The notes below the pieces were generated by a model, which saw nothing but the letters and a program-made list of their open reading frames with translations, made no database searches and had not been told where the DNA came from. Position numbers and translations under genes: made by a program. From assembly GCF_001563285.1 (NCBI RefSeq), contig NZ_CP005188.1, forward strand, positions 997,501 to 1,061,500: a stretch of 64,000 bases of DNA. Direction: 5' to 3'. Within the stretch, counting starts at the first letter, position 1; every line of letters begins with the position of its first letter. Of the stretch, positions 1 to 64,000 are shown piece after piece. The DNA comes from Sphingobium sp. MI1205 (GTDB taxonomy: Bacteria > Pseudomonadota > Alphaproteobacteria > Sphingomonadales > Sphingomonadaceae).

Positions 1-1
1 T

Positions 2-397
2 CAGTCCGCGCGCGGATTGTTGCTTTGCCCCATGTGCGGTGACCCCGATGTGTTCAAGGCGGTGATGGCCCCGGCCGTCGCCGCAAAGGGCAACCGCCGC
101 CCTGCTGAAACCCCCGCTTCCGCTGGCCCCACGGCTCCAGTCGCGTTGGCCGGGGACGAAGCGCGTATGCGCGAGATCATGCAGTCGCTTGCCCAGGCGC
201 AGGCCAAGGTGCTGGAGGATTCGACCTGGGTCGGCCGTGGTTTCGCCGAGCATGCCCGTGCGATGCATTATGGGGAAAAGGACCGGGCAAGCATCCATGG
301 CGAAGTAGCGCCCGAGGAAGCGCGCGCCCTGATTTCAGAAGGCGTCGAGGTAGCGCCGCTGCTTTTTCCCGTGGTTCCACCCGAAGCGAAGAATTGA
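2..397 (+). CDS. DUF1178 family protein, 5' end cut by window
   Basis: The reading frame is open from base 2, so the gene starts outside the window; about 131 codons are visible. A CPMC pair at the visible N-terminus looks like half of a zinc ribbon, and the remainder (KAVMAP, ...VLEDSTWVGRGFAEHARAMHYG..., ending PFPVVPPEAKN-like) matches the C-terminal part of the DUF1178 family, small proteins widespread in Alphaproteobacteria with no established function. A TTG at base 17 could be called as a start, but homology continues upstream of it (QSARGLL), so I treat it as internal. The gene ends 34 bp before tRNA-Arg on the same strand. Confidence 0.85.
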   Translation, partial: QSARGLLLCPMCGDPDVFKAVMAPAVAAKGNRRPAETPASAGPTAPVALAGDEARMREIMQSLAQAQAKVLEDSTWVGRGFAEHARAMHYGEKDRASIHGEVAPEEARALISEGVEVAPLLFPVVPPEAKN

Positions 398-431
398 CCA
401 CGCTTGCGGGGCAGCATAGAGCCGTCACCGG

Positions 432-508
432 GCGCCCGTAGCTCAGCAGGATAGAGCATCAGATTCCTAATCTGAGGGCCATGGGTTCGAATCCCGTCGG
501 GCGCACCA
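432..508 (+). tRNA. tRNA-Arg (anticodon CCT)
   Basis: A full cloverleaf is visible. The acceptor stem GCGCCCG (432-438) pairs with CGGGCGC (498-504), the D-arm contains AGCTCAGCAGGATAGAGC, the anticodon loop TTCCTAA gives CCT, the T-arm is GGGTTCGAATCCC, and the discriminator A is followed by an encoded CCA (506-508). It would read the arginine codon AGG. Such tRNA genes are common integration targets, and a recombinase remnant lies 200 bp downstream. I found no second copy of its 3' end in the window, so no attL/attR pair can be defined. Confidence 0.95.
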
Positions 509-644
509 CGCATTCTCGCTTTGCGAGGTCTTTCCGGACCTAGTCTGTGCATGGCCTCCAGAATCGCGCAGTTCTGCGCCCTTTTGCCGAGGCGCTGACG
601 AATCAGGTGCCACAGAGACGCGCCTTTCGGCCCCAAAACGAAGA

Positions 645-673
645 AAAGGGCCCCGCGTCTCACGGGGGCCTTT
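645..673. terminator. Terminator-like GC hairpin
   Basis: A nearly perfect inverted repeat, AAAGGGCCCCGCG on the left and CACGGGGGCCTTT on the right with a short TCT loop, is flanked by A-rich sequence on one side and Ts on the other. This is the form of an intrinsic terminator usable in both directions. It lies between tRNA-Arg and the recombinase remnant. The T-tract is only three bases, so strength is uncertain. Confidence 0.55.
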
Positions 674-701
674 CGAATGGCACACGGTTTTGGCGAGATG
701 C

Positions 702-858
702 CTATCCGAAGCCGAGTGCCTTGCGCTGGCCTTTCCAGTCCAGCGGAATAGCCGCATGCTTCATGAGGCGTCGGGGGGTCAGCGATGCGGGCTGGCGGCC
801 ATCGAGGATGGCGCTGATGATGTCGGGAGCGAGAAACGCTAGTCGCGCGACCCGCTTA
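702..858 (-). pseudogene. C-terminal remnant of a site-specific recombinase
   Basis: About fifty codons (HKRVARLAFLAPDIISAIL..., then DGRQPASLT and an ending IPLDWKGQRKALGFG) resemble the C-terminus of serine-recombinase/DNA-invertase proteins common in sphingomonads, where a motif like RLAFLAPDIVEAILDGRQP follows a helix-turn-helix. No catalytic resolvase domain is present. The homologous part begins exactly where the broken DUF421 gene ends (around 856), so the two were joined by a deletion or rearrangement. It is probably the debris of an element that used the nearby tRNA-Arg, though that link is inference. Confidence 0.6.
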
Positions 859-1366
859 TGCGCGGGGCCTTTCGAGTGGCTGTAGCGCCGAACGATTTTC
901 GGCACGCGCGCCGGAGATGACGCTGAAACTGCCGTCGGTTTTCCAGCACGACCGCAGCTACATCGTCGACATCACCCAGCCCCGCAGATCGCACCGCGCA
1001 ATAGATCTCGGCCTCGGTCACCCGCTCCCTGCGAAGCGCCCCGGTCAATCGCGCCGTCCGATAACAGCATCCGCGCCTCCGACTTCACAAGACGCTCGGC
1101 CCAGGCATAGCGTATTGCCCAGAACGCAATGACGAACGGAGCAGGACGAGGACAGCGAATGCGACCACGCTTTCCGCCAAAGCGACATCCTTGGTGAGCA
1201 GGATGGTTGCCAGCGTCGATCCCAGTGCAATCGTAACCACGAGATCGAAGGCGTTCATTTTGACGAGGGTCCGTTTGCCGCTGATCCGCAGAATCGTGAT
1301 CAACGCGAGATAGGCCGAAGCGTCCAGCAACACCTTCAGGAGTCCCGAAAAACTGCGAAGAGCATT
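856..1366 (-). pseudogene. DUF421 (YetF-like) membrane protein gene with multiple frameshifts
   Basis: Pieces of one DUF421 protein occur in order but in different frames. A start MLFAVFRDS is followed at once by a stop; then LLDASAYLALITILRISGKR and KMNAFDLVVTIALGSTLATI in a second frame; then FWAIRYAWAERLVKSEARML in a third; then RRERVTEAEIYCAVRSAGLG DVDDVAAVVLEN in a fourth; and finally the expected ENDGSFSVISGARAENRS ending at a TAA (856-858). At least four shifts are needed (near 1345, 1140, 1048 and 938). A ribosome-binding site (AGGAGA) still precedes the ATG. DUF421 proteins are inner-membrane proteins of unknown biochemical role. Clustered sequencing errors are the alternative explanation. 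Confidence 0.75.
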
Positions 1367-1423
1367 TCATTCTCCTATGGGCAATCCAGCAGTGGTGATC
1401 CGCGTCAACCCGAGCCGGAATGT

Positions 1424-1714
1424 TCAGATCAGCACGGCGACAAACCCCTGCCAGAGGATCGCGATGGCACCGATCAGGACGCCCCATAGCGCCACGATCC
1501 TTACCCATCGGCTCGCGGCATCCGAATGCCGACCCTGCCACGCGCGAAGCCCTACCAGACCGACGATCCCCAGGCAGGCGACCGTCAGGACGATTGTCAA
1601 GCAGCGCGCGAGATCCGTAGTCAGAAAGATACTGCCGACCGCATAGAGGGCGAAGAAATGCAGCGCCCATACAAGTAGTCCACCGAGCAGCGTGACCCAG
1701 ATACGCATCCTCAT
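1424..1714 (-). CDS. Small three-helix membrane protein of the oxidase operon
   Basis: The 96-residue product begins MRMRIWVTLLGG and has three hydrophobic segments (about residues 5-30, 35-55 and 70-95), with a conserved-looking WALHFF in the first. Its ATG overlaps the stop codon of the oxidase subunit I+III gene (ATGA), so it is probably co-translated. Small subunit-IV-like or assembly proteins often sit here in caa3-type oxidase operons, which suggests an accessory role, but I do not recognise a named family. An upstream in-frame start at 1786 is possible; I prefer 1714 because of the overlap. Confidence 0.7.
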   Translation of the reverse strand: MRMRIWVTLLGGLLVWALHFFALYAVGSIFLTTDLARCLTIVLTVACLGIVGLVGLRAWQGRHSDAASRWVRIVALWGVLIGAIAILWQGFVAVLI

Positions 1715-4242
1715 CCCCCGATGGCGCGGGCGAGGACCGCCGTGAGCGCGCCCTGACCCGCAGCATAGACGACGAAAAGGACGCACAGGTCGAGACTGTT
1801 ATTACGGGGGCGCACGATCATGCCACGGCTGTTTCGGGCTGATATATAGCCTGCCATCAACAGACCGATGAATGCGAGCAGTGCCTGGAGCGTCAGCAGC
1901 ATATAGACGATCGCGCCCTGGCCACTCGCATCCGGCCTCAGTCCGGATGCTTGCCAGAAGGCGATATCCGTACCGACCGCTGCCACAAGCGCGACCGCCC
2001 CTACCAGGAACAATATACCGGGGGTCCACAACCGCGTCGCTTCGCGCGCGAGCATCACACGCGACCAGAGCGCCAACCCCGCAGCCAGCGTATAGAGTGG
2101 CAACGCGACCGCCGCGCCCTCCCATCCTGCCGGGGCGATCCAGAAAGAGGGCTGGACGCCATAAAGGTAGAGAAAACTGAACACCGCCATCGCGAAGATC
2201 ATCCCGATGACGATCAGCAGGATCACCATCGCCCACCAGCCATGCGTGCGCGGCCCGGTGACATAGGTGGGCAGCATGATGCCGGCCCCCACATCGACCT
2301 GCTCCTCCTTCACCACCCGATCGGTGTCCCAGAGCCAGCGCAGGGTACACAGGATCGCCAGAACGCCCGACACGAAGCCGGGAGTGTAGGCCTGCACTGT
2401 CAGCAGCAGGAAGAAACCGGCGGTGAAGATCGCGGCGAGCAATGGCCAGGGCGACGGGCCAGGCATGATCTGGAGATATTCCGGCTCGGCGCGCAGCGGG
2501 CTGGTGATGATCGTCTCGCGCAGACCGGTCGGCGCGTTGGGGAGCAGGTAGCGGCCCTGTTCCACATCGTCGCAGATATCGGGATCGTTCCACAGGGGCT
2601 CGCGGCTGCGCACCACCGGGATGCTGCGGGTGGAATAGAGACCCGTGGGCAACCATTCGAGCGTGCCGCCGCCATAGACATTGCCCGCATCGTCATCGAC
2701 GGTGAAACGGAAGTTGCGCGCAAGATCGATCAGGAACACCAGCACGCCCGCAGCCAGCAGGAAGGCGCCGACAGTCGAGATCATGTTGGTGACTTCCCAG
2801 TCGCGTCCGGGAAGGTAGGTGTAGACGCGCCGCGGCATGCCCATCAGGCCGGTGAGATGCATCGGCAGAAAGGTCACCTGCATGCCTGTGAACATCAGCC
2901 AGAATGCCCATTTGCCAAGCCGTTCGCTGAGCGCCCGGCTGCTGGTCATCCCCGTCCAGTAATAGAAGGCGGAGAACAGCGGGAACACCATCCCGCCGAT
3001 CAGGACATAGTGGAGATGCGCGACGATGAAATAGCTGTCATGCGCCTGCCAGTCGAACGGCACCATTGCCACCATCACCCCCGTCAGCCCGCCGATGACG
3101 AAGGTGACGAGGCCCCCTATCACGAACAGGGTCGGCACATTGTAGCGCGGCTTGCCGAGCGCGAAGGTCGCGATCCACGAAAACACCTGGATGCCTGCGG
3201 GCACGCTGACCGCCATGCTCGCAGCCGAGAAATAGCCGACCGAAATGTTGGGCATGCCGGTGGTGAACATATGATGCGCCCACACGCCAAAGCTGATGAA
3301 CCCGGTCGCGAGGAAGGCGAGGACGATCAGCGAATGGCCGACCAACGGCGTACGCGCCAGCGCCGCAACCATCATCGAGACAAGGCCCGAGGCGGGGAGG
3401 AAGATGATATACACCTCGGGATGGCCGAAGAACCAGAACAGGTGCTGCCAAAGCAGCGCGTCGCCGCCACGCGTCGGATCGAAGAAGGGCCAGTTGAAAG
3501 CCCGCTCGATCTCGAGAAGGAGGGTGCCGAGGATGACGGCGGGAAAGGCGATGATGATCATCACGGCCATTACCAGCATCGCCCAGGCATAGACGGGCAT
3601 TTTGTCGAGACTCATTCCCGGCGCACGGGTACGCAACACGCCGACGATAATCTCGATCGCCCCGGCGATCGCCGAAATCTCGATGAACCCGATCCCCAGC
3701 AGCCAGAAATCGGCGTTGATGCCGGGCGAGTAGGTCAGGCTTGTATAGGGCGGATACATGAACCAGCCGCCATCGGGGGCGAGGCCGACGAACAGCGAGG
3801 CAAAGAAGCACAAGCCGCCGACGAAATAGGCCCAGAAGGCATAGGCCGAAAGGCGCGGGAAGGGCAGGTCGCGCGCCGCCAGCATCTGGGGCAGCAACAT
3901 CACCCCGATCGCCTCGACCATTGGCACGGCGAACAGGAACATCATCACCGTGCCATGCATGGTGAAGAATTGGTTGTAGGTCTCTTGCGGAAGTATGCCT
4001 TGCAACGGAAGCGCAAGCTGCACGCGCATCACCAGTGCGAGAATGCCGGCGAGCAGGAAGAACAGGAACGCGGTCGCGACATAGAAGAAGCCGACATAAT
4101 TGTTGTTGACGACCGTCAGCAGGTCCCAGCCCTTTGGCGCGGCCCATATGCGCTTCAATTCCTCGACCTCGCCCTCAGGGCGGGCTTCGCGGGTCGGAAA
4201 CCGGTCGAGCAGCGCCGGGTCGAACCCGGTTTCCGAGATCAT
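1711..4242 (-). CDS. ctaD: Cytochrome c oxidase, fused subunits I and III
   Basis: The 843-residue protein is a haem-copper oxidase. Residues 1 to about 550 are subunit I: MHGTVM carries the low-spin haem histidine (His96), GHPEVYI carries a CuB ligand, the cross-linked Tyr and the D-channel Glu of A1-type oxidases, WAHHMFTTG carries the CuB histidine pair, and HLHYVLIGG the histidines for both haems. From about residue 640 a subunit III-like bundle follows (TYVTGPRTHGWW..., ending in several helices), as in the fused CoxA-CoxC proteins of caa3 oxidases. The fused form is much longer than the usual 530-560 residue subunit I. The gene overlaps the stop of subunit II by an ATGA, and the complex reduces O2 to water in the inner membrane. 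Confidence 0.95.
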   Translation of the reverse strand: MISETGFDPALLDRFPTREARPEGEVEELKRIWAAPKGWDLLTVVNNNYVGFFYVATAFLFFLLAGILALVMRVQLALPLQGILPQETYNQFFTMHGTVMMFLFAVPMVEAIGVMLLPQMLAARDLPFPRLSAYAFWAYFVGGLCFFASLFVGLAPDGGWFMYPPYTSLTYSPGINADFWLLGIGFIEISAIAGAIEIIVGVLRTRAPGMSLDKMPVYAWAMLVMAVMIIIAFPAVILGTLLLEIERAFNWPFFDPTRGGDALLWQHLFWFFGHPEVYIIFLPASGLVSMMVAALARTPLVGHSLIVLAFLATGFISFGVWAHHMFTTGMPNISVGYFSAASMAVSVPAGIQVFSWIATFALGKPRYNVPTLFVIGGLVTFVIGGLTGVMVAMVPFDWQAHDSYFIVAHLHYVLIGGMVFPLFSAFYYWTGMTSSRALSERLGKWAFWLMFTGMQVTFLPMHLTGLMGMPRRVYTYLPGRDWEVTNMISTVGAFLLAAGVLVFLIDLARNFRFTVDDDAGNVYGGGTLEWLPTGLYSTRSIPVVRSREPLWNDPDICDDVEQGRYLLPNAPTGLRETIITSPLRAEPEYLQIMPGPSPWPLLAAIFTAGFFLLLTVQAYTPGFVSGVLAILCTLRWLWDTDRVVKEEQVDVGAGIMLPTYVTGPRTHGWWAMVILLIVIGMIFAMAVFSFLYLYGVQPSFWIAPAGWEGAAVALPLYTLAAGLALWSRVMLAREATRLWTPGILFLVGAVALVAAVGTDIAFWQASGLRPDASGQGAIVYMLLTLQALLAFIGLLMAGYISARNSRGMIVRPRNNSLDLCVLFVVYAAGQGALTAVLARAIGG

Positions 4243-5168
4243 TTCTGCGCCTCAAGATAGGTGGCCAGCGTCGTCAGTTCCTGCGCCGACAGCATCTTGT
4301 AGGGCGGCATGCGGTTGCCCGGCTTGATCGCCTGGCTGTCACCGATCCAGCCCATCATCGTGCCGCGATGATTGGGCAGGATACCCGCGCCGAGCGACCG
4401 GCGCGATCCGACATGGGTAAGATCGGGACCGGCAGTGCCGTTGGCGTCGGTTCCGGCGATGCGATGACAGGCCGCACAGCCGGTCGAGCGGAACAGCGCC
4501 GCGCCCTCACCCCCCACCGCTGCGGAGCGCGCGCGCCGGACTGCCAGCCACGCGTCGAACTCAGCTGGCGCATGGGCCACAACGACGAAGCCCATAAGCG
4601 CATGGGGACCGCCACAATATTCGGCGCATTGCCCGGCATAGACGCCTGGCCGGTCCGCCTGGATCGGCAGCCTGTTGCGCCGGCCCGGGACCATGTCGAG
4701 TTTGCCCGATAGGCGCGGCACCCAGAAGCTGTGGATGACGTCGTTGGATTCAAGCTCGACCAGCACCGGACGACCTGCCGGGATGTGCAGCTCGTTCGCG
4801 TCGAGCATGAATGGCTGCCCCTGCGCGTCGAGATAGGCGACGCGCCACCACCACATCTCGCCGGTGATCCGCACGCGCATCGCATCGGATGGAACCGGCG
4901 CAGTGAGGTTGCGGGTCAGTGACAGACCGTAAATCAACAAAGCGGACAGCACGGCGACCGGGAACAGGATGCCGCCCACCCAGACAACTGTCGGACCACC
5001 GAGCCGCGCCTTCAGCGTCCTTCCGCCGAACAGCGCGATCCACAGTGCAACCAGCACCACCGCGAACACAACTATCGCCATCGCTATCAGCACCCAGGAC
5101 AGGGTTGTGATCGAACCGGCATAGGGGCCGGCGGGATCGAAGACCGGGATGATCGAGGCGAAGTTCAT
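4239..5168 (-). CDS. ctaC: Cytochrome c oxidase subunit II with C-terminal cytochrome c domain
   Basis: The 309-residue protein has two N-terminal membrane helices (about 20-48 and 60-84), then a periplasmic cupredoxin domain with the CuA site: His146 in NDVIHSFWV and CAEYCGGPHALM (Cys181, Cys185, His189, Met192). A c-type haem domain follows, with CAACH at 231-235 and a likely axial Met in NRMPPY (Met287). This makes it a caa3-type subunit II, which receives electrons through its own haem. The ATG at 5168 is chosen because it starts just before the first helix and lies two bases after the upstream cytochrome c gene; the longer frame upstream has no homology. Confidence 0.95.
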   Translation of the reverse strand: MNFASIIPVFDPAGPYAGSITTLSWVLIAMAIVVFAVVLVALWIALFGGRTLKARLGGPTVVWVGGILFPVAVLSALLIYGLSLTRNLTAPVPSDAMRVRITGEMWWWRVAYLDAQGQPFMLDANELHIPAGRPVLVELESNDVIHSFWVPRLSGKLDMVPGRRNRLPIQADRPGVYAGQCAEYCGGPHALMGFVVVAHAPAEFDAWLAVRRARSAAVGGEGAALFRSTGCAACHRIAGTDANGTAGPDLTHVGSRRSLGAGILPNHRGTMMGWIGDSQAIKPGNRMPPYKMLSAQELTTLATYLEAQK

Positions 5169-5170
5169 CC

Positions 5171-5557
5171 TTACCGCTCGCCGGTCGAATAGAGATAGGC
5201 GGCGACATCGCGCGCTTCCACAGGCGTCAGCGGCATCGCGGGCATGGTGGTGCCGGGAAGCGTCGCCGGGGCATTGCGGACATAGGCGGCGAGCATGTCG
5301 GGCCGGTTGGGCAACCTGCCCGCGATCAGCCCCTGTTCTGCAAAGCCCTCGAGCGACGGTCCGCTCCTGCCTTTGGGCCATGCAAGGCCTGCTATGGTAT
5401 GACAGGCGCCACAACCGGCGCGCTGGATCGCGAGGATGCCGCGCGCCGCACTCGCCTCGGGCATGTGCTGCGTCGCATCAGGGGAGGGCTTGCACGCTCC
5501 CAGCATCAGCATCAGCATCGGCAGCAAGGCTGGCAGCAGGATATGAGCGTCCGGCAA
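5171..5557 (-). CDS. Monohaem cytochrome c lipoprotein
   Basis: The 128-residue product has a short signal sequence ending in a lipobox (MLGAC, Cys22), one haem-binding CGACH at 49-53 and a candidate axial Met in the TTMPAMPLT region near 103-106. It is therefore a lipid-anchored periplasmic electron carrier, presumably feeding the oxidase encoded directly downstream (gap of two bases). The start is TTG at 5557, preceded by a strong purine run (GAAGGGGGA); later ATGs fall inside the hydrophobic signal. It is the first gene of the oxidase operon and is divergent from the dihaem cytochrome gene. Confidence 0.85.
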   Translation of the reverse strand: MPDAHILLPALLPMLMLMLGACKPSPDATQHMPEASAARGILAIQRAGCGACHTIAGLAWPKGRSGPSLEGFAEQGLIAGRLPNRPDMLAAYVRNAPATLPGTTMPAMPLTPVEARDVAAYLYSTGER

Positions 5558-5635
5558 CGATCCCCCTTCCGGCTATGCCTCCACAGGCGTTTCGCTTCCG
5601 GAACCGTCGCCCCATCCTGTCGGTTCCGTGATGTG

Positions 5636-6391
5636 ATGGATTTGCGCGCACTTTGCCTTCTTGCGAGCCTCGGCCTGGCCGGCTGCGGAGTGGTCGAGCG
5701 CGGTTCCGCGGACCGGTTCACGGCGAGTGGCGAGCTGTTGGCGGTCAGCGGCGGCGATGCGGGCGCTGGCAATGCCTGCATCACCTGCCACGGCATCGAC
5801 GGGCGCGGTAACGGCGCTGGAACGCCGCGCCTAGCCGGGCTCAACAGGGGCTACATGGCCGGACAGCTCGAAGCTTATGCCAGCGGACGACGGCGGCATC
5901 CCGAGATGGAGGCGATCGCGCGCAAGCTGACGCCCGCGCAGCATGATGCCGTGTCCGCATATTATGCCGCCATGTCTCACGAGCCGACACGGCAGAAGCT
6001 GCGTGGAACCCCTTCAGGACATACCATCTATCATCACGGCGACCCGGCGCGTGGACTCGCCGCCTGCGCGTCGTGCCATGGGGGTCGCGGGCAAGGCGTC
6101 GGCGCGGCCAATCCGCCGGTCGCGGGCCAGCCTGCCGGTTATCTCGCGCACCAGCTCCAGCAATGGCGCGACAGCGCGCGCCGCAACGATCCACAAGGCG
6201 AGATGCAGCGGATCAGCCGGGCGTTGTCCCCTCGGGAATCAGCGGCTCTCGCGGCCTATGCGTCGTCTCTCCCCGGGGATCCTCCGCGTCGGGAATCGCT
6301 GGCAACATCCCGCGAAGTACATCGTGCCGATCCCAGAAATGATGTTTCAGCGCCGCAACCACATGGATCGGGATCACCGCCAGCAAGGTGA
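5636..6391 (+). CDS. Dihaem cytochrome c (c4-like) lipoprotein
   Basis: The 251-residue protein has a lipoprotein signal (LASLGLAGC, Cys17) and two haem motifs, CITCH (48-52) and CASCH (144-148), each followed by an HGxxGRG-type loop; the two halves repeat the same fold, as in cytochrome c4. It would shuttle electrons on the outer face of the inner membrane to the neighbouring oxidase. The ATG at 5636 begins the signal peptide; the longer upstream frame is antisense to the neighbour. The last 179 bp overlap the convergent cytochrome b561 gene, so the low-complexity C-terminal tail rich in Pro, Arg and Ser may be unusual. Confidence 0.85.
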   Translation: MDLRALCLLASLGLAGCGVVERGSADRFTASGELLAVSGGDAGAGNACITCHGIDGRGNGAGTPRLAGLNRGYMAGQLEAYASGRRRHPEMEAIARKLTPAQHDAVSAYYAAMSHEPTRQKLRGTPSGHTIYHHGDPARGLAACASCHGGRGQGVGAANPPVAGQPAGYLAHQLQQWRDSARRNDPQGEMQRISRALSPRESAALAAYASSLPGDPPRRESLATSREVHRADPRNDVSAPQPHGSGSPPAR

Positions 6392-6890
6392 AGACGAGGG
6401 CAAGGTGCACATCCTCAGCCAAGTCCATGATCCGCCAGCGCGTCGTCAGCGATAGCTGGTCGAACGGCAGCTGTGGCCATGGGACAATCCCCGCCATATA
6501 GAGCGGCCCGGGCTCCGCGATCGACGACCACATCGCCCAGCCGCTCAGCGGCAGCCCGAAAAAGGCGATGTAGAATACATAGTGGAGCGCATAGGCGGTC
6601 TGGGTCTGCCAACCCTGCCTGTCGGCATCGTTCACGGGGCCGGGGATCATCAGCCGCCAACCCAGCCGTCCGAGCGCGAGCAGCAGGATGGGAAGCCCGA
6701 CGGCACTGTGCAGCTGATAGGCGAGGAGCTTGTCGCCGCCTGCGGGCAGCCAGCTGCAATAATAGCCCCAGCCGAGCTGGAAGAGAACGAGAAACGCCAT
6801 CACCCAGTGAAAGGCAATGCCGACAGGTGAGTAGCGGCTTTGCTCGGTATGGCCCCGCGCCCACTCGCGCAACGCGCCCACGACGCTCAT
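6213..6890 (-). CDS. Cytochrome b561 family protein
   Basis: The 225-residue integral membrane protein has four main helices and paired histidines expected for b haems: SPVGIAFHWVM near residue 28, YQLHSAVGLP near 61, and HLALVF and IPIHVVAALKHHFW in the last helices. Family members transfer electrons between quinol or other donors and partners in the inner membrane. The start overlaps the stop of ctaG (ATGA), so both come from one transcript. It runs convergently into the dihaem cytochrome gene with a 179 bp overlap; the C-terminal tail in the overlap is hydrophilic. Confidence 0.9.
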   Translation of the reverse strand: MSVVGALREWARGHTEQSRYSPVGIAFHWVMAFLVLFQLGWGYYCSWLPAGGDKLLAYQLHSAVGLPILLLALGRLGWRLMIPGPVNDADRQGWQTQTAYALHYVFYIAFFGLPLSGWAMWSSIAEPGPLYMAGIVPWPQLPFDQLSLTTRWRIMDLAEDVHLALVFTLLAVIPIHVVAALKHHFWDRHDVLRGMLPAIPDAEDPRGETTHRPREPLIPEGTTPG

Positions 6891-7621
6891 GCCGCCGTCG
6901 CCTGTTCACGGGCGAACCATCGGCCAAGCAGCGCGAGCGCGGCGGCGAGGTAGAGGCCGGCGCCGGGCGCCCACATGATGAGGCCCGCCAGTTGCTGATC
7001 CTCGAGCGGCGTCAGCCCCCATGCTAGCGGCCCGAGATAATGCGGCGCATACAGCGGCATTCCCGAAAAGGTCAGCAGCGCCCCCAGCAGCCCCATCTGC
7101 ACCATCGTCGCGAGCAGGGCCCCGATTCCGCCCGTGACCGGCACGGCCCGCACTGCGCGCCACAGGGCGAGCGCAGTGAACAACAGGCTCAACTGCATGA
7201 TCCAGTAGATCGCATGGTTGGACAGAGCCGCTTCATAGGCGGGCGGCGCGTGCCACAGCCAAAAAGTGGCGGCATGGACGCCGGTCCAGAAGCCCCACCC
7301 GCCCGGCACGCGACAAACCGGCAACGCCAGCGCCAGCAATGGCGCGGCGAGCGCGGTCAGGGCGATATGGTGGACCGCACGGGCGGAGAACAAGGCGGAG
7401 GTGAGCGCGCAGAAGGGCGAGACGAACAGCAGTGCGAGAAGGATCGCCGCCGCGAGCAGGAAGCGCCGCTGGTTCGCGTTGGTGCTTCCCCAGCGCCACC
7501 ACGCCAGCGTCACTGCGGCTAGGCCGAGGATCAGGAGCGGATCGAGATTCCATCGCACAGCTAACTCGGCCGGCCCCGGCGCGATCCCGCAATAGGGTAT
7601 CCAGGTGATCGGCGTGCCCAT
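6887..7621 (-). CDS. ctaG: Cytochrome c oxidase assembly factor CtaG (caa3 type)
   Basis: The 244-residue protein has about seven hydrophobic helices and the family features SPFCALTSALFSARAVHH, FWLWHAPPAYEAAL and SGMPLYAPHY with conserved histidines and methionines. The caa3_CtaG family is needed for assembly of caa3-type oxidases, probably in copper delivery, which fits the oxidase genes 1.7 kb away. The ATG at 7621 has an AAGG upstream. The longer frame to 7711 would run over the divergent gene's promoter region and lacks homology. It is the first gene of a two-gene operon with cytochrome b561. Confidence 0.9.
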   Translation of the reverse strand: MGTPITWIPYCGIAPGPAELAVRWNLDPLLILGLAAVTLAWWRWGSTNANQRRFLLAAAILLALLFVSPFCALTSALFSARAVHHIALTALAAPLLALALPVCRVPGGWGFWTGVHAATFWLWHAPPAYEAALSNHAIYWIMQLSLLFTALALWRAVRAVPVTGGIGALLATMVQMGLLGALLTFSGMPLYAPHYLGPLAWGLTPLEDQQLAGLIMWAPGAGLYLAAALALLGRWFAREQATAA

Positions 7622-7663
7622 GCCTTTCGACGACCGCCCCTTTCCAATTTGCCAGCCCCATCC

Positions 7664-7690
7664 GGAACCGATCGCGGCGGGGTCGGTTCC
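7664..7690. promoter_or_regulatory. Perfect 8-bp inverted repeat between divergent ctaG and PQQ-dehydrogenase genes
   Basis: GGAACCGA at 7664-7671 is repeated in reverse complement as TCGGTTCC at 7683-7690, with an 11-base GC-rich spacer. It lies between divergent start codons at 7621 and 7710. Either arm could be the -35 GGAAC of an EcfG-type promoter, with the opposite arm's GTT 17 bases away, one base short of the spacing at 25.5 and 33.3 kb. A dimeric-regulator operator is the alternative. Confidence 0.45.
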
Positions 7691-7709
7691 CTTGGAAGCA
7701 GGAGGGAAC

Positions 7710-10127
7710 ATGCAGGATCATGAAACCGCCCATCCCCGCGTTCGCTCGCTCTATGCCGCTATCGTGGGTGCCATCCTTGCGATTGCGGGGCTTGTTCTGG
7801 CCATCGGAGGAGCGTGGCTCACGATCCTGGGCGGTTCGCCCTTCTACCTGATCGCCGGCATCGGCCTGCTCGCATCTGGCGCCCTGCTGATACGCGGCCG
7901 GTTATTGGGCGCTTGGCTTTATGGTGCGACATGGCTGCTCTCCATCCTGTGGGGGCTGGTCGAAACCGGGCTCGACGGCTGGGGTCTGATCCCCTTCGCG
8001 GTTGGCCCGACGATCCTGCTCGTCCTTGTTCTCCTGACACTTCCCCAACTCGGGAAATTCCGCTGGCGTACCGCGATCGGTGCGTCTGGCATCGCGATCT
8101 TCGCTCTCGTCATCGCGGGATTCGCGATCTCGCGCATCAACCGCACCGAAGCAGGCGCGCTGCCGGGCGTGATCGCCTCGACCGTCGCTGACCCTTCTCC
8201 GATGCGCGCCGGTACCGACTGGCCGGCCTATGGCGGCACCTATGCCGCGCAACGCTATTCACCGCTGGGCCAGATCACCCCCGACAACGTCGGCAAGCTG
8301 GAGCGGGCCTGGGTCTACAACACTGGCGACATGCCGCAGGGCGATCCGACGGACAGCAAATATGGTGCGGAAACAACGCCGCTGAAGGTCGGTGGCACGC
8401 TGTATCTCTGCTCGGCGACCAACATCCTTATCGCACTCGACCCCGCCACGGGGAAGCAGCGCTGGCGCTACGACCCGCAGGTCTCGGACGAGTGGATTCC
8501 CTATACCGCAGCCTGTCGCGGCGTCGCCTATTTCGCCGCACCGGGTGTCGGCGCGGACAGTGAGTGCGCCGCGCGGATCATCGAAGGAACGCTGGACGGC
8601 CGCCTGATCGCGGTCGATGCGCAGACTGGAAAGCCCTGCTCGGACTTCGGATCGAACGGCGCGGTCGATATCAAGCGCGGCATGGGCCCGGTCGAGCCTG
8701 GCATGGTCTCGATCACCTCGCCGCCCACGATCGTACAGGGCGTGATCGTGACCGGGCACCAAGTGCTCGACGGGCAGAAGCGCAGCGCGCCGTCCGGCGT
8801 CATCCAGGGCTTTGATGCCGTCACTGGCGAGCAGCGCTGGGCATGGGACATGGTGCATCCCCACTGGAACGGCCTGCCGCCCGAAGGGGAGCAATACGCG
8901 CGCGGCACGCCCAACATGTGGACGATCGCGAGCGGCGACGAAGCATTGGGCCTCGTCTATCTACCCATGGGCAACAGCGCGGTCGATTACTGGTCGGGCA
9001 GCCGCAGCCCGCAGGAGAATGCGTTTTCAACTTCGCTCGTCGCGCTCGACGTCACGACGGGCAAGCCGCGCTGGCGGTTCCAGACTGTGCGGCGCGATGT
9101 GTGGGACTATGATCTCGGCGCGCAGGGAACTCTGGTCGATTTTCCCAGCGCTGCGGGCAACGTCCCGGCGCTAATCTTGCCCAGCAAGCAGGGCGACATC
9201 TATGTCCTGGACCGGCGTACGGGACGACCGCTTTTCCCCGTACAGGAACGCGCGGTCCCACGTACGGGCGTGGAACCGCAACTTCGCAGTCCGACCCAGC
9301 CCTTTTCGAGCTATCATTCCCTCGCATTTCCGGCGCTCAAGGAAAGCGACATGTGGGGCATGTCGCCGATCGACCAGATGATCTGCCGCATCCAGTTCAA
9401 GCGCGCAGCCTATGGCGGGCCCTATACGCCCCCCACCGCGGACAGGCGCTTCGTCCAGTATCCCGGCTATAATGGCGGCACCGACTGGGGCGGCATCGCG
9501 GTCGATCCGGTGCGCGGTGTGATTGTCGCCAATTATAACGACATGCCCAACTACAACCGCCTGGTTCCGCGCGAGGAGGCCCAACGAAAGGGCTTCCCCG
9601 CTCCGCGCGGCGAGGAGTCCGCGCGCGGCGGCGACATGGGTGAAGGCGGGCATGGATCGCAGGATCCACAGGCGGGCACCCCTTATGCCATCGCCGTCAA
9701 TCCCGGCTGGCGCCTGCCGCTCACCGGCCTGCTCTGCAAGCGCCCGCCCTATGGTGGCATCCGCGCGATCGACATGCGCACCGGCAGGACAATCTGGGAC
9801 CGCCCGTTCGGCACCGCGAGGCGCAACGGGCCCTGGGGCATTCCGTCGATGCTGCCGGTGAACATCGGTACGCCCAACAACGGCGGGGCGGTTGTCACCG
9901 CCGGCGGACTCATCTTCATTGCCGCCGCGACCGACAATCTCATCCGCGCGATCGACATCCGAACCGGCGAAACGTTATGGCAGGACACGCTACCCGCAGG
10001 AGGACAGGCGACCCCATCGGTCTATGAGGTCAATGGCAAGCAATATGTGGTGATCATGGCCGGCGGTCATCACTTCATGGAGACACCGATCGGCGACGCG
10101 CTGGTCGCCTATGCGCTGCCGGACTGA
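7710..10127 (+). CDS. gcd: Membrane-bound PQQ-dependent dehydrogenase, glucose/quinate type
   Basis: The 805-residue protein has five N-terminal membrane helices (about residues 12-145) followed by a periplasmic eight-bladed PQQ beta-propeller beginning at DWPAYGGTYAAQRYSPL; RYSPL and repeated W-containing motifs are typical. It oxidises an aldose such as glucose (or a cyclic polyol) in the periplasm and passes electrons to ubiquinone, feeding the adjacent oxidase. The ATG at 7710 has a strong GGAGGGA seven bases upstream; an upstream in-frame ATG would overlap ctaG. Glucose versus quinate/shikimate specificity cannot be decided by eye. No PQQ synthesis genes are in the window. Confidence 0.9.
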   Translation: MQDHETAHPRVRSLYAAIVGAILAIAGLVLAIGGAWLTILGGSPFYLIAGIGLLASGALLIRGRLLGAWLYGATWLLSILWGLVETGLDGWGLIPFAVGPTILLVLVLLTLPQLGKFRWRTAIGASGIAIFALVIAGFAISRINRTEAGALPGVIASTVADPSPMRAGTDWPAYGGTYAAQRYSPLGQITPDNVGKLERAWVYNTGDMPQGDPTDSKYGAETTPLKVGGTLYLCSATNILIALDPATGKQRWRYDPQVSDEWIPYTAACRGVAYFAAPGVGADSECAARIIEGTLDGRLIAVDAQTGKPCSDFGSNGAVDIKRGMGPVEPGMVSITSPPTIVQGVIVTGHQVLDGQKRSAPSGVIQGFDAVTGEQRWAWDMVHPHWNGLPPEGEQYARGTPNMWTIASGDEALGLVYLPMGNSAVDYWSGSRSPQENAFSTSLVALDVTTGKPRWRFQTVRRDVWDYDLGAQGTLVDFPSAAGNVPALILPSKQGDIYVLDRRTGRPLFPVQERAVPRTGVEPQLRSPTQPFSSYHSLAFPALKESDMWGMSPIDQMICRIQFKRAAYGGPYTPPTADRRFVQYPGYNGGTDWGGIAVDPVRGVIVANYNDMPNYNRLVPREEAQRKGFPAPRGEESARGGDMGEGGHGSQDPQAGTPYAIAVNPGWRLPLTGLLCKRPPYGGIRAIDMRTGRTIWDRPFGTARRNGPWGIPSMLPVNIGTPNNGGAVVTAGGLIFIAAATDNLIRAIDIRTGETLWQDTLPAGGQATPSVYEVNGKQYVVIMAGGHHFMETPIGDALVAYALPD

Positions 10128-10142
10128 CCGCGGGCCTTTCCT

Positions 10143-10289
10143 ATGATCGCATTCGAGACGCTGCCGCTTCCGTTGCTCGTCGGCATGTTCGCGATCGCCA
10201 GTACAGTGGTATGGTGGTCCGGGGTTCGTCTCTCACGCTACGCGGGGCTGATTGCTGATCGGACCGGCCTCGGCCAGACGCTGATCGGC
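10143..10289 (+). pseudogene. N-terminal fragment of a sodium/calcium exchanger
   Basis: The first 49 codons (PLLVGMFAIASTVVWWSGVR, then LSRYAGLIADRTGLGQTLIG) match the first helix and loop of CaxA/YrbG-type Na+/Ca2+ antiporters, which continue with a long glycine-rich helix (LLLGGITSLPE-like). Here homology stops after LIG at about 10289 and the frame runs on into sequence antisense to the kinase gene. This is a truncated gene cut at a rearrangement junction; no other exchanger parts occur in the window. Confidence 0.65.
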
Positions 10290-10333
10290 GATTTCACAGA
10301 ATTTCTTAAGCGGCACGGCACGGTAAAGTTCAT

Positions 10334-10999
10334 TCAGGTGAAGCTTTCCACATCTGACCCTCGGAACTGCAATGGAAGCGTCAGTACAAAAAGCTTCGAT
10401 CCGGGCTTTGGCGTGCGAACTGCTCCGCCGCAAGAGGCGACGAGGCGACGGATCAGGTCCAGGCCCAGACCTCCGCCATTCGTGTGTTTCTGAGCGGTGA
10501 AGGAAGTCCCGTCATCATCCACGCTGATAATGATATGGTCACCTTCGGTCCGCGCCGCGATCACGACATGTCCACCGTTTTCATCGCGGAAGGCGTGTTT
10601 GAGGGCATTCGTGGCCAGTTCGTTCACGGCGAGCGACATGGGAGCTACGTGGGCCGGGTCCAATCCATCACAATCCTGATCGACCCGGAGCATGATCAGT
10701 ATGCCCCGCGGCGCGGCTTGGGCATTCAATGCGTCGCATATGTGCCGGAGTGCGCTTTCCAGGCTCGGCTTGTCGCTGCTCAGGGACGCCGCCCTTGCAT
10801 GCGCCAGAATGTCGATGCGCTCGGCCGCGTCGCGAAGGGCCGTTTTCGCTTCGGCATGAATTGCGCGGCGCGCCTGAAGAGAAAGCATTGCAACGATGAG
10901 TTGCAGGTCGTTGCTGGATCTGTGCATCGTTTCACGAAGCAGAAGCTGCGGATCGGAAGAGACCGTTGCTTTGGCATGACAGGATCGTTGTACGTTCAT
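10334..10999 (-). CDS. HisKA_2-type histidine kinase, no sensor domain
   Basis: The 221-residue protein contains a phosphoacceptor helix (LLRETMHRSSNDLQLIVAML, a divergent form of the LxEMHHRVKNNLQ box) near residues 20-45, then a HATPase domain with the N-box SLAVNELATNALKHAF, a DDGTSF D-box and GGGLGLDLIRRL near the end. No sensing domain precedes it. Its ATG at 10999 overlaps the stop of the Crp/Fnr gene (ATGA), so the regulator and kinase are co-expressed. Kinases of this family act in alphaproteobacterial general-stress and light signalling; here neither a cognate receiver nor a PhyR-like protein is adjacent. Confidence 0.8.
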   Translation of the reverse strand: MNVQRSCHAKATVSSDPQLLLRETMHRSSNDLQLIVAMLSLQARRAIHAEAKTALRDAAERIDILAHARAASLSSDKPSLESALRHICDALNAQAAPRGILIMLRVDQDCDGLDPAHVAPMSLAVNELATNALKHAFRDENGGHVVIAARTEGDHIIISVDDDGTSFTAQKHTNGGGLGLDLIRRLVASCGGAVRTPKPGSKLFVLTLPLQFRGSDVESFT

Positions 11000-11766
11000 G
11001 AGCATAGCTCTCGGCCACTGAACGGAGAGCCCGCATCGGAATTGCGTCCAAGGAGCCAAGATCTGGTCCGTTCCGACCGATGGAGATAGCTTTCGTCGAA
11101 CTCCGCGACCCTCAACAATTTCGTTACGCATGGAATATCTATTCTTGATCCGCGTCTCTCTATGACACCCAGGGAGCAAAGATGCCGGATCGTCCGGTTG
11201 ACGTGGACCGTCGTCAGCCCGAGAATATCGGCGATCTGTTCCTGACGGAGCGGCAGATCGAGTTGCACTGCATCGCCGTCACGCGCGCCGTCCAGTCGGG
11301 CCACGAGTTCGCACAGAAGATGTGCCAGACGCGCCATGGCCGACTTGCGGCCCAGGCATAATGTCCAACGGCCGAGCAACGCATTCTCGATCGCCATTCG
11401 GCTCAGGAATAGCTGGGCCACCTCGCTGGATGACTGGCTAAGCTCGATGGCGCGGCTGCGCTCCACCGCCAGGAATTTTGCCGGGGTGATAGTGCGGATC
11501 CCGTAATCGGGACGCGACAGGCTCAGGGAATCAAGGTTGCAGAAATCTCCCGGCAGCAAAACCGCCAGTATTTGCCGCGATCCATCGGCGGTGGTGGCGT
11601 AGCGGAACGCCCATCCATCCAGCAACAGATAAAGCGTGCTGCACGCGCTGCCTTCATCGATCAAAGTCGAGCCCGCCGACATCGATCGCGCTATGGCCTG
11701 GGTTTGGATAAGGTCGAGTGCATCACCGGCCATGTTCGTACACCTCGCCAGAAAGAGTGGCTGCAT
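10996..11766 (-). CDS. Crp/Fnr family transcriptional regulator
   Basis: The 256-residue protein has an N-terminal cyclic-nucleotide-binding-type beta barrel (LIDEGSACSTLYLLLDGWAF, then LLPGDFCNLDSLSL) and a C-terminal winged helix with recognition helix QEQIADILGLTTVHVNRTIR. There is no N-terminal cysteine cluster as in FNR, so it is not an iron-sulfur oxygen sensor of that type. The ATG at 11766 is preferred because the barrel starts soon after it; the frame is open to 11820. It heads an operon with the kinase that overlaps its stop and is divergent from the second Crp/Fnr gene at 12161. Confidence 0.85.
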   Translation of the reverse strand: MQPLFLARCTNMAGDALDLIQTQAIARSMSAGSTLIDEGSACSTLYLLLDGWAFRYATTADGSRQILAVLLPGDFCNLDSLSLSRPDYGIRTITPAKFLAVERSRAIELSQSSSEVAQLFLSRMAIENALLGRWTLCLGRKSAMARLAHLLCELVARLDGARDGDAVQLDLPLRQEQIADILGLTTVHVNRTIRHLCSLGVIERRGSRIDIPCVTKLLRVAEFDESYLHRSERTRSWLLGRNSDAGSPFSGRELCS

Positions 11767-12160
11767 GCCAAAGCGGCGCGAATAACAGGCGTCGTGGCAC
11801 GGGTGCGGTGGGATTCTCAATAAAGCTACGCAAAATGAGAATGGAGCGTGTTAATATTTGCTCCAAAGAACGGCTATTCATCATCAAAAACGCTCTCCAG
11901 CTCCCCTCTATGCCTTCATGAGCAACAGAATGTGGGCAGATATTCATCGAAACATGACTCACCGCATGTGGATTTATGAGCATACGCTGATGGATAAATA
12001 CTCCAACGCTCAAAGCTGTTTCTGTATGATAGCTGACAAACATGGGCTGGCCGGATGACATGACATCCGATTGGGTCTAGACTGAGCCATCACCTGCCGA
12101 TTTCCGGGCGCAGGTGGCTGAGAGTTCGTTCGCTCCCGCCCTGCTGTATGCGAGGAGTTC
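11767..12160. other. Intergenic region between divergent Crp/Fnr genes
   Basis: This 394-bp stretch has no convincing gene. The part at 11830-12060 is visibly richer in A and T than its surroundings (GTTAATATTTGC, ATGGATAAATAC) and must carry the two divergent promoters. Short frames in it have no recognisable product. The right end carries the hairpin listed at 12091-12116. Confidence 0.6.
12091..12116. promoter_or_regulatory. Inverted repeat in the leader of the second Crp/Fnr gene
   Basis: CACCTGC (12091-12097) and GCAGGTG (12110-12116) form a perfect 7-bp inverted repeat around a 12-base spacer, 45 bp before the start codon. It could be an operator or an RNA hairpin in the untranslated leader. 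The following GGCTGAGAG recalls part of a thiamine riboswitch, but the rest of that motif is absent. Confidence 0.35.
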
Positions 12161-12877
12161 ATGTCTCAGCCCACCAAATCGTACGTGCGGAACTGCCTGC
12201 TGTCATCCTTGTCGGCGGTGGCTTACGAGACCGTGCGACCCCATCTGGAATCGGTCACGCTCGAAAAAGGAGATGTGCTGATCGAACGGGACACGCCATT
12301 CACGCATGTTCACTTTTTCGACCGGGGGATCGGTTCGATGGTGGTGGCGACGCCCGATAGTCGCCGCGTCGAAGTCGGCATTTTCGGGCGCGACGGCATG
12401 TCGGGGATCAGCGCCGTCCTTGGAGTGGACCGGGTTTCGCAGCAGACCCTCGTTCAGGTCGCCGGGGATGGTTATCGGATGGAGGTCGCCGCATTGCGCC
12501 AGGCGCTTGCTGCCTCGCCAGAATTGCTCGCAAAGCTGCTGCTTTATATCCAGACCATGATCACGCAGGCGAGTTTCACAGCCCTCTCCAATGCCAATCA
12601 ACTGATCGAAGAACGGCTCGCCCGCTGGCTGTTGATGTGCCACGATCGCGTCGATGGCGACGATATCGGCATCACACATGAATTTCTTTCCATCATGCTG
12701 GCGGTCCAGCGTCCCAGCGTGACTTCCGCGTTGCATGTCATCGAAGGCAACGGCTTCATCCGGTCCACGCGCGGCAATATCAAGATACTCGACCGGGAAG
12801 CGCTCGTCGAATTTTCCGACAGCAGCTACGGCGTCCCGGAAGCGGAATATCGCCGACTGATCGGCGAGCCGAGTTGA
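12161..12877 (+). CDS. Crp/Fnr family transcriptional regulator
   Basis: The 238-residue protein has the cNMP-binding-type barrel (LEKGDVLIERDTPFTHVHFF, EVGIFGRDGMSG) and a C-terminal winged helix whose recognition region reads GITHEFLSIMLAVQRPSVTSAL, typical of a large sphingomonad/rhizobial Crp/Fnr subgroup. It lacks a cysteine cluster for an iron-sulfur centre. GAGGAG lies about 8 bp upstream of the ATG. The target genes are unknown; the neighbouring DUF6894 and GH65 genes run the same way. Confidence 0.88.
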   Translation: MSQPTKSYVRNCLLSSLSAVAYETVRPHLESVTLEKGDVLIERDTPFTHVHFFDRGIGSMVVATPDSRRVEVGIFGRDGMSGISAVLGVDRVSQQTLVQVAGDGYRMEVAALRQALAASPELLAKLLLYIQTMITQASFTALSNANQLIEERLARWLLMCHDRVDGDDIGITHEFLSIMLAVQRPSVTSALHVIEGNGFIRSTRGNIKILDREALVEFSDSSYGVPEAEYRRLIGEPS

Positions 12878-12887
12878 AGCCGCCGGC

Positions 12888-13154
12888 ATGCCGCGCTTTT
12901 TCCTTCATCAACAAACCCGGACGTCGAGGATCGATGACCCAGAGGGAAGCGACTTGCCTGATCTGGCGGCTGCGCGAGGCGAAGCTGTCAGAGCTGCCAG
13001 GCAATTGCTGGCGGCGGCTCTGCTGGAAGGCGTCGATCCGCAGGGCGTCGGTTTTGAAATCAGCGATGAGTGGGGCTGCAACCTGCTTTACGTCGCCTTC
13101 CGCGATGTTCTGCCACCATCCTTCTGTGATCCGCCAGTCGGGACAGCTTGGTAA
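12888..13154 (+). CDS. DUF6894 family protein
   Basis: The 88-residue protein starts MPRFFLHQQT and contains DDPEGSDLPDLAAARGEAVR and FEISDEWG...VAFRDVLP. This is the pattern of DUF6894 proteins (MPRYFFH..., D-x-EG-x-E/DLPDL), small cytoplasmic proteins abundant in Sphingomonadaceae and rhizobia, often in many copies, with unknown function. It follows the Crp/Fnr gene after 10 bp and may be co-transcribed. No strong ribosome-binding site is visible. Confidence 0.8.
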   Translation: MPRFFLHQQTRTSRIDDPEGSDLPDLAAARGEAVRAARQLLAAALLEGVDPQGVGFEISDEWGCNLLYVAFRDVLPPSFCDPPVGTAW

Positions 13155-13344
13155 GGTATCGAACAGAAGAAGCTGAACATCTCGCCAGAGGGCCTGTTCG
13201 CGCTCTAACGCAGGCAAGACGACGACCGATTTTCAGATTACCCTTGATCCTTGCGAGGCCCTTTTATTGCGGCCCAAGCCGACATTTCATGGAACCACGC
13301 AACCGCTCCACCGATTGGTGGCTGTTGGTCATGGAGGTGGCTTC

Positions 13345-15405
13345 GTGGAAAAGCCGATCAGTCCAGATTCGGTTCAGGGCGCTCGCGGCGACGATCTTCC
13401 CGCTTATGTTGGAAACGGGCTGATCGGCCTTAGAGTGCGTGAAGTCCCGTTGCTCCCCGGCTCCACGATCCTGAACGGTGTCGTGGGGCTACACACGGAC
13501 GAAACGATCGAAGCAGCCGTCCCGGTTCCCTACCCGCTTGCTGGAGATCTGGGGATCGGCGAGGCATGGCTGTCCGAACAGCCGTGGTCGATCGGTGACC
13601 TGGAGCAGCGATATGATTTTTACCATGGCGAGTTGACGAGCCGCTTCACCTTCCATCAGGGCGAACTCACCATCAAGGTGGAGGCGCTGACTTTCGCCAA
13701 TCGAAGCGACCCCGTTCTTGTTCTCCAGACGGTTGACTTATCCGCGAACAAGCCATGTGAAGTCCGGGTTCGTGCCATGATTTCTACGGCAAATGTGCGG
13801 GGGCATGCCGAAGAGCGCGAAACCGGTGGGAAGGCAGAAGGGCGCGATGGAGCCATGCTGTGGATCCCCGAGGGTGGGATGAGCTGTTGCGGCATCGCCT
13901 GCCACAGCCAATGCACGGCTGAATCGGAAGAGCCGCAGTTCAAGGAAAAGTGCGGATCGGGGCCCCTCATTACCGAATATCGAATCGACCTGAAGTCCGG
14001 GAAGGCCGTCCGCCTGGAGCAGATCGCCGCCCTCGTCCCGTCAGTTGTCCATCATCGGCCCAAACAGGAGGCGGTCCGCCGACTGGCGAAGGGGCTGGAC
14101 CTCGGCTTCGCAAAGCTGCGCGCGCTCAATCGGGAGAGTTGGGCCGAACTCTGGCGAGGCCGCATCACCGTCGATGGAGCCAGCAGTGAACATCAGCGAC
14201 TGATCGACGCAGGGTTTTTCTATCTGAACAGTTCCGCTCATCGAGCCTCGGCGGCTGCGACGTCCATGTTCGGCCTCGCGAGCTGGCCGAATTACAACTA
14301 TTATTATGGCCATGTAATGTGGGACATCGACGCTTTCTGTGTTCCGCCCCTGCTTCTCGTCCAGCCGGACGCGGCGAAAAGCTTGCTCGACTTTCGGGCT
14401 GGCCATCTTGATGCCGCCCTCGCCTATGCCAAGCTCGACGGACATGCAGGACTTCGCTTCCCCTGGCAGGCCGCCCCGCTATCCGGTGAAGAGGCGACGC
14501 CCGGTGCGGGGCCTGCCGCAGCGCATGCGGCGCATGTGTCGGTTCATGTCGCGCGTGCCTTCGCTCTTCACGCCGAAGTCACTCGCGACAGACGCTACGT
14601 GCGGGATCGTGGATGGACTATTCTGGCCGGGGTGGCCGAGTGGCTGACATCGCGACTGACGATGACCGAGCGGGGGGCTGAACTGCTCAGGGCGACTGGC
14701 CCGGCGGAAGTGCCGGAGCCACCGAACAATGACAGCTTCACGCTGATGGCGGCATTCGACCTGCTCACCCGCACGGTCCGCATCGGCAAGGCTATCGGCG
14801 CCGATGTGCCGACCTTGTGGTCCGATGTTCTGGAGTGTCTCTATCTCCCGGAAAGAAGCAATGGTGCTATACCATCGCATGACGACTTTAACGTCAACGA
14901 GCCGAAGGGGGCGACGCCATCGCCCTTGGCCGGTTTCTTTCCGCTCTATTACCCTGCTTCCGATCGACAGAGGAAGGCGACGCTGGAGCTTTTCCTGCCC
15001 CGTTGGCGCGACTATGTGGGTTCGCCGATGTTGCCTGCCTTCTATCCCATCTGGGCAGCGATGACGGGCGACAGGGGCCTTGCCCTTGAACTGTTTCAGG
15101 AAGGCTATGCGGCTTATGACAAGGGCCGCTTCCACCAATGTCTCGAATATCGGGAGGATCACGCCGATTCTAAAGTGCCCGCAGGTCCCTTCATGGCCAA
15201 TATCGGCGGCATGTTGATGACCATGCTGCTGGGACTGCCCGGGCTGGAAATTTCAGGGGATGACCCGGCCAGTTGGGGACGCCGGCAGGTGGTTCTGCCC
15301 GCCGGATGGAAGAGCATCACAGTCGAGCGGCTCTGGGCCGGGGGACAGCCAATGAGGCTTATCGCCGAGCAGGGGGCGGAACGGGCGCGGCTCGCCCCCG
15401 CATAG
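13345..15405 (+). CDS. GH65-type glycoside hydrolase/phosphorylase
   Basis: The 686-residue protein resembles the glycosyl hydrolase family 65 fold: an N-terminal beta-sandwich (to about residue 250) and an (alpha/alpha)6 barrel with YYYGHVMWDIDAFCVPPLLL and FPWQAAPLSGEEATPG, matching the WDxEx and FPW.SA..G.E patterns of trehalose/kojibiose phosphorylases and the ATHL1 (PGGHG) glucosidase branch. It probably cleaves an alpha-glucoside; no signal peptide is seen. I choose GTG at 13345 because GGAGGTGG ends 4 bp upstream; a TTG at 13267 would add 26 residues without homology. The 3' end overlaps the convergent transporter gene by 47 bp. Confidence 0.85.
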   Translation: MEKPISPDSVQGARGDDLPAYVGNGLIGLRVREVPLLPGSTILNGVVGLHTDETIEAAVPVPYPLAGDLGIGEAWLSEQPWSIGDLEQRYDFYHGELTSRFTFHQGELTIKVEALTFANRSDPVLVLQTVDLSANKPCEVRVRAMISTANVRGHAEERETGGKAEGRDGAMLWIPEGGMSCCGIACHSQCTAESEEPQFKEKCGSGPLITEYRIDLKSGKAVRLEQIAALVPSVVHHRPKQEAVRRLAKGLDLGFAKLRALNRESWAELWRGRITVDGASSEHQRLIDAGFFYLNSSAHRASAAATSMFGLASWPNYNYYYGHVMWDIDAFCVPPLLLVQPDAAKSLLDFRAGHLDAALAYAKLDGHAGLRFPWQAAPLSGEEATPGAGPAAAHAAHVSVHVARAFALHAEVTRDRRYVRDRGWTILAGVAEWLTSRLTMTERGAELLRATGPAEVPEPPNNDSFTLMAAFDLLTRTVRIGKAIGADVPTLWSDVLECLYLPERSNGAIPSHDDFNVNEPKGATPSPLAGFFPLYYPASDRQRKATLELFLPRWRDYVGSPMLPAFYPIWAAMTGDRGLALELFQEGYAAYDKGRFHQCLEYREDHADSKVPAGPFMANIGGMLMTMLLGLPGLEISGDDPASWGRRQVVLPAGWKSITVERLWAGGQPMRLIAEQGAERARLAPA

Positions 15406-16369
15406 ATCGACGCAGCCAGGAACCGTGGCGCGCGCGAAGGCGGCCCAAAATTCCTTCGCGGTAGAGGGTATAGGCTCCGCTAAGGGCTATGAGCAGAATT
15501 CCCGCGAGCGAAATGGCGTCAGGCCAGCTTCGAAAGACGACAAGCCCTACCACAGTGGCGAACAGCACTTGAGCATAGGAAAAGGGCGCAAGGAAGGATG
15601 CGTCGCACTGACGATAAGCGGCCACGAGCAGCCATTGGCCAACCGCGTAAAGTGTCCCCATCAGGCCGGCAACCAAGACTTCCCGGCTCGCCATCGGCAC
15701 GAACCACGCCGGGCTGCTGATGGTGAGGGCGAATAACCCGATGCCGGATGACCATAGCAGCGTGGTTGGCAGCGGATCCCGATCGCCGATGCCGCGCGTG
15801 AAGATCACCGCCAAAGCGCCGCAAAGGGCGGAGCCCAGAGGAAAGAGCGCAGCCTGCGTAAAAGCGTCGGCTCCAGGTCGAACCACGATGATAACACCCG
15901 CAAGGCCCAGCAGAACCGCAGTCCAGCGGCGACGCTTCACGACCTCTCCCAGTAGCGGGATGGACAGGATGGTGACGAACGCGGGCGTTGCAAAGGAAAT
16001 CGCTGTGGCCTCTGCGACAGGCAAACGCCCGAGACCGAGCAGGAAAAGAGTAGCGGAAAGCAGCAGGCAAAAGGCCCGCCGAAGCTGAAGGCTGGGCTGA
16101 TTGCTGAGGGGCGAAGACAGCCCCGCCCGCTTCGCCAGCCAGAGCGCAAAGACGAAAAACAGAATGTAGCGAAGCCACGCAATCTGAAAGCCGGGCATGT
16201 TGTCGCCCAGCTTTTTGGCGAAAGCGTCGGAAAGAGTGAAGAAGAACACGGCGCCCAGGACCATGAGGATAGGTCGTCCGCTCGCTGGTGCATCTTCCTC
16301 TCCCGCCTCGATCTGCGGGGGCAGCCCGTCGGGACCGGGCCATGCAACGACAGGGCGATTGCGGCGCAT
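15359..16369 (-). CDS. DMT-superfamily (EamA) transporter
   Basis: The 336-residue membrane protein has about ten helices arranged as two EamA repeats (first MVLGAVFFFTLSDAFAKKLG, second starting near ALFPLGSALCGALAV). The substrates of such drug/metabolite exporters are diverse and cannot be predicted here. Its ATG shares one base with the stop of the upstream SDR gene (TGATG), so the two form an operon. The N-terminal 35 residues are hydrophilic and longer than usual. Confidence 0.85.
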   Translation of the reverse strand: MRRNRPVVAWPGPDGLPPQIEAGEEDAPASGRPILMVLGAVFFFTLSDAFAKKLGDNMPGFQIAWLRYILFFVFALWLAKRAGLSSPLSNQPSLQLRRAFCLLLSATLFLLGLGRLPVAEATAISFATPAFVTILSIPLLGEVVKRRRWTAVLLGLAGVIIVVRPGADAFTQAALFPLGSALCGALAVIFTRGIGDRDPLPTTLLWSSGIGLFALTISSPAWFVPMASREVLVAGLMGTLYAVGQWLLVAAYRQCDASFLAPFSYAQVLFATVVGLVVFRSWPDAISLAGILLIALSGAYTLYREGILGRLRARHGSWLRRSMRGRAAPVPPPARR

Positions 16370-17259
16370 CAGGTCCAGTTGGCGCTGTCTGCCGCGTCGA
16401 TGCTGAGCGTGCCGCCGCTCACATAGCGCGCCTCGTCGCTCAGCAGAAACAGGGCGGCTGCCGCGACATCTTCCGGCTTGACCCAGGCATAGCCCATGGG
16501 CGTCGCGTTCTTGCGGGCCTCCAGATAGTCATCACGTGTGGGTTCGTCCTTGTCCGGCACGGCTTGCTGGAACCGTTCCGCGCTCGACATCATTGGCGTA
16601 TCGACTGGACCGGGCAAGATGACGTTTACCGTCACACCGGCCTTTGCCACCTCCAGTGCCGCCGTCTTGGCCAGGCCGATCAGTCCCCATTTTGAGGATA
16701 CATATGGCGATGCATTGGCTTCGGCGTGCCGGGCGGCACCAGAGGCTATGATGACAACACGGCCGCGCGATGCCTCCCGCATCACCCGCAGGGCAGGAGA
16801 GAGGATGTTGAAGACGCCAAGCAAGTTGTTGCGGATGACTATTTCAAATGTCTCGGGGGACAGATCGACAATCTCGCCTTCGATCGTGAGCGCGGCATTG
16901 GCGATGAGGAAGTCCAACCGCCCAAACCGTTCCTGCGCCAGCAAAACGAGCCTCCGGGCGACGTCTGGGTCGCCAGCATCGGCGATTTCCGCCACGACAT
17001 CGACGCCACAGTCCGTGGTGAGCTTCCGCGTCAGTTCAAATTCCTCCAGGCTCGTCTTTGGATAGGGTGTGCCCTCGGGTAGATCATCACAGATGTCGCA
17101 CAGGACGAGGTTGCAGCCGGTTTTGGCGAGGGCGACGGCAAATGCTCGCCCAATGCCGCGTCCCGCACCCGTGATAATGGCAACACGGCCGCGAAAGTCG
17201 GTATTCCGGGATGGGACGGGCGCTGGGGGTGGATCGGCGGGGTGCGGCATCGGGATCAC
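16369..17259 (-). CDS. Short-chain dehydrogenase/reductase, mycofactocin-SDR-like
   Basis: The 296-residue protein has the Rossmann motif TGAGRGIGRAFA, the NAAL region IANAAL, the catalytic Ser in VVIIASGAARH and YVSSK. An insertion after CDICDDLPEGTPYPKTSLEE is characteristic of SDRs related to the mycofactocin-coupled group. It oxidises or reduces an alcohol/ketone with NAD(P)H. It is the first gene of an operon with the EamA transporter, and the promoter should lie in the 17260-17400 region. Confidence 0.85.
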   Translation of the reverse strand: MIPMPHPADPPPAPVPSRNTDFRGRVAIITGAGRGIGRAFAVALAKTGCNLVLCDICDDLPEGTPYPKTSLEEFELTRKLTTDCGVDVVAEIADAGDPDVARRLVLLAQERFGRLDFLIANAALTIEGEIVDLSPETFEIVIRNNLLGVFNILSPALRVMREASRGRVVIIASGAARHAEANASPYVSSKWGLIGLAKTAALEVAKAGVTVNVILPGPVDTPMMSSAERFQQAVPDKDEPTRDDYLEARKNATPMGYAWVKPEDVAAAALFLLSDEARYVSGGTLSIDAADSANWT

Positions 17260-17776
17260 CTTCGGGTGATTTGAACATGACGGACCAATGACGAGAGCGC
17301 AGACCGGTTCCGACCGAGGGCGGAAAAGGAATATTGCACTGATCCGCGTTATCTATTTCGTTGACCGAAGGTCAGCGGCGCGCCGGGAGTCAATGGCGCC
17401 ATCGCCGACCACCAAAGCTGCTGATCTGGAGACCGAAGGGTCGTGACGTCAGAGGAACTAGGCAAGTCCTGAGAATTATCAAGACGAGCAGCGAACCTTT
17501 TGCTTTTGATTTTATAGCCAAATTTTTGGCGAGTTCGATCTGAGCCGAATAGCTTCCTTTCAGGAGCATAGCGGTTGGAACTGAAACCCTTTCCAGATCG
17601 ATTACATTTATGATCCTCGAAACTTCAACTGCCACCGATTAGGCAGAGCGGTGCGCAGCGGAGGCCGGAGGGTTGGTTTATACGACCGACGAAGAAGCTG
17701 GAATCAAGCGGATCAGACGAGGGGGTTCAGCATCTTCTGCCTACATGATGCAACCATATCGGGCAGGCCAAAAATC
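17260..17776. other. 517-bp intergenic region, no gene recognised
   Basis: This region separates the divergent SDR and DUF1003 genes. It is less GC-rich than its flanks, especially at 17480-17640. GGAAC motifs occur at 17454 and 17577 on the plus strand and in reverse at 17307-17311, but none has a GTT at the spacing seen for the other candidate EcfG promoters. Short frames have no homology I recognise. Confidence 0.55.
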
Positions 17777-18346
17777 ATGAGCGATCCTCCGCATCGTCCG
17801 GACGAACCAGCGGTCACGATACCGCCTCCTGCACCGCCCAATCTTTCTGAAGCACTGAAGCGGAACATCGCGGCGCTTGAAGCCAGGCGCCGCGGCGAAG
17901 AGCAACGGGCGAGCGCGCAGGAGAAAATCGCCCAGGCCATAACTCGGTTCACCGGCAGCTTGCGGTTCGTGTACCTTCACCTGGTGTTGTTTGGCGCATG
18001 GATTGCGCTTAATTTGCGCTTGTTTCCTGGCTTTCGGCCATTCGATCCCACATTCGTCATCTTGGCAACCTGGGCTTCCGTGGAAGCGATATTCCTGTCA
18101 ACATTCGTTCTGATCAGCCAAAATCGCGCAGCGGCTGCGGCGGACAAGAGAGCCGATCTCGATCTTCAGATCAGCCTGCTAGCCGAACATGAGATCACCA
18201 AACTGGTACAGATGAATCTGGAACTGGCGCAGCATCTCGGACTCCGAAAAGCTGACGACCCAGTAATTGAAGACATCGCTCGCGATGTGGCACCCGAAGC
18301 AGTGCTGGACGAGATTGAGCAGCAGGACCGAAGGCCGGATCCCTAA
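17777..18346 (+). CDS. DUF1003 domain membrane protein
   Basis: The 189-residue protein has a proline-rich N-terminus, then a conserved helix (RFTGSLRFVYLHLVLFGAWI) and a second membrane helix (PTFVILATWASVEAIFLSTF), followed by QNR and a charged helix. This is the standard layout of the DUF1003 family, two-TM proteins often found among stress genes. The ATG at 17777 is preferred over upstream in-frame starts because homology begins there. Function is unknown. Confidence 0.85.
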   Translation: MSDPPHRPDEPAVTIPPPAPPNLSEALKRNIAALEARRRGEEQRASAQEKIAQAITRFTGSLRFVYLHLVLFGAWIALNLRLFPGFRPFDPTFVILATWASVEAIFLSTFVLISQNRAAAAADKRADLDLQISLLAEHEITKLVQMNLELAQHLGLRKADDPVIEDIARDVAPEAVLDEIEQQDRRPDP

Positions 18347-18446
18347 TTGAACGCAGTTCCTGGTTCGGGAAGGAGTCCTCGTTCCGCAGCGCGGGTAGGA
18401 CAAGACATGCCAACCGGCATATTACGAACCGTTTTGGTGTATGGGC

Positions 18447-19070
18447 TCAAGAGGATGGACCGAATTTCCTGTCGAGCGCGGCGATCGCCTCCTTGTGATG
18501 CGCGACCACCTGCGCTGTTGTCTGAGCCAGCTTCTTGAGCGCCGGATAATCACCCCTCTTGCCGTAGCTACCATGCAGGTTAAGCGCCTCCTGATGCGCG
18601 GCCGCTTGCTGGCCGACATATACAGCGTCGAAGGAATCATCACTGGCCGACTGAAGGTTCGACAGCATGGCCTTGCGCCGGGCGTCCATATTCTTGGGGA
18701 TGGCTATGTTTACCGGATTTTCGGCTACGAAATGTCGTAGAGCTGCGCTGCTTTTCTTGTGATCTTCGATCATCATCCGGGCGAAAGCCTTTACTTCCGG
18801 TGACCTGGCGCGGGCAAGCGCAATTGCGCTCGCTTCCACCTCATACATATCTCCGATCGCTGCTTGTGGAATGTAGAAGGTTGTGGTGACGGCATCGTTG
18901 GTGGTTGAGACGCCTTCTGGTTTTGGCCCCTCATAATGTTTGGCGACTGTCGCGCTGCCGTTCGCCAGTTGGTCCTGACCTCCGACGCCGCTCGTCTGGT
19001 TGCATGCACCCAGCAGCCCGAATGCCGCAGCTGCGATGGCGATAACGGCCGATGATGTGTCCGATCTCAT
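18447..19070 (-). CDS. DUF4142 domain lipoprotein
   Basis: The 207-residue protein carries a lipoprotein signal (FGLLGAC, Cys23) and a four-helix DUF4142 domain with the typical YEVEASAIALARARSPEVKA, FARMMIEDHKKSS and HQEALNLHGSYGKRGDYPAL segments. DUF4142 proteins are periplasmic or outer-membrane-anchored ferritin-like bundles without established function, often stress-induced. The start overlaps the stop of the small lipoprotein gene upstream (ATGA), so the two are translated together. Confidence 0.85.
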   Translation of the reverse strand: MRSDTSSAVIAIAAAAFGLLGACNQTSGVGGQDQLANGSATVAKHYEGPKPEGVSTTNDAVTTTFYIPQAAIGDMYEVEASAIALARARSPEVKAFARMMIEDHKKSSAALRHFVAENPVNIAIPKNMDARRKAMLSNLQSASDDSFDAVYVGQQAAAHQEALNLHGSYGKRGDYPALKKLAQTTAQVVAHHKEAIAALDRKFGPSS

Positions 19071-19294
19071 GGCTGGGTCCCTCTGCCTCCGCTACCCGGT
19101 GATCCGATCCCGGGCATGCTGTTCGAAGCGCCCGTATCACCGGCCGCATTGACTGCCTCCTGCTGGTTGGTGCCACCCGGCACGCGGCCATCCTCGTCTC
19201 TTGCAGCCGGGCTGCAGGCAGCCAGCAGAAGGGCTGTAGCCGAGAGGATGGCGGCGCGGTTATGGGAATGAAGATAAGGTGGGAATAATAGCAC
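19067..19294 (-). CDS. Small lipoprotein
   Basis: This 75-residue product has a signal peptide ending in ALLLAAC and a short Gly/Ser/Asn-rich mature part ending GSGGRGTQP. I choose GTG at 19294 because GGAGG lies 6 bp upstream; the longer frame to 19459 encodes no signal and has no homology. It overlaps the DUF4142 gene by four bases and probably marks the start of that operon. It has no recognised domain. Confidence 0.65.
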   Translation of the reverse strand: MLLFPPYLHSHNRAAILSATALLLAACSPAARDEDGRVPGGTNQQEAVNAAGDTGASNSMPGIGSPGSGGRGTQP

Positions 19295-19507
19295 GGCTGA
19301 CCTCCAAGAAACGGGAATCCAAACGCGCGCATCCTGCAAACGGTCGCAGGCAAAGCGCCAACCTATATCAGTGCGATGACGCCTTCGCGCAGGCTTGGTT
19401 CGGGATGCCGATCTGGGATCCATACAATCGTCATGAACAGCTTTGTCCGTTGCGGTCACGCGCGGTCGGCTGGGACGGCTCTCCCGATTGCATAGTTCAT
19501 GAGCCTT

Positions 19508-19783
19508 TCAGCCGTTGTCGCGCTCGACGAATTTATTGAAGCGGCTGACTTCCCCATCCTTGGTCCTGTCCTGATAGAGGAAGGCCAGCTTGTTATCGTC
19601 GAAGATCTGGAAGAATTGGTCCCAGTCGATGTCCTCGAGCGCATCGTCCTTGTCGCGGAACTCGATCCGCAGCAGGCCGCCGCCCTTATCATCTGTCGCC
19701 CGGACGATGGAAGGACGGCCGTTGCGCTCTTCCACCCATTTGCGGATCTTATCGTGATCGGTGGTGGTATCGGACGTGCTCAT
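19508..19783 (-). CDS. Small conserved acidic protein
   Basis: The 91-residue protein (TTDHDKIRKWVEERNGRPSI, then IDWDQFFQIFDDNKLAFLYQ) belongs to a family of about 90 residues with the pattern DHDxIRKWxExR..P and FxxxFDxxxLAFLYQ, often named 1,4-alpha-glucan branching enzyme in databases although it is far too short to be one. Real function is unknown. It is the last gene in the same direction as the left arm of the glycan cluster, 24 bp after the Gfo/Idh/MocA gene. Confidence 0.75.
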   Translation of the reverse strand: MSTSDTTTDHDKIRKWVEERNGRPSIVRATDDKGGGLLRIEFRDKDDALEDIDWDQFFQIFDDNKLAFLYQDRTKDGEVSRFNKFVERDNG

Positions 19784-19807
19784 CGCAAAATTCCTTTCTT
19801 CCCTTCT

Positions 19808-20845
19808 TCAGCGGCGTGACGCGTCGTAAATGCCATCCAGAACTCCCGCCACTCGGACGAGATCCTCACAAGCGGGGTCGAAGCGCGGGGAACGAGCTAG
19901 CTGCTGCGCCCAGCCGTGCGCCATCTGTCCACCCCAGGCGTCGCCCGGCTGGCTCAGCGTCTCCCGGGTGGTGCCGCGGAACAGATGCGCTTCAAAATCA
20001 TAAAAAGACCCGCCGGTGTTACGGAAGGCGGCTCCGGCCCGATTGCCATAGAAATCGGCGGCGATGATGGCGTCCTGCCCTGCATGAAGGTTCCAGGAAC
20101 AAGCAATCCGCACCACCGTGCCGCTCGCAAGGCGCAGCGTGGCGACGCCATAATCCTCCACCTGGCCATCGCGGTCGTACAGGCGTTGTCCTTTGCCGAA
20201 CAGGTGGGCCTCGATCGTTTCCACCGCCGGGAAGTCCAATGTCCATAGCGCCAGGTCGATGAGGTGGACGCCGAGATCCATCATGCACCCGCCGCCTGAC
20301 AAACGGGGTTCATAAAACCAGGGCTTGTCCGGGCCATAGGCATTGTGAAAGGTCAGATCGACGGCATGGACCTCGCCGAGATCACCCGCATGCACCCTTT
20401 CTCGGATTGCGCGCATGCCAGCTGTGCCCCGATAGGAAAGATCGACGCCCAGCAGCCGGTCGGCGTCACGGGCCGCCTCGACCACCGCCCGTACTTCCAC
20501 CAGATCGCGGCCCAGCGGCTTCTGGCAGAATATGGGGATGCCGCGCTCCAGCGCCGCAATTGACTGTTCCGCGTGAAGAGCGCTCGGCGTGGCGATCACA
20601 ATGCCGTCCGGTTCGCTGTCGAGCAATGCATCGAGCGAATTCATTATCTCAGCGCCAGGGGCCAGCAGCGCGGCCGCGGTTGCAGTTTCCGACACTGGAT
20701 CAGCGATGGCCGCGACATCAATCAAACCCGTCGCCAGCATGGCTTCCATCCGGTTGCGCCCAATCCAGCCAGTCCCGAGAAAGCCGATGCGCGGACGAGC
20801 GAGCAGTGGCGCTTCGGCGGGTGTCAAGGGTATGGCCAGCGTCAT
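19808..20845 (-). CDS. Gfo/Idh/MocA family oxidoreductase
   Basis: The 345-residue protein has an N-terminal Rossmann domain (IGFLGTGWIGRNRMEAM), the EKP-like motif in FCQKPLGRDL (here QKP) and a C-terminal substrate domain with GGCMMDLGVHLIDLALW, where the His in GVHLIDL is the expected catalytic residue. Members oxidise sugars or inositols with NAD(P). Lying in an operon with inositol-phosphate synthase, it is a candidate inositol or NDP-sugar dehydrogenase. The change from EKP to QKP is unusual and seen directly. It overlaps the next upstream gene by four bases. Confidence 0.88.
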   Translation of the reverse strand: MTLAIPLTPAEAPLLARPRIGFLGTGWIGRNRMEAMLATGLIDVAAIADPVSETATAAALLAPGAEIMNSLDALLDSEPDGIVIATPSALHAEQSIAALERGIPIFCQKPLGRDLVEVRAVVEAARDADRLLGVDLSYRGTAGMRAIRERVHAGDLGEVHAVDLTFHNAYGPDKPWFYEPRLSGGGCMMDLGVHLIDLALWTLDFPAVETIEAHLFGKGQRLYDRDGQVEDYGVATLRLASGTVVRIACSWNLHAGQDAIIAADFYGNRAGAAFRNTGGSFYDFEAHLFRGTTRETLSQPGDAWGGQMAHGWAQQLARSPRFDPACEDLVRVAGVLDGIYDASRR

Positions 20846-21873
20846 GGGATTACGACCGCCTTCACAAAGCCGGCCGGCTTGTCGCGGGTCGCGTTGAGCG
20901 CCTCGTCGAGCCGCTCGAGCGGGTAGCGATGGGTGATAAGGGGTGTGAGGTCGAGCCTGCCCGATGCTACTGCTTCCACCGCTTCGCTTATGCCGTTTAC
21001 ATAGATGAGCGGGTTCCGCTCATGCGCGTTGATGACATCGATGCCACGCCAGTTCCACAGCCTCATATCAACCTGGCGCGGACCGTCCTGGTGATAGCCC
21101 GCGACGATCAGCTTGCCACGTTCGCCGACCAGTTCAGCCGCAAGGTCGAGCGGCCATTGTTTTCCGACGGCTTCGATGACACGCTCGCAGAATTGGCCAT
21201 CGGTCAAGTCCCGCACCCGATCGATGATCGCGTGGTGATCCTCCATGGCGACGCACTCCCTGGCTCCGTAACGGCAGGCGAGATCGAGTGACGAGGAGCG
21301 GCGCGAAATGGCAATGACGCGGGCGCCTGCATCGGTGGCAAGCCGGGTGAGGATCGCGCCCAGAAAGCCGATGCCGATGATCGCGACCGTTTGCCCGGCC
21401 CGGATGTCCGCACGGCGGAAGATGTTGAAAGCGCAGCCCAGCGGCTCGCCGGGGAAGGGAATGCCTGCGAGCGCAGGCGGCAGCGGAATTACCGCAGCTT
21501 CATCGGCAAGATCATATTCAGCGTAGCTGGCGTAGGAGAGGGCCGCGACCCGGTCTCCCGCCGCCACCGTCGTCACCCCGGGCCCGAGCGCGTCGACTAT
21601 GCCCCAACCCTCATGGCCGAGCGCGCCAGGCTCTGTGGGAAAGTGCTGCCAGTCGGGACCGGCCCAGGGGGTGAGGTTAGAGGCGCACACGCCGCAACCC
21701 TCAAGCTTGATGCGGACTTGGCCTGCGTCCGGTACTGGCAGAGGAAGATGATCGATGCGAATTTCTCCGGGCCCGGTGACCACCGCAGCGCGCATGGTAG
21801 CGACCGGCGTGGGTGCCGGATCGCCACCGCCCATTTCGGGAGCATGTGTGTCGGTCATCAGGAGATCAGTCAT
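20842..21873 (-). CDS. Zinc-type alcohol dehydrogenase (MDR family)
   Basis: The 343-residue protein has the GroES-like domain with catalytic-zinc residues in CGVCASNL and GHEGWG, and a Rossmann motif IIGIGFLGAILTRL. The four-cysteine structural zinc loop of classical ADHs is absent, as in the sugar-alcohol-related branch that includes bi-domain oxidoreductase-like enzymes. Its place between inositol-phosphate synthase and a Gfo/Idh/MocA enzyme suggests a second oxidation/reduction on a cyclitol or sugar; this is inference. Overlaps on both sides are ATGA. Confidence 0.85.
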   Translation of the reverse strand: MTDLLMTDTHAPEMGGGDPAPTPVATMRAAVVTGPGEIRIDHLPLPVPDAGQVRIKLEGCGVCASNLTPWAGPDWQHFPTEPGALGHEGWGIVDALGPGVTTVAAGDRVAALSYASYAEYDLADEAAVIPLPPALAGIPFPGEPLGCAFNIFRRADIRAGQTVAIIGIGFLGAILTRLATDAGARVIAISRRSSSLDLACRYGARECVAMEDHHAIIDRVRDLTDGQFCERVIEAVGKQWPLDLAAELVGERGKLIVAGYHQDGPRQVDMRLWNWRGIDVINAHERNPLIYVNGISEAVEAVASGRLDLTPLITHRYPLERLDEALNATRDKPAGFVKAVVIP

Positions 21874-23009
21874 TCCGCTGCCAGCGCCACTGCGCCCTCC
21901 CCAGTGATAAACGCTTCCAGCGCCTCATGGGCGCGATCATCCGTCATCTGTTGCGGCGGATGCTTGCAGAAATAGGCGGCCGCCGGATGGATCGGCCCGG
22001 CTAGCCCGCGGTCGAGCGCCAGCTTGGCGCAGCGGATCATGTCGATAGCGACGCCGGCGCTGTTGGGACTATCTTCGACCGATAGGCGCAGTTCGAGGTT
22101 CATGGGCACGCCGCCGAACAATTGCCCTTCCATGCGCAGGAAGCAGACCTTGTTGTCATTCTGCCATGCGACATAGTCGGACGGGCCGATATGGATATTA
22201 TCATCATCCAACCGCTGTTCCGCGACTGACTGAACGGCTTCCGTCTTGGAAATTTTCTTCGACCTTAGCCGTGTTCGGTTCGACATGTTGAGGAAGTCGG
22301 TATTGCCGCCGGTATTGATCTGATATGTGCGATCGAGCTTTACGCCGCGTTTGGCGAACAGGTCGGTGAGGACGCGGTGGACGATGGTCGCCCCGAGCTG
22401 CGCCTTTATATCGTCGCCGATGATCGGCACTCCCGCCCCGATGAAGCGATCCGCCCACTCAGGATCGCTGGCGATGAAGACGGGGATGTTATTAACAAAG
22501 GCCACGCCGGCCTCCAGAGCACATTCGGCGTAGAATTCGCTCGCCTGCTGCGACCCCACCGGCAGGTAATTGAGCAGCACGTCGATCCCCGCATCACGCA
22601 ACCGACCGACGATATCCTGCTTGTTCGGTTGGGTGGCATCGGCGGGCAGGAATGTGCGCTCGTCGGCATAGTCGCTCATATGTTCGGCATAGCCGTCAAG
22701 GATGCGGCCCATTTCCACAGTGACGCCGCTCGGCTTCACGTCGGCGCAGAAGACCTGCGTGCAGTTGGGCTTGGTGAAGATCGCTTCGGCAACGTCCTTG
22801 CCGAGTTTCCGTCGATCAATGTCCCAGGCGGCGGCAATCTCTATGTCGCAGGGACGATAGCCGCCCAAATCCCAGTGCATGAGGCCATGATGATCGTTGC
22901 TTTCCGCGCGGTAGTGCGACAGTCCCTGCACCAGCGAACTGGCGCAATTGCCGACGCCGACGATGCCGATCCGGATCGTCGGGCGTGGAGGTGGAGGGGT
23001 GAGTTTCAT
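21870..23009 (-). CDS. ino1: Inositol-3-phosphate synthase
   Basis: The 379-residue protein shows the family signatures: VGVGNCASSLVQGL for NAD binding, NYLPVGSQQASEFYAECALE, GDDIKAQLGATIVHR, INTGGNTDFLNM and SPNSAGVAIDMIRCAKLALD. The enzyme converts glucose-6-phosphate to myo-inositol-3-phosphate with an NAD cycle. The length and motifs fit the shorter bacterial/archaeal form. De novo inositol synthesis is uncommon in Proteobacteria, so its presence inside a glycan-type cluster points to an inositol-containing product. It is separated from the glycosidase gene upstream by 12 bp. Confidence 0.93.
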   Translation of the reverse strand: MKLTPPPPRPTIRIGIVGVGNCASSLVQGLSHYRAESNDHHGLMHWDLGGYRPCDIEIAAAWDIDRRKLGKDVAEAIFTKPNCTQVFCADVKPSGVTVEMGRILDGYAEHMSDYADERTFLPADATQPNKQDIVGRLRDAGIDVLLNYLPVGSQQASEFYAECALEAGVAFVNNIPVFIASDPEWADRFIGAGVPIIGDDIKAQLGATIVHRVLTDLFAKRGVKLDRTYQINTGGNTDFLNMSNRTRLRSKKISKTEAVQSVAEQRLDDDNIHIGPSDYVAWQNDNKVCFLRMEGQLFGGVPMNLELRLSVEDSPNSAGVAIDMIRCAKLALDRGLAGPIHPAAAYFCKHPPQQMTDDRAHEALEAFITGEGAVALAAE

Positions 23010-23021
23010 GACGCGTCTCCG

Positions 23022-23945
23022 TCAGGCGGTGCGGGCAATCGGCAGGCTTGCCGATAGCGGGGCGTAACGCTCGATCATCCAGGCGCAGAAATCTGCAAAA
23101 GCCTGCGGCTCGTGGACGGCGCTACTGTGATGCGGGGCGATGCCGAGATGCTCGGGGGTGAAGCAGAAAGTGACGGTGACGTCGAAATCCGCCAACGCCT
23201 CCATCTGCCGGTCGAACCAGTCGATGGCATTGGGGCGGAAGCTGTCGGCCCAGCTGAGGCCAGTGCGCAGATGACGGACGCCCAGGCGTTTCATCCAGGC
23301 GACGGCATCGTCAAGGCGGGGGTCTTCGAAATGGAACCATTGCATGAGGCCCATCTGGTCCGCGACTCTCGCATAATCGTCGAGTGAGGGCTTGGGCGTG
23401 CCGTCGGCGCGGATCAGGCCCATGTAGAAATGGCGGTAATAGCTCGATCCTTCCGCCTCGCGGTGACGCGTGGTTGCGCCCCATTCCTGTGGCAGGTCGT
23501 AGAGGCTGTACCAGAAGATGCGGGGCACCCGGTCGATCAGAAGTTGCGCGGTGCGGTTCACTCCGAAGACCTGCACTTCCTCCGCGCCGAATGAACCGAC
23601 GCCGACCTCCGTCACCCAGATCGGCTTGTCGGGCACGACCGCCTCTATCTCGGCGATCTTGTCGGGCCAGGCATGGATAGGCCACAAATTCCAGTCGAGC
23701 GGGAAGCCGTGCACCGCGACCACATCGACCGCGTCGAGCGCACCATGATCGCGCATCCGATTAACCCAATGCGGGTCGATCGGCGACATGCCGCCCAAGA
23801 CGCGGGTCACCGCCGGATTGGCATCGGCGATCGACGCGCCGGCTCGGCTTACCATGTCGGCATAGAGCGACCATTCAGGGTCGATCTCAAGGTCCCAGTG
23901 CGACTTGTTGTTGGGCTCGTTCCAGATCATCGCAGCTTCGATCAT
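23022..23945 (-). CDS. GH-A clan glycosidase (beta-xylosidase-like)
   Basis: The 307-residue protein has MIWNEPNNKSHWD near the start, where NEP carries the acid/base Glu of GH-A clan enzymes, and KPIWVTEVGVGSFG near 115, with the nucleophile Glu. Proteins of this kind are annotated as beta-xylosidase or GH39-like. No signal peptide is visible, so it appears cytoplasmic. The protein is shorter than typical GH39 enzymes and begins almost at the acid/base motif, so the N-terminal barrel strands may be missing or rearranged. The start overlaps the methyltransferase stop (ATGA at 23945). Confidence 0.75.
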   Translation of the reverse strand: MIEAAMIWNEPNNKSHWDLEIDPEWSLYADMVSRAGASIADANPAVTRVLGGMSPIDPHWVNRMRDHGALDAVDVVAVHGFPLDWNLWPIHAWPDKIAEIEAVVPDKPIWVTEVGVGSFGAEEVQVFGVNRTAQLLIDRVPRIFWYSLYDLPQEWGATTRHREAEGSSYYRHFYMGLIRADGTPKPSLDDYARVADQMGLMQWFHFEDPRLDDAVAWMKRLGVRHLRTGLSWADSFRPNAIDWFDRQMEALADFDVTVTFCFTPEHLGIAPHHSSAVHEPQAFADFCAWMIERYAPLSASLPIARTA

Positions 23946-24757
23946 GCCTTGGGTCCTTGTGCTGGATAGACGGCTGCCTTGCCCATCTCTGCCCCGAACG
24001 GCACGGGGGCGACGCGGCACAGATAGACTTCCTCTTCCGGTTGCGCCTCGATGGCGAAGCCCGCCGCCCGGAGCAGCGCCTGGGAGCAGGCCTTGTTGGG
24101 CGCCCACCAGTTGGTCCAGTCATGGGCAAACTTGCGCTCGATGAAATGCATGCGCGGAAATGCGGGATTGTCGAAGAAGGTCGGTGGCTGATTGGTGCCT
24201 GGCACATGGAAGGGATGATCCTCCGGCACCAGCAGCACATCGGGAGACCCCTGCTGCATGGTCTGAAACAGCAGCATGTCGCTTGCGACATGCTCACGGA
24301 TCAGGTCGAGTGCCAGCAGGGGATGCCGCAGATGGTAAAGGACTCCCATGAAGATGACGAGATCGAACCGGCGGCCAAGGCGGGCGACATCGTAGACCGA
24401 AAGGTTGCGGAACTCGATATCGGGAAAGCCGAGCGCTTCGGCGGCAAAGCGGGCCTGGGCGAGATAGCGATCGTCCGAATCAAGGCCGATCACCTCCGCA
24501 GCGCCCCGTCGCTTCATCTCGATTGCGTAAAAGCCGGCATTGCAACCGATGTCGAGGACTGATTTGCCGGTGAGATCAGCGGGCAAAGCATCGGCAAAGC
24601 GCGCGAACTTGAAGGCCGGATAATCGCCCAGGAAATGGTCGGGGGCCGTTTCGACCCCGCGGACGCGTAGATTGTGGAACCAGGGTCCAAGCTCGTCGAT
24701 CTGGCGGCGCAATTCCTCCTCTCCGGGGGTACGGGCGGCGATCTTCACTGTCTTCAT
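23942..24757 (-). CDS. SAM-dependent methyltransferase (CmoB-like fold)
   Basis: The 271-residue protein has motif I VLDIGCNAGFYAIEM, an acidic loop GLDSDDRYL and motif IV-like VIFMGVLYHLRHPL. The overall pattern (WFHNLRVRGVETAPDHFLGD upstream of motif I) resembles CmoB and, from memory, a family catalogued as TIGR04290. Because it sits with sugar and inositol enzymes rather than tRNA genes, O-methylation of a cyclitol or sugar is more likely than tRNA modification, but this is inference. Both ends overlap neighbours by four bases. Confidence 0.85.
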   Translation of the reverse strand: MKTVKIAARTPGEEELRRQIDELGPWFHNLRVRGVETAPDHFLGDYPAFKFARFADALPADLTGKSVLDIGCNAGFYAIEMKRRGAAEVIGLDSDDRYLAQARFAAEALGFPDIEFRNLSVYDVARLGRRFDLVIFMGVLYHLRHPLLALDLIREHVASDMLLFQTMQQGSPDVLLVPEDHPFHVPGTNQPPTFFDNPAFPRMHFIERKFAHDWTNWWAPNKACSQALLRAAGFAIEAQPEEEVYLCRVAPVPFGAEMGKAAVYPAQGPKA

Positions 24758-25377
24758 GCAGGCACCTCGTTCAAACGAGTCACGCGCCCGCCGTTCGGGT
24801 CGATGACCATGGTGGTGATCGACCCGGGATCGACCTCAAATCGCAAGAGATTGTCGAGGCTGAGGCCGAGATAATGGGCGACCACTCCCCGGATGATGTC
24901 GCAATGAGTGACGCACAGCAGCGTTGCCCCTGGATGCTCGGCAGCGAAGCGTTCCATGTGATGAACGGCGCGCTCGACGGCTGCACCCATCGTCTCGCCT
25001 CCCGGCGCGCGGCTGATCGAGCGGTAGCCATTCCATTCGTGCCAACGTGGGTCGCTTTCCAGTTCGGCGAAGGCAAGTCCGTTCCATTCGCCGAAGTCCA
25101 CCTCGTCCAGGTCGGGCACGATCACGATGTCCAATCCGCGATCGGCGGCGATAATCGACGCAGTCTCGACTGCGCGCGCGCGGGGGCTAGCATGGATCAC
25201 GTTTAGCGAACCCATGCCCGGCCAGTTTGCCAAGCCCGCTGCCTGAACGCGACCGTCGTTGCTCAGTGGGGAAGCGCCCGCGCGCCCGCTCAGCAGTCGG
25301 CCGAATTCGCCATGCGTTCCGTGCCTTACCAGATGAAAGGTCGTGGGCGGCTCATTAGGGGAGGACAGCATCAACAT
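24754..25377 (-). CDS. Histidine phosphatase family protein
   Basis: The 207-residue protein has the RHG motif FHLVRHGTHGEF, the second arginine in ASPRARAVETA, an acidic EVDFGEWNG and the second catalytic histidine in LLCVTHCDIIRG. These are phosphoglycerate-mutase-fold phosphatases acting on small phospho-compounds. As first gene of the arm containing inositol-3-phosphate synthase, it could release free inositol or another phosphate intermediate, which is inferred. The start at 25377 lies only about a dozen bases past a candidate EcfG -10 element, with no clear ribosome-binding site, so a leaderless message is possible. Confidence 0.85.
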   Translation of the reverse strand: MLMLSSPNEPPTTFHLVRHGTHGEFGRLLSGRAGASPLSNDGRVQAAGLANWPGMGSLNVIHASPRARAVETASIIAADRGLDIVIVPDLDEVDFGEWNGLAFAELESDPRWHEWNGYRSISRAPGGETMGAAVERAVHHMERFAAEHPGATLLCVTHCDIIRGVVAHYLGLSLDNLLRFEVDPGSITTMVIDPNGGRVTRLNEVPA

Positions 25378-25388
25378 AGATGCTGCCT

Positions 25389-25414
25389 AACAACGTTAAG
25401 ATAATTAAAGTTCC
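25389..25414 (-). promoter_or_regulatory. Candidate EcfG (general stress sigma) promoter, left arm
   Basis: Read on the minus strand, GGAAC (25414-25410) is followed after 18 bases by GTT (25391-25389). The consensus for alphaproteobacterial EcfG promoters is GGAAC, 16-17 bases, then CGTT; here the base before GTT is T. It lies just upstream of the histidine phosphatase start. A CGTT with a 14-base gap also occurs. Confidence 0.55.
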
Positions 25415-25526
25415 ATATCCGTAACGCGCACAATGAAGAAGAGGATAACATTACAAACTTATGTTTATGTAATATAACCAGTGTTGTTTTTCGAAGTTAC
25501 ATGCCGTTCAGATGGGTGAGTTTAGT

Positions 25527-25552
25527 GGAACTGGTGGGTAGAAGAAGATGTT
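25527..25552 (+). promoter_or_regulatory. Candidate EcfG promoter, right arm
   Basis: GGAAC at 25527-25531 is followed after 18 bases by GTT at 25550-25552 (TGTT), the same spacing as the opposed element at 25389-25414 and the element at 33328. Transcription would start near 25560, giving a leader of about 70 bases before the GTG start at 25629. Confidence 0.55.
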
Positions 25553-25628
25553 CCTTCTGCCATCGACGAAGTTCTTGAGGGGCAATGATTGCCCTCACGA
25601 TCTGAACACTCATTACAGGGGATTGGCC

Positions 25629-26741
25629 GTGGAGAAAATACTTGTCACGGGCGGCGCCGGTTTCATCGGCCGCGCCGTCTGTCGCGAATTGCTGGGGCGG
25701 GGGTACGAGGTGCGTGTGCTCGACTGCCTGGTCGAGCAAGTTCACGGCGAAGGGGAACGGCCTGCGGATCTGGACAACCAAGTGGAGCTTCAGCGCGGCG
25801 ACCTTCGTAATGGTCATGCCGTTGAGAAGGCGTTGCAAGGGATCGATGCCGTCGTCCATCTCGCCGCCGAAGTGGGTGTCGGCCAGTCGATGTACGAGGT
25901 CGAACGCTACACGTCCGTCAATGATGTTGGCACGGCGGTTTTGTTCGAGCGTTTGATCGATCGCCCGGTGCGGCGCGTCGTCACCGCGTCCTCGATGAGC
26001 ATCTATGGTGAAGGGCTTTACCGCGACGTCGATGGTAAAATTGTCCAGGATGCCGAGCGCGGCGCGGTCGGAGACGGGCAGAAGAATTGGGAACCGCTTG
26101 ACGGGGCCGGACGACCGTTGACCCCTGTCGCCACGCCGGAATGGAAGCGCCCCCAGCTCGCCTCAATTTACGCGCTCAACAAATATGTCCAGGAACGCAT
26201 CACCCACATCATGACCGCGCCCTATGGCATGGAGGGCGTTTGCCTGCGCCTCTTCAACGTCTACGGCCCCGGCCAGGCGCTTTCAAACCCTTATACCGGC
26301 GTGCTGGCCATCTTCGCCGCCCGGTTGCTCAACGGCCAGAGCCCGATGATTTTCGAGGATGGCGAGCAGCGGCGCGATTTCGTCCATGTGAGCGATGTGG
26401 CGCGCGCCTTTGCTGACGCGCTGGAACTGCCCCAGGCGGCGGGTGGCACCTTCAACATCGGCTCCGGGCAGGATCGTTCCGTCACCGAAGTCGCGCAGAA
26501 GCTGGCCGCCGCGATGGGCCGCGAAGATATAGAACCGGAAATCGTCGGGAAGGCGCGGTCGGGCGACATTCGCCACTGCTTCTGCGACACGCGACTTGCC
26601 GAAGATGTGCTTGGCTTTCGTGCGCGGCAGGAGTTCAGCCAGGGCCTTGCCGAACTGGCCGAATGGGTGGCGCTGCAGACCGCCGACGATCGCGTCAATC
26701 AGGCGCGCGCCGAGCTAGAGGCAAGGGGGCTGGTGGCATGA
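25629..26741 (+). CDS. NAD-dependent NDP-sugar epimerase/dehydratase
   Basis: The 370-residue extended SDR has the N-terminal motif ILVTGGAGFIGRAVCRELL, the catalytic region TASSMSIYGEG and YALNKYVQERI (YxxxK), and the conserved RLFNVYGPGQALSNPYTG and RRDFVHVSDVARAF. The last two resemble dTDP-L-rhamnose 4-epimerase-like enzymes (WbiB type). GTG at 25629 is chosen since it starts the Rossmann strand and AGGGG lies upstream; the frame is open back to 25548. It is the first gene of the right arm; the next gene overlaps its stop. Confidence 0.88.
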   Translation: MEKILVTGGAGFIGRAVCRELLGRGYEVRVLDCLVEQVHGEGERPADLDNQVELQRGDLRNGHAVEKALQGIDAVVHLAAEVGVGQSMYEVERYTSVNDVGTAVLFERLIDRPVRRVVTASSMSIYGEGLYRDVDGKIVQDAERGAVGDGQKNWEPLDGAGRPLTPVATPEWKRPQLASIYALNKYVQERITHIMTAPYGMEGVCLRLFNVYGPGQALSNPYTGVLAIFAARLLNGQSPMIFEDGEQRRDFVHVSDVARAFADALELPQAAGGTFNIGSGQDRSVTEVAQKLAAAMGREDIEPEIVGKARSGDIRHCFCDTRLAEDVLGFRARQEFSQGLAELAEWVALQTADDRVNQARAELEARGLVA

Positions 26742-27823
26742 GCCGCGCGGACAGACGGCCCGTCTTGGTGACGGGTGGCGCCGGCTTCATCGGCTGCAAC
26801 ATCGCCGACCGGCTGGCGAGCGAAGGCGAGGAAGTTCTCATCTATGACTCGCTCGCTCGCCCCGGCGTCGAGCGCAACCTCGCTTGGCTGGAGGAGCGGC
26901 ACGGTGCCGCTATCATATCGGAGATAGGCGACACACGAGAGATGAGCCGCGTCGCCAGGCTGGTGGGCAGGGCCAAGGCCGTGTTTCATATGGCCGCACA
27001 GGTGGCGGTGACGACCAGCTTCATTGATCCGCGCGTGGATTTCGAAGTCAATGTGCTCGGAACGCTCAACGTGCTTGAAGCGGCGCGCCATTGCGCCACG
27101 CCGCCGCCTGTGATCTTCGCCTCCACCAACAAGGTCTATGGCAATCTTGAGGATCTGGAGATGCCGCTGGTCGATGGCGCCTACAAGCCCACCGATCCTA
27201 CCATCCGCGCGCACGGTATCGACGAAAGCCGCCCGCTCGATTTTCACACGCCCTATGGATGCTCCAAGGGCGCGGCAGATCAATATGTCCTCGACTATGC
27301 GCGTAGCTTCGGCGTTCCGGCCGCCGTGCTGCGGATGAGCTGCATCTATGGTCAGCGGCAAATGGGAACGGAGGATCAGGGCTGGGTCGCCCATTTCCTC
27401 ATCAGCGCGCTCCAGGGACGAAGCATCATTGTCTATGGCGATGGCTGCCAGGTGCGCGACATTTTGGATGTGAGCGACGCAGTGGACGCCTATCTCGCAG
27501 TCTGGCGCAACATCGATCGGCTCGCTGGCCAAGCCTTCAATCTGGGCGGCGGCGTCGAGAATGCCGTTAGCCTGCGACAGATCCTCGCCTTCATCGGCGA
27601 CTATCTCGAACGCCCGCTGGCATTGGAGACGTCGGAATGGCGCGCGGGTGACCAGCGCTATTTCGTGGCGGATACGCGGATGTTGACGGAAGCGACCGGC
27701 CTTCATGTGCGCAAGCCTTGGCGCGAAGGGGTGGTGGATCTGGCCGACTGGCTCATCGCCGAGCGGCGCCAGCCGACGCAGAATGTGGAAGCGTCGGCCC
27801 GGCAGACGGCGAGGGCGATGTGA
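26738..27823 (+). CDS. NDP-sugar epimerase, CDP-paratose 2-epimerase-like
   Basis: The 361-residue extended SDR shows VLVTGGAGFIGCNIADRL, HMAAQVAVTTSFIDPR, ASTNKVYGN and TPYGCSKGAADQYV (YxxxK), then RMSCIYGQRQMGTEDQGWVA. The STNKVYG and GTEDQGWVAHF motifs are characteristic of CDP-paratose/tyvelose 2-epimerases and their relatives, so it probably epimerises C2 of a nucleotide sugar; the exact sugar cannot be inferred. It begins in an ATGA overlap with the first epimerase and ends in a TGATG overlap with the glycosyltransferase. Confidence 0.88.
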   Translation: MSRADRRPVLVTGGAGFIGCNIADRLASEGEEVLIYDSLARPGVERNLAWLEERHGAAIISEIGDTREMSRVARLVGRAKAVFHMAAQVAVTTSFIDPRVDFEVNVLGTLNVLEAARHCATPPPVIFASTNKVYGNLEDLEMPLVDGAYKPTDPTIRAHGIDESRPLDFHTPYGCSKGAADQYVLDYARSFGVPAAVLRMSCIYGQRQMGTEDQGWVAHFLISALQGRSIIVYGDGCQVRDILDVSDAVDAYLAVWRNIDRLAGQAFNLGGGVENAVSLRQILAFIGDYLERPLALETSEWRAGDQRYFVADTRMLTEATGLHVRKPWREGVVDLADWLIAERRQPTQNVEASARQTARAM

Positions 27824-28902
27824 TGGCGGGCGGGCATCTTTTGCTCACCGCAGATGCCGTCGGCGGGGTATGGCAATATTCGACCGATCTGGCGGCCGCG
27901 CTCCAGCCCTTTGGTTGGGAAGTGACGCTGGCCACGATGGGTCCGCCCTTGAGCGAGGTGCAGAGGAGCGAAGCCGCAGCCATCCCCAACCTGCAGGTCG
28001 TGGAAACGGGGCTAGAGCTGGACTGGCTGGCTACCGACGCCGCGTCTGTGCTCGCTGCCGAAACGCGGCTTGCCGAGTTGGCGGCCGATCTGCGGGTTGA
28101 CCTGGTGCAGCTTCACACGCCTGCGCTGGTGAGTGCGGGACGCTATGCCTGTCCCGTCGTTGCCGTGCTGCACAGCTGCGTAGCGACCTGGTGGTCGGCT
28201 GTGAAGGAAGGCCCGATGCCCGCCGACTTCGCCTGGCGCTCAGGCTTGGTGCAGCACGGCCTGAAGCGCGCCATGCTGGCGGTCGCTCCAAGTGCGGCTT
28301 TCGCGCAGATGGCGCACCTCCACTATGGCGTGGTGCCGCTCGCGGTCCATAACGGCCGCTTCCTCCTCGTCCGCCCGCGCGCGATGGAGGACAGCGTCTT
28401 CACTGCGGGGCGTCTCTGGGACGAAGGCAAGAATCTGGGCGTTCTGGACGAAGTGGCCGATCGTCTCGCCTTGCCTTTCAACGCTGCTGGTCCGGTCAGT
28501 GGGCCAGGTGGCGCATCGATCAGATTCCGCGCGCTGCAGCCCCTTGGCACGCTCGACACGGGAGCGCTAGCGGATCAGCTCGCCAGCAAACCGCTGTTCG
28601 TCTCCGCCGCCCTTTACGAACCGTTCGGCTTGGCGGTGCTGGAGGCGGCGATCGCTGGTTGCGCGCTCATCCTCTCCGACATTCCGACTTTTCGCGAACT
28701 GTGGGACGGCGCGGCAATCTTCGTGGACCCCAACGATGCGCACGGCTTTGTTTCGGCGATCAACGAGACGATCGAAAATGTCGCCGCCCGGCAAGAGGCG
28801 GGCAGGCGGGCGCAGAAACGCGCGCGCCGCTATACACCAGCAGCCATGGCCGCGACGATGGCTCGGCACTACGCGGCGCTCCAGCGGAGGGCTGCGGCAT
28901 GA
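27823..28902 (+). CDS. GT4-type glycosyltransferase
   Basis: The 359-residue protein has a GT-B fold. The N-terminal half starts LLLTADAVGGVWQYSTDLAA (donor-acceptor loop of GT4 enzymes), and the C-terminal half has TAGRLWDEGKNLGVLDEVAD and the E-x7-E motif in LYEPFGLAVLEAAIAGCALI, which binds the nucleotide sugar. It transfers a sugar in the cytoplasm. The start shares a base with the preceding stop (TGATG), and its stop overlaps the first CgeB gene, so translation of the whole arm is coupled. Confidence 0.9.
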   Translation: MAGGHLLLTADAVGGVWQYSTDLAAALQPFGWEVTLATMGPPLSEVQRSEAAAIPNLQVVETGLELDWLATDAASVLAAETRLAELAADLRVDLVQLHTPALVSAGRYACPVVAVLHSCVATWWSAVKEGPMPADFAWRSGLVQHGLKRAMLAVAPSAAFAQMAHLHYGVVPLAVHNGRFLLVRPRAMEDSVFTAGRLWDEGKNLGVLDEVADRLALPFNAAGPVSGPGGASIRFRALQPLGTLDTGALADQLASKPLFVSAALYEPFGLAVLEAAIAGCALILSDIPTFRELWDGAAIFVDPNDAHGFVSAINETIENVAARQEAGRRAQKRARRYTPAAMAATMARHYAALQRRAAA

Positions 28903-30014
28903 AGATCCGCTACTTCACCCATTCGCTGCTGTCCTGCTGGAACCATGGCAACGCCCATTTCCTGCGAGGCCTTCTGCGCGAACTCGGCGCCATGGGGCAT
29001 GACGTGCTCGCGCTGGAGCCGGAAGGCAATTGGAGCCTGTCCAACCTGCTCGCCGATCATGGCGAACAAGGACTCTTGGCGTTCCGCACCGCCTATCCCG
29101 AGCTTGCGACCCATAGCTATGGCCCGGACGCCGACCTCGACGAGATGCTCGATGGAGCGGACCTCGTCATCGTTCACGAGTGGAACGACCCTGCGCTGGT
29201 CTCCCGGATCGGCGCCAAGCGGGCAGGGGGAGGGGCTTTCACCCTGCTGTTCCATGACACGCATCATCGCGCCGTGTCCGACCCGGAGGCAATCCGCGCT
29301 TTCGACCTGTCGGGCTTCGACGGCGTCCTCGCGTTCGGCGAGGCGCTGTCGGACGTCTATCGCCGCTGGGGCTGGGGTAGCAGGGTCTGGACCTGGCATG
29401 AAGCGGCCGACATCCGACACTTTCATCCCCCAGAGCAGGAAGGCGAGCGCCACGGCCTCGTCTGGGTCGGCAACTGGGGGGATGGCGAGCGGACTGCCGA
29501 GCTGGAGGACTTTCTTTTCCGGCCGGCGCAAGAGGCGCAGCTTGCCCTGGATATTTACGGCGTGCGCTATCCGGCAGACGCCCTCGCTATGCTGAAGCGC
29601 TATGGCGCCGCCTATCATGGATGGGCGGCCAATGCGGCGGCCCCCATGATCTTCGCCCGGCATCTTGCGACCGTCCATGTGCCGCGCCGCTATTATACGC
29701 AGTTGCTGCCTGGAATCCCGACTATCCGCGTGTTCGAGGCGCTTGCCTGCGGCATTCCGCTCCTATCCGCGCCCTGGAGCGACAGCGAGGGGCTGTTCCG
29801 TCCGGGCAGGGATTTCCTCTTCGCCCGCGATGGCGCGGAGATAACACGCCACCTCCGCGCCATCAGCGCCGATCCCGATCTGCGTTCCTCGCTCGTTCGC
29901 AGTGGCCTTCAAACCATTCGCAGCCGTCACAGCTGCGCCCATCGCGCCCGTGAGCTGATGGACATTGTGGAAAGCCTCAACACGCCATTCCAAATCGTCA
30001 GGAGCGTTGCATGA
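28899..30014 (+). CDS. CgeB-type glycosyltransferase 1
   Basis: The 371-residue protein opens with MKIRYFTHSLLSCWNHGNAH and contains LAFGEALSDVYRRWGWGSRV, HEAADIRHFHP, LVWVGNWGDGERT, and a C-terminal TIRVFEALACGIPLLSAPWS. The layout fits the CgeB family (a GT-B glycosyltransferase with a C-terminal Glyco_trans_1_2 domain, named for Bacillus spore-coat CgeB). It is the first of three tandem members that share the layout but differ strongly in sequence. Acceptor and donor are unknown. Coupled to neighbours by ATGA at both ends. Confidence 0.82.
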   Translation: MKIRYFTHSLLSCWNHGNAHFLRGLLRELGAMGHDVLALEPEGNWSLSNLLADHGEQGLLAFRTAYPELATHSYGPDADLDEMLDGADLVIVHEWNDPALVSRIGAKRAGGGAFTLLFHDTHHRAVSDPEAIRAFDLSGFDGVLAFGEALSDVYRRWGWGSRVWTWHEAADIRHFHPPEQEGERHGLVWVGNWGDGERTAELEDFLFRPAQEAQLALDIYGVRYPADALAMLKRYGAAYHGWAANAAAPMIFARHLATVHVPRRYYTQLLPGIPTIRVFEALACGIPLLSAPWSDSEGLFRPGRDFLFARDGAEITRHLRAISADPDLRSSLVRSGLQTIRSRHSCAHRARELMDIVESLNTPFQIVRSVA

Positions 30015-31117
30015 AGATCGCCTTTTACGGCTCCAGCCTGCTTTCCTCCTACTGGAACGGCGCTGCCACCTATTATCGTGGCATTTTGCGTGAGCTGGCG
30101 CAGCGGGGCCATCAGGTCAGCTTCTACGAGCCCGACGCCTTCGACCGGCAGCAGCATCGCGACATCGATCCACCCGATTGGGCGCGGGTGGTGGTCTATC
30201 CCGCAACGCCCGAAGCGTTGCTGCGTGTGATGGATGAGGCTGCGGAGGCCGATGTGGTGGTGAAGGCGAGCGGCGTGGGCGTATTCGACGATGAATTGTT
30301 GGAAGGGGTGATGCAGCGCGCGCGACCGCATGCGCTGCGACTCTTCTGGGATGTCGATGCCGCCGCTACGCTCGACGAGATGCGTGCCCGTCCCGACCAT
30401 CCGGTGCGGCGCGCGCTGCCCGGCCTCGACCTGGTTCTGACCTATGGTGGGGGCGAACAGGTGGTCAGTGCCTATCAAGCGATGGGGGCGGCGGAGTGCT
30501 TTCCCATTTACAACGCGCTCGATTCGGAGACCCACCATCCCGTCGCACCCGATCCGCGCTTTTCGGCTGATCTCGCGTTCCTGGGCAATCGCTTGCCTGA
30601 CCGCGAACAGCGGGTGGAGGAGTTTTTCCTGAAGCCTGCCGCCCGCTTGCCCGACCAGCGCTTCCTGATCGGCGGCAATGGCTGGGAGACGAAGGCGATG
30701 CCCGCCAATGTCCGCCATCGCGGCCACGTCTACACGGCCGAGCATAACGCCTTCAACTGCACTCCACGCGCCGTGCTCAACGTAGCGCGCGACAGCATGG
30801 CGCATATCGGCTTTTCCCCCGCCACCCGCGTGTTCGAGGCGGCAGGAGCCGGTGCTTGCCTCATCACCGATGCCTGGGAAGGAATAGAATTGTTCCTGAA
30901 GCCGGGCGAGGAAGTGCTGGTGGCGCGCGACGGTCAGGATGTCGCGGATCACCTAGCAAGTCTGACGCCTGAACGCGCCAGGAGGATCGGACAGGCGGCG
31001 CTCGCCCGCGTCCTTGCCGAGCATTCCTATAAACTTCGCGGTGCTCAAATTGACGTAATCCTGCGCGATCGCTGCGCGAGGCGGCGTCAGTTCCAGCATG
31101 TCATGGAGGGAGCATGA
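30011..31117 (+). CDS. CgeB-type glycosyltransferase 2
   Basis: The 368-residue protein starts MKIAFYGSSLLSSYWNGAAT and contains YYRGILRELAQRGHQVSFYE, DLVLTYGGGEQVV, DLAFLGNRLPDREQRVEEFF and the C-terminal ATRVFEAAGAGACLITDAWE. It has the same GT-B/CgeB plan as the flanking genes, including an identical opening logic (MK-h-h-h-x-SLLSxxWNG) that suggests duplication. Overlaps of four bases on both sides indicate coupled translation. Confidence 0.83.
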   Translation: MKIAFYGSSLLSSYWNGAATYYRGILRELAQRGHQVSFYEPDAFDRQQHRDIDPPDWARVVVYPATPEALLRVMDEAAEADVVVKASGVGVFDDELLEGVMQRARPHALRLFWDVDAAATLDEMRARPDHPVRRALPGLDLVLTYGGGEQVVSAYQAMGAAECFPIYNALDSETHHPVAPDPRFSADLAFLGNRLPDREQRVEEFFLKPAARLPDQRFLIGGNGWETKAMPANVRHRGHVYTAEHNAFNCTPRAVLNVARDSMAHIGFSPATRVFEAAGAGACLITDAWEGIELFLKPGEEVLVARDGQDVADHLASLTPERARRIGQAALARVLAEHSYKLRGAQIDVILRDRCARRRQFQHVMEGA

Positions 31118-32193
31118 AACTCGTCGTCCTCGGCCTCAGCCTCTCTTCCTCATGGGGCAACGGCCATGCCACCACCTTCCGCGCACTGCTCTCGGCTTTC
31201 GCCGATCGGGGGCACGAGATCCTGTTCCTGGAACGCGACGTCCCATGGTATGCCAGCCAGCGCGACCTGATCGACCCGCCCTATTGCCGTCTGCAATTCT
31301 ATCAGGATCTGGTCGACCTGGACCACTGGCGATCGGAGATAGCGGCGGCGGACGCGGTCATGGTCGGCTCCTATGTGCCCGATGGCATAGCGGTCGGCGA
31401 TTATGTCCAGCGGCATATGCGGGGCGTCGCCGCCTTCTACGACATCGACACGCCGGTCACGCTTGCCAGCCTGGATGAGGGATGCTGCGAATATCTCTCG
31501 CCCGGCCTCATCCGGGGCTATGATCTCTATTGCTCCTTTACCGGTGGCCCAACACTCGACCGGATCGAGCAGCATCATGGCTCCCCCATGGCGCGGGCGC
31601 TTTACTGCTCAGTAGATGTAAGCGCTTATCGGCCAATGGAGGTGCCCAAGCGCTGGGACCTGTCTTATCTCGGGACTTACAGTCCGGATCGTCAGCCAAC
31701 GCTTGAGCGACTGCTGATCCAACCTGCGCGGTTGATGCCGGAGAAACGCTTTGTGGTGGCGGGGCCGCAATATCCCGACGATATCGAGTGGCCGGCCAAT
31801 GTCGAGCGGATTGACCATTTGCCGCCCAGCGAACACGCAGCCTTCTATTCCGCGTCCCGCTACACGCTGAACGTCACGCGCGCCGACATGATCGCGGCCG
31901 GCTGGTCGCCTTCGGTCCGGCTGTTCGAGGCGGGCGCCTGTGGCACGACGATCATCTCGGACGTGTGGACGGGGCTTGAACATCTGCTGACGCCCAATCG
32001 CGAGATCCTGTTCGCCTGGAACAGCGAGCAGGTGATTGTGGCGCTAGATGAAGGCCGCGCCTCTGTCGGCGCGGCGGCCCGCAGTCGCATTCTGGCGGAG
32101 CACGCGTCGCAAGCCCGAGCGCGGGAACTGGAAATCTATCTGCGAGATGCTGCTGTAATGCAGTCGCAGGCGCGGATGGCGGCAGCAGAATGA
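31114..32193 (+). CDS. CgeB-type glycosyltransferase 3
   Basis: The 359-residue protein begins MKLVVLGLSLSSSWGNGHAT and contains FYDIDTPVTLASLDEG, YDLYCSFTGGPTLDRIE, WDLSYLGTYSPDRQPTLERL and SVRLFEAGACGTTIISDVWT. It is the best match of the three to the CgeB consensus; the conserved pattern SW-GNGHAT near the N-terminus and E in LFEAGACG would contact the donor. It overlaps the second CgeB gene (ATGA) and is followed after 16 bp by the UDP-glucuronate decarboxylase gene. Confidence 0.85.
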   Translation: MKLVVLGLSLSSSWGNGHATTFRALLSAFADRGHEILFLERDVPWYASQRDLIDPPYCRLQFYQDLVDLDHWRSEIAAADAVMVGSYVPDGIAVGDYVQRHMRGVAAFYDIDTPVTLASLDEGCCEYLSPGLIRGYDLYCSFTGGPTLDRIEQHHGSPMARALYCSVDVSAYRPMEVPKRWDLSYLGTYSPDRQPTLERLLIQPARLMPEKRFVVAGPQYPDDIEWPANVERIDHLPPSEHAAFYSASRYTLNVTRADMIAAGWSPSVRLFEAGACGTTIISDVWTGLEHLLTPNREILFAWNSEQVIVALDEGRASVGAAARSRILAEHASQARARELEIYLRDAAVMQSQARMAAAE

Positions 32194-32209
32194 CAAGGAC
32201 GATCGGCTG

Positions 32210-33256
32210 ATGACGAAGAACAAGAATGTAAGCTTGGTCGCTGGCGGGGCCGGCTTCATCGGCTCCCATTTGTGCCGAGCGTTGCTCGATCGCGGCGACG
32301 ATGTGATTTGCATCGACAATCTGCAAACCTCGCGCGAGGTCAATCTGGAGATGCTGGAAGGCCATCGCGCCTTTACCTTCTTCCGCGCCGACATCGTCGA
32401 TCCGCTGCCTGATGCGGTTACGCGGCGGCGGGACATCAGCCGAATCTACAATCTCGCCTGTGCCGCGTCCCCGCCCCAATATCAGGCGGACCCGGAGCAT
32501 ACGATGCTGACGAGTGTGCTGGGCACCGACCGGCTGTTGCGGCTGGCGGAGCAATGTGGCGCGCGTTTCCTGCTCACCTCCACCAGCGAAGTCTATGGTG
32601 ATCCCGAAGCGCATCCGCAGCGAGAGGATTATCGCGGCTGGGTGAACTGCACTGGCCCGCGCGCCTGCTATGACGAAGGAAAGCGCGCGGCCGAAGCTAT
32701 GTCATTCGACTTTGCTCGCCTCGGACGCGCTGACGTTCGCGTGGCGCGCATCTTCAATACTTATGGGCCCAACATGCACCCTGATGATGGCCGCGTTATT
32801 TCAAACCTCGTCTGCCAGGCGCTTTCGGGGCAAGATATCACCATCTACGGCGACGGATCGCAGACGCGCAGCTTCTGCTTCGTTTCGGACATGGTGGATG
32901 GGCTGCTCCGGTTGATGGAAGCCCCTGTGCCGGACCTGGCGCCCGTCAATCTGGGTAATCCGGAAGAACATCGAATCCTCGACCTGCTCGACCATGTCGT
33001 TGCAGAGACCGGCACGATCTCGGACGTGAGGTTCACGCCGCTTCCCGTCGATGATCCGCGTCGGCGGCGCCCCGACATCAAGCGGGCGCGCAACTTGTTG
33101 GGATGGGAACCACAGGTCTCGCTCAAGGACGGATTGGCGATAACCTGCGCCTTCTTTGCCAAGGAAATCGGCATTCCAGCGCGGCGCAATAACATCGGAA
33201 GAGCATCGAATGTCAGTAGGGCTTACTCCTCCAGCGCTAGCGTGGCCGCAGAATGA
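32210..33256 (+). CDS. UDP-glucuronate decarboxylase-like SDR
   Basis: The 348-residue protein shows VAGGAGFIGSHLCRALLDRG, the UXS hallmark YNLACAASPPQYQADPE, TSTSEVYGDPEAHPQ and GPRACYDEGKRAAEA (YxxxK), and RIFNTYGPNMHPDDGRVISN. UDP-glucuronate decarboxylase makes UDP-xylose from UDP-glucuronate. It fits the beta-xylosidase-like gene in the left arm and suggests a pentose in the product. The last 25 residues (after KEIGIPARRN) are a non-conserved tail. It is the last gene of the right arm. Confidence 0.9.
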   Translation: MTKNKNVSLVAGGAGFIGSHLCRALLDRGDDVICIDNLQTSREVNLEMLEGHRAFTFFRADIVDPLPDAVTRRRDISRIYNLACAASPPQYQADPEHTMLTSVLGTDRLLRLAEQCGARFLLTSTSEVYGDPEAHPQREDYRGWVNCTGPRACYDEGKRAAEAMSFDFARLGRADVRVARIFNTYGPNMHPDDGRVISNLVCQALSGQDITIYGDGSQTRSFCFVSDMVDGLLRLMEAPVPDLAPVNLGNPEEHRILDLLDHVVAETGTISDVRFTPLPVDDPRRRRPDIKRARNLLGWEPQVSLKDGLAITCAFFAKEIGIPARRNNIGRASNVSRAYSSSASVAAE

Positions 33257-33272
33257 GCGCGCGCTTGGACCC

Positions 33273-33293
33273 TGTTAGAGAAATACACTAACA
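33273..33293. repeat. Small inverted repeat downstream of the cluster
   Basis: TGTTAG (33273-33278) and CTAACA (33288-33293) are exact inverted repeats around a 9-base AT-rich spacer, 20 bp past the decarboxylase stop and 35 bp before an EcfG-like -35. This could be an operator half-site pair; no regulator is identified. Confidence 0.3.
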
Positions 33294-33299
33294 CATGTT

Positions 33300-33321
33300 G
33301 GCAAAGCCCTTTTCCTTTGCC
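33300..33321 (+). terminator. Terminator-like hairpin after the glycan operon
   Basis: GGCAAAG (33300-33306) and CTTTGCC (33315-33321) form a perfect 7-bp stem with an 8-base pyrimidine loop. It follows the last cluster gene and precedes the next promoter. There is no T-tract after it, so termination might need another factor. Confidence 0.4.
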
Positions 33322-33327
33322 GATCGG

Positions 33328-33353
33328 GGAACAGCTCCCCCGGGTGCTTTGTT
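33328..33353 (+). promoter_or_regulatory. Candidate EcfG promoter of the SRPBCC/dehydrogenase operon
   Basis: GGAAC at 33328-33332 and GTT at 33351-33353 are 18 bases apart (TGTT after 17), matching the spacing of the two elements in the 25.4-25.6 kb region. It lies about 30 bp upstream of the ATG at 33384, leaving room for a leader with AAGGATC as ribosome-binding site. Position, spacing and spot-on -35 together make it the best EcfG candidate in the window. Confidence 0.65.
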
Positions 33354-33383
33354 GACGCGATACCCATTCAGCAAGGATCAGCC

Positions 33384-33989
33384 ATGGCCGACACGATCGA
33401 TCCCGCGCGTGCGGACGACGCTCCGCTTGCGACTTCCAAACATGTTTCCGCTGCGGTGGACAGCGCGTCCGATGCGCTGATCGAAACTCCCAGCGGCGCT
33501 GCCGACACGCTTGTCGGCTGCACCGTCACCATTAATCGTCCGCGCGCTGAACTTTTCGCCTATTGGCGCGATCTCACGCAGCTTCCGACCTTCATGGAGA
33601 ATGTCGAGCAGGTAGAGAGGCTCGACGACAAACGATCGCGCTGGGTGGTCAAGGCACCAGCCGGGAAAACCGTCGAGTGGATATCGGCGATTACCGAGGA
33701 ACGGGACGGCGAGGTCATCGCCTGGGCGTCGGAGGACGGCGCCGATGTGCCCAATAGCGGCCGGGTCGACTTCCGCGACGCGCAGGGCGATCGCGGCACG
33801 ATCGTCACCGCGACCATCCTCTACGATCCGCCCGCCGGCATTATCGGCAAAGTGATTGCCAAAATGTTTCAGCGCGAACCGGCGATCCAGGCAAGGCGCG
33901 ACCTACGTCGCTTCAAGCAGCTCATGGAGACTGGCGAAATCGCCACTGGCGCGCGTAATCGCCGCCTCCAGGAAGAGGGGAAGAACTGA
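33384..33989 (+). CDS. SRPBCC (START/Bet v1-like) protein
   Basis: The 201-residue protein has a variable N-terminus and from about residue 48 a helix-grip domain ([35 protein letters not shown]...), the form of the polyketide-cyclase/START superfamily member often called cyclase/dehydrase and found with stress genes in Sphingomonadaceae. It probably binds a hydrophobic ligand. Its stop shares bases with the ATG of the next gene (TGATG), forming an operon of three genes or more. Confidence 0.85.
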
Positions 33990-35185
33990 TGCGTGCTCTT
34001 GCCTGGCATGGAAAACATGATGTGCGCGTCGATACAGTCGATGATCCGGAAATCCTCAACCCGCGCGATGCGATCATCAAGGTGACCGCGACCGCGATCT
34101 GCGGATCGGACCTTCATTTGTATGATGGCTATATCCCGACGATGCAGTCGGGCGATATTCTCGGCCATGAATTTATGGGTGAGGTGGTCGAGGTCGGCCC
34201 CAAATCGACGTTGCAGAAGGGGCAGCGTGTCGTGGTGCCCTTCACCATTTCGTGCGGCGCCTGCTATCATTGTTCGAAGCACCAATATTCGGCATGCGAC
34301 AACGGCCTGCCCGCCGACAATCAGGATATCGCACAGCAATTATACGGCCAGCCCATGGCTGGGCTGTTCGGCTACAGCCACATGACTGGCGGCTATTCGG
34401 GCGGACAGGCCGAATATGTCCGCATTCCGTTCAGCGATGTCGGACCAATCGTCATTCCCGAGGGAGTTGAAGACGAAAAGGTGCTGTTCCTTTCCGATAT
34501 CCTCCCCACCGGATGGATGGCGGCGGAAAATGCGCAGATTGAGCCGGGCGACACCATCGCCGTCTGGGGCTGCGGCCCGGTCGGGCTGTTCGCGGTCCAG
34601 TCGGCATTCCTGATGGGCGCGGAGCGGGTCATCGCGATCGACCATTTTCCCCATCGCCTCGAACTCGCCAAGCGCTTCGGCGCGGAGACGATCAATTTCG
34701 AGGATAGCAGGACCTACGAAGCGCTGATGGAGATGACCGGCGGCATCGGTCCTGACGCCTGCATCGACGCGGTCGGGTTGGAGGCACACGGCTTCTTCGT
34801 TGACAATGTGATCGACCAGATCAAGGCATCGACTTTCCTCGGCACCGACCGCGCCCATGCGATCCGCCAGGCGATCATCGCGTGCCGAAAGGGCGGACGC
34901 GTGTCGATGCCGGCAGTCTATGGCGGTTTCGTCGATAAATTTCCACTGGGTGCGTTGATGGAGAAGGGGCTGACGCTCAAGACCGGCCAGACCCATGTCC
35001 AGCATTATATGCCCGGCCTGCTCCAGGCGATCCTGGAGGGTAAGATCGATACGACCTTCCTGATCAGCCACACCCTCCCGCTCGAACAGGCGCCGCAGGG
35101 ATACAAGATGTTCCACGACAATCAGAATGAGGTGACCAAGGTCGTGCTGAAGCCCGGCATGGAAACCCGAATGTCGGCGGAGTAA
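33989..35185 (+). CDS. Zinc-dependent dehydrogenase, formaldehyde-dehydrogenase-like
   Basis: The 398-residue MDR enzyme shows catalytic-zinc residues in [13 protein letters not shown] and GHEFMGEV, a structural-zinc lobe [16 protein letters not shown], and the long insertion (GLPADN... to [17 protein letters not shown]) of glutathione-independent formaldehyde-dehydrogenase-like proteins. The Rossmann motif is [14 protein letters not shown]. Substrate is not known; family members act on aldehydes or alcohols. Overlaps the preceding gene and is followed after 5 bp by an SDR gene, in one stress operon. Confidence 0.88.
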
Positions 35186-35190
35186 CCGAC

Positions 35191-35976
35191 ATGAACAGGA
35201 AACTGGCCGTCATCACCGGCGCTTCGACTGGAATCGGTTATGAACTCGCGAAGCTGGCGGCACAGGACGGCTACGACCTGATCGTCGTTGCCGACGAGCC
35301 GCAGATCGAGGCGTCTGCCGACCAGTTCCGCAAATATGATGTACATGTCGAGGCGGTCGAAGCCGACCTTTCCGGCATCGACGGCGTCGAGCGGCTTCTG
35401 GCCGCTGCCGCTGGACGGCCGATCGACGTGCTGATCGCCAATGCCGGGATCGGCACCGGCGGGCCGTTCCTGAAACAGGATGTCGCGAAGTGGCGCCACT
35501 CGATCGACACCAATGTCACCGGCACCGCCTTTCTGCTTCAGAAGGTGCTCAACGACATGGTCGCGCGCGGCCAGGGCCGAGTGCTCGTGACCGGGTCGAT
35601 CGCGGGCTATATCCCCGGCGCGTTCAATGCGATCTACAACGCGACCAAATCCTTCATCAACTATTTCACCGAAGCGCTGCGGAACGAGCTCAAGGAGGTT
35701 GAGGGCGTCACGCTGACGACGCTGATGCCCGGGGCGACCGACACCGAATTTTTCGCCCGCGCTGGCATGCTCGACACCGACGTAGGGCAGGATGACAGCA
35801 AGGCGGACCCCGCGAAGGTCGCGCAGGATGGCTGGGCCGCCATGATCGATGGCAAAGACCACATCGTCTCGGGCCTCAGCAACAAGCTGCGGGTGGCTGC
35901 GTCCGGCGTAGTGCCCCAGGCGGTGCTTGCGGAAATGCACCGCAGCATGGCCGAGCCAGGTTCCGGAAAGAGCTGA
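35191..35976 (+). CDS. Short-chain dehydrogenase/reductase
   Basis: The 261-residue protein has TGASTGIGYELAKLA, IANAGIGTGG, VTGSIAGYIPG with the catalytic Ser and YNATKSFI (YxxxK). It is a classical SDR. The C-terminal third includes MPGATDTEFFARAGMLD, common in the group annotated as SDR family oxidoreductase in stress operons. Likely co-transcribed with the preceding zinc dehydrogenase. Substrate unknown. Confidence 0.88.
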   Translation: MNRKLAVITGASTGIGYELAKLAAQDGYDLIVVADEPQIEASADQFRKYDVHVEAVEADLSGIDGVERLLAAAAGRPIDVLIANAGIGTGGPFLKQDVAKWRHSIDTNVTGTAFLLQKVLNDMVARGQGRVLVTGSIAGYIPGAFNAIYNATKSFINYFTEALRNELKEVEGVTLTTLMPGATDTEFFARAGMLDTDVGQDDSKADPAKVAQDGWAAMIDGKDHIVSGLSNKLRVAASGVVPQAVLAEMHRSMAEPGSGKS

Positions 35977-35979
35977 TTC

Positions 35980-36066
35980 ATGGCCGGAAAATGGTCGCAG
36001 GATGAAACGGAGGAATTGGACGCGCTCGACCTGGAGGAGGGCCTGTTCAAGAAGAAGGATCCTTGA
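35980..36066 (+). CDS. Tiny ORF (28 codons) after the SDR gene
   Basis: MAGKWSQDETEELDALDLEEG is followed by LFKKKDP and a stop. It lies 3 bp after the SDR stop, and the acidic content and the immediate overlap with the next tiny ORF suggest a translated small protein. It is too short for secure recognition. A single frameshift would join it to the next ORF, so a broken 55-60 residue protein is the main alternative. Confidence 0.35.
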   Translation: MAGKWSQDETEELDALDLEEGLFKKKDP

Positions 36067-36149
36067 GAGATCTCAATCCAACCCCAAAGCAGCGCAAGGC
36101 GCTCGAACAGGCGGAGGATGAACTCCGCGCATTGCTCGACCAGAAATGA
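36063..36149 (+). CDS. Tiny ORF (28 codons) overlapping the previous one
   Basis: A TTG at 36063 overlaps the TGA of the previous ORF (TTGA) and has AAGGA just upstream; it encodes MRDLNPTPKQRKALEQ, then AEDELRALLDQK. The helix-forming C-terminus is plausible for a real small protein, but the non-ATG start and size keep confidence low. It ends 11 bp before the next ATG. Confidence 0.35.
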   Translation: MRDLNPTPKQRKALEQAEDELRALLDQK

Positions 36150-36160
36150 GGAGAACCACG

Positions 36161-36433
36161 ATGGCAGACGAACATACCGGAACCCAGCCGCACCCCAATC
36201 TCTCGACCGAACCGGGCCGAAAGGAGCTCGCATCGAACACGCGCACCCAGACTCAATCTGACCCCAATCTTTCGACGGAGCATCAGCGCGAAGGCGATGC
36301 ACGCAGCCCGAGCGATACGCTTGATCGCGGGCAGGACACCCCTGGTGGCCAGCCGCCGGAACGAGTCGAGGATCGACCGGTCGTTGGGACGGTTAAGCCC
36401 GAAGATTATCCCAAGGATGGCGCGGCAGACTGA
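36161..36433 (+). CDS. Hydrophilic, probably disordered protein
   Basis: The 90-residue protein is rich in Thr, Pro, Glu, Asp and Gln and contains an imperfect repeat, HPNLSTEPGRKE and DPNLSTEHQREG (both xPNLSTE). It has no hydrophobic core, so it is probably unstructured, as in small stress or desiccation proteins; this is inference. GAGGAGA precedes the ATG. It ends the SRPBCC-dehydrogenase group before a hairpin at 36510. Confidence 0.65.
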   Translation: MADEHTGTQPHPNLSTEPGRKELASNTRTQTQSDPNLSTEHQREGDARSPSDTLDRGQDTPGGQPPERVEDRPVVGTVKPEDYPKDGAAD

Positions 36434-36509
36434 TGCAAACTTTTGGCGGCGTCACGAAACGGCTGCTGACGCGCAGTAAGTATCCCCTAATAATGGGTCA
36501 TTGAGGGGG

Positions 36510-36528
36510 AGGCGGCAGGAGGCCGCCT
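36510..36528. terminator. Hairpin between convergent genes
   Basis: AGGCGGC (36510-36516) and GCCGCCT (36522-36528) form a 7-bp stem with a 5-base loop, placed between the disordered-protein gene and the end of the host-attachment gene. No long T-tract follows in either direction. It is a plausible shared terminator. Confidence 0.4.
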
Positions 36529-36532
36529 ACCA

Positions 36533-36982
36533 TCAGGACCTGTGCGGCCAGTCGGTCAAGAGCCGGAGGATTTCGGCCGTCGGCGTTTTCACAAGGTCCT
36601 TGTCTACTTCCGCGATCAGCCTTTTCCTGATCGCCGACGTATAATGGTCCCGAAGGACATGAAGTGTGGCCGGAGGCGCGACGACGATGATGTCCGCTTC
36701 ATTCCCGTCGATGGCTTTCGCCAAGGCCTCTGCCGCTTCCATGGCAAAACGATCTTCCTGCAGTCGATGAATATCGGTCTGCTGATAGCTGTTCCTGGCA
36801 CCGCCCATGCTTGAAAAACTGACGCCCGGCGCGTCAGCCAACTGTTCCCGATTGGGCGGGTTGTCGATTTCGCGATGGGCGACGACTGAGAGCTCCGGGT
36901 AAAGGGCATCGCCCTCATTCCTCATCATCAGTGTCTTCGAGCCATCGGTCACGAGCAGGATCGTTCCATAGGCGATTTTCAT
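36533..36982 (-). CDS. Host attachment family protein (baeRF-like)
   Basis: The 149-residue protein begins MKIAYGTILLVTDGSKTLMM and contains SSMGGARNSYQQTDIHRLQE and DIIVVAPPATLHVLRDHYT. It matches the protein-required-for-attachment-to-host-cells family, distantly related to bacterial eRF1-like/Archaea-type ribosome factors; the name comes from early Agrobacterium work and the function here is not known. The ATG at 36982 is chosen by homology; the frame stays open for another 34 codons upstream. Confidence 0.8.
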   Translation of the reverse strand: MKIAYGTILLVTDGSKTLMMRNEGDALYPELSVVAHREIDNPPNREQLADAPGVSFSSMGGARNSYQQTDIHRLQEDRFAMEAAEALAKAIDGNEADIIVVAPPATLHVLRDHYTSAIRKRLIAEVDKDLVKTPTAEILRLLTDWPHRS

Positions 36983-37197
36983 GATCAGTTTTCCTTCAGC
37001 TGCCGGCCTCCCGATAAAGGTCGCAAGCTCGTCGGATGTGCGGGAAGAGGAATCCCGGCCCGTCCGCGGACGCATTATGGGCAATCCGGCCCTGAGCGCG
37101 ATATTGGGGCTTTCCCTTATGGCCCGGAATGTTTTCGTGGCGATGATAGGTTCATCGGCTCGGCTCGCATGAGCCCGGGGAGATCGAGGAGAGAAAC
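36983..37197. other. Upstream region of the host-attachment gene, nothing recognised
   Basis: Together with the broken small frame at 37198-37398 this separates two divergent genes by 459 bp. No promoter motif of the EcfG kind is visible. Codon-like bias is present in the antisense frame up to 37084, but without homology. Confidence 0.4.
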
Positions 37198-37398
37198 GTG
37201 CAGCTGCCTGCGCCCAGCCGCCATCCCACGGCCGCTCGCCCGGATCCGTCAGAAAGGGGGCAAACGGGTGAGGGCCTTCGCGGTTGAGGCGGAGATCGAC
37301 CAGGCGAGTGGTTCACCCTTGCCGATGCGTGTGGCAAGATGCTGGCCAGCCAGACGTCGTTGCTTGCGGCGCTGGAGCAGGCGGTGCCCGCGCGCTGA
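37198..37398 (+). pseudogene. Possible small gene split by an in-frame TGA
   Basis: A GTG at 37198 follows GAGGAGA by five bases and opens a frame with MQLPAPSRHPTAARPDPS to a TGA at 37285. The same frame then continues for 36 codons (GEWFTLADACGKMLASQTSL, LAALEQAVPAR) to a TGA at 37396. The second half reads like genuine coding sequence but has no start. A single nonsense change in a 66-codon gene would explain both parts. It lies directly upstream of the channel gene. Confidence 0.35.
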
Positions 37399-37441
37399 AA
37401 TAGGGTCGACCGCCATTGGATTTTCAGCAGGAGGCGAACGT

Positions 37442-37885
37442 ATGAGCCTGACGGCGCAGCTTTTGATCGCGACCGGCGCCGTTGCGGCGACCGTGATCAT
37501 CCATCTGACTGGGCTGGCGGCCCTGCTCGCCATACTGCGCCGTCATCGCCATGCGACGCGGATGATCGTGGCATTGGTGGTAAATGGCATGGCCATCTTG
37601 CTTGCCGCATTCGGGCTGTTTGCGCTTCATGCCATCGAAATCTGGCTCTGGGCTGCATTGTACCGGGTGCTGGGCATCTTTCCCGGTCTCGAAGAAGCGC
37701 TGTATTTTTCAACATCCACCTATGTGACCATCGGCTATGGCGATGTCGTCCTGCCAGCAGGTGAGAGGATATTAGGCGTGATCGAGGGGGCCAACGGCAT
37801 CATATTGATCGGCTGGTCGACCGCGTTCTTCTTTTCGATCGTCGATCGGTTGAAGCTGTTGGAACGGAACCTGCAAAAAGGCTGA
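37442..37885 (+). CDS. Two-TM potassium channel-like protein (Ion_trans_2)
   Basis: The 147-residue membrane protein has an N-terminal helix (AQLLIATGAVAATVIIHLTG), a second around 42-72, then a pore loop with the selectivity filter TYVTIGYGDVVLP and a final helix (GANGIILIGWSTAFFFSIVD). TIGYGD is the K+ filter. Such proteins form tetrameric channels; no cytoplasmic regulatory domain is attached. GCAGGAGG lies a few bases upstream of the ATG at 37442. Confidence 0.85.
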   Translation: MSLTAQLLIATGAVAATVIIHLTGLAALLAILRRHRHATRMIVALVVNGMAILLAAFGLFALHAIEIWLWAALYRVLGIFPGLEEALYFSTSTYVTIGYGDVVLPAGERILGVIEGANGIILIGWSTAFFFSIVDRLKLLERNLQKG

Positions 37886-38046
37886 CTTATACCATCGTGC
37901 TCGGTCTTCGACCGATCACAAGTGGTTTTGCTCAGGCGCCGCGCGGGCTTTGCGAAGGCTCGATGAGTCAAGCTCGTCGAACCTTGGTATTCCGCCACTC
38001 CCGCTTTAGTGCCGATCAGCAATCCGATGGCTCTGGCGGCCAGCAG

Positions 38047-38739
38047 TCATCGCGGCCTTACGTTCGTTTCGTTGATGCGGCCGTCCAGCATGGAGATTTG
38101 CACATCGGCAGCCGCCGCCACATCGGGATCATGCGTGACGCAGATCACGGCGCGCCCCTGATCATGGGCGAGTTTGCGGAACATTTCGATCACGCGGGCG
38201 CTGTTCTGGCTGTCGAGATTGCCAGTAGGCTCGTCCCCCAGCACCAGTACCGGATCATTGGCGATCGCCCGCGCAATGGCGACGCGCTGGCGTTCGCCAC
38301 CAGAAAGACGATCGGGAGTCTTCGCGCTCTTTTCACCCAGGCCCATGCCTTCAAGCAGCACCTGTGCCCTGGCCTGTATCTCGCCCAGCGTGAATTTGCC
38401 GAGCCTACGCATGGGCAGCATGACGTTTTCCAGCGCCGTGAACTCGGGCAGAAGGAAGTGGAACTGGAAGACGAAGCCGAAGCTCGCCAACCGGATCTGC
38501 GCACGCGCGTCGCCGCGCAGCGGGTTCATGTCCTGTCCGTTGAACAGCACCTGTCCCGATGTCGGCCGGTCGAGCAGGCCGAGCAGATAGAGCAGCGAGG
38601 ATTTGCCGCAGCCGGACGGCCCCACGATCGCGACGAAGGTCGCTGGCTGGATCGACAGGGTCACGTCAGTGACCAGTGTCACCGGTGGCATGCCGGGAAG
38701 GCTCCGGGACAGGTTCTCAACTTCTATGATCGCGCTCAT
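38047..38739 (-). CDS. ABC transporter ATP-binding protein (LolD/MacB type)
   Basis: The 230-residue ATPase has Walker A VGPSGCGKSSLL, signature RLSGGERQRVAIARA, Walker B VLVLGDEPTGNLD and an H-loop THDPDVAAA. The closest type is the LolD/MacB/FtsE class, which acts mechanically on periplasmic substrates rather than by simple import. It overlaps the permease gene (ATGA at 38739) and is the last gene of a three-gene operon with adaptor and permease. Confidence 0.9.
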   Translation of the reverse strand: MSAIIEVENLSRSLPGMPPVTLVTDVTLSIQPATFVAIVGPSGCGKSSLLYLLGLLDRPTSGQVLFNGQDMNPLRGDARAQIRLASFGFVFQFHFLLPEFTALENVMLPMRRLGKFTLGEIQARAQVLLEGMGLGEKSAKTPDRLSGGERQRVAIARAIANDPVLVLGDEPTGNLDSQNSARVIEMFRKLAHDQGRAVICVTHDPDVAAAADVQISMLDGRINETNVRPR

Positions 38740-39986
38740 ACAGCGCCCCGTAATATGTCGACTGGGTCGACCCGCGCAGCCTTTCGTGCGGGAAGCCATG
38801 CTGCGATGACGCCGGACAGCAGGGACGCAGCCGCCGCAATCGCATACTGGCGGACTGAGCGATCCAGCGGCAGCCGCTGGTCCTCTCCGGCAATAGGGAA
38901 TTTAAGCGACCCGAGGATCGCCATCAGGCCGTAGCCCAGCAGCCATCCGGCGACGATGCCGATCAATGCCAGGGCCAGCCCTTCGAACACGAAGATCAAT
39001 TGAAGATCGCGCTCGGAAAAGCCCATGGATCGCATGATCGCGATGTCGCGTCTCTTGTCGGAGACGCTGTTGGATACGACCGTGTAGATGCCGAAGCTGG
39101 CGACCAGCAGGATGGCCGACACGACGCTGTACATGATGACGTTGCGGGTCACGAGCAGCGAGAGAAAGTCGGCGGAACGCTCCTGCCAGCTTTCAGCCTT
39201 GTAGGCATAGCGCGCCTCCAGGCGGCGGCTGATCGGCTCGGCCTCATAGGGGTCGGCAAGGCGGACGCCAATGCGGTTGATGATGAAGGGACGGCCGAGC
39301 AGCGACTGCGCTTCCCGCAGCAGGACATAGCCCAACCCCAATGAAATCTGTGTTTGGCCGCGCTTGAACAGGCCGACGATGCGGAGCGACCGGCTCTTCC
39401 CCGAAGCGGAGGTCGCGCCAACCACGTCACCTACGCCAAGGCCAAGCCGCCGGGCCATTTCCTCACCGATGATGATGCCGCCCTGCGCGCTTTCCAGATC
39501 GCGCAGGCGTCCGACGCGCAACTGGTCCTGGATGGTGCTGACCTTTTCCTCGATCGCCGGATCAACGCCGACTATGGTCAACGCTTCCTCGCGCCCACCG
39601 CTGCGCAGGGTGATCGCGCCGCTGAGACTCGGTGAGCCGAGGGCGCCGGGCAGCGCGTTTACGGTGCGCAATATCTCGGGCCAGCCTTTCAGACCGCGCA
39701 CTTCATTGCGGACCTTGTAATGGCGAAGCCTTACCGCCGCGCCCTTGTAGAGGCTGATGCCGGGCTGGGGCAGCGGGCTGCGCAATTCGTCGGAAATGAT
39801 GATGTGCGGGGCGGCGTCGATCAGCGTCTTGATGAAGTCGTTCTGGCTGCCGATCATCATGGCGGAAACGGCAAGGAAGAAGCCCACGCCGACCGCCACG
39901 CCGCTGACCGCGACGATGGTTTGCCGGCGGCGGCCGACAAGATGACGGGCCGCGACGCTCGCCAGCAGCCGCAGCTGACTGGTCAT
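38736..39986 (-). CDS. ABC permease of the MacB/LolC family (FtsX-like)
   Basis: The 416-residue protein has one N-terminal helix (VAVSGVAVGVGFFLAVSAMM), a large periplasmic domain (residues about 50-265, MacB_PCD-like), and three C-terminal helices including SVVSAILLVASFGIYTVVSN with the FtsX-family NSVSDKRRDIAIMRSMGFSE loop. It would couple ATP use to export of an envelope substrate or lipoprotein. Overlapping ATGA joints with the ATPase and adaptor genes mark one translation-coupled operon. Confidence 0.9.
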   Translation of the reverse strand: MTSQLRLLASVAARHLVGRRRQTIVAVSGVAVGVGFFLAVSAMMIGSQNDFIKTLIDAAPHIIISDELRSPLPQPGISLYKGAAVRLRHYKVRNEVRGLKGWPEILRTVNALPGALGSPSLSGAITLRSGGREEALTIVGVDPAIEEKVSTIQDQLRVGRLRDLESAQGGIIIGEEMARRLGLGVGDVVGATSASGKSRSLRIVGLFKRGQTQISLGLGYVLLREAQSLLGRPFIINRIGVRLADPYEAEPISRRLEARYAYKAESWQERSADFLSLLVTRNVIMYSVVSAILLVASFGIYTVVSNSVSDKRRDIAIMRSMGFSERDLQLIFVFEGLALALIGIVAGWLLGYGLMAILGSLKFPIAGEDQRLPLDRSVRQYAIAAAASLLSGVIAAWLPARKAARVDPVDILRGAV

Positions 39987-40981
39987 TTGGCGACCCGCAC
40001 GCGCATATTGTCCTTCAGCTTTCCTTCGGGCGTTTTCACGACGCTGTCACCGGGTAAGAGGCCGGAGAGGATTTGCACGTCGTTGGTCCCGGCAATGCCG
40101 GTGCGGACAGGTTTCGCGTGAACGCGGTGGCCGCGAACGATCCAGACCTTACCGTCTTCAATCGCGCTCGCGGGTGCCAGTAGCGCTCGTTCCGCCCGGC
40201 GAGTGACGATGTTGACCTCCAGCGTCAGGCCCAGCGGCAGCGCCACTGGCCCATCTGTCACGATGCGCGCGCGGAAGGCGCGTTGTTCGGGATCGCCGCC
40301 CGGTGTCACCTGGCGGACATGGCCGCGCAAGACCCGGCCCGGCCAAGCGTCGCTCGACATCAACGCCTCCTGACCGGCATGGACGCGGGCGACGTCGCGC
40401 TCGTCTATGGTCGCCGTGATCCAGATGCGGGCGGGATCGCCAAGCGTCATGAGGGTGCGGCCGGGGCTAGCGAGGTCGCCGGGCTCCACATCCTTGCGCA
40501 GGACGACACCCCCTATGCCCGAGCGCACGATCATCTGGTCGAGCCGCGCACGGGCGCTTTCCTCTGCCGCCCTCGCGCTGTCGGCGGCGGCGACCGCCGC
40601 GTCACGGGCGGACCGGGTGACCCAACCCTTGGCGAAGAGCGCCAGAGCGCGCTGCTCATCCTGCTGCGCCACGTGGCGTTGCGCCGCCGCCTGTTGTAGC
40701 ATGTGGCGCTGTTCTTCGTCATCAAGGAGGACGAGCGGCTGGCCACGCACGACAGGCTGCGCTTCGTCGACGAGGACCTGTCGAACCGGCGCGGTGAGAC
40801 GCGCGGAGACCGACACAGGCCGCTGCGCTTCGACAAAGCCGGTGGCGTAAACAAGCTCCACCGCCTGACCGATACGGGCGGACGCGAGCTCCACCTCGCG
40901 CGCGCGACCTGCGAGTAACCACCATCCCGCAGCAGCGGCGACTAGCGCGAGCGGCAACAGCCAGAGCGCGATGCGTTTCAT
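39983..40981 (-). CDS. Periplasmic adaptor (HlyD/MFP) subunit
   Basis: The 332-residue protein starts with a single membrane anchor (IALWLLPLALVAAAAGWWLL), then a lipoyl half (ARLTAPVRQVLVDEAQPVVRG... and MIVRSGIGGVVLRKDVEPGD), a hairpin of coiled coil around residues 90-140 and a beta-barrel. It is a membrane-fusion protein connecting the permease with an outer-membrane partner, as in MacA-MacB. It is the first gene of the operon. No outer-membrane factor is encoded nearby. Confidence 0.88.
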   Translation of the reverse strand: MKRIALWLLPLALVAAAAGWWLLAGRAREVELASARIGQAVELVYATGFVEAQRPVSVSARLTAPVRQVLVDEAQPVVRGQPLVLLDDEEQRHMLQQAAAQRHVAQQDEQRALALFAKGWVTRSARDAAVAAADSARAAEESARARLDQMIVRSGIGGVVLRKDVEPGDLASPGRTLMTLGDPARIWITATIDERDVARVHAGQEALMSSDAWPGRVLRGHVRQVTPGGDPEQRAFRARIVTDGPVALPLGLTLEVNIVTRRAERALLAPASAIEDGKVWIVRGHRVHAKPVRTGIAGTNDVQILSGLLPGDSVVKTPEGKLKDNMRVRVAK

Positions 40982-41040
40982 GAGAGCGTCTATAGCATCA
41001 CGCGAAGGTCATTGCTTGCCCGTATCGATTTGTCCCTGGA

Positions 41041-41535
41041 CTATTTCGATCCAACCGGAATCTGGCGCGGCTTGCTTGCTTCCGTAGCGAGACGGGGGAC
41101 GACGACCTTCAGTAGGCCTTTTTCCAAACGGGCGCTGGCCTTGTCGGCATCCGCCGCAAACGGCAGGGCTACGCGGCGCAAATAGCTTCCCCGGCTGCGC
41201 TCGATCAGGTGATAATTTTTCTTTTCATCCTTCTCCTCGCGGTCCTCCTTATGCTCGGCCTTGATGGTGAGGACATCGTCCCGCACGTCGAGGGAGACGT
41301 CCTTTTCATCGAAGCCCGGCAGTTCGGCGGTGAGTTCCAGGCCCTTGTCCGTTTCGGCAATGTCGATGCGGGGAAGGTTGAAGCCCCGGCTGCCGCCATC
41401 GCCGTTGGTGAGCCAACCGCGACCGACATCGTCGCTGAGGCGATCCATTTCCTTGCGCAGATCGGCGAAGGGATCAAAGCCGGCATGGAAGATATTGCTG
41501 CGTCCAAAGGGGATGAGTGAACGAAAATCAGTCAT
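41041..41535 (-). CDS. Small heat-shock protein Hsp20
   Basis: The 164-residue protein has an alpha-crystallin domain from about residue 52 (FNLPRIDIAETDKGLELTAE LPGFDEKDVSLDV...) to LLKVVVPRL, ending with a short tail containing the I-x-V-like RQIPVGSK. It holds misfolded proteins for refolding. A GCAGGAGAAGGACC precedes the ATG at 41535, and the coding start overlaps the previous stop (ATGA). Confidence 0.92.
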   Translation of the reverse strand: MTDFRSLIPFGRSNIFHAGFDPFADLRKEMDRLSDDVGRGWLTNGDGGSRGFNLPRIDIAETDKGLELTAELPGFDEKDVSLDVRDDVLTIKAEHKEDREEKDEKKNYHLIERSRGSYLRRVALPFAADADKASARLEKGLLKVVVPRLATEASKPRQIPVGSK

Positions 41536-41837
41536 TGGTCCTTCTCCTGCTTTTGTGAATGTGTCGGCTCGCCGGGGTGGCGCATCATCTGCTGTCGCCG
41601 TTCGGTTGCGGCTGGGTGATGGATCGTGCGGCAATGTTCCATCGCTTCAGGCATGGGCTGCCCGTGGTGCATGGGCGTGGCGCCCGGTTGCATCATGTGT
41701 CCGCCCGCCTGATCATGCATGGGACAGTCCGTCGCGGGCTTGCCCGTAGGAGGCGCTTGGTGCGATGTGGTCTGCGCGGGCGCTGCGGCCATGAGCGACA
41801 ATTGCAGGAGCGCGGCGCTGGCGAATTGGCGGTGCAT
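41532..41837 (-). CDS. Small periplasmic His/Met-rich protein
   Basis: The 101-residue protein has a cleavable signal sequence (MHRQFASAALLQLSLMAAAP, AQT) and a mature part with many His, Met and Cys residues: TDCPMHDQAGGHMMQPGATP, MHHGQP, MEHCRTIHHP. The composition resembles metal-binding (copper or nickel) periplasmic proteins, but no domain is recognised. It overlaps the Hsp20 gene by four bases, so it is co-expressed with it. A good ribosome-binding site (GGAGAAAG) precedes the ATG at 41837. Confidence 0.7.
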   Translation of the reverse strand: MHRQFASAALLQLSLMAAAPAQTTSHQAPPTGKPATDCPMHDQAGGHMMQPGATPMHHGQPMPEAMEHCRTIHHPAATERRQQMMRHPGEPTHSQKQEKDQ

Positions 41838-41905
41838 GGGCTTTCTCCGTTGCGGATTCCATGCCGAATTGTCGCCCGGCGCTTGGTGCCGCGCCATAAG
41901 TAGAG

Positions 41906-42901
41906 TCACGCAGGCGCCGCTGATGGCACAAGGACCGCGGCACCCTTTAACCTGCCTTCGCGCAGGCTTTGCAGGGCCTGATTAGCTTGTTCGAGCGGAA
42001 ATCTTTGGGTGACGGTATGCAACTGCATGTCCTTCACCTGCTCGAAAAAGGAGGTGCCGTCTTCCCGCGTCAGATTGGCGACCGACAGGATCTGCCTTTC
42101 CTGCCAGAGGTCGGCATAGGGGAATGACGGTATGTCGCTCATGTGAATGCCGGCGCATATGACCCGGCCGCCTTTCCTGACGGCCCGCAGCGCACGAGGG
42201 ACGAGTTCGCCTGCCGGGGCGAAGATGAGGGCAGCGTCCAGTGGCGCGGGCGGGTTTTCGGAAGAACCACCCGCCCAGGCGCAGCCGAGCGAACGGGCGA
42301 AGTCCTGCCCCGCCGTGTCGCCGTCCCGCGTGAAGGCACAGACGGTGCGCCGCTGATGCCGGGCGACCTGCGCCAATATGTGCGCGGCAGCGCCAAAGCC
42401 ATAGAGGCCGATGACGCCCGCCGGGCCAGTCAGCCGCAAGGCTCTCCATCCAATCAGGCCCGCGCAAAGGAGTGGAGCAGCCTCCACATCCGAGAAGCGA
42501 TCCGGCAGGTCGAAGCAATATTGCGCGTCGGCGATCGTATGGCTGGCATAGCCGCCATCGCGAGTGGCTCCGGTGAAGAGGGGAGCGTCGCAGAGATTTT
42601 CCCGCCCGGCGCGGCAATAGGGGCAGACGCCGCATGTATGTCCGAGCCAGGGGACGCCGACACGCTGGCCGATGGTGAAGGCCTCAACGCCGCTTCCGAG
42701 GGCGGTCACCCGGCCGACGATCTCATGACCCGGGATGATGGGATAGTGCGCCGCGATTTCCCCATCGAGGACATGGAGGTCGGTCCGACAGACGCCGCAG
42801 GCGGAAACCTCGATCAGCAGTTCGCCGGGGCCGGGATGGGGAATGGGACGCTCGATCCGCACGAGAGCCCCGCCCGCCGCGGGGATCTGCATCGCTATCA
42901 T
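41906..42901 (-). CDS. Zinc-dependent alcohol dehydrogenase
   Basis: The 331-residue enzyme has CGVCRTDLHVLDG and PGHEIVG for catalytic zinc, four cysteines in CGVCPYCRAGRENLC for structural zinc, and the Rossmann motif GLYGFGAAAHILAQVA. It fits the propanol-preferring ADH group. I choose the ATG at 42901, where homology begins (MIAMQIPAAGG). A GTG at 42910 would overlap the HdeD stop (GTGA) and add three residues; it cannot be excluded. It probably contributes to fermentation-type redox balance. Confidence 0.88.
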   Translation of the reverse strand: MIAMQIPAAGGALVRIERPIPHPGPGELLIEVSACGVCRTDLHVLDGEIAAHYPIIPGHEIVGRVTALGSGVEAFTIGQRVGVPWLGHTCGVCPYCRAGRENLCDAPLFTGATRDGGYASHTIADAQYCFDLPDRFSDVEAAPLLCAGLIGWRALRLTGPAGVIGLYGFGAAAHILAQVARHQRRTVCAFTRDGDTAGQDFARSLGCAWAGGSSENPPAPLDAALIFAPAGELVPRALRAVRKGGRVICAGIHMSDIPSFPYADLWQERQILSVANLTREDGTSFFEQVKDMQLHTVTQRFPLEQANQALQSLREGRLKGAAVLVPSAAPA

Positions 42902-42906
42902 GTGCT

Positions 42907-43470
42907 TCACCGTAGGCTGGCCGCCGAGCGCAGGGAAAATCCGAACAGCATGAGCATCACCCCTTGCGATATAAGGTCTATGGCAAGCACCATCCCCAGC
43001 AGCCAGAGGCTGTTCCACGGCCATGAGACGGCTACAAGGACGGCGGCGGCGATGCTGATGAGACCGGACAGGATCATCCATGCCCTGCCTTCGCGATGAC
43101 GGAATGCCAAGATGAAGCGCGCGATGCCTGATGTCGCGAGGGCAAGGCCGATGAAGACAGTCAGGACGCTCGCGCCGAGCAGGGGATCAATGATCATGAT
43201 GCTGGCCGCGACGAGGTAGAGCAGCGCGGCGAGGCCCCACATAAGGCCGGACGAGAAGCGCCGGACGCTGAAGGCGTGAAACAGTTGGAAGATCCCACCT
43301 GCGAACATGGCCGCTCCGGCGATGTAGGTGGCGAGGACCGTCGCGAGGAGTAGATTGACGCTCGCAAGCATGCCCAGCAGCGCGAGCGCGGCACCGATAA
43401 CCATGAAAGTGCGCCATATCCGCTGTCCGGGCGTCGATCCTTCTCGCTCCAAGGCCAACTTCAGGCTCAT
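42907..43470 (-). CDS. HdeD family membrane protein (DUF308)
   Basis: The 187-residue protein has six hydrophobic helices with repeats of the DUF308 type (TFMVIGAALALLGMLASVNL; SGLMWGLAALLYLVAASIMI). Escherichia coli HdeD gives acid resistance at high cell density; here the exact role is unknown. It lies among stress genes and overlaps or touches the dehydrogenase gene downstream. The ATG at 43470 follows a purine-rich leader; the frame is open further upstream without homology. Confidence 0.85.
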   Translation of the reverse strand: MSLKLALEREGSTPGQRIWRTFMVIGAALALLGMLASVNLLLATVLATYIAGAAMFAGGIFQLFHAFSVRRFSSGLMWGLAALLYLVAASIMIIDPLLGASVLTVFIGLALATSGIARFILAFRHREGRAWMILSGLISIAAAVLVAVSWPWNSLWLLGMVLAIDLISQGVMLMLFGFSLRSAASLR

Positions 43471-43540
43471 GATTTCGCTCCTCAAATGAGGTGAGGCGGC
43501 AAGTCTACCGCTCTCGGCGGCGTGGTGATGTGACGTTCGG

Positions 43541-46216
43541 TCAACTGGCATGAGCCGCCAGCCTCTTCCTGGCGATACGGACAGTGGGATCGTCGGGGTC
43601 CGCGATGGTGGTGAAGCCAAGTTCCCTCTCCATGCGCAGCGCCGCGTCGTGATCAGCGGATTCGATCGACTCGACCGTTTCAATTCCTTCCGCCTTCGCA
43701 TAGCGCAGCACATGTTCGAACAATGTAAAGCTGATGCCCTTGCCCTTCATGTCGGTTCGGGTGGTGAGTGCGATTTCCGCGCGGGTGCGATCTGGGTCGG
43801 TCGCCAGCATGGCGACGGCGAGGAGGCGGCTACCCTCTCCAAAGGCAAGGAAACTGATGGTGCGTACATAATCCACTCGCGTCATCATCACGATCTGATC
43901 GCGGCTGACTTTGCAGACGCCCGACATGAAGCGGAAGCGCAGGTCTTCGGGCGAGACATGGTCGAAAAAGGCCGCCACCGCCGGCTCGTCGTCAGGGCGC
44001 ACCGGTCGCACATGGAAGCGAACCCCCTGCTCCGTGACGAGGTCGGACGCCCATCCTTCTGGCGCCGCGCGCAGGATAAGGCGGGATGCTGTCGTCGCTT
44101 CGGCGGCGATCCGCGCCCGTGCATCGAGGGCGATGACGCCCGCTGCGCTCACGATCAAGGGATTGATGTCGAGTTCCAACAGATCGGGAAGGTCAACGGC
44201 CATGGCCGATACGGCATCCAGTACATCGGCGACGCTTTCCACATCGGCGGCCGGGACGTTGCGATATTCGGCGAGCCGCCGCGACATGCGCGTCCGCGCA
44301 ATGAGGGCGCGGGCCTGCGCATGGTCGATCGGGAGCAGGTCGATGGCCTTGTCATTGAGAAGTTCAGTAGCGACGCCGCCCGCGCCAGCCATGATGATGG
44401 GACCGAAAGTCGGGTCGTTGCTGAGCCCGACGATCATCTCCCTGCCATCTTTCACCTTTATCATGTCCTCGACGGCGAACCCTTGGATGCGCGCTCCGGG
44501 AAAGTCGCGACGGATTAGCCGCTCCATGTCCCTCGCCGCGGCGACGGCAGCATGGGCGTCGGGGAGGTCAAGCGCGACCCCGCCCACGTCCGACTTGTGA
44601 GGAAGGTCGCGCGAGACGATCTTCACCGCATAGGGTGGGCTAAGCCAACAGCAGGCTTCCTCCACCGCCTCCGCCGAAGCGGCGAAGCGCGTTGGCGCGA
44701 CGGGGATGCCATAAGCCTCCAGCAGTTTCTTGACCTTGATTTCGGAAAGCGTTGTCGATCCGTCCGCCTGGGCGTCGGAGATGATGGCGCGGGCGGCGAC
44801 GCGATTCGCCTCTACCTCGCGGGACTGGGCAGGTGCCTCCGTCAGACTTGTACGAAGGCGGCGAGCCTGGGCCAGATAGCCAAATGCGCGCACGGCGTCG
44901 TCCGGGGTGGAAAAGACCGGGATGCCCGCCGCCGCGAAAACAGGCCTGACCATATCGCTGTTGGCGTCACCCAACCAGCAGGCGAGGACAGGCTTGCGGA
45001 TACGGTCCTGCGCCGCCGCTGCGACTTCGCGGCAGATAGCCAGCGCCGTTTCCTTCGCATCACTGCGCGCGGTGGGGCAGTTCAAGACCAGCACCGCGTC
45101 GCTCCCGTTGTCGCGCAGGATGGCTCGTACAGCAGCGGCATAGCGGTCCGCGTCCGCGTCGCCCAATATATCGACGGGATTCGCGCGCGGCGAACCTGCG
45201 GGCGTTACCTCCGCAAGGGCGGCGATCGTTTCGATGGTCAATGTGGCAAGCTGCCCATCCGTCTGCGCCAAGGCATCGACCGCCAGTATGCCAGCGCCGC
45301 CGCCGTTGGTCAGGATCGCCAGCCGGTTGCCGGGCACCGGCTCGCAGGCGCAGAGAATCTCGGCGGCGTCGAACAGCGCCGTCAGGTTGTCGACCAGCAG
45401 AATTCCGACCCGCGCGAACGCGGCTTCATATACATCATAGGAACCGATCATGGCCCCTGTGTGGGAAAGTGTCGCTTGCGCGGCGAGCTGGCTCTTGCCG
45501 GCCTTGATCGCAATGATCGGCTTGTGGAGCGCGGCGGCACGGGCAGCTGCCATGAACCCCGCTGCCTCGGTGACGCCCTCTACATAGAGCAGAATGGCAT
45601 GGGTGTGCGGATCGGCCGCGAGCAGGTCGATCAGGTCGCCAAGGTTCGCATCGGCCATGTCGCCTGCGGAAATGATGCTCGAAAAACCGATTCCGCGCGT
45701 TTGCGCCCAATCGAGCACGGCGGTGATGAGAGCGCCGCTCTGCGATATGAGGCCAAGATAGCCCGGCTGCGCCGGGGTGCGGGCGAAGGTGGCGTTGATC
45801 CGCGCATGGGGCGCGATGATGCCAAGGCAATTGGGCCCGACGATCCGCAGGTCGTGCCGTCGGGCCGCTTCCATGATCGCCCCGCGGAATGCGACGGGAT
45901 CGTCAAGGCCCGCCGTCAGGATGACGGCGCAGCGCGTGCCCCGGCTTCCCAATTGCTCGATGATCGCCGCCACGGTCGGTTCGGGCGTCATTATGACCGC
46001 AAGTTCGGGCGCTTCGGGCAGGTCGGTTAGGCTGGCGACCCATGTCATGCCCTGTCGCCGAACCGGGTGAGGATTGACAACATAGACGGTGCCGTCAAAG
46101 CCGCCCGCCAGCAGATTGTCCAGGACGAGCATACCTACGGCGCCTCTTTCCTGCGATCCTCCGATCAGTGCGATGGTTCGGGCGTGAAGAAGCGGCGACA
46201 GATTTCGGATGGTCAT
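43541..46216 (-). CDS. ADP-forming acyl-CoA synthetase with C-terminal GNAT domain
   Basis: The 891-residue protein has a CoA-binding Rossmann domain (LHARTIALIGGSQERGAVGM), a succinyl-CoA-synthetase-like region with GPNCLGI and LSHTGAMIGSYD (catalytic His), an ATP-grasp part (VKKLLEAYGIPVAPTRFAAS; AGAGGVATELLNDKAIDLLP) and from about residue 730 a GNAT acetyltransferase (IALTTRTDMKGKGISFTLFE with the acetyl-CoA loop). This is the bifunctional acetate-CoA ligase/GNAT design related to PatZ, which acetylates acetyl-CoA synthetase. It may regulate acetate metabolism as well as catalyse it; whether the synthetase half is active cannot be seen. Confidence 0.9.
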   Translation of the reverse strand: MTIRNLSPLLHARTIALIGGSQERGAVGMLVLDNLLAGGFDGTVYVVNPHPVRRQGMTWVASLTDLPEAPELAVIMTPEPTVAAIIEQLGSRGTRCAVILTAGLDDPVAFRGAIMEAARRHDLRIVGPNCLGIIAPHARINATFARTPAQPGYLGLISQSGALITAVLDWAQTRGIGFSSIISAGDMADANLGDLIDLLAADPHTHAILLYVEGVTEAAGFMAAARAAALHKPIIAIKAGKSQLAAQATLSHTGAMIGSYDVYEAAFARVGILLVDNLTALFDAAEILCACEPVPGNRLAILTNGGGAGILAVDALAQTDGQLATLTIETIAALAEVTPAGSPRANPVDILGDADADRYAAAVRAILRDNGSDAVLVLNCPTARSDAKETALAICREVAAAAQDRIRKPVLACWLGDANSDMVRPVFAAAGIPVFSTPDDAVRAFGYLAQARRLRTSLTEAPAQSREVEANRVAARAIISDAQADGSTTLSEIKVKKLLEAYGIPVAPTRFAASAEAVEEACCWLSPPYAVKIVSRDLPHKSDVGGVALDLPDAHAAVAAARDMERLIRRDFPGARIQGFAVEDMIKVKDGREMIVGLSNDPTFGPIIMAGAGGVATELLNDKAIDLLPIDHAQARALIARTRMSRRLAEYRNVPAADVESVADVLDAVSAMAVDLPDLLELDINPLIVSAAGVIALDARARIAAEATTASRLILRAAPEGWASDLVTEQGVRFHVRPVRPDDEPAVAAFFDHVSPEDLRFRFMSGVCKVSRDQIVMMTRVDYVRTISFLAFGEGSRLLAVAMLATDPDRTRAEIALTTRTDMKGKGISFTLFEHVLRYAKAEGIETVESIESADHDAALRMERELGFTTIADPDDPTVRIARKRLAAHAS

Positions 46217-46404
46217 GGCGTTTCTCGTCCTTGGCTGGGATCACGCGAATGCGGAGCCATCCTAGGAAAGGCCCTGTCCAAGGCGATATGCGTAAATGCC
46301 GCAGGGCATCGGGGCAGGGACACTGAAAAGCTACTTACGGGAAGTTGCGAATAGGGACGCGATGCGCACTTCCTAAAATCGCCTCGACCAGTGAGGAGGC
46401 GATC

Positions 46405-47163
46405 ATGCAGTGTTCAAGCGAAGCGGCAGGCGGTGCTCCACGGCACGATCCTGTCCGGGAAACGGTTCACGACCTGCGCAACCTGTTCGCTGTCATCGCT
46501 TCGATCAGGCATCTGCTAGATAAGAATGATGATGACGGGCCCGCGCGGGAGACCATGCTGCGTGGGCTGGAGGAAGCGGCGGTGCGCGGCGACGAACTAA
46601 CGTCCCGACTGCTTGCGCGGCGGACATCCGGCGAACGGTTGCTCGTGGACATGGGCGCGCAAGTCGCCGACGCCGCCCCCTTACTGCGCGCTGTAGTGAA
46701 GCACCCGGCGTCACTGGAGATCGATACGCAAATGGCTTTGCCCGCCGCGCGGGTATGCGCCGAACCGGCCGAAATGGAAGCGGTGATGCTGGAACTTGTC
46801 GCCAATGCCGCTCGGGCAGGCGCGCGGCATATCCGGCTGCGCTGCCGCAGGATCGGCGACTGGATTTGGCTGGTGATTGCGGACGATGGTCCGGGATTGC
46901 TGGCTGCCGCCGTTGACCGGCCGCCACTTAAGGCATCGGACAGTGGCCATGGCAATGGGTTGCATCGGGTCCGTAGGGCGGTCCGCGACATGAATGGCAA
47001 ATTGTTTATTCGCGGCAGTGTCAGCGCAGGCGCTGGCACGGTGGTCGCCATGCTTTTGCCGGTGGCGTTTCCTGCCGCCAGCAAATCACGCCCCCGGCAA
47101 TGGGGCGCGTCACCCACAAACGAGGAGAGTTGTGATGAAGACCGATGGACAGTTGCAGCATGA
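46405..47163 (+). CDS. Sensor-less histidine kinase-like protein
   Basis: The 252-residue protein has an H-box-like helix (PVRETVHDLRNLFAVIASIR) and a HATPase domain with LELVANAARAGA, VIADDGPGLL and GHGNGLHRVRRAVRD. No sensor or membrane segment is present. It could act on a shared receiver such as the nearby FixJ or the single-domain receiver; this is inference. GAGGAGG lies before the ATG at 46405. The end overlaps the BON-protein gene by 29 bp. Confidence 0.75.
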   Translation: MQCSSEAAGGAPRHDPVRETVHDLRNLFAVIASIRHLLDKNDDDGPARETMLRGLEEAAVRGDELTSRLLARRTSGERLLVDMGAQVADAAPLLRAVVKHPASLEIDTQMALPAARVCAEPAEMEAVMLELVANAARAGARHIRLRCRRIGDWIWLVIADDGPGLLAAAVDRPPLKASDSGHGNGLHRVRRAVRDMNGKLFIRGSVSAGAGTVVAMLLPVAFPAASKSRPRQWGASPTNEESCDEDRWTVAA

Positions 47164-47791
47164 CGTCATGGACGAACTGGAATGGGACCCGAGCGTCGAT
47201 CATGCGGATATAGGCGTCGCGGTGAATGACGGGGTCGTGACCCTGTCTGGCTATGTTTCCAACTATGTCGAGAAAATGGCGGCTGAAAAGGCAACCCGGC
47301 GTGTCAGCGGAGTCAAGGCGATTGCCGAGGAAATTCACGTGCGCTTCAAGTCGGAACCCAAGACGGCGGACCATGAAATCGCCAAGCGTATCCTCGACAT
47401 GTTTTCGTGGAACGTGTCCATCCCGCACGACAAGATCAATGTGAAGGTGGAGAAGGGCTGGGTCACGCTGTCCGGTGTTGTCGATGCGCATTATCAGAGC
47501 GACGAGGCAAGGAGGGCGGCCGCCAGGATTTCAGGCGTAACCGGCGTCAGCAACCTTATCGAGGTGAAGAAGCTGCCCATCACCGCCGACATCCGGGATC
47601 GGATCGCCGCCGCCTTCAAGCGTCAGGCGGATCTGGACGCCGCTAGCGTCACGATCGCGACCGACGGGAACACCGTTCGCCTGGGCGGCCGGGTGAAGGC
47701 CTGGCACGAGCGTGGCGTCGCGGAGCGGGCGGCTTGGGCGGCGCCGGGCGTGACCAAGGTCGAGGACAATATTGTCGTATCAACATTCTGA
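47135..47791 (+). CDS. BON-domain protein with three BON modules
   Basis: The 218-residue protein has three BON repeats, each ending in the V-x-G-V-x-V/I-N pattern: GVVTLSGYVSNYVEKMAAEK ... VKAIAEEIHV, WVTLSGVVDAHYQSDEARRA ... VTGVSNLIEV, and TVRLGGRVKAWHERG ... VTKVEDNIVV. BON domains bind membranes or phospholipids; OsmY is a periplasmic stress protein of this kind, but no signal peptide is seen here, so a cytoplasmic place is suggested. It starts inside the kinase gene. Confidence 0.9.
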   Translation: MKTDGQLQHDVMDELEWDPSVDHADIGVAVNDGVVTLSGYVSNYVEKMAAEKATRRVSGVKAIAEEIHVRFKSEPKTADHEIAKRILDMFSWNVSIPHDKINVKVEKGWVTLSGVVDAHYQSDEARRAAARISGVTGVSNLIEVKKLPITADIRDRIAAAFKRQADLDAASVTIATDGNTVRLGGRVKAWHERGVAERAAWAAPGVTKVEDNIVVSTF

Positions 47792-47876
47792 CCCCGGTGC
47801 CCCTGGCAGGTGCGCCATGCCTGCCGGGGCGCTCCATTGCGGGTCGGTCCCTGCCGCTATTTCATTGGAAGAGCAT

Positions 47877-47990
47877 ATGCCCGTTATAGATCGCGTGCGC
47901 CAATCCGCAGACGCCATGTTTCAGGCAGCCATGACCATCGGGCTGATGATCGCCATCGCAGCGATGATCCTGGCCAGAATGCCCGGATGA
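47877..47990 (+). CDS. Possible 37-residue membrane peptide
   Basis: MPVIDRVRQSADAMFQAAMT followed by IGLMIAIAAMILARMPG gives a short amphipathic start and one membrane helix. GGAAG lies 8 bp upstream of the ATG. Single-helix small proteins are common in stress regions, but with no family to match this stays tentative. Confidence 0.4.
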   Translation: MPVIDRVRQSADAMFQAAMTIGLMIAIAAMILARMPG

Positions 47991-48353
47991 CGCCCGTCGG
48001 ATAGAGAATTCTTGTCGTGAGGAAATCGACAGGAAGAACGTGCTCTTGCTCGTCCATGATGATGCCGGTCAGCAAGCGCGGAAGGGAGAAGAAGTAAAGC
48101 CGGACGCATCCAGGCGCGGCCTCAGGCGAGATGTGGCTTGGAGGAAATGGATTTGGGCTGAAGGCCTGGAAGGTGGAGTCGTTCGGATAGTAGGATGACT
48201 ATTGGGGATGACACTATATAGCCGAAATAATAGTACGTAATTACAGTATGTTAATTCATCCATAAGTAAGGATGTGTTGCAGTTCGGACAATGATGTTAG
48301 GATTGGCTGAGCCTCTACCAGGCTGACGACGACGTTTCGTGCAAGGTGAGGCC
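47991..48353. other. Upstream region of fixL, 363 bp without a gene
   Basis: The right half (48180-48290) is markedly AT-rich (TAATAGTACGTAATTACAGT, ATGTTAATTCATCC) and likely holds the fixL promoter. I found no FNR/FixK box (TTGAT-N4-ATCAA) in it. No coding sequence of quality is seen. Confidence 0.5.
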
Positions 48354-50252
48354 ATGCCCCCGTGGAAAACAGCGCGTCTGGAACGCTATGCTCTTGCTCT
48401 AGTGGGCGTGGCTCTAGTAGCGGCGATCCGGTTTTTCCTCGATCCGTGGCTGAGCGACCGGTCGGCCTATATGCCCTATGTCTTCGCGATCGTGGCGATC
48501 GCGCTGTGGCTGGGCGAAGGCCCCGCGATCCTTGCGGCTTTGCTGAGCGTCACGGCGGGGTCAGTGATTGCCCGTCGGTCGATCTTCGACAACCGCGACC
48601 TCGTCGAGATCGTCCTGTTCATTGTAACGGCTGCTGGCATTATCCTGATGAGCCGCCTTGGCCGCCGGTCGAACCAGCGATTGAAGGCTGCTGAACTAAC
48701 CACCGAACATCGCGGCGCGGCGAGCGAGCAGCTGGCGGTCGAACTCAACCTGTTGATTGATGGCGCGCAAGGGCTGGCGATCTACATGCTCGACCCGACT
48801 GGCCGGGTGACGATCTGGAACCGGGGCGCCGAGCGCCTGAAGGGCTGGACCGAGCAGGAGGTGCTGGGTAAGCCTTCGTCCCTCTTTTACCCGACGGAAG
48901 CCGTGGCCGCCGGGAAGCCAGCGGCCGACATCGAGCGCGCGCGGATCGAAGGACGGTTCGAGGAAGAGGATTGGCGTCTTTGCAAGGACGGATCGGAATT
49001 TCTGGCGTCGGTCAGCTGGACCGCGCTGCACGGCAAGGATGGCGCACTGCGGGGCTTTGCCAAGATCGTGTCCGACATAACCGAAAAAAGGTCGGCCGAA
49101 GACCAGCTGCGCGCCCATGAAAGCCAGCTGCGCGCGATCCTGTCCACCGTGCCCGACGCGATGGTGGTGATTGACGAGGTTGGCACCATGCTGTCGTTCA
49201 GCGCGGCTGCGGAGGCGCTGTTCGGCTATGCCGAGGAAGAGGTGCTGGCGAAGAATGTACGCATGTTGATGCCGTCTCCCGATCGCGAACGGCACGACAG
49301 CTACATCCAGCGCTATCTGGAAACCGGGGAAAAGCGCATCATCGGCAAGGGCAGGGTCGTTTCGGGCCGGCGGGCCGACGGGTCATTGTTCCCGATGGAG
49401 CTATATATCGGCGAGGCGATGCGGGGTAATGAGCGCATCTTCACCGGCTTTATCCGCGACTTGACTGAACGGCGCGCGGTCGAAGATCATATGGCGACAT
49501 TGCAAGCCGAACTGATCCATGTGACTCGAGTGAGCGCGATGGGAACGATGGCATCGACGCTGGCGCATGAACTCAACCAGCCGATCGCGGCTGTCGCCAA
49601 TTATGTCGAGGCGGTGCGCGACCAGATGGCGCAGCCGCAGGAAAGCGAGTGGCCGATGATGCGCGAGGCATTGGCCGAGGCCGCCAGCGAGGCGTTGCGC
49701 GCCGGTCAGATCGTCCGCAGGCTAAGAGAGTTCGTGTCGCGCGGGGAAGTTGAAAAGACGATCGAAAGCCTGCCCGAGCTGGTGCGTGAGGCATCGGCGC
49801 TAGGGCTCGCAGGTGCCCGCGAGATGGGGATCGATGTGCATTTCGATATCGATCCGCTGGCGTCGCCAGTCCTCGTCGACAAGGTGCAGATCCAGCAGGT
49901 GCTGATCAACCTGGTCCGGAATGCGTGCGAAGCAATGGCGGCCAGCGCGGTAAAACAGCTGACCATTGCTACCCGCGTGTCCAGGGACGATCAAGTCGAG
50001 GTCATTGTGTCTGACACGGGCTGCGGCATCGCGCCGGGCGTCGCGCGGCAGCTGTTCACCGCATTCGTCAGCACCAAGCCCAACGGCATGGGCCTTGGCC
50101 TTTCCATATGCCGCACCATCGTCGAAGTGAACGGCGGCAAGATCTGGATGGAAAGCCGCAAGGGCAAAGGCACCGATTTCCACTTCACCCTCATTCGAGC
50201 GCAGGCGGAGGAAGCGTATGACCGACAAGAAGCTTGTTCACATCATCGATGA
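48354..50252 (+). CDS. fixL: FixL-type haem-PAS sensor histidine kinase
   Basis: The 632-residue protein has about four N-terminal membrane helices (DUF4118-like), a PAS near 145-260, and a second PAS with the FixL haem pocket: [11 protein letters not shown] where His314 is the haem ligand (aligns to His200 of Bradyrhizobium FixL), Tyr317, Arg320 and Arg334 in GKGR. Kinase core follows: [13 protein letters not shown] (His405) and HATPase motifs [28 protein letters not shown]. It senses O2 through haem and phosphorylates FixJ when oxygen falls. The ATG at 48354 is chosen; a GTG at 48339 adds five residues. Confidence 0.9.
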
Positions 50253-50856
50253 CGAGAATTCGGTCCGGCGATCCGCGGGCTATATGCTCAAGACGTCGGG
50301 CTATGCGGTCGAGACATGGGCATCGGGCGCCGCCTTCCTGAAGGAAGCGAGATCGGCAGAGGAAGGCTGCATCCTGCTGGACGTTCGCATGCCGGACATC
50401 GACGGATTGGAGGTGCAACGCATTCTGGCGGAACGCGGGATCGCCATGCCTGTCATCATCATGACTGGTCATGGCGACATATCGATAGCCGTGCAGGCCA
50501 TGAAGGCAGGCGCGGTCGATTTCCTGGAGAAGCCGTTCGAGAAGGCTGTCCTGATCGACGCGATTGAGCGCGCTTTCGACCGCGTGCGTTCTGCTGAGGG
50601 CGCAACAGCGGATGCGGCGCGCGCAGATGTGATCATAGCGGCGCTGACGGTGCGGGAACGGGAAGTTTTGGAAGGGCTGGCACAAGGTTTGCCCAACAAG
50701 ACGATCGCCTATGACCTTGGCATTTCATCCCGGACGGTCGAAGTGCATCGCGCCAACATGATGACCAAGCTGCATGTCCACAGCCTGTCGGACGCCCTGC
50801 GCATCGCCTTTGCGGCGGGCATGGGCCACAAGGACCTGACTGCGATCAATACGTAA
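50218..50856 (+). CDS. fixJ: FixJ-type response regulator
   Basis: The 212-residue protein has a receiver domain with the acidic pair DD near residue 11, phosphoacceptor Asp55 in [10 protein letters not shown], Thr in MTGHGD and Lys in EKPFEK, then a LuxR/GerE helix-turn-helix ([40 protein letters not shown]). This is the FixJ plan. The start overlaps the fixL 3' end by 35 bp. In rhizobia FixJ drives fixK; here targets might include the stress island or the Crp/Fnr genes, which is inference. Confidence 0.92.
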
Positions 50857-50926
50857 AGACTTGCGCGCCCCTCCATGTCACGCTTTGGGCATGTTGCTCA
50901 CATCAGCGGTGCAAGGCGCGAGAAGA

Positions 50927-51310
50927 ATGTCAGGCCCTCCAGTTTCGGTTGCCATCCTGGACGACGATGCCGGGGCGAGGCGTTCGATGCAGCTGCTGTT
51001 GCAGGGCCGTGGTTTCCAGGTGCGTTCCTTCGAAAGCCCAGAAGCATTGATCGCCGACGTGAAGGCGAACAATCCAGCCTGTTTGGTGACGGATTACCGG
51101 ATGACGGGCTGCAATGGCGTGGAAGTGCTGGACAGGTTGCGCGCGGCGGGATGGAGCGGGCGCGCTATCTTGGTCACCGCCTATGGGTCGGCCGAACTGC
51201 TGCAAAAGGCGATGACGCGCGGCTTTGACGCCGTGGTCGACAAGCCGTGCAAGGAATCAGTGCTGGTAAACGCCATCAGGGACGCGACGATGGACCAGGC
51301 AGGGAGCTGA
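50927..51310 (+). CDS. Receiver domain only
   Basis: The 127-residue protein is a lone receiver: DDDAGARRSMQLLL, the phosphoacceptor Asp in ACLVTDYRMTG, Thr in LVTAYGSAELL and Lys in DKPCKE. It lacks an output domain; the next gene begins 11 bp later and encodes the LuxR-type DNA-binding half. The two together look like a FixJ-type regulator divided in two. A weak ribosome-binding site precedes the ATG at 50927. Confidence 0.8.
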   Translation: MSGPPVSVAILDDDAGARRSMQLLLQGRGFQVRSFESPEALIADVKANNPACLVTDYRMTGCNGVEVLDRLRAAGWSGRAILVTAYGSAELLQKAMTRGFDAVVDKPCKESVLVNAIRDATMDQAGS

Positions 51311-51321
51311 CAGGGGCCGCC

Positions 51322-51594
51322 ATGATGAAAGCGGGGAAAAGACAGGCAGCCGGGCCGCCCTTCGCCGCCATGGACATATTGTCGCCCCGCGAACGCGAAG
51401 TGCTGGCTGCTGTAGCGCGGGGCCTGACCAACCGGGAGACGGGCAAGCTGCTGGGCATCAGTCACCGGACGGTCGAGGTCCATCGCGCACGGTTGATGCG
51501 GAAGCTGGGCGTGCAGTCTGTCGCCCACCTCGTCGCCCTCTATGTTCTAAATGGTCCGTCGCCATTCGAGTTCGGCAACAAACCGCCGCATTGA
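51322..51594 (+). CDS. LuxR-type helix-turn-helix protein, separate output half
   Basis: The 90-residue protein contains the GerE/LuxR domain [43 protein letters not shown], with only a short N-terminal lead. It is in a different frame from the receiver gene upstream. It may be a stand-alone DNA-binding protein that competes with FixJ, or the second half of a split regulator. Frames and spacing are seen; the function is inferred. Confidence 0.75.
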   Translation: MMKAGKRQAAGPPFAAMDILSPREREVLAAVARGLTNRETGKLLGISHRTVEVHRARLMRKLGVQSVAHLVALYVLNGPSPFEFGNKPPH

Positions 51595-51746
51595 CGCCGA
51601 TCGCGGCCCCCTGAGGAGCACGCCCTGCCGCTGCGGCGAACCACCTCGTATAATCCCCAATGTCGCCGGGCACGGATTGTGGGATCATGGCAGCTGGGTC
51701 GAACTGCGGCCCTTCGACCTTTCAGCGATTATGTGGGAGGAAGATA

Positions 51747-53090
51747 ATGAATGAGGCAAGGCCGTCCCGCCATTCGACCATGGAAGCGCCCGATGAGCTG
51801 GTGCAAGTGCTGCGCCGCCATGCCGAGCCATTGCCATCGCCTGACGAGGTGGAGGCGTTCGGACGTTTTTTCGACCGGTTCGGGGATGCGCGCGTCGTCC
51901 TGCTGGGTGAAGCGACCCATGGCACGTCGGAATTCTACCGTGCGCGGGCGGCGATCACGCGGCGGCTGATCGAGCGGCATGGGTTTACACTGGTCGCGGT
52001 GGAGGCCGACTGGCCCGATGCTGCACGCATTGACGATTATGTCCGGCATCAGGCGCCGCGCCCAAGGAAGGGCGATGTGTTCGCCCGGTTTCCGACATGG
52101 ATGTGGCGCAATCAGGAAGTGTTGGCTTTTGCCGACTGGCTGCGCGGGCATAATCAGGGATTGGAGGAACAGCGGCAAGCGTCCTTCCACGGGCTGGACG
52201 TCTACTCCTTGAGCGAATCCATCCATGCCGTGCTGGCCTATCTGGACAAGGCGGATCCGCAGGAAGCGGCGGAGGCACGCCGCCGCTATGGGTGCCTGAC
52301 GCCATGGCAGGATGAGCCCGCCCGATATGGCCGTCAGGTCATGCTGTCGGGCGGCAAGGGGTGCGAGGACGGCGTCGTGGCGCAGCTTCGCGAACTGCTG
52401 AACCAGCGGCTGGACCTGCTGAAACAGGATGGCGAGGCGTGGTTCGATGCCTATCAGAATGCACGCATCGTGCGGGCGGCGGAACGATATTATCGGGCCA
52501 TGTATCGCAGCTCTACCGAGAGCTGGAATTTGCGCGACCGGCACATGTTCGAAACGCTGCAAAGCCTGATGGCCCATCGCGGCAGCGGCACGAAAGCGGT
52601 CATCTGGGCGCATAACAGCCATATCGGCAATGCCGCCGCCACGGCGATGGGATGGCAGGGTGAATTCAACATCGGGCAGCTTTGCCGCCTCGCCCATGGC
52701 GAGGATGCGGTGTCGATCGGGTTCGGCACGGACACAGGCCTGGTCGCGGCGGCGAGCGATTGGGGCAGCACGATGGAGATCAAGACCGTCCGCCCGGCGC
52801 GGCCCGACAGCTATGAGCATGCCTTCCGCCGCACTGGCGTCGCGCGCGGCCTGACCGACTGGCGCGGGGCGGGCAAGGAGGAGCTGCGCGAGGCGCTGGG
52901 CCAGCCGCTGCTGGAGCGCGCCATAGGCGTTATCTACCGGCCCGAGACCGAGCGTCTCAGCCATTATTTCGAGGCCGTAATGGCAGAGCAGTTCGATGCG
53001 TGGGTGTGGTTCGAGCAAACGACGGCGGTCGAGCCGCTGGGTGCCGAACGGCCGCATGGCGCGCCGGAAACCTGGCCTTTTGGATTATGA
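51747..53090 (+). CDS. Erythromycin esterase homologue
   Basis: The 447-residue protein shows the family motifs VVLLGEATHGTSEFYRARAA (GExTHG with His and Glu), VEADWPDA, FHGLDVYSL and AVIWAHNSHIGNA. The Ere family includes macrolide esterases, but most members in environmental bacteria lie with phosphoribosyltransferases and hydrolases, and their substrates are not known. GGGAGG precedes the ATG. It heads a tightly coupled trio with the two following genes. Confidence 0.88.
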   Translation: MNEARPSRHSTMEAPDELVQVLRRHAEPLPSPDEVEAFGRFFDRFGDARVVLLGEATHGTSEFYRARAAITRRLIERHGFTLVAVEADWPDAARIDDYVRHQAPRPRKGDVFARFPTWMWRNQEVLAFADWLRGHNQGLEEQRQASFHGLDVYSLSESIHAVLAYLDKADPQEAAEARRRYGCLTPWQDEPARYGRQVMLSGGKGCEDGVVAQLRELLNQRLDLLKQDGEAWFDAYQNARIVRAAERYYRAMYRSSTESWNLRDRHMFETLQSLMAHRGSGTKAVIWAHNSHIGNAAATAMGWQGEFNIGQLCRLAHGEDAVSIGFGTDTGLVAAASDWGSTMEIKTVRPARPDSYEHAFRRTGVARGLTDWRGAGKEELREALGQPLLERAIGVIYRPETERLSHYFEAVMAEQFDAWVWFEQTTAVEPLGAERPHGAPETWPFGL

Positions 53091-53749
53091 TCATGACAGA
53101 GCTTATTACGAACAGACATGATGTGGTCATTGGGCGGCATCGCCTGTCCGGATTCCTGGACGTGCCGGCAAATACCACTGGGCTGGTGATATTCGCCCAT
53201 GGCAGCGGCAGCGGGCGGCACTCGCCACGCAACCAGCATGTTGCCGCCGGTCTCAACCGCGTGGGCATGGCGACGTTGCTGGTCGATTTGCTCACGCCGG
53301 AGGAGGAGCGGGACCGCCGCAACGTGTTCGACGTGTCGTTGCTCGCCGGGCGATTGCGCGAGGCGGCGCAATGGGCGGAGGACGTGCCGCAACTGGGGGT
53401 TCTGCCGATCGGCTATTTCGGCGCGAGCACGGGCGCGGCGGCGGCAATCATCGCGGCCTCCATGCCGGGCGATCGTGCCGCCGCAGTCGTCTCGCGCGGC
53501 GGGCGGCCGGATCTGGCGGGTGCGGCGGCGTTGGAGCGCGTGACGGCTCCCACGCTGCTGATCGTCGGCAGCCTGGACCAGGATGTATTGGGCCTCAATC
53601 ATGATGCGAAGGCGCTGATGACGGCGCCGTCGGAGCTGGTGGTCGTGCCGGGCGCGAGCCATTTGTTCGAGGAGCCCGGCACGCTGGACCAGGTGATCGA
53701 TCTTGCTGCCCGCTGGTTCATTTCTCACCTGAAGGAGGAGGCGCGATGA
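53087..53749 (+). CDS. Alpha/beta hydrolase (dienelactone-hydrolase-like)
   Basis: The 220-residue protein has the oxyanion region LVIFAHGSGSGRHSPRN, a nucleophile elbow GYFGASTGAAAA with Ser, an Asp in VGSLDQDVLG and the His in PGASHLFEEPG. It matches hydrolases of the dienelactone-hydrolase kind that accompany phosphoribosyltransferase genes. It overlaps the preceding gene (ATGA at 53087); an ATG at 53093 is also possible. Substrate is unknown. Confidence 0.87.
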   Translation: MIMTELITNRHDVVIGRHRLSGFLDVPANTTGLVIFAHGSGSGRHSPRNQHVAAGLNRVGMATLLVDLLTPEEERDRRNVFDVSLLAGRLREAAQWAEDVPQLGVLPIGYFGASTGAAAAIIAASMPGDRAAAVVSRGGRPDLAGAAALERVTAPTLLIVGSLDQDVLGLNHDAKALMTAPSELVVVPGASHLFEEPGTLDQVIDLAARWFISHLKEEAR

Positions 53750-54423
53750 TGGGGCAATCCATGCTATTCCATGATCGCCGCGACGCGGGCCTGCATCTGG
53801 CGAAGGCGCTGGGCCGTTTTGCCGATTACCATCCGCTGATCCTGGCGCTGCCGCGTGGAGGAGTGCCGGTGGCGTTCGAGGTGGCGAGAGCGCTCAATGC
53901 AGATCTTGACCTGCTGTTCGTGCGCAAGCTGGGCGCGCCGGGATATGAGGAACTGGGCATCGGCGCGGTCGTCGATGGGGCGAACCCGCAGCTTGTCCTC
54001 AACGAGGATGTCGTGCGGCAACTGGGGCCGACGCCTGAATATATCCGGGCCGAAATGCGCAAGCAGCTGGCTGAGATCGATCGGCGGCGGCGGGCCTATC
54101 TGGGCGACCGGGAGTCGATAGCGGCGGCCGGGCGCACGGTGATCATCGTCGATGACGGGATTGCCACGGGTGGTACGGTCAAGGCGGCGCTAAAGGGGTT
54201 GAGCAAGGCGCATCCTGCGCGGCTGATCCTGGCGGTGCCGGTGGCGCCGGCCAATATGATCGCGGAGCTGCGCGCGGAGTGCGACGAGGTGATATGCCTT
54301 TATGAGCCCTACCCATTCTATGCGGTGGGGGCGCATTATGTCGTGTTTGACCAGACGAGCGACGAGGAAGTGGTGAAGCTGCTGAACGACATGCGAGCGT
54401 TGCGGAGCGGCCAGTCGGCTTGA
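53746..54423 (+). CDS. Phosphoribosyltransferase-family protein
   Basis: The 225-residue protein has the PRPP-binding motif VIIVDDGIATGGTVKAAL and LPRGGVPVAFEVAR near the N-terminus, and FVRKLGAPGYEELGIGAV. It is a type I PRTase of the group encoded beside Ere- and hydrolase-like genes rather than a known salvage enzyme. A target base or other acceptor is unknown. It overlaps the hydrolase gene (ATGA). The PRPP synthetase gene 2 kb downstream may supply its substrate. Confidence 0.87.
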   Translation: MMGQSMLFHDRRDAGLHLAKALGRFADYHPLILALPRGGVPVAFEVARALNADLDLLFVRKLGAPGYEELGIGAVVDGANPQLVLNEDVVRQLGPTPEYIRAEMRKQLAEIDRRRRAYLGDRESIAAAGRTVIIVDDGIATGGTVKAALKGLSKAHPARLILAVPVAPANMIAELRAECDEVICLYEPYPFYAVGAHYVVFDQTSDEEVVKLLNDMRALRSGQSA

Positions 54424-54426
54424 TGG

Positions 54427-54558
54427 CTACCAGCGCAATTCGTGCTGCATGATACCGTTGAGGATGACCCACAGCCATTCCACGCCGATCAGTTGCAGTA
54501 TGAGGACAGCAAGGATCAGCGCGAAGGCAAGGGCAGCAACGACGGTCCAGTAGCGCAC
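54427..54558 (-). CDS. Possible small single-helix membrane protein
   Basis: A GTG at 54558 opens a 43-codon frame with a hydrophobic helix (YWTVVAALAFALILAVLILQ) and ends IMQHELRW at 54427. It directly follows the lipoprotein gene on the same strand, 13 bp after its stop. The hydrophobic pattern is convincing, but there is no clear ribosome-binding site and no family. Confidence 0.4.
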   Translation of the reverse strand: MRYWTVVAALAFALILAVLILQLIGVEWLWVILNGIMQHELRW

Positions 54559-54571
54559 GGTCCGCGCCGCA

Positions 54572-54904
54572 TCAGGGCGTGGTGCGACTGGTGACGACCG
54601 CCGATCCGTTGGGCTGGATCTGGATCAGGTGATAGGCCCTGTCCTCGCACTGCGCGCGCCACATTATGGCGGGCGGCGCCGCATCCGGCATGGGACTGCT
54701 GTCGATGATCTTCTGGCACGACAGGCCCGCGTCCCGGATGGCGCGGAAGAAGACGGCGTCGCGGGCTTGTTTGGGTAAGGCGGCGACCTCGGCGGCATAG
54801 TTCATGCCCGCCGCATTCGTGTCGGGTGCTGGTGCTTCGCCATCCTTGGCGGGCTCGCACGCGACAACAAGCAGCGCCGTCGCCAGTATAGCCAATGTCC
54901 GCAT
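54572..54904 (-). CDS. Small lipoprotein
   Basis: The 110-residue protein has a lipoprotein signal (LAILATALLVVAC) and a mature part with AGMNYAAEVAALPKQARDAV, two further cysteines (LSCQK, AQCED) that could form a disulfide, and a C-terminal TTP. GAAGGA lies upstream of the ATG at 54904, so I prefer this to the longer start at 54958. The protein is unfamiliar as a domain and may respond to the same stress signals as its neighbours. Confidence 0.65.
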   Translation of the reverse strand: MRTLAILATALLVVACEPAKDGEAPAPDTNAAGMNYAAEVAALPKQARDAVFFRAIRDAGLSCQKIIDSSPMPDAAPPAIMWRAQCEDRAYHLIQIQPNGSAVVTSRTTP

Positions 54905-55018
54905 CGCAGCCGATCCTTCCTGTTCCATGAGCATCCCCTTTTCCCATGCACGGGGCACGGGACCAATGGGGACATATACTTATACCGGTGGCGGAGAGGG
55001 GCGGATAGCCTCTTTCGC

Positions 55019-55993
55019 ATGAAGAGGATCATCACCCTGACGATGAACCCGGCGATCGACGTCGCCTATGAGACGGACCGGGTCTTTCACACGCGCAAGA
55101 TGCGGACGCGGCAGGAACATTATGATCCGGGCGGCGGCGGTATCAACGTGGCGCGGGTGATTGCGCGGCTGGGCGGTACGGCGCGGGCCTATTATCTGTC
55201 GGGCGGCGCTACCGGCTGCGCGCTCGACGGGTTGTTGGACAAGCATGCGCTGGTCCGTTTCCGCATTCCGATCAAGGGCGATACCCGCATCAGCACGTCG
55301 CTCTACGAACAGGAGACGGGCAAGGAATATCGTGTCGTTCCCAAAGGACCGGAGGTTACCGCCGAGGAATGGCAGGCGGCGCTCCATCATCTGGACGGGG
55401 CGCAGGCGGACTATCTGGTCATCAGCGGATCATTGCCGCCGGGCGTGCCGGAGGACTTCTATTGCCGCGTCTGCCTGCTGGGGCAGCGCCATGGAATGCG
55501 CATCATCCTCGACAGTTCGGGCGAATCGCTGCGCGCCGCGGTGCGCGGGGGCGGGCTGTACCTTATCAAGCCGAGTATTGGCGAGTTGCGGCAGCTGACC
55601 GGCAAGGCGTTGGCTGAGGAAAACGAGATCGTAGCGACGGCGCGGGAGATCGTGGACAGCGGCAGGGCGGAGCATGTCGCCGTGACGATGGGCCACGACG
55701 GCGCGCTGCTGGCAAGCCGGTCTGGCACTTGGCGGCTGCCCGCGATCCCCGTCGAGGCCAAGAGCGCCGTTGGGGCAGGCGACAGTTTCCTGGCGGCGAT
55801 GGTGTTCGCCCTTGGGTGTGAGCAAAGCCCGCTCGAAGCCTTCCGGCTTGGCGTTGCCGCTGGCACGGCGGCGGTGCTGACGCCGGGCACCGACCTTTGC
55901 CATCGCGCGGATGTCGATCGATTGCTGGCGCTGGTGCCCCAGGTCGACGTTTCCCAAACCATGGATAAGGAGCAGGCGCATGAAAGCCAGTGA
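55019..55993 (+). CDS. PfkB-family sugar kinase (phosphofructokinase-2-like)
   Basis: The 324-residue protein has the PfkB motif 1 DPGGGGINVARVIARLGGTA, ATP-binding LVISGSLPPGVPEDFY and the C-terminal signature SAVGAGDSFLAAMVFALGCE with the catalytic Asp. The opening LTMNPAIDV is that of 1- or 6-phosphofructokinase-type members. It would phosphorylate fructose-6-phosphate or tagatose-6-phosphate. Together with PEP synthase and acyl-CoA synthetase genes it points to adjusted sugar use under low energy. The end overlaps the CBS gene by 14 bp. Confidence 0.88.
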   Translation: MKRIITLTMNPAIDVAYETDRVFHTRKMRTRQEHYDPGGGGINVARVIARLGGTARAYYLSGGATGCALDGLLDKHALVRFRIPIKGDTRISTSLYEQETGKEYRVVPKGPEVTAEEWQAALHHLDGAQADYLVISGSLPPGVPEDFYCRVCLLGQRHGMRIILDSSGESLRAAVRGGGLYLIKPSIGELRQLTGKALAEENEIVATAREIVDSGRAEHVAVTMGHDGALLASRSGTWRLPAIPVEAKSAVGAGDSFLAAMVFALGCEQSPLEAFRLGVAAGTAAVLTPGTDLCHRADVDRLLALVPQVDVSQTMDKEQAHESQ

Positions 55994-56399
55994 TATCATG
56001 ACGCTGGGCGCGGCGACGACGACGCCGGACAGCTCACTCGCGGACGCGATCCGGTGCATGGGCGACCATCGCATCAGCGCGCTGCCGGTGGTGGACGGGG
56101 ACGGGAAGCTGCGCGGCATAGTGTCCGAAGGCGATTTCTTCCGGCGTGATGGGGAGGGATTCCGGCTTGAGGAACTCGCCCGGTCGGGTGTGGGCAGCGC
56201 GACGCGGGAACTGGAAGAGCGGCGCGTGGCCGAAATCATGACGACCGCGCTGATCAGCGTCGATGGCGATGCCCCGATTGAGGAGGCCATTGCACTGATG
56301 GAACGGCATGGAATGAAGCGGTTGCCGGTCATCGGGCATGGCAAGCTGGTGGGGCTGATCAGCCGGGCGGATATTTTGCGGGCGTTGTTGGGGGAGTAG
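55980..56399 (+). CDS. CBS-domain protein
   Basis: The 139-residue protein consists of a CBS pair: MKASDIMTLGAATTTPDSSL ... LPVVDGDGKLRGIVSEGDF, and EIMTTALISVDGDAPIEEAI ... LPVIGHGKLVGLISRADILR. CBS pairs bind adenosyl nucleotides (AMP, ATP, SAM) and sense cellular energy. No other domain is attached. It starts inside the PfkB gene, so it might regulate that kinase or another enzyme of the island; this is inference. Confidence 0.9.
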   Translation: MKASDIMTLGAATTTPDSSLADAIRCMGDHRISALPVVDGDGKLRGIVSEGDFFRRDGEGFRLEELARSGVGSATRELEERRVAEIMTTALISVDGDAPIEEAIALMERHGMKRLPVIGHGKLVGLISRADILRALLGE

Positions 56400-56446
56400 A
56401 GGGCTTCGAAAAGCTCGGCCCGAACGGGCGTTGGTGCTCGGGTGAT

Positions 56447-57331
56447 CTAAGCCAGCCCATTGTCCCTCAACGCGCGGGTGATGAGAGGGGCGAGCGCTGC
56501 CTTGCTGGTTGGTCCATCGATACTGTCGCTGCTGACGATGCGGTCGATCCCCTGAGCGGCCATGAAGGCCAAATCGTCGGGATCGGCGAGGCAGTGGGTG
56601 GCGATGGCTTCGACGGAAGTGGCGCCCGCTTGGCGCAGCAATTTTGCCGTCTCCGCCAGTGTGCGGCCGCTGGAGATCATGTCATCGACGATAATGGCGC
56701 GGCGGCCCTTTGCGCGCTCCACTTCTGCAATGGTCAGGCTAACTTGCCGGTCGCCAAGGCGCTGCTTCGTGGCGATCAGCGTTTCGAGGCCGAGCGGTCT
56801 AGCGATCGCTTCCGTCCATTGGCGAGATTCGCTGTCCGGGCCGATGATGATCGGGTTGTCCTTGGGATCGATCAGCGCCGCGAGGAGGGGGGCTGCGGAC
56901 AGGCTGAGGGCCGGGATGCCGGGAATGGCTTCAGACAAGTTCGCGACGCGGTGAAGGTGTGGATCGACCGTGACCAAGCCATCGAAATAGCTGGCGAGCA
57001 GGCCGCCTATGACTTTCTGGCTGACCGCTTCGCCGGGGTGGAAGGCTTTGTCCTGCCGCATATAGGCGAGATAGGGCGCGACGAGGATGACGCGTTCCGC
57101 GCCGCCGTCCCGTGCGGCGGAGGCGGCGAGCACGAGTTCGATGAGCTTGTGGTCAGGGTTGTCGAGCGAACGGTAGAGGATGACGGTCTGCGCCGACGCG
57201 GGGATGCGGATCAGGGATTCATTATCAGGGAAGCGATGAACGGTGACTTCATGGACTGGAAGGTCGAGCGACGCGCCCAGCCTGCCCGCCGCCGCCATGC
57301 TATCCACGAAGGCAAGGATGACCGCGCTCAC
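56447..57331 (-). CDS. Ribose-phosphate pyrophosphokinase homologue
   Basis: The 294-residue protein has RFPDNESLIRI, the catalytic region APYLAYMRQDKAFHPGEAVS, PHLHRV and the PRPP-binding loop RAIIVDDMISSGRTLAETAK. It makes PRPP from ribose-5-phosphate and ATP. It is shorter and more divergent than housekeeping PrsA (about 310 residues), so it is probably a second copy with a special role. It overlaps the stop of the AMP-phosphorylase-like gene (ATGA at 57331). Confidence 0.88.
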   Translation of the reverse strand: MSAVILAFVDSMAAAGRLGASLDLPVHEVTVHRFPDNESLIRIPASAQTVILYRSLDNPDHKLIELVLAASAARDGGAERVILVAPYLAYMRQDKAFHPGEAVSQKVIGGLLASYFDGLVTVDPHLHRVANLSEAIPGIPALSLSAAPLLAALIDPKDNPIIIGPDSESRQWTEAIARPLGLETLIATKQRLGDRQVSLTIAEVERAKGRRAIIVDDMISSGRTLAETAKLLRQAGATSVEAIATHCLADPDDLAFMAAQGIDRIVSSDSIDGPTSKAALAPLITRALRDNGLA

Positions 57332-58815
57332 CGTGTCACCTCATAGCCGGAGTCTTCCGTCGCCAGATCCCGCGCGAAGCCTAGCCCTGTGCGCGACTGG
57401 GCGTGGATGCGGTAGAGCGCCTGGCCTTTGCGCACCTGCGCGCCGACCTTGTGCAGCAGGTCTATGCCCGCGCCCTTGTCCATGGGCGCACCGGCAAGAC
57501 GGGCGATGCGCGCGATGCGATGGCAGTCGATCGCGCTTACCCGCCCTTCCTGCGTGGCGAGCACTTCATGGATATGGTCGCCGAGGGCAAACTTCAGCGG
57601 CTGTCGCCCCTGCGCGTCGATCAGCCGTTCCATGGCGGCGAGCGCCTTGCCCGAAGCGAGCAGGTCCATCGCCCGCGCATAGCCCCGGCCGCCGCGCAGC
57701 GCAGGATCAAAGTCGAGGACGCGGCCCGCGAGGAACAACGCATGTTCGCGAAGATCCTGTGGCGCGTCGGCATCGCTGCGCAGCACGGCCATGACGTCGC
57801 GCGCCTCCAGCACCGGGCCGACGCCACGGCCCACGGGCTGCGATCCGTCGGTGACGACGATGTCGATCACGAGGCCGATCTTGTCCGCCACATGTTCGAA
57901 CAGCTTGCGCAGCCGAACGGCGTCATCCTGCGTGCGGACCTTGGCGGTAGGGCCGAGCGGTATGTCGAGGACCAGATGCGTGGACCCTGCGGCCAGCTTT
58001 TTCGACAGGATGGAAGCGACCATCTGATCGAATGTGTCGATTCGCAGCGGACGTTCGACCGAGATCAGCACATCGTCGGCGGGTGACAGGTTCACCTTGC
58101 CACCCCAGGCGAGCACGGCCTTTTCCTTCGCAACGATCGAGCGCATCGCCTCTTCGCACAGGTCCACATTTGCCAGCACTTCCATGGTGTCGGCGGTGCC
58201 GGACGGGGAGGTGATCGCGCGCGACGATGTCTTGGGCATGATGAGGCCGTGCGCCGCCACGATCGGCACCACGATCATCGACGTGCGGTTGCCGGGTATG
58301 CCGCCGATGCAATGTTTGTCGACGACGAGCGGGGCTTTCCAGTCGAAGCGGTTGCCGACGTCGGCCATGGCGCGGGTGACGGCCAGGGTTTCCTGCGTGC
58401 TCATGAACCCGGCGCAGGCGACCAGGAACGCGCCGATCTCCATCGGTGAATAGCGGTGGGCGGCGATGTCGCGGATGATGGCGGACACTTCGTCATCCTG
58501 AAGCGTGTCGCCGTCAATCTTGCGCCGGACAAATTCGAGGCTGGGCGGCGGCATCGCCTGTTCGATCGCGACGGAGGCTCCTTCGGGCAGGGCGAGCCGC
58601 CGGAAGGCCTGCTCACCCAGGCCAATTTCCCCTGGCTTCAACATCGCGAGTTCATCCACCAGCGCGAGAGTGGCGAGAATTTCGGCAGTGCCGTCGCTTA
58701 TGCGAATCTTGCGCAGGGCCTGAAATTGCTCGGCCGAATAGCCGTTACTCTCGCGCAGCAGGAAGGCGGTGTTTTCCGGGTGGGTGTCGATGGCGAGGCG
58801 CTTGATCGTCAGCAT
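57328..58815 (-). CDS. AMP phosphorylase/thymidine phosphorylase family protein
   Basis: The 495-residue protein has an N-terminal extension of about 85 residues absent from standard DeoA and contains VVDKHCIGGIPGNRTSMIVV, PKTSSRAITSPSGTADTMEV and DGSQPVGRGVGPVLEARDVM. These match the archaeal-type AMP phosphorylase branch, which splits nucleoside 5'-monophosphates to ribose-1,5-bisphosphate and a base, more than pyrimidine-nucleoside phosphorylase. The ATG at 58815 is set where that N-terminal domain begins. It precedes and overlaps the PRPP synthetase gene. No RuBisCO or ribose-1,5-bisphosphate isomerase gene lies in the window. Confidence 0.88.
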   Translation of the reverse strand: MLTIKRLAIDTHPENTAFLLRESNGYSAEQFQALRKIRISDGTAEILATLALVDELAMLKPGEIGLGEQAFRRLALPEGASVAIEQAMPPPSLEFVRRKIDGDTLQDDEVSAIIRDIAAHRYSPMEIGAFLVACAGFMSTQETLAVTRAMADVGNRFDWKAPLVVDKHCIGGIPGNRTSMIVVPIVAAHGLIMPKTSSRAITSPSGTADTMEVLANVDLCEEAMRSIVAKEKAVLAWGGKVNLSPADDVLISVERPLRIDTFDQMVASILSKKLAAGSTHLVLDIPLGPTAKVRTQDDAVRLRKLFEHVADKIGLVIDIVVTDGSQPVGRGVGPVLEARDVMAVLRSDADAPQDLREHALFLAGRVLDFDPALRGGRGYARAMDLLASGKALAAMERLIDAQGRQPLKFALGDHIHEVLATQEGRVSAIDCHRIARIARLAGAPMDKGAGIDLLHKVGAQVRKGQALYRIHAQSRTGLGFARDLATEDSGYEVTR

Positions 58816-58822
58816 GGGGGGA

Positions 58823-59509
58823 TCAGCTGCCGTCGCCCAGCTGCGGCGGAAGCGGGGTGCCGTGCAGTTCCTCCGCGACACGGGCGCAGATGCTCGTCGC
58901 TCGTTGGCGCACGCGGGCAAGATTGTCCTCGATGAAGTCGGCAGGCGCGCCCTCCACGACATTGCCGATGTGCAGCGCCTGGGTCGAATGCATGGCGAAG
59001 GCGCGGAACAGGTAGGTTCCGGCCAGTTCGCGCAGCGCCTGTGTCTGGCCTTGCGCTTCCAGCCATTCCTGCGGCGCGCCTGAGGTGGTGATGGCGCACA
59101 GATGGCCGTTGTCGAGCAAACCTTGGCCAGCCCCATGCTGGACCTGTCCCACGGTCGTTCCCGCACCCAGCACCCGGTCGATATAGCCGACCAGAATGGC
59201 GGGCGGCATACCGAACCAGACGGGGTAGACAAAGGTGGTGACATTGGCGCCGCACATGATGGCGAGTTCCGCCTGCACGTCAGGGGAGAGGCGGAAGTCG
59301 CTGCGGTCCGGGCGCTCCTGTGCTTTCAGCACCGGATCGAAATTCATGGCGTAGAGGTCGCGCAGGATCGCCTGCTGGCCCGCCGCTTCGACCGCCTCGC
59401 AATAGGTATGGGCGATGGCGGCGTTGAAGCTGCGGGGATCGGGATGGGCGAGCACCACCGCGTGACGGATGGGAGACAGGGGATCACTGGGCATGGGCAT
59501 GTCCCTCAT
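58823..59509 (-). CDS. NAD(P)H-dependent flavin oxidoreductase (flavodoxin fold)
   Basis: The 228-residue protein belongs to the NQO1/MdaB-like group: VVLAHPDPRSFNAAIAHTYC, TTFVYPVWFGMPPAILVGYI and NGHLCAITTSGAPQEWLEAQ. It binds FMN or FAD and reduces quinones by two electrons. The ATG at 59509 overlaps the stop of the beta-CASP gene (ATGA); nearer ATGs at 59500 and 59494 would also be possible. It probably protects redox balance. Confidence 0.87.
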   Translation of the reverse strand: MRDMPMPSDPLSPIRHAVVLAHPDPRSFNAAIAHTYCEAVEAAGQQAILRDLYAMNFDPVLKAQERPDRSDFRLSPDVQAELAIMCGANVTTFVYPVWFGMPPAILVGYIDRVLGAGTTVGQVQHGAGQGLLDNGHLCAITTSGAPQEWLEAQGQTQALRELAGTYLFRAFAMHSTQALHIGNVVEGAPADFIEDNLARVRQRATSICARVAEELHGTPLPPQLGDGS

Positions 59510-61101
59510 TTGGCGGACTGGCGCTGCTTCGCTTCTTGATAGGCGTCGAGCACGCGCCGCATCTGCGCCAGCGCTTCGCGGCGGGCGCGCTGGCTGCGGA
59601 TGCGGCCGAGATGCTGTTTCAGATGGGTGATGAAGTCGGCATAGTCATTCTGCCAGTCGGGGCCGCTAAGCTGCTCCATGTCGATGCGGCCCGTCTGGAT
59701 GCGGCGGGCGGCCTTGCCAAGTTCCAGCGCATAGACTTCGCCGATCTGCGGGGCGATGATGCTGGCTGCGGGGTCGTCCCCCTGCGTCAAGGTGCGTAGC
59801 GACGCGACGGCTTCGGGTTCGCCATGGTCGAGGAACAGGCTGCCGCTGATCGGCCTGCGCGCGCTGATCCAGCTGTGCAGTTCATCCCGGTCTGCATGGG
59901 CGGAATAGCTGTCGATCCGGCGGATGCGGGCGCGGACATTGACGTCCTCGCCCGAAATGCGCACGCGCTCGGCGCCGTCGAGCAGGACGCGGCCGAGCGT
60001 TCCCTTCGCCTGAAAGCCGACGAACAGGATGGTGGAATCCCGGCGGAACAGATTGTGCTTCAGGTGGTGGCGAATGCGGCCTGCTTCGCACATGCCCGAC
60101 GCGGCCATGATGATCGCGCCGCTGATTCTGTTCAGGCGGATCGATTCCGCCACATCCTCTACATAGTGGATGGACGGATGGCGGAAGACGTTTTCGCCCC
60201 CGGTGTCCTCCAGTTCCGATGCATGGGCAGCGAACACCTTTGTCGCGCGGCTGGCAAGGGGGGAGTCGACGAAGATCGGTACGTTGGGAATACGGCCGGC
60301 GTCGGCCAGCTTGGCGAGGTCAAGCAGCAGTTCCTGCGTCCGTTCGAGCGCGAAGCTGGGGATGATGAGGTTGCCGCCGCGCGACAGGGCGTCCTTGATC
60401 TCCGCCTCCAGCTGGGTGCGGCGCTGTTCGATGGTGAACTTTTCCCGCGTGCGGTCGCCATAAGTGGCTTCGCAGACCACATGGTCGATGCCTGACGGGG
60501 ATTGTGGGTCAGGGTGAAAAGCCTTGTTGATCGGGCCAAGATCGCCAGACAGGAGGAGGCGCATGCCTGCTGCCTCTATCTCCACCGAGGCAGCGCCCAA
60601 AATATGTCCGGCGTTCCAGAAACGGGCGCGAAAGCCGGGGGCGGGATCGAACCATTGGCAGAGTGGCGTTGGACGGGAGAGACGCCAGGCATTGATTGCG
60701 TCTTCTTCGGTATAAAGCGGTTCGAAACGGCTTTCGCCCGCCCGGTCGCGGCGGCGGTTGCGGCGATCGGCTTCGCTTTCCTGGATGCGCCCGGCGTCGG
60801 CGAGCATATATTCGAGCAGGTCGGAGGTGGCCGGCGTGCACCAGACCGGCTTGTCGAACCCTTGTGCCGCGAGTTTGGGGAGCAGGCCGCAATGGTCGAT
60901 ATGGGCGTGGGTGAGGACGACCGCGTCGATCTTGCCCGGGTCGAAGCTGAATGCGCCATGGTTCAGCGTTTCGAGGGTACGCGATCCTTGGAAGAGGCCG
61001 CAGTCGATCAGGATGGCCCGTTCGTCCAAGCGCAATTCCATGCAGGAGCCCGTGACGGTGCCAGCCGCGCCGTGAAATGTCAGGGTCATGGCAGGGCTCA
61101 C
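59506..61101 (-). CDS. Beta-CASP metallo-beta-lactamase fold RNA nuclease
   Basis: The 531-residue protein has the zinc motif LTHAHIDHCGLLPKLAAQ, GDLG, then a beta-CASP insertion and IIMAASGMCEAGRIRHHLKH with SYSAHADRDELHSWI in the third part. This is the arrangement of the RNA-processing exonuclease/CPSF group (YSH1-like). The C-terminal 60 residues form a helical tail. I start at the GTG (61101), since GGAGA is spaced 8 bp from it; the ATG at 61089 lacks one. Its role within a stress island may be RNA turnover. Confidence 0.88.
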   Translation of the reverse strand: MSPAMTLTFHGAAGTVTGSCMELRLDERAILIDCGLFQGSRTLETLNHGAFSFDPGKIDAVVLTHAHIDHCGLLPKLAAQGFDKPVWCTPATSDLLEYMLADAGRIQESEADRRNRRRDRAGESRFEPLYTEEDAINAWRLSRPTPLCQWFDPAPGFRARFWNAGHILGAASVEIEAAGMRLLLSGDLGPINKAFHPDPQSPSGIDHVVCEATYGDRTREKFTIEQRRTQLEAEIKDALSRGGNLIIPSFALERTQELLLDLAKLADAGRIPNVPIFVDSPLASRATKVFAAHASELEDTGGENVFRHPSIHYVEDVAESIRLNRISGAIIMAASGMCEAGRIRHHLKHNLFRRDSTILFVGFQAKGTLGRVLLDGAERVRISGEDVNVRARIRRIDSYSAHADRDELHSWISARRPISGSLFLDHGEPEAVASLRTLTQGDDPAASIIAPQIGEVYALELGKAARRIQTGRIDMEQLSGPDWQNDYADFITHLKQHLGRIRSQRARREALAQMRRVLDAYQEAKQRQSAK

Positions 61102-61242
61102 GCCGTCTCTCCGTCTTGTTGCATTCAGGCTACCATGAATAGACCAACGGGCGGGGGAGGCAGTCCGTAGTTATACTGATGGGGCGACGCATCCGTATCT
61201 TTCCTAATGTCGCGGGGTTGAGCGCCTCCGCACAGTAAGCGG

Positions 61243-63678
61243 ATGAGTAGCCAAGCACCAACGAAGCCGCCCCAGCCTCTCAAGGATGAGGTGATCCTCT
61301 GGTTCGACGCGATCGGAAGGGGCGATGTCGGCCGGGTGGGCGGCAAGAATGCCTCCCTTGGCGAAATGGTTTCGGTGTTGGGTGGCGCTGGCATAGCGGT
61401 GCCGCCGGGCTTTGCGACCACGGCGTCGGCCTATCGCGCGCTGGTGGAGCATAACCGGATCGGCGATCGGTTGGCGGGCATCGTGGCGCAGTATCGGAGC
61501 GGCGCGATGCCGCTGCATGATGCGGGCGAGGGCGCGCGGCGGCTGTTCCTGGACGCGGAGTTGCCGCCTTCCGTGGCTGAGCCGATCCTGGCGGCCTATC
61601 GGGAATTGTCGCGCAAGGCTGGCAAGCGCGAGGCGGCGGTGGCGGTGCGGTCAAGCGCGACGGCGGAGGATTTGCCGGACGCGAGTTTTGCGGGGCAGCA
61701 GGAAAGCTTCCTGAATGTCGTGGGCGAGCGGGCGCTGCTCGACGCCTGCCGCCGCTGCTTTGCATCGCTGTTCACCGATCGGGCGATATCCTATCGCGAG
61801 GCCAAGGGCTTCGACCATTTGCAGATCGCGCTGTCGATCGGGATACAGGTCATGGTGCGGTCGGACCTTGCAGGGTCGGGAGTCATGTTCTCGATTGACA
61901 CGGAGACAGGCTTTCCGCGCGTCGCGGTCATCAGCGCGGCCTGGGGGCTGGGCGAGACGGTGGTGCAGGGGCGGGTCGATCCGGACAGCTATATGGTGTT
62001 CAAGCCGTTCCTGTCGGACGGGCGGCTGAAGCCGATCGTCGAGGAACGGGTCGGAGCGAAGGCACAGAAGCTGGTCTATGCGACCGGCGGCAGCGCGCGG
62101 ACGGAGCTGGTCGAATGCAGCCGCCATGAGCGCGAGCATTATGTGCTGGAGGACGAGGAGATATTGGAGCTGGCCCGCTGGGCCGTGCTGATCGAGCGGC
62201 ATTATGGCTGCGCGATGGACATGGAATGGGCCAAGGACGGTGAGAGCGGTAAGCTGTTCATCGTGCAGGCGCGGCCCGAAACGGTGCATGGTTCGCGATC
62301 CGCGACGGCGCTCAAGACTTGGCGGCTGACGAGCAAGGCGCCCGCACCGATCGTCACCGGGGCGGCGGTGGGCGATGCGATCGCTTCGGGCGCGGCCTGC
62401 GTCATTCGCAGCACCGATGACATTGCGAACTTCGTCGATGGCGCGATCCTGGTGACCGACAATACCGATCCCGACTGGGTGCCGGTGATGCGGCGCGCGG
62501 CGGGGATCGTCACCGACCATGGCGGGCCGACCAGCCATGCGGCGATCGTCAGCCGCGAACTGGGCGTGCCCGCCATCGTGGGAGCTGGCGATGCCACCAG
62601 CCGCCTAAGCCCCGGACAGGAGATCACCTTGTCCTGCGCGGAGGGCGATCGCGGGCATGTCTATCCCGGCCGCCTGCCCTTTGTTGCCGAAGAGGTTGAG
62701 ACCTCCAGCCTGCCCACCGCGCGCACGGAGCTGATGCTGAACGTCGCAAGCCCGGCCAGCGCCTTCCGCTGGTGGCGGCTGCCCTCGCGCGGCGTCGGGC
62801 TCGCGCGGATGGAGTTCATCATCAGCAATCTCATCCGCGTCCATCCGATGGCACTCGCCCATCCCGATCAGGTACAGGATGCGGCTGAGCGCAGGGAGAT
62901 CGAAGCCCTCACCAAGGGCTATGACCATCCGCGCGACTATTTCATCGAGACGTTGGGTCGGGGCATCGCGAAGATCGCGGCCGCGCACCACCCCCATCCG
63001 GTGATCGTGCGGCTGTCCGACTTCAAGACCAATGAATATGCCCATCTGCTGGGCGGCGGCGCGTTCGAGCCGCATGAGGAAAATCCGATGCTCGGCTTCC
63101 GGGGCGCGTCCCGCTATTATCATGAGCGCTATCGGGACGGCTTTGCCCTGGAGTGTCGCGCGATCCGCTTTGTGCGGGAGGCGATCGGCTTTGAAAATAT
63201 CGTCGTGATGATCCCCTTCTGCCGGACGATCGCCGAAGCGGACAAGGTCATCACCGAAATGTCGCGCCACGGCCTGATGCGGGGTGAGCGAGGGTTGCAG
63301 CTCTACATGATGGCTGAAATTCCCGCCAATGTGGTGCTGGCGGAGCAATTCGCTGCCCGGTTCGACGGCTTTTCGATCGGGTCCAACGACCTGACCCAGC
63401 TGGTCCTTGGCGTCGATCGCGATTCCGATCTGCTCGCGCCGTTGTTCGACGAGCGGGATCCGGCGGTGATGCATATGATCGCGGATTTGATCGCTCGTGC
63501 GCACAAAGCGGGGGTAAAGGTCGGAATATGCGGGCAAGCGCCGAGCAACTATCCCGACTTCGCCGAATTTCTGGTGCGCGAAGGGATCGACAGCATATCC
63601 TTGAACCCGGACAGCTTCGTGGCGACGCTGAAATGCGTGGCTGAGGCGGAAGCGAAGCGAGCAGCCCCTGGGACGTGA
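61243..63678 (+). CDS. ppsA: Phosphoenolpyruvate synthase
   Basis: The 811-residue protein contains the N-terminal ATP-binding domain (VGGKNASLGEMVSVLGG; AVAVRSSATAEDLPDASFAG), the phosphohistidine domain with the catalytic His in TDHGGPTSHAAIVSRELG near residue 430, and the PEP-binding barrel (VRLSDFKTNEYAHLLGGGAF; IGSNDLTQLVLGVDRDS). PpsA converts pyruvate and ATP to PEP, AMP and phosphate. It is divergent from the nuclease gene. Its stop is followed one base later by the ATPase start, so they are coupled. Confidence 0.95.
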   Translation: MSSQAPTKPPQPLKDEVILWFDAIGRGDVGRVGGKNASLGEMVSVLGGAGIAVPPGFATTASAYRALVEHNRIGDRLAGIVAQYRSGAMPLHDAGEGARRLFLDAELPPSVAEPILAAYRELSRKAGKREAAVAVRSSATAEDLPDASFAGQQESFLNVVGERALLDACRRCFASLFTDRAISYREAKGFDHLQIALSIGIQVMVRSDLAGSGVMFSIDTETGFPRVAVISAAWGLGETVVQGRVDPDSYMVFKPFLSDGRLKPIVEERVGAKAQKLVYATGGSARTELVECSRHEREHYVLEDEEILELARWAVLIERHYGCAMDMEWAKDGESGKLFIVQARPETVHGSRSATALKTWRLTSKAPAPIVTGAAVGDAIASGAACVIRSTDDIANFVDGAILVTDNTDPDWVPVMRRAAGIVTDHGGPTSHAAIVSRELGVPAIVGAGDATSRLSPGQEITLSCAEGDRGHVYPGRLPFVAEEVETSSLPTARTELMLNVASPASAFRWWRLPSRGVGLARMEFIISNLIRVHPMALAHPDQVQDAAERREIEALTKGYDHPRDYFIETLGRGIAKIAAAHHPHPVIVRLSDFKTNEYAHLLGGGAFEPHEENPMLGFRGASRYYHERYRDGFALECRAIRFVREAIGFENIVVMIPFCRTIAEADKVITEMSRHGLMRGERGLQLYMMAEIPANVVLAEQFAARFDGFSIGSNDLTQLVLGVDRDSDLLAPLFDERDPAVMHMIADLIARAHKAGVKVGICGQAPSNYPDFAEFLVREGIDSISLNPDSFVATLKCVAEAEAKRAAPGT

Positions 63679-63679
63679 G

Positions 63680-64000
63680 ATGGCCGCCTCTGCGCGACCT
63701 GAGCTGACTGGCCTGTCCGCCTCGCAAGTGCGGGAGAGGATGGCGGCCGAAGGGCCCAATGAGCTGCCAAAGCCAGCGCGGCGCACGCCGTTCAGGATCG
63801 CGCTGGAGGTCCTGCGGGAGCCCATGTTCGCCATGCTGCTGGCGGCAGGGGGCATCTACCTGCTGCTGGGCGACAAGGCAGAGGCTTTGATCCTGCTGGG
63901 CTTTGCTGGTCTGTCCATCTTCATTACCATCGTGCAGGAGGCGCGCACGGAACGAACGCTGGAAGCGTTGCGCGACCTGTCGGCGCCGCGCGCGTTAGTG
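63680..64000 (+). CDS. P-type cation-transporting ATPase, N-terminal part (cut by window)
   Basis: The frame opens at ATG 63680, one base past the ppsA stop, and stays open for 107 codons to the window end. It begins with the cation-ATPase N-terminal domain (LTGLSASQVRERMAAEGPNE LPKPARR...), then helices MFAMLLAAGGIYLLLGDKAE and LILLGFAGLSIFITIVQEAR, as in P2 (calcium-type) ATPases, where the loop after the second helix leads to the actuator domain (TERTLEALRDLSAP). Ion specificity cannot be told from this part. Confidence 0.85.
   Translation, partial: MAASARPELTGLSASQVRERMAAEGPNELPKPARRTPFRIALEVLREPMFAMLLAAGGIYLLLGDKAEALILLGFAGLSIFITIVQEARTERTLEALRDLSAPRALV

Follow-up and report, generated by a model that had tools for sequence, protein, structure and literature searches.

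A 13-gene cluster in Sphingobium sp. MI1205 is a co-inherited unit that is patchily distributed among related bacteria. We put at roughly 0.5 the probability that its enzymes form a stress-induced line in the cytosol that assembles a small, methylated oligosaccharide containing xylose. This proposal is based on the gene content, the co-inheritance, the existence of two cluster types, a circular permutation of the glycosidase GH and recurring promoter motifs, all of which were observed. The cluster lies in a 64,000-nt stretch of contig NZ_CP005188.1 (the window), to which all positions refer (Table 1).

Table 1. Genes and promoter motifs of the cluster, with positions in the window.
Feature	Position	Strand	Basis
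GFO: Gfo/Idh/MocA-family dehydrogenase, optional module	19808..20845	-	PF22725, PF01408; best NCBIfam model IolG TIGR04380, 98 bits, below cut-off of 355
ADH: zinc-type dehydrogenase, optional module	20842..21873	-	PF08240, PF00107; IolM NF041097, 93 bits, below cut-off of 450
INO1: inositol-3-phosphate synthase, nearest to mycothiol INO1 model	21870..23009	-	PF01658, 126.9 bits (gathering cut-off 27); equivalog TIGR03450, 448 bits, below cut-off of 638
GH: circularly permuted clan GH-A glycosidase, 307 aa, order b4-b8 then b1-b3	23022..23945	-	rotated sequence comparisons and profile
MT: TIGR04290 (meth_Rta_06860) methyltransferase	23942..24757	-	379.2 bits, curated cut-off 300; nearest solved structure EvdMO1, 55.9 bits
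HP: histidine phosphatase superfamily branch 1	24754..25377	-	PF00300, 143 bits
sigma-EcfG-type promoter motif GGAAC-N17-TGTT, towards left arm	25389..25414	-	motif match; recurs in relatives
sigma-EcfG-type promoter motif GGAAC-N17-TGTT, towards right arm	25527..25552	+	motif match; recurs in relatives
EP1: UDP-sugar 4-epimerase-like SDR with insert	25629..26741	+	PF01370; start moved from 25548 by inference
EP2: CDP-tyvelose 2-epimerase-like SDR	26738..27823	+	1orr, 263.7 bits
GT4 glycosyltransferase	27820..28902	+	PF13439, PF00534
CgeBa: PF13524 GT-B-type protein	28899..30014	+	Pfam
CgeBb: PF13524 GT-B-type protein	30011..31117	+	Pfam
CgeBc: PF13524 GT-B-type protein	31114..32193	+	Pfam
UXS: UDP-glucuronate decarboxylase (UDP-xylose synthase)	32210..33256	+	human UXS1 4gll, 337 bits

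The 13 ORFs (19808-33256) are arranged as two divergent arms, separated by 170 nt on the called starts. Pfam and NCBIfam agreed with the family calls of the first-pass annotation, which had described 13 divergent genes with overlaps of 1-4 bases at nearly all junctions. Overlaps were found at 9 of the 11 within-arm junctions, each of 4 nt, and at the remaining two the genes stand 12 and 16 nt apart; the fixed stoichiometry that had been read from this does not follow from it, whereas translational coupling does. The GH start probably needs correction to 23945, where it overlaps the MT stop. For EP1, the start is most likely GTG 25629 rather than ATG 25548, because this ATG sits inside the promoter motif.

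To follow the cluster in other genomes, related loci were collected via MT, so that the frequency of MT is given by construction while those of GH, INO1 and the other genes are not. The first-pass annotation had suggested a search for co-occurrence with preserved order. Among the best 80 of 130 relatives (L005-L084), in which loci far from the window MT are under-represented, all seven right-arm genes were found in 48 loci and all 13 genes in 26, with near-invariant adjacency. EP1 and EP2 adjoined in 61/61 loci having both, and the same was seen for GT4-CgeBa (63/63), CgeBa-CgeBb (63/63), CgeBb-CgeBc (62/62), CgeBc-UXS (53/53) and GH-MT (73/74). ADH and GFO form an optional pair, both being present in 49/111 loci. 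The relatives are not independent data points, and identical MT DNA from the same or nearly the same genome occurs in L003/L005, L007/L112, L050/L093, L086/L114 and L091/L115.

The individual enzymes were assigned by curated models and PDB sequence searches. UXS is predicted to be a UDP-xylose synthase by its closest solved relative, human UDP-glucuronate decarboxylase 1 (4gll, 2b69), with the next molecule at 144 bits; no UXS-specific NCBIfam model scored above its cut-off. EP2 matched 1orr over residues 9-339, the next molecule scoring 108 bits. The best match of EP1 reached 151 bits, with its best stretch at residues 166-343, and other GalE-like chains matched residues 2-136. CgeBb had no PDB match at 0.01. 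EvdMO1, the nearest solved structure to MT, is presumably an orthosomycin sugar O-methyltransferase. GFO and ADH scored far under the cut-offs of the inositol dehydrogenase models.

We infer each chemical step, and the role of GH, from these assignments. UXS would form UDP-xylose, and 4-epimerisation by EP1 and 2-epimerisation by EP2 would give one or two further NDP-sugars. GT4 and the three CgeB-type GT-B enzymes would link about four sugars, MT would O-methylate the sugar chain, and GH may trim, proofread or recycle the glycan in the cytosol. In clusters of the window's type (type A), INO1 and HP would supply inositol (glucose-6-phosphate to inositol phosphate to inositol), either as part of the glycan or as its acceptor, and ADH and GFO may adjust the inositol stereochemistry. 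A glycoconjugate pathway that draws on UDP-xylose and branches through inositol had already been proposed in the first-pass annotation; this is supported, and the genes are inherited together. The linear route given there, with inositol being oxidised, methylated and then pentosylated, is unsupported because the core persists without INO1; ADH and GFO are moreover optional.

The distribution of INO1 links it to the cluster and separates two cluster types. In the order of the window (Sphingomonadales), INO1 was found in 20/20 genomes with the cluster MT vs 80/276 without (Fisher 9e-11); in a class sample (Alphaproteobacteria), it was found in 6/14 genomes with MT vs 23/275 without (p 0.001). 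The statement that INO1 is uncommon in Proteobacteria thus fits the class sample (29/289) but not the window's order (100/296). No INO1 was in view at 19 loci of L005-L084, and 18 of these belong to genomes with INO1 elsewhere (12/12 and 6/7), which rules out INO1 loss as the explanation for such loci. INO1 was not found in G187, which has a permuted GH, nor in the L048 genome, a metagenome bin with the locus cut after GH. A sister cluster (type B) shares EP1, EP2, GT4, CgeBa-c, UXS, MT and the GH-A domain with the window, with GH unpermuted and fused to EP2, whereas the window GH is free and permuted. HP and INO1 were absent from all seven type B loci (six genomes), and INO1 was not found in 6/6 genomes with an observed canonical GH, nor in G300 with the same arrangement. 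MT and the glycosyltransferases of type B therefore do not depend on home-made inositol, and the best reading is that inositol is used in type A only. We hold more tentatively, as a possibility of about one in three, that the product is an undescribed stress protectant of the methylated xylose-containing glyco-inositol kind, with an acceptor switch (presence of INO1 and HP) that goes with a free permuted rather than a fused canonical GH.

The INO1 pattern also bears on two other readings. INO1 and HP could feed a phosphatidylinositol-type headgroup that is decorated by the glycosyltransferases, in keeping with INO1 adjoining glycosyltransferase genes and with its wide occurrence in the window's order, which points to other uses there too. 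Such a glycosyl-inositol lipid is improbable given that the core persists in INO1-less genomes and that no CDP-alcohol phosphotransferase was found among the 13 proteins or the seven accessory proteins scanned. Mycothiol biosynthesis employs INO1 and a GT4 enzyme, and the methylmannose polysaccharide pathway employs cytosolic glycosyltransferases, a methyltransferase and a glycosidase; both have gene types comparable to those of the cluster, but from different enzyme families. A mycothiol-like thiol cofactor would agree with the mycothiol INO1 model being the nearest to INO1 and with the presence of GT4 and a phosphatase; it is nevertheless very unlikely, as INO1 stays under the TIGR03450 cut-off, the core persists without INO1, and neither an MshB-like deacetylase nor an MshC-like cysteine ligase was found among the 13 proteins.

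GH differs from canonical clan GH-A enzymes in the order of its strands. It has the eight strands of a TIM barrel, not in the canonical order with b1 first: strand 4 with the acid/base motif stands first and strands 1-3 stand last. Since the missing strands are at the C-terminus, an N-truncated fragment was ruled out. For these comparisons, the rotated window GH was searched against Pfam and the rotated L082 homologue against PDB. After rotation, L082 gave a colinear match to PslG (5bx9, 4zn2), which we take to be a clan GH-A glycosidase, over residues 5-285 (E 2.5e-7), including an aligned WNEPN motif, vs 16.7 bits in native order; the window GH in native order had no PslG match at E 1. The same swapped segments were seen against PslG by profile and against the canonical GH' of L085, L087 and L090, and the type B domain is homologous to the permuted GH (after rotation, 29-31% across 304-310 columns). 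A PDB sequence search with the canonical GH' of L090 returned nothing at 0.1, so the kinship with PslG rests on the permuted proteins (rotated L082 and the profile). WNEPNN and W-x-[TS]-E-x-G were present in 76/76 GH ORFs (L001 and L003 included), and E10 and E113 were invariant in 32/32 sequences. At the level of these motifs, GH is predicted to carry the GH-A acid/base glutamate after strand 4 and the nucleophile glutamate after strand 7.

Pfam PF11790 covers just the b4-b8 part of GH, in native and rotated order alike. Foldseek and VIA-align gave similar scores to many TIM barrels, such as a designed barrel, GH20 and GH84; Foldseek TMq values were low (0.19-0.40 among the 50 matches listed), and PslG was not among the listed matches. 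These results name no GH family, because aligners that keep the sequential order cannot trace a permuted chain. A quick tree (L005-L053 thinned to every third; L001-L004, L086, L091 and L092 left out) had mostly modest support and, being unrooted, gives no direction for the permutation. The TIM barrels of glycoside hydrolases are known to undergo natural circular permutation, as from GH13 to GH70, alpha-glucan enzymes of clan GH-H; the window GH is likewise a permuted barrel, but of clan GH-A and in a biosynthetic cluster. Among the papers retrieved on circularly permuted glycoside hydrolases, none was on clan GH-A by title.

PslG is the glycosidase of the Psl operon, and PF13524 proteins are often found in cell-surface clusters. 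With PslG as the best solved relative of GH, the cluster might instead make sugar nucleotides and the repeat unit of a surface glycan or exopolysaccharide, exported by a distant Wzx/Wzy or ABC system, with GH acting like PslG. Polysaccharide pyruvyl transferase-like (7 loci) and F420 dehydrogenase-like (11 loci) ORFs near some clusters, named by reading their sequences with no model over cut-off, fit this as well. We nevertheless consider it unlikely, at about one chance in four, since none of the 13 is a membrane or lipid-carrier gene, at most one hydrophobic segment (crude Kyte-Doolittle) was seen in any of their proteins, and 62 of 65 relative clusters with at least eight core genes had no other ORF of at least four segments inside their span. 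These counts uphold the earlier statement that no export gene is seen, and agree with an intracellular product, one of the options then offered.

The cytosolic oligosaccharide line would be under stress control. Sigma-EcfG-type motifs stand at the heads of both window arms and recur at operon heads in several families, where they agree with the pattern GGAAC-N16/17-[CT]GTT expected for a sigma-EcfG regulon. On this reading, the two arms would be induced by stress and the product would act as a stress protectant. The EcfG consensus is given as GGAAC-N16-CGTT, with the -10 variants CATT and TGTT (PMC7083833). In loci from the best 80 of 130 relatives, the strict motif was found upstream of EP1 in 26/61 and of HP in 14/66. 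It was also found upstream of MT in 10/81 rows, which include L004, a distant methyltransferase; in all ten, HP was absent or at least 1.5 kb away, so that MT heads its own unit. Counts for the other cluster genes were 0 to 3, the whole-locus density was 0.009 per 310 nt, and the mirrored control gave 0 for EP1, HP and MT. The motif is not enriched genome-wide in the window genome (67 sites vs 139 in the mirrored control). It is rare in Erythrobacteraceae (1/9 loci) and Paracoccaceae (1/8) and was seen in 0/12 loci of Methylobacteriaceae (two artefact rows dropped); the by-family total of 47/108 includes rows L010, L065 and L071, which have impossible distances and are to be dropped. In a comparison of 54 regions, L001 and L003 among them, the pattern was looser and shuffling was by base, not by dinucleotide. 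The window genome has a NepR match. A report on the EcfG regulon of S. melonis Fr1 (PMC6599016) counts the glycosyltransferase genes #3505-3509 as EcfG-dependent; its main text contains none of the terms epimerase, inositol, xylosidase or CgeB.

Taken as a whole, the cluster, kept by many environmental bacteria, probably serves under stress to make an undescribed methylated oligosaccharide that contains xylose. If so, a sugar metabolite under stress control, with no description found in the literature searched, would be common to many genera, and the two cluster types would provide a ready genetic handle on the contribution of inositol. The search, by title where hits were many, returned no description of this cluster, of Rta_06860/TIGR04290 or of INO1 with CgeB clusters, and the Ramlibacter genome paper gave no match for inositol or Rta_068 in its searchable text (PMC3164672). 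With a permuted GH here and an unpermuted homologue in the sister cluster, native enzymes are at hand for testing how permutation affects a catalytic barrel, and this would be a rare case linking a natural TIM-barrel permutation to a pathway change.

The first-pass annotation had not noted the permuted GH, the existence of two cluster types or the stress-type promoter motifs. TIGR04290 and TIGR04295 are already modelled in NCBIfam as hypothetical equivalogs, with model lines that carry no function or pathway. Window MT is a member of the former; in clusters of the Methylobacterium type and in most of those with a canonical GH, the TIGR04295 radical SAM protein (723 bits in L059, cut-off 400) or a relative of it lies between EP2 and GT4, but no radical SAM gene stands there in the window. 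The 'oligo' in the TIGR04295 name (B12_rSAM_oligo) suggests that the curators suspected an oligosaccharide.

The 13 genes of the first-pass annotation were all present as it had them, and its overlapping junctions were recovered as a 4-nt overlap at nine of the 11 within-arm junctions. The enzyme families of the cluster are already known. PDB sequence searches identified the last gene as a UDP-xylose synthase (UXS) relative (human UXS1, 337 bits), the second epimerase (EP2) as a relative of CDP-tyvelose 2-epimerase (264 bits; next molecule 108), and EvdMO1 as the nearest solved relative of the methyltransferase (MT), a TIGR04290 member. The first epimerase (EP1) is GalE-like and carries an insert (family scans and PDB sequence searches), and the inositol-3-phosphate synthase (INO1) was assigned by family scans to PF01658, near the mycothiol INO1 model yet under its cut-off. 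NCBI models exist for two of the families, so curators have at least partly noticed the cluster. The literature search gave no paper on it, as partly judged among the matches listed.

To follow up the proposal that these genes co-occur in preserved order, related loci were collected by a scan with MT, which gave 130 relatives, and the best 80 loci were kept, many of them cut by contig ends or by the 10-kb flank. Among these best 80 of 130 relatives, the order of the right arm is almost invariant, with adjacency of EP1-EP2 in 61/61 loci having both, of the glycosyltransferase GT4 and CgeBa in 63/63, CgeBa-CgeBb in 63/63, CgeBb-CgeBc in 62/62 and CgeBc-UXS in 53/53. EP2 adjoins GT4 in 51/63 loci; a radical SAM gene intervenes in 11 more, and one locus (L084) has other genes in between. 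The complete seven-gene right arm was seen in 48/80 loci and the full 13-gene set in 26/80. The cluster is thus one unit. The genome around the window (4.62 Mb) is of sphingomonad type, and the closest relatives of the window's MT within this set are in Novosphingobium and Sphingobium records. Clusters of several families have an accessory pair near MT, made up of a fourth protein of CgeB-like type and one resembling sugar nucleotidyltransferases (L061, L064, L070, L073, L079, L081, L084, L089, L097-L100, L102, L104, L105, L107). At about 8.4-9.9 kb, just upstream of MT, L013, L026, L029, L030, L036 and L049 encode a small conserved protein, and L026, L029, L030 and L049 also a possible heptosyltransferase-like protein, so named from a reading of its sequence; NCBIfam gave no match for the L029 and L030 proteins at this place.

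The glycosidase (GH) is a circular permutant of clan GH-A, on the basis of its predicted structure and three agreeing sequence tests, and a natural permutation in this clan is new as far as the literature was searched. The 307-residue protein (N-terminus MIEAAMIWNEPNN) has the clan's acid/base motif at residues 8-12, a motif usually placed at the end of strand 4. The structure model (pLDDT 83.7, pTM 0.86) has eight strands (4-7, 47-50, 75-79, 109-114, 142-146, 199-201, 225-231, 255-261), which can be read as canonical strands b4, b5, b6, b7, b8, b1, b2, b3; Foldseek and VIA-align confirmed the barrel, not the clan. When rotated to a b1 start, the L082 homologue gave a colinear PslG match over residues 5-285 (E 2.5e-7, 33.7 bits), against 16.7 bits (E 0.038) unrotated. 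A profile of 32 GH sequences matched PslG in two stretches swapped in order, 201-295 to chain residues 25-129 (a weak match of 8.3 bits) and 3-155 to 132-302 (22.0 bits). Finally, L085, L087 and L090 encode a natural unpermuted homologue, in whose single open frame the part aligning to residues 198/199-295 of the window's GH lies upstream of that aligning to 2/7-185; a rotation scan against these three peaked at 185-197 with 113-123 bits, versus 84-95 for the native order. Both catalytic motifs are retained in 76/76 permuted ORFs. Ten of the 76 (L012, L013, L015, L016, L020, L025, L028, L029, L030, L031) are longer, at 333-347 aa, with a conserved extension of the C-terminus that ends near RDERL(A/S)(A/G)ER.

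The unpermuted form (GH') precedes EP2 as the N-terminal part of one fusion protein. It was found in 7/111 loci (six genomes) and the permuted GH in 94/111; no locus had both and 10/111 had neither in view. INO1 and the phosphatase (HP) are each absent from the canonical loci (0/7), whereas INO1 is present in 80/94 permuted loci. An INO1 search of the six canonical genomes and of G300, a genome with the same arrangement and GH' itself out of view, gave no match. The pairing has two exceptions, G187 and the L048 genome, in each of which GH is permuted and the search for INO1 turned up none. Both the mutual exclusion of permuted GH and unpermuted fusion and the link of the GH types to INO1 are new as far as the literature was searched. 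In a quick MT tree (76 rows, root not known), the types need two changes, with 0/500 shuffles as low; a single clade of the six canonical rows was not rejected (p-AU 0.589). The radical SAM family TIGR04295 (723 bits for the L059 protein) occurs in 6/7 canonical and 19/94 permuted loci. The permuted GH of L089 (G187) has as neighbours MT, an additional CgeB and a nucleotidyltransferase.

The distribution of the cluster is patchy. Hosts include Sphingomonadales, Paracoccus, Methylobacterium, Acetobacteraceae, Roseomonadaceae and Brevundimonas, with single contigs from Methylocaldum, Verrucomicrobiota and Acidobacteriota, the last with MT alone visible. MT was detected in 14/289 genomes of a class sample and 14/398 of a phylum sample, all 14 of the latter from the same class. 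Among 25 genomes of the same genus, including the window's own, INO1 occurs in exactly the three with MT over the cut-off. It accompanies MT in 20/20 genomes of the order sample, against 80/276 others (Fisher 9e-11, too small given relatedness), and in 6/14 of the class sample, against 23/275 others (p 0.001). In L005-L084, INO1 is out of view in 19 loci and encoded elsewhere in the genome for 18; the exception is the genome of L048, a metagenome bin whose contig ends ~100 nt past GH.

The gene set common to both types must build the common part of the product. It would use UDP-xylose and a pair of epimerised sugar nucleotides, with four transfers by GT-B enzymes, one methylation and the action of a GH-A enzyme, which could serve in trimming, recycling or releasing the chain. 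INO1 and HP would add inositol in one cluster type; the two dehydrogenases (ADH and GFO) are optional, the pair being complete in 49/111 loci. No exporter was found in 62/65 clusters, in line with the earlier claim that an export gene is lacking. The most economical product would be a soluble, cytosolic, methylated oligosaccharide, made under stress, inositol-containing in the permuted type and possibly protective. We put the probability of this product class at about one half; its main rival is a surface glycan.

Regulation of such an oligosaccharide by general stress was approached through EcfG-type motifs (GGAAC-N16/17-[CT]GTT). The Sphingopyxis consensus is given in the part of the source consulted as GGAAC-N16-CGTT with a flexible -10 that includes TGTT (PMC7083833). 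One such site is weak evidence, because the genome holds 67 against 139 in a mirrored control; the weight of the case rests on the relatives and not on the window's own sites. The strict motif lies upstream of EP1 in 26/61 loci, of HP in 14/66 and of MT in 10/81, compared with 0-3 at the remaining cluster genes and a background of 0.009 per 310 nt. In all ten MT cases the locus either lacks HP or has it no closer than 1.4 kb, indicating that the motif tracks the operon head. A looser pattern is present in 31/54 divergent regions, versus 1.4 expected from base shuffles, and the motif was seen again at INO1 (L105-L107) and EP1 (L103). It is scarce in Erythrobacteraceae (1/9 loci), Paracoccaceae (1/8) and Methylobacteriaceae (0/12 with artefact rows dropped). 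The window's own genome has a NepR match with an EcfG-type motif ~260 nt upstream.

Positions of the cluster, promoter motifs and flanking genes in the window
Feature	Position	Strand	Remark
PQQ region	4239-10127		large PQQ-dependent dehydrogenase near cytochrome c and COX2-like proteins
PQQ-dependent dehydrogenase	7605-10127		
Left flank	10334-19070		HisKA_2-type histidine kinase, Crp-type regulator, GH65, EamA transporter, SDR, DUF1003, DUF4142
GH65 enzyme	13267-15405		
Thirteen-gene cluster	19808-33256		
GGAAC-N17-TGTT motif	25389-25414	-	left arm; motif search
GGAAC-N17-TGTT motif	25527-25552	+	right arm; motif search
Third EcfG-type motif	33328-33353		beside the trio
SRPBCC protein, zinc ADH, SDR (trio)	33328-35976		after right arm

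The left flank gives the impression of a stress-gene neighbourhood. The SRPBCC, zinc ADH and SDR trio adjoins GFO in L015, L016, L020, L025 and L042, and L035 and L037 each have two of its three members close to the cluster.
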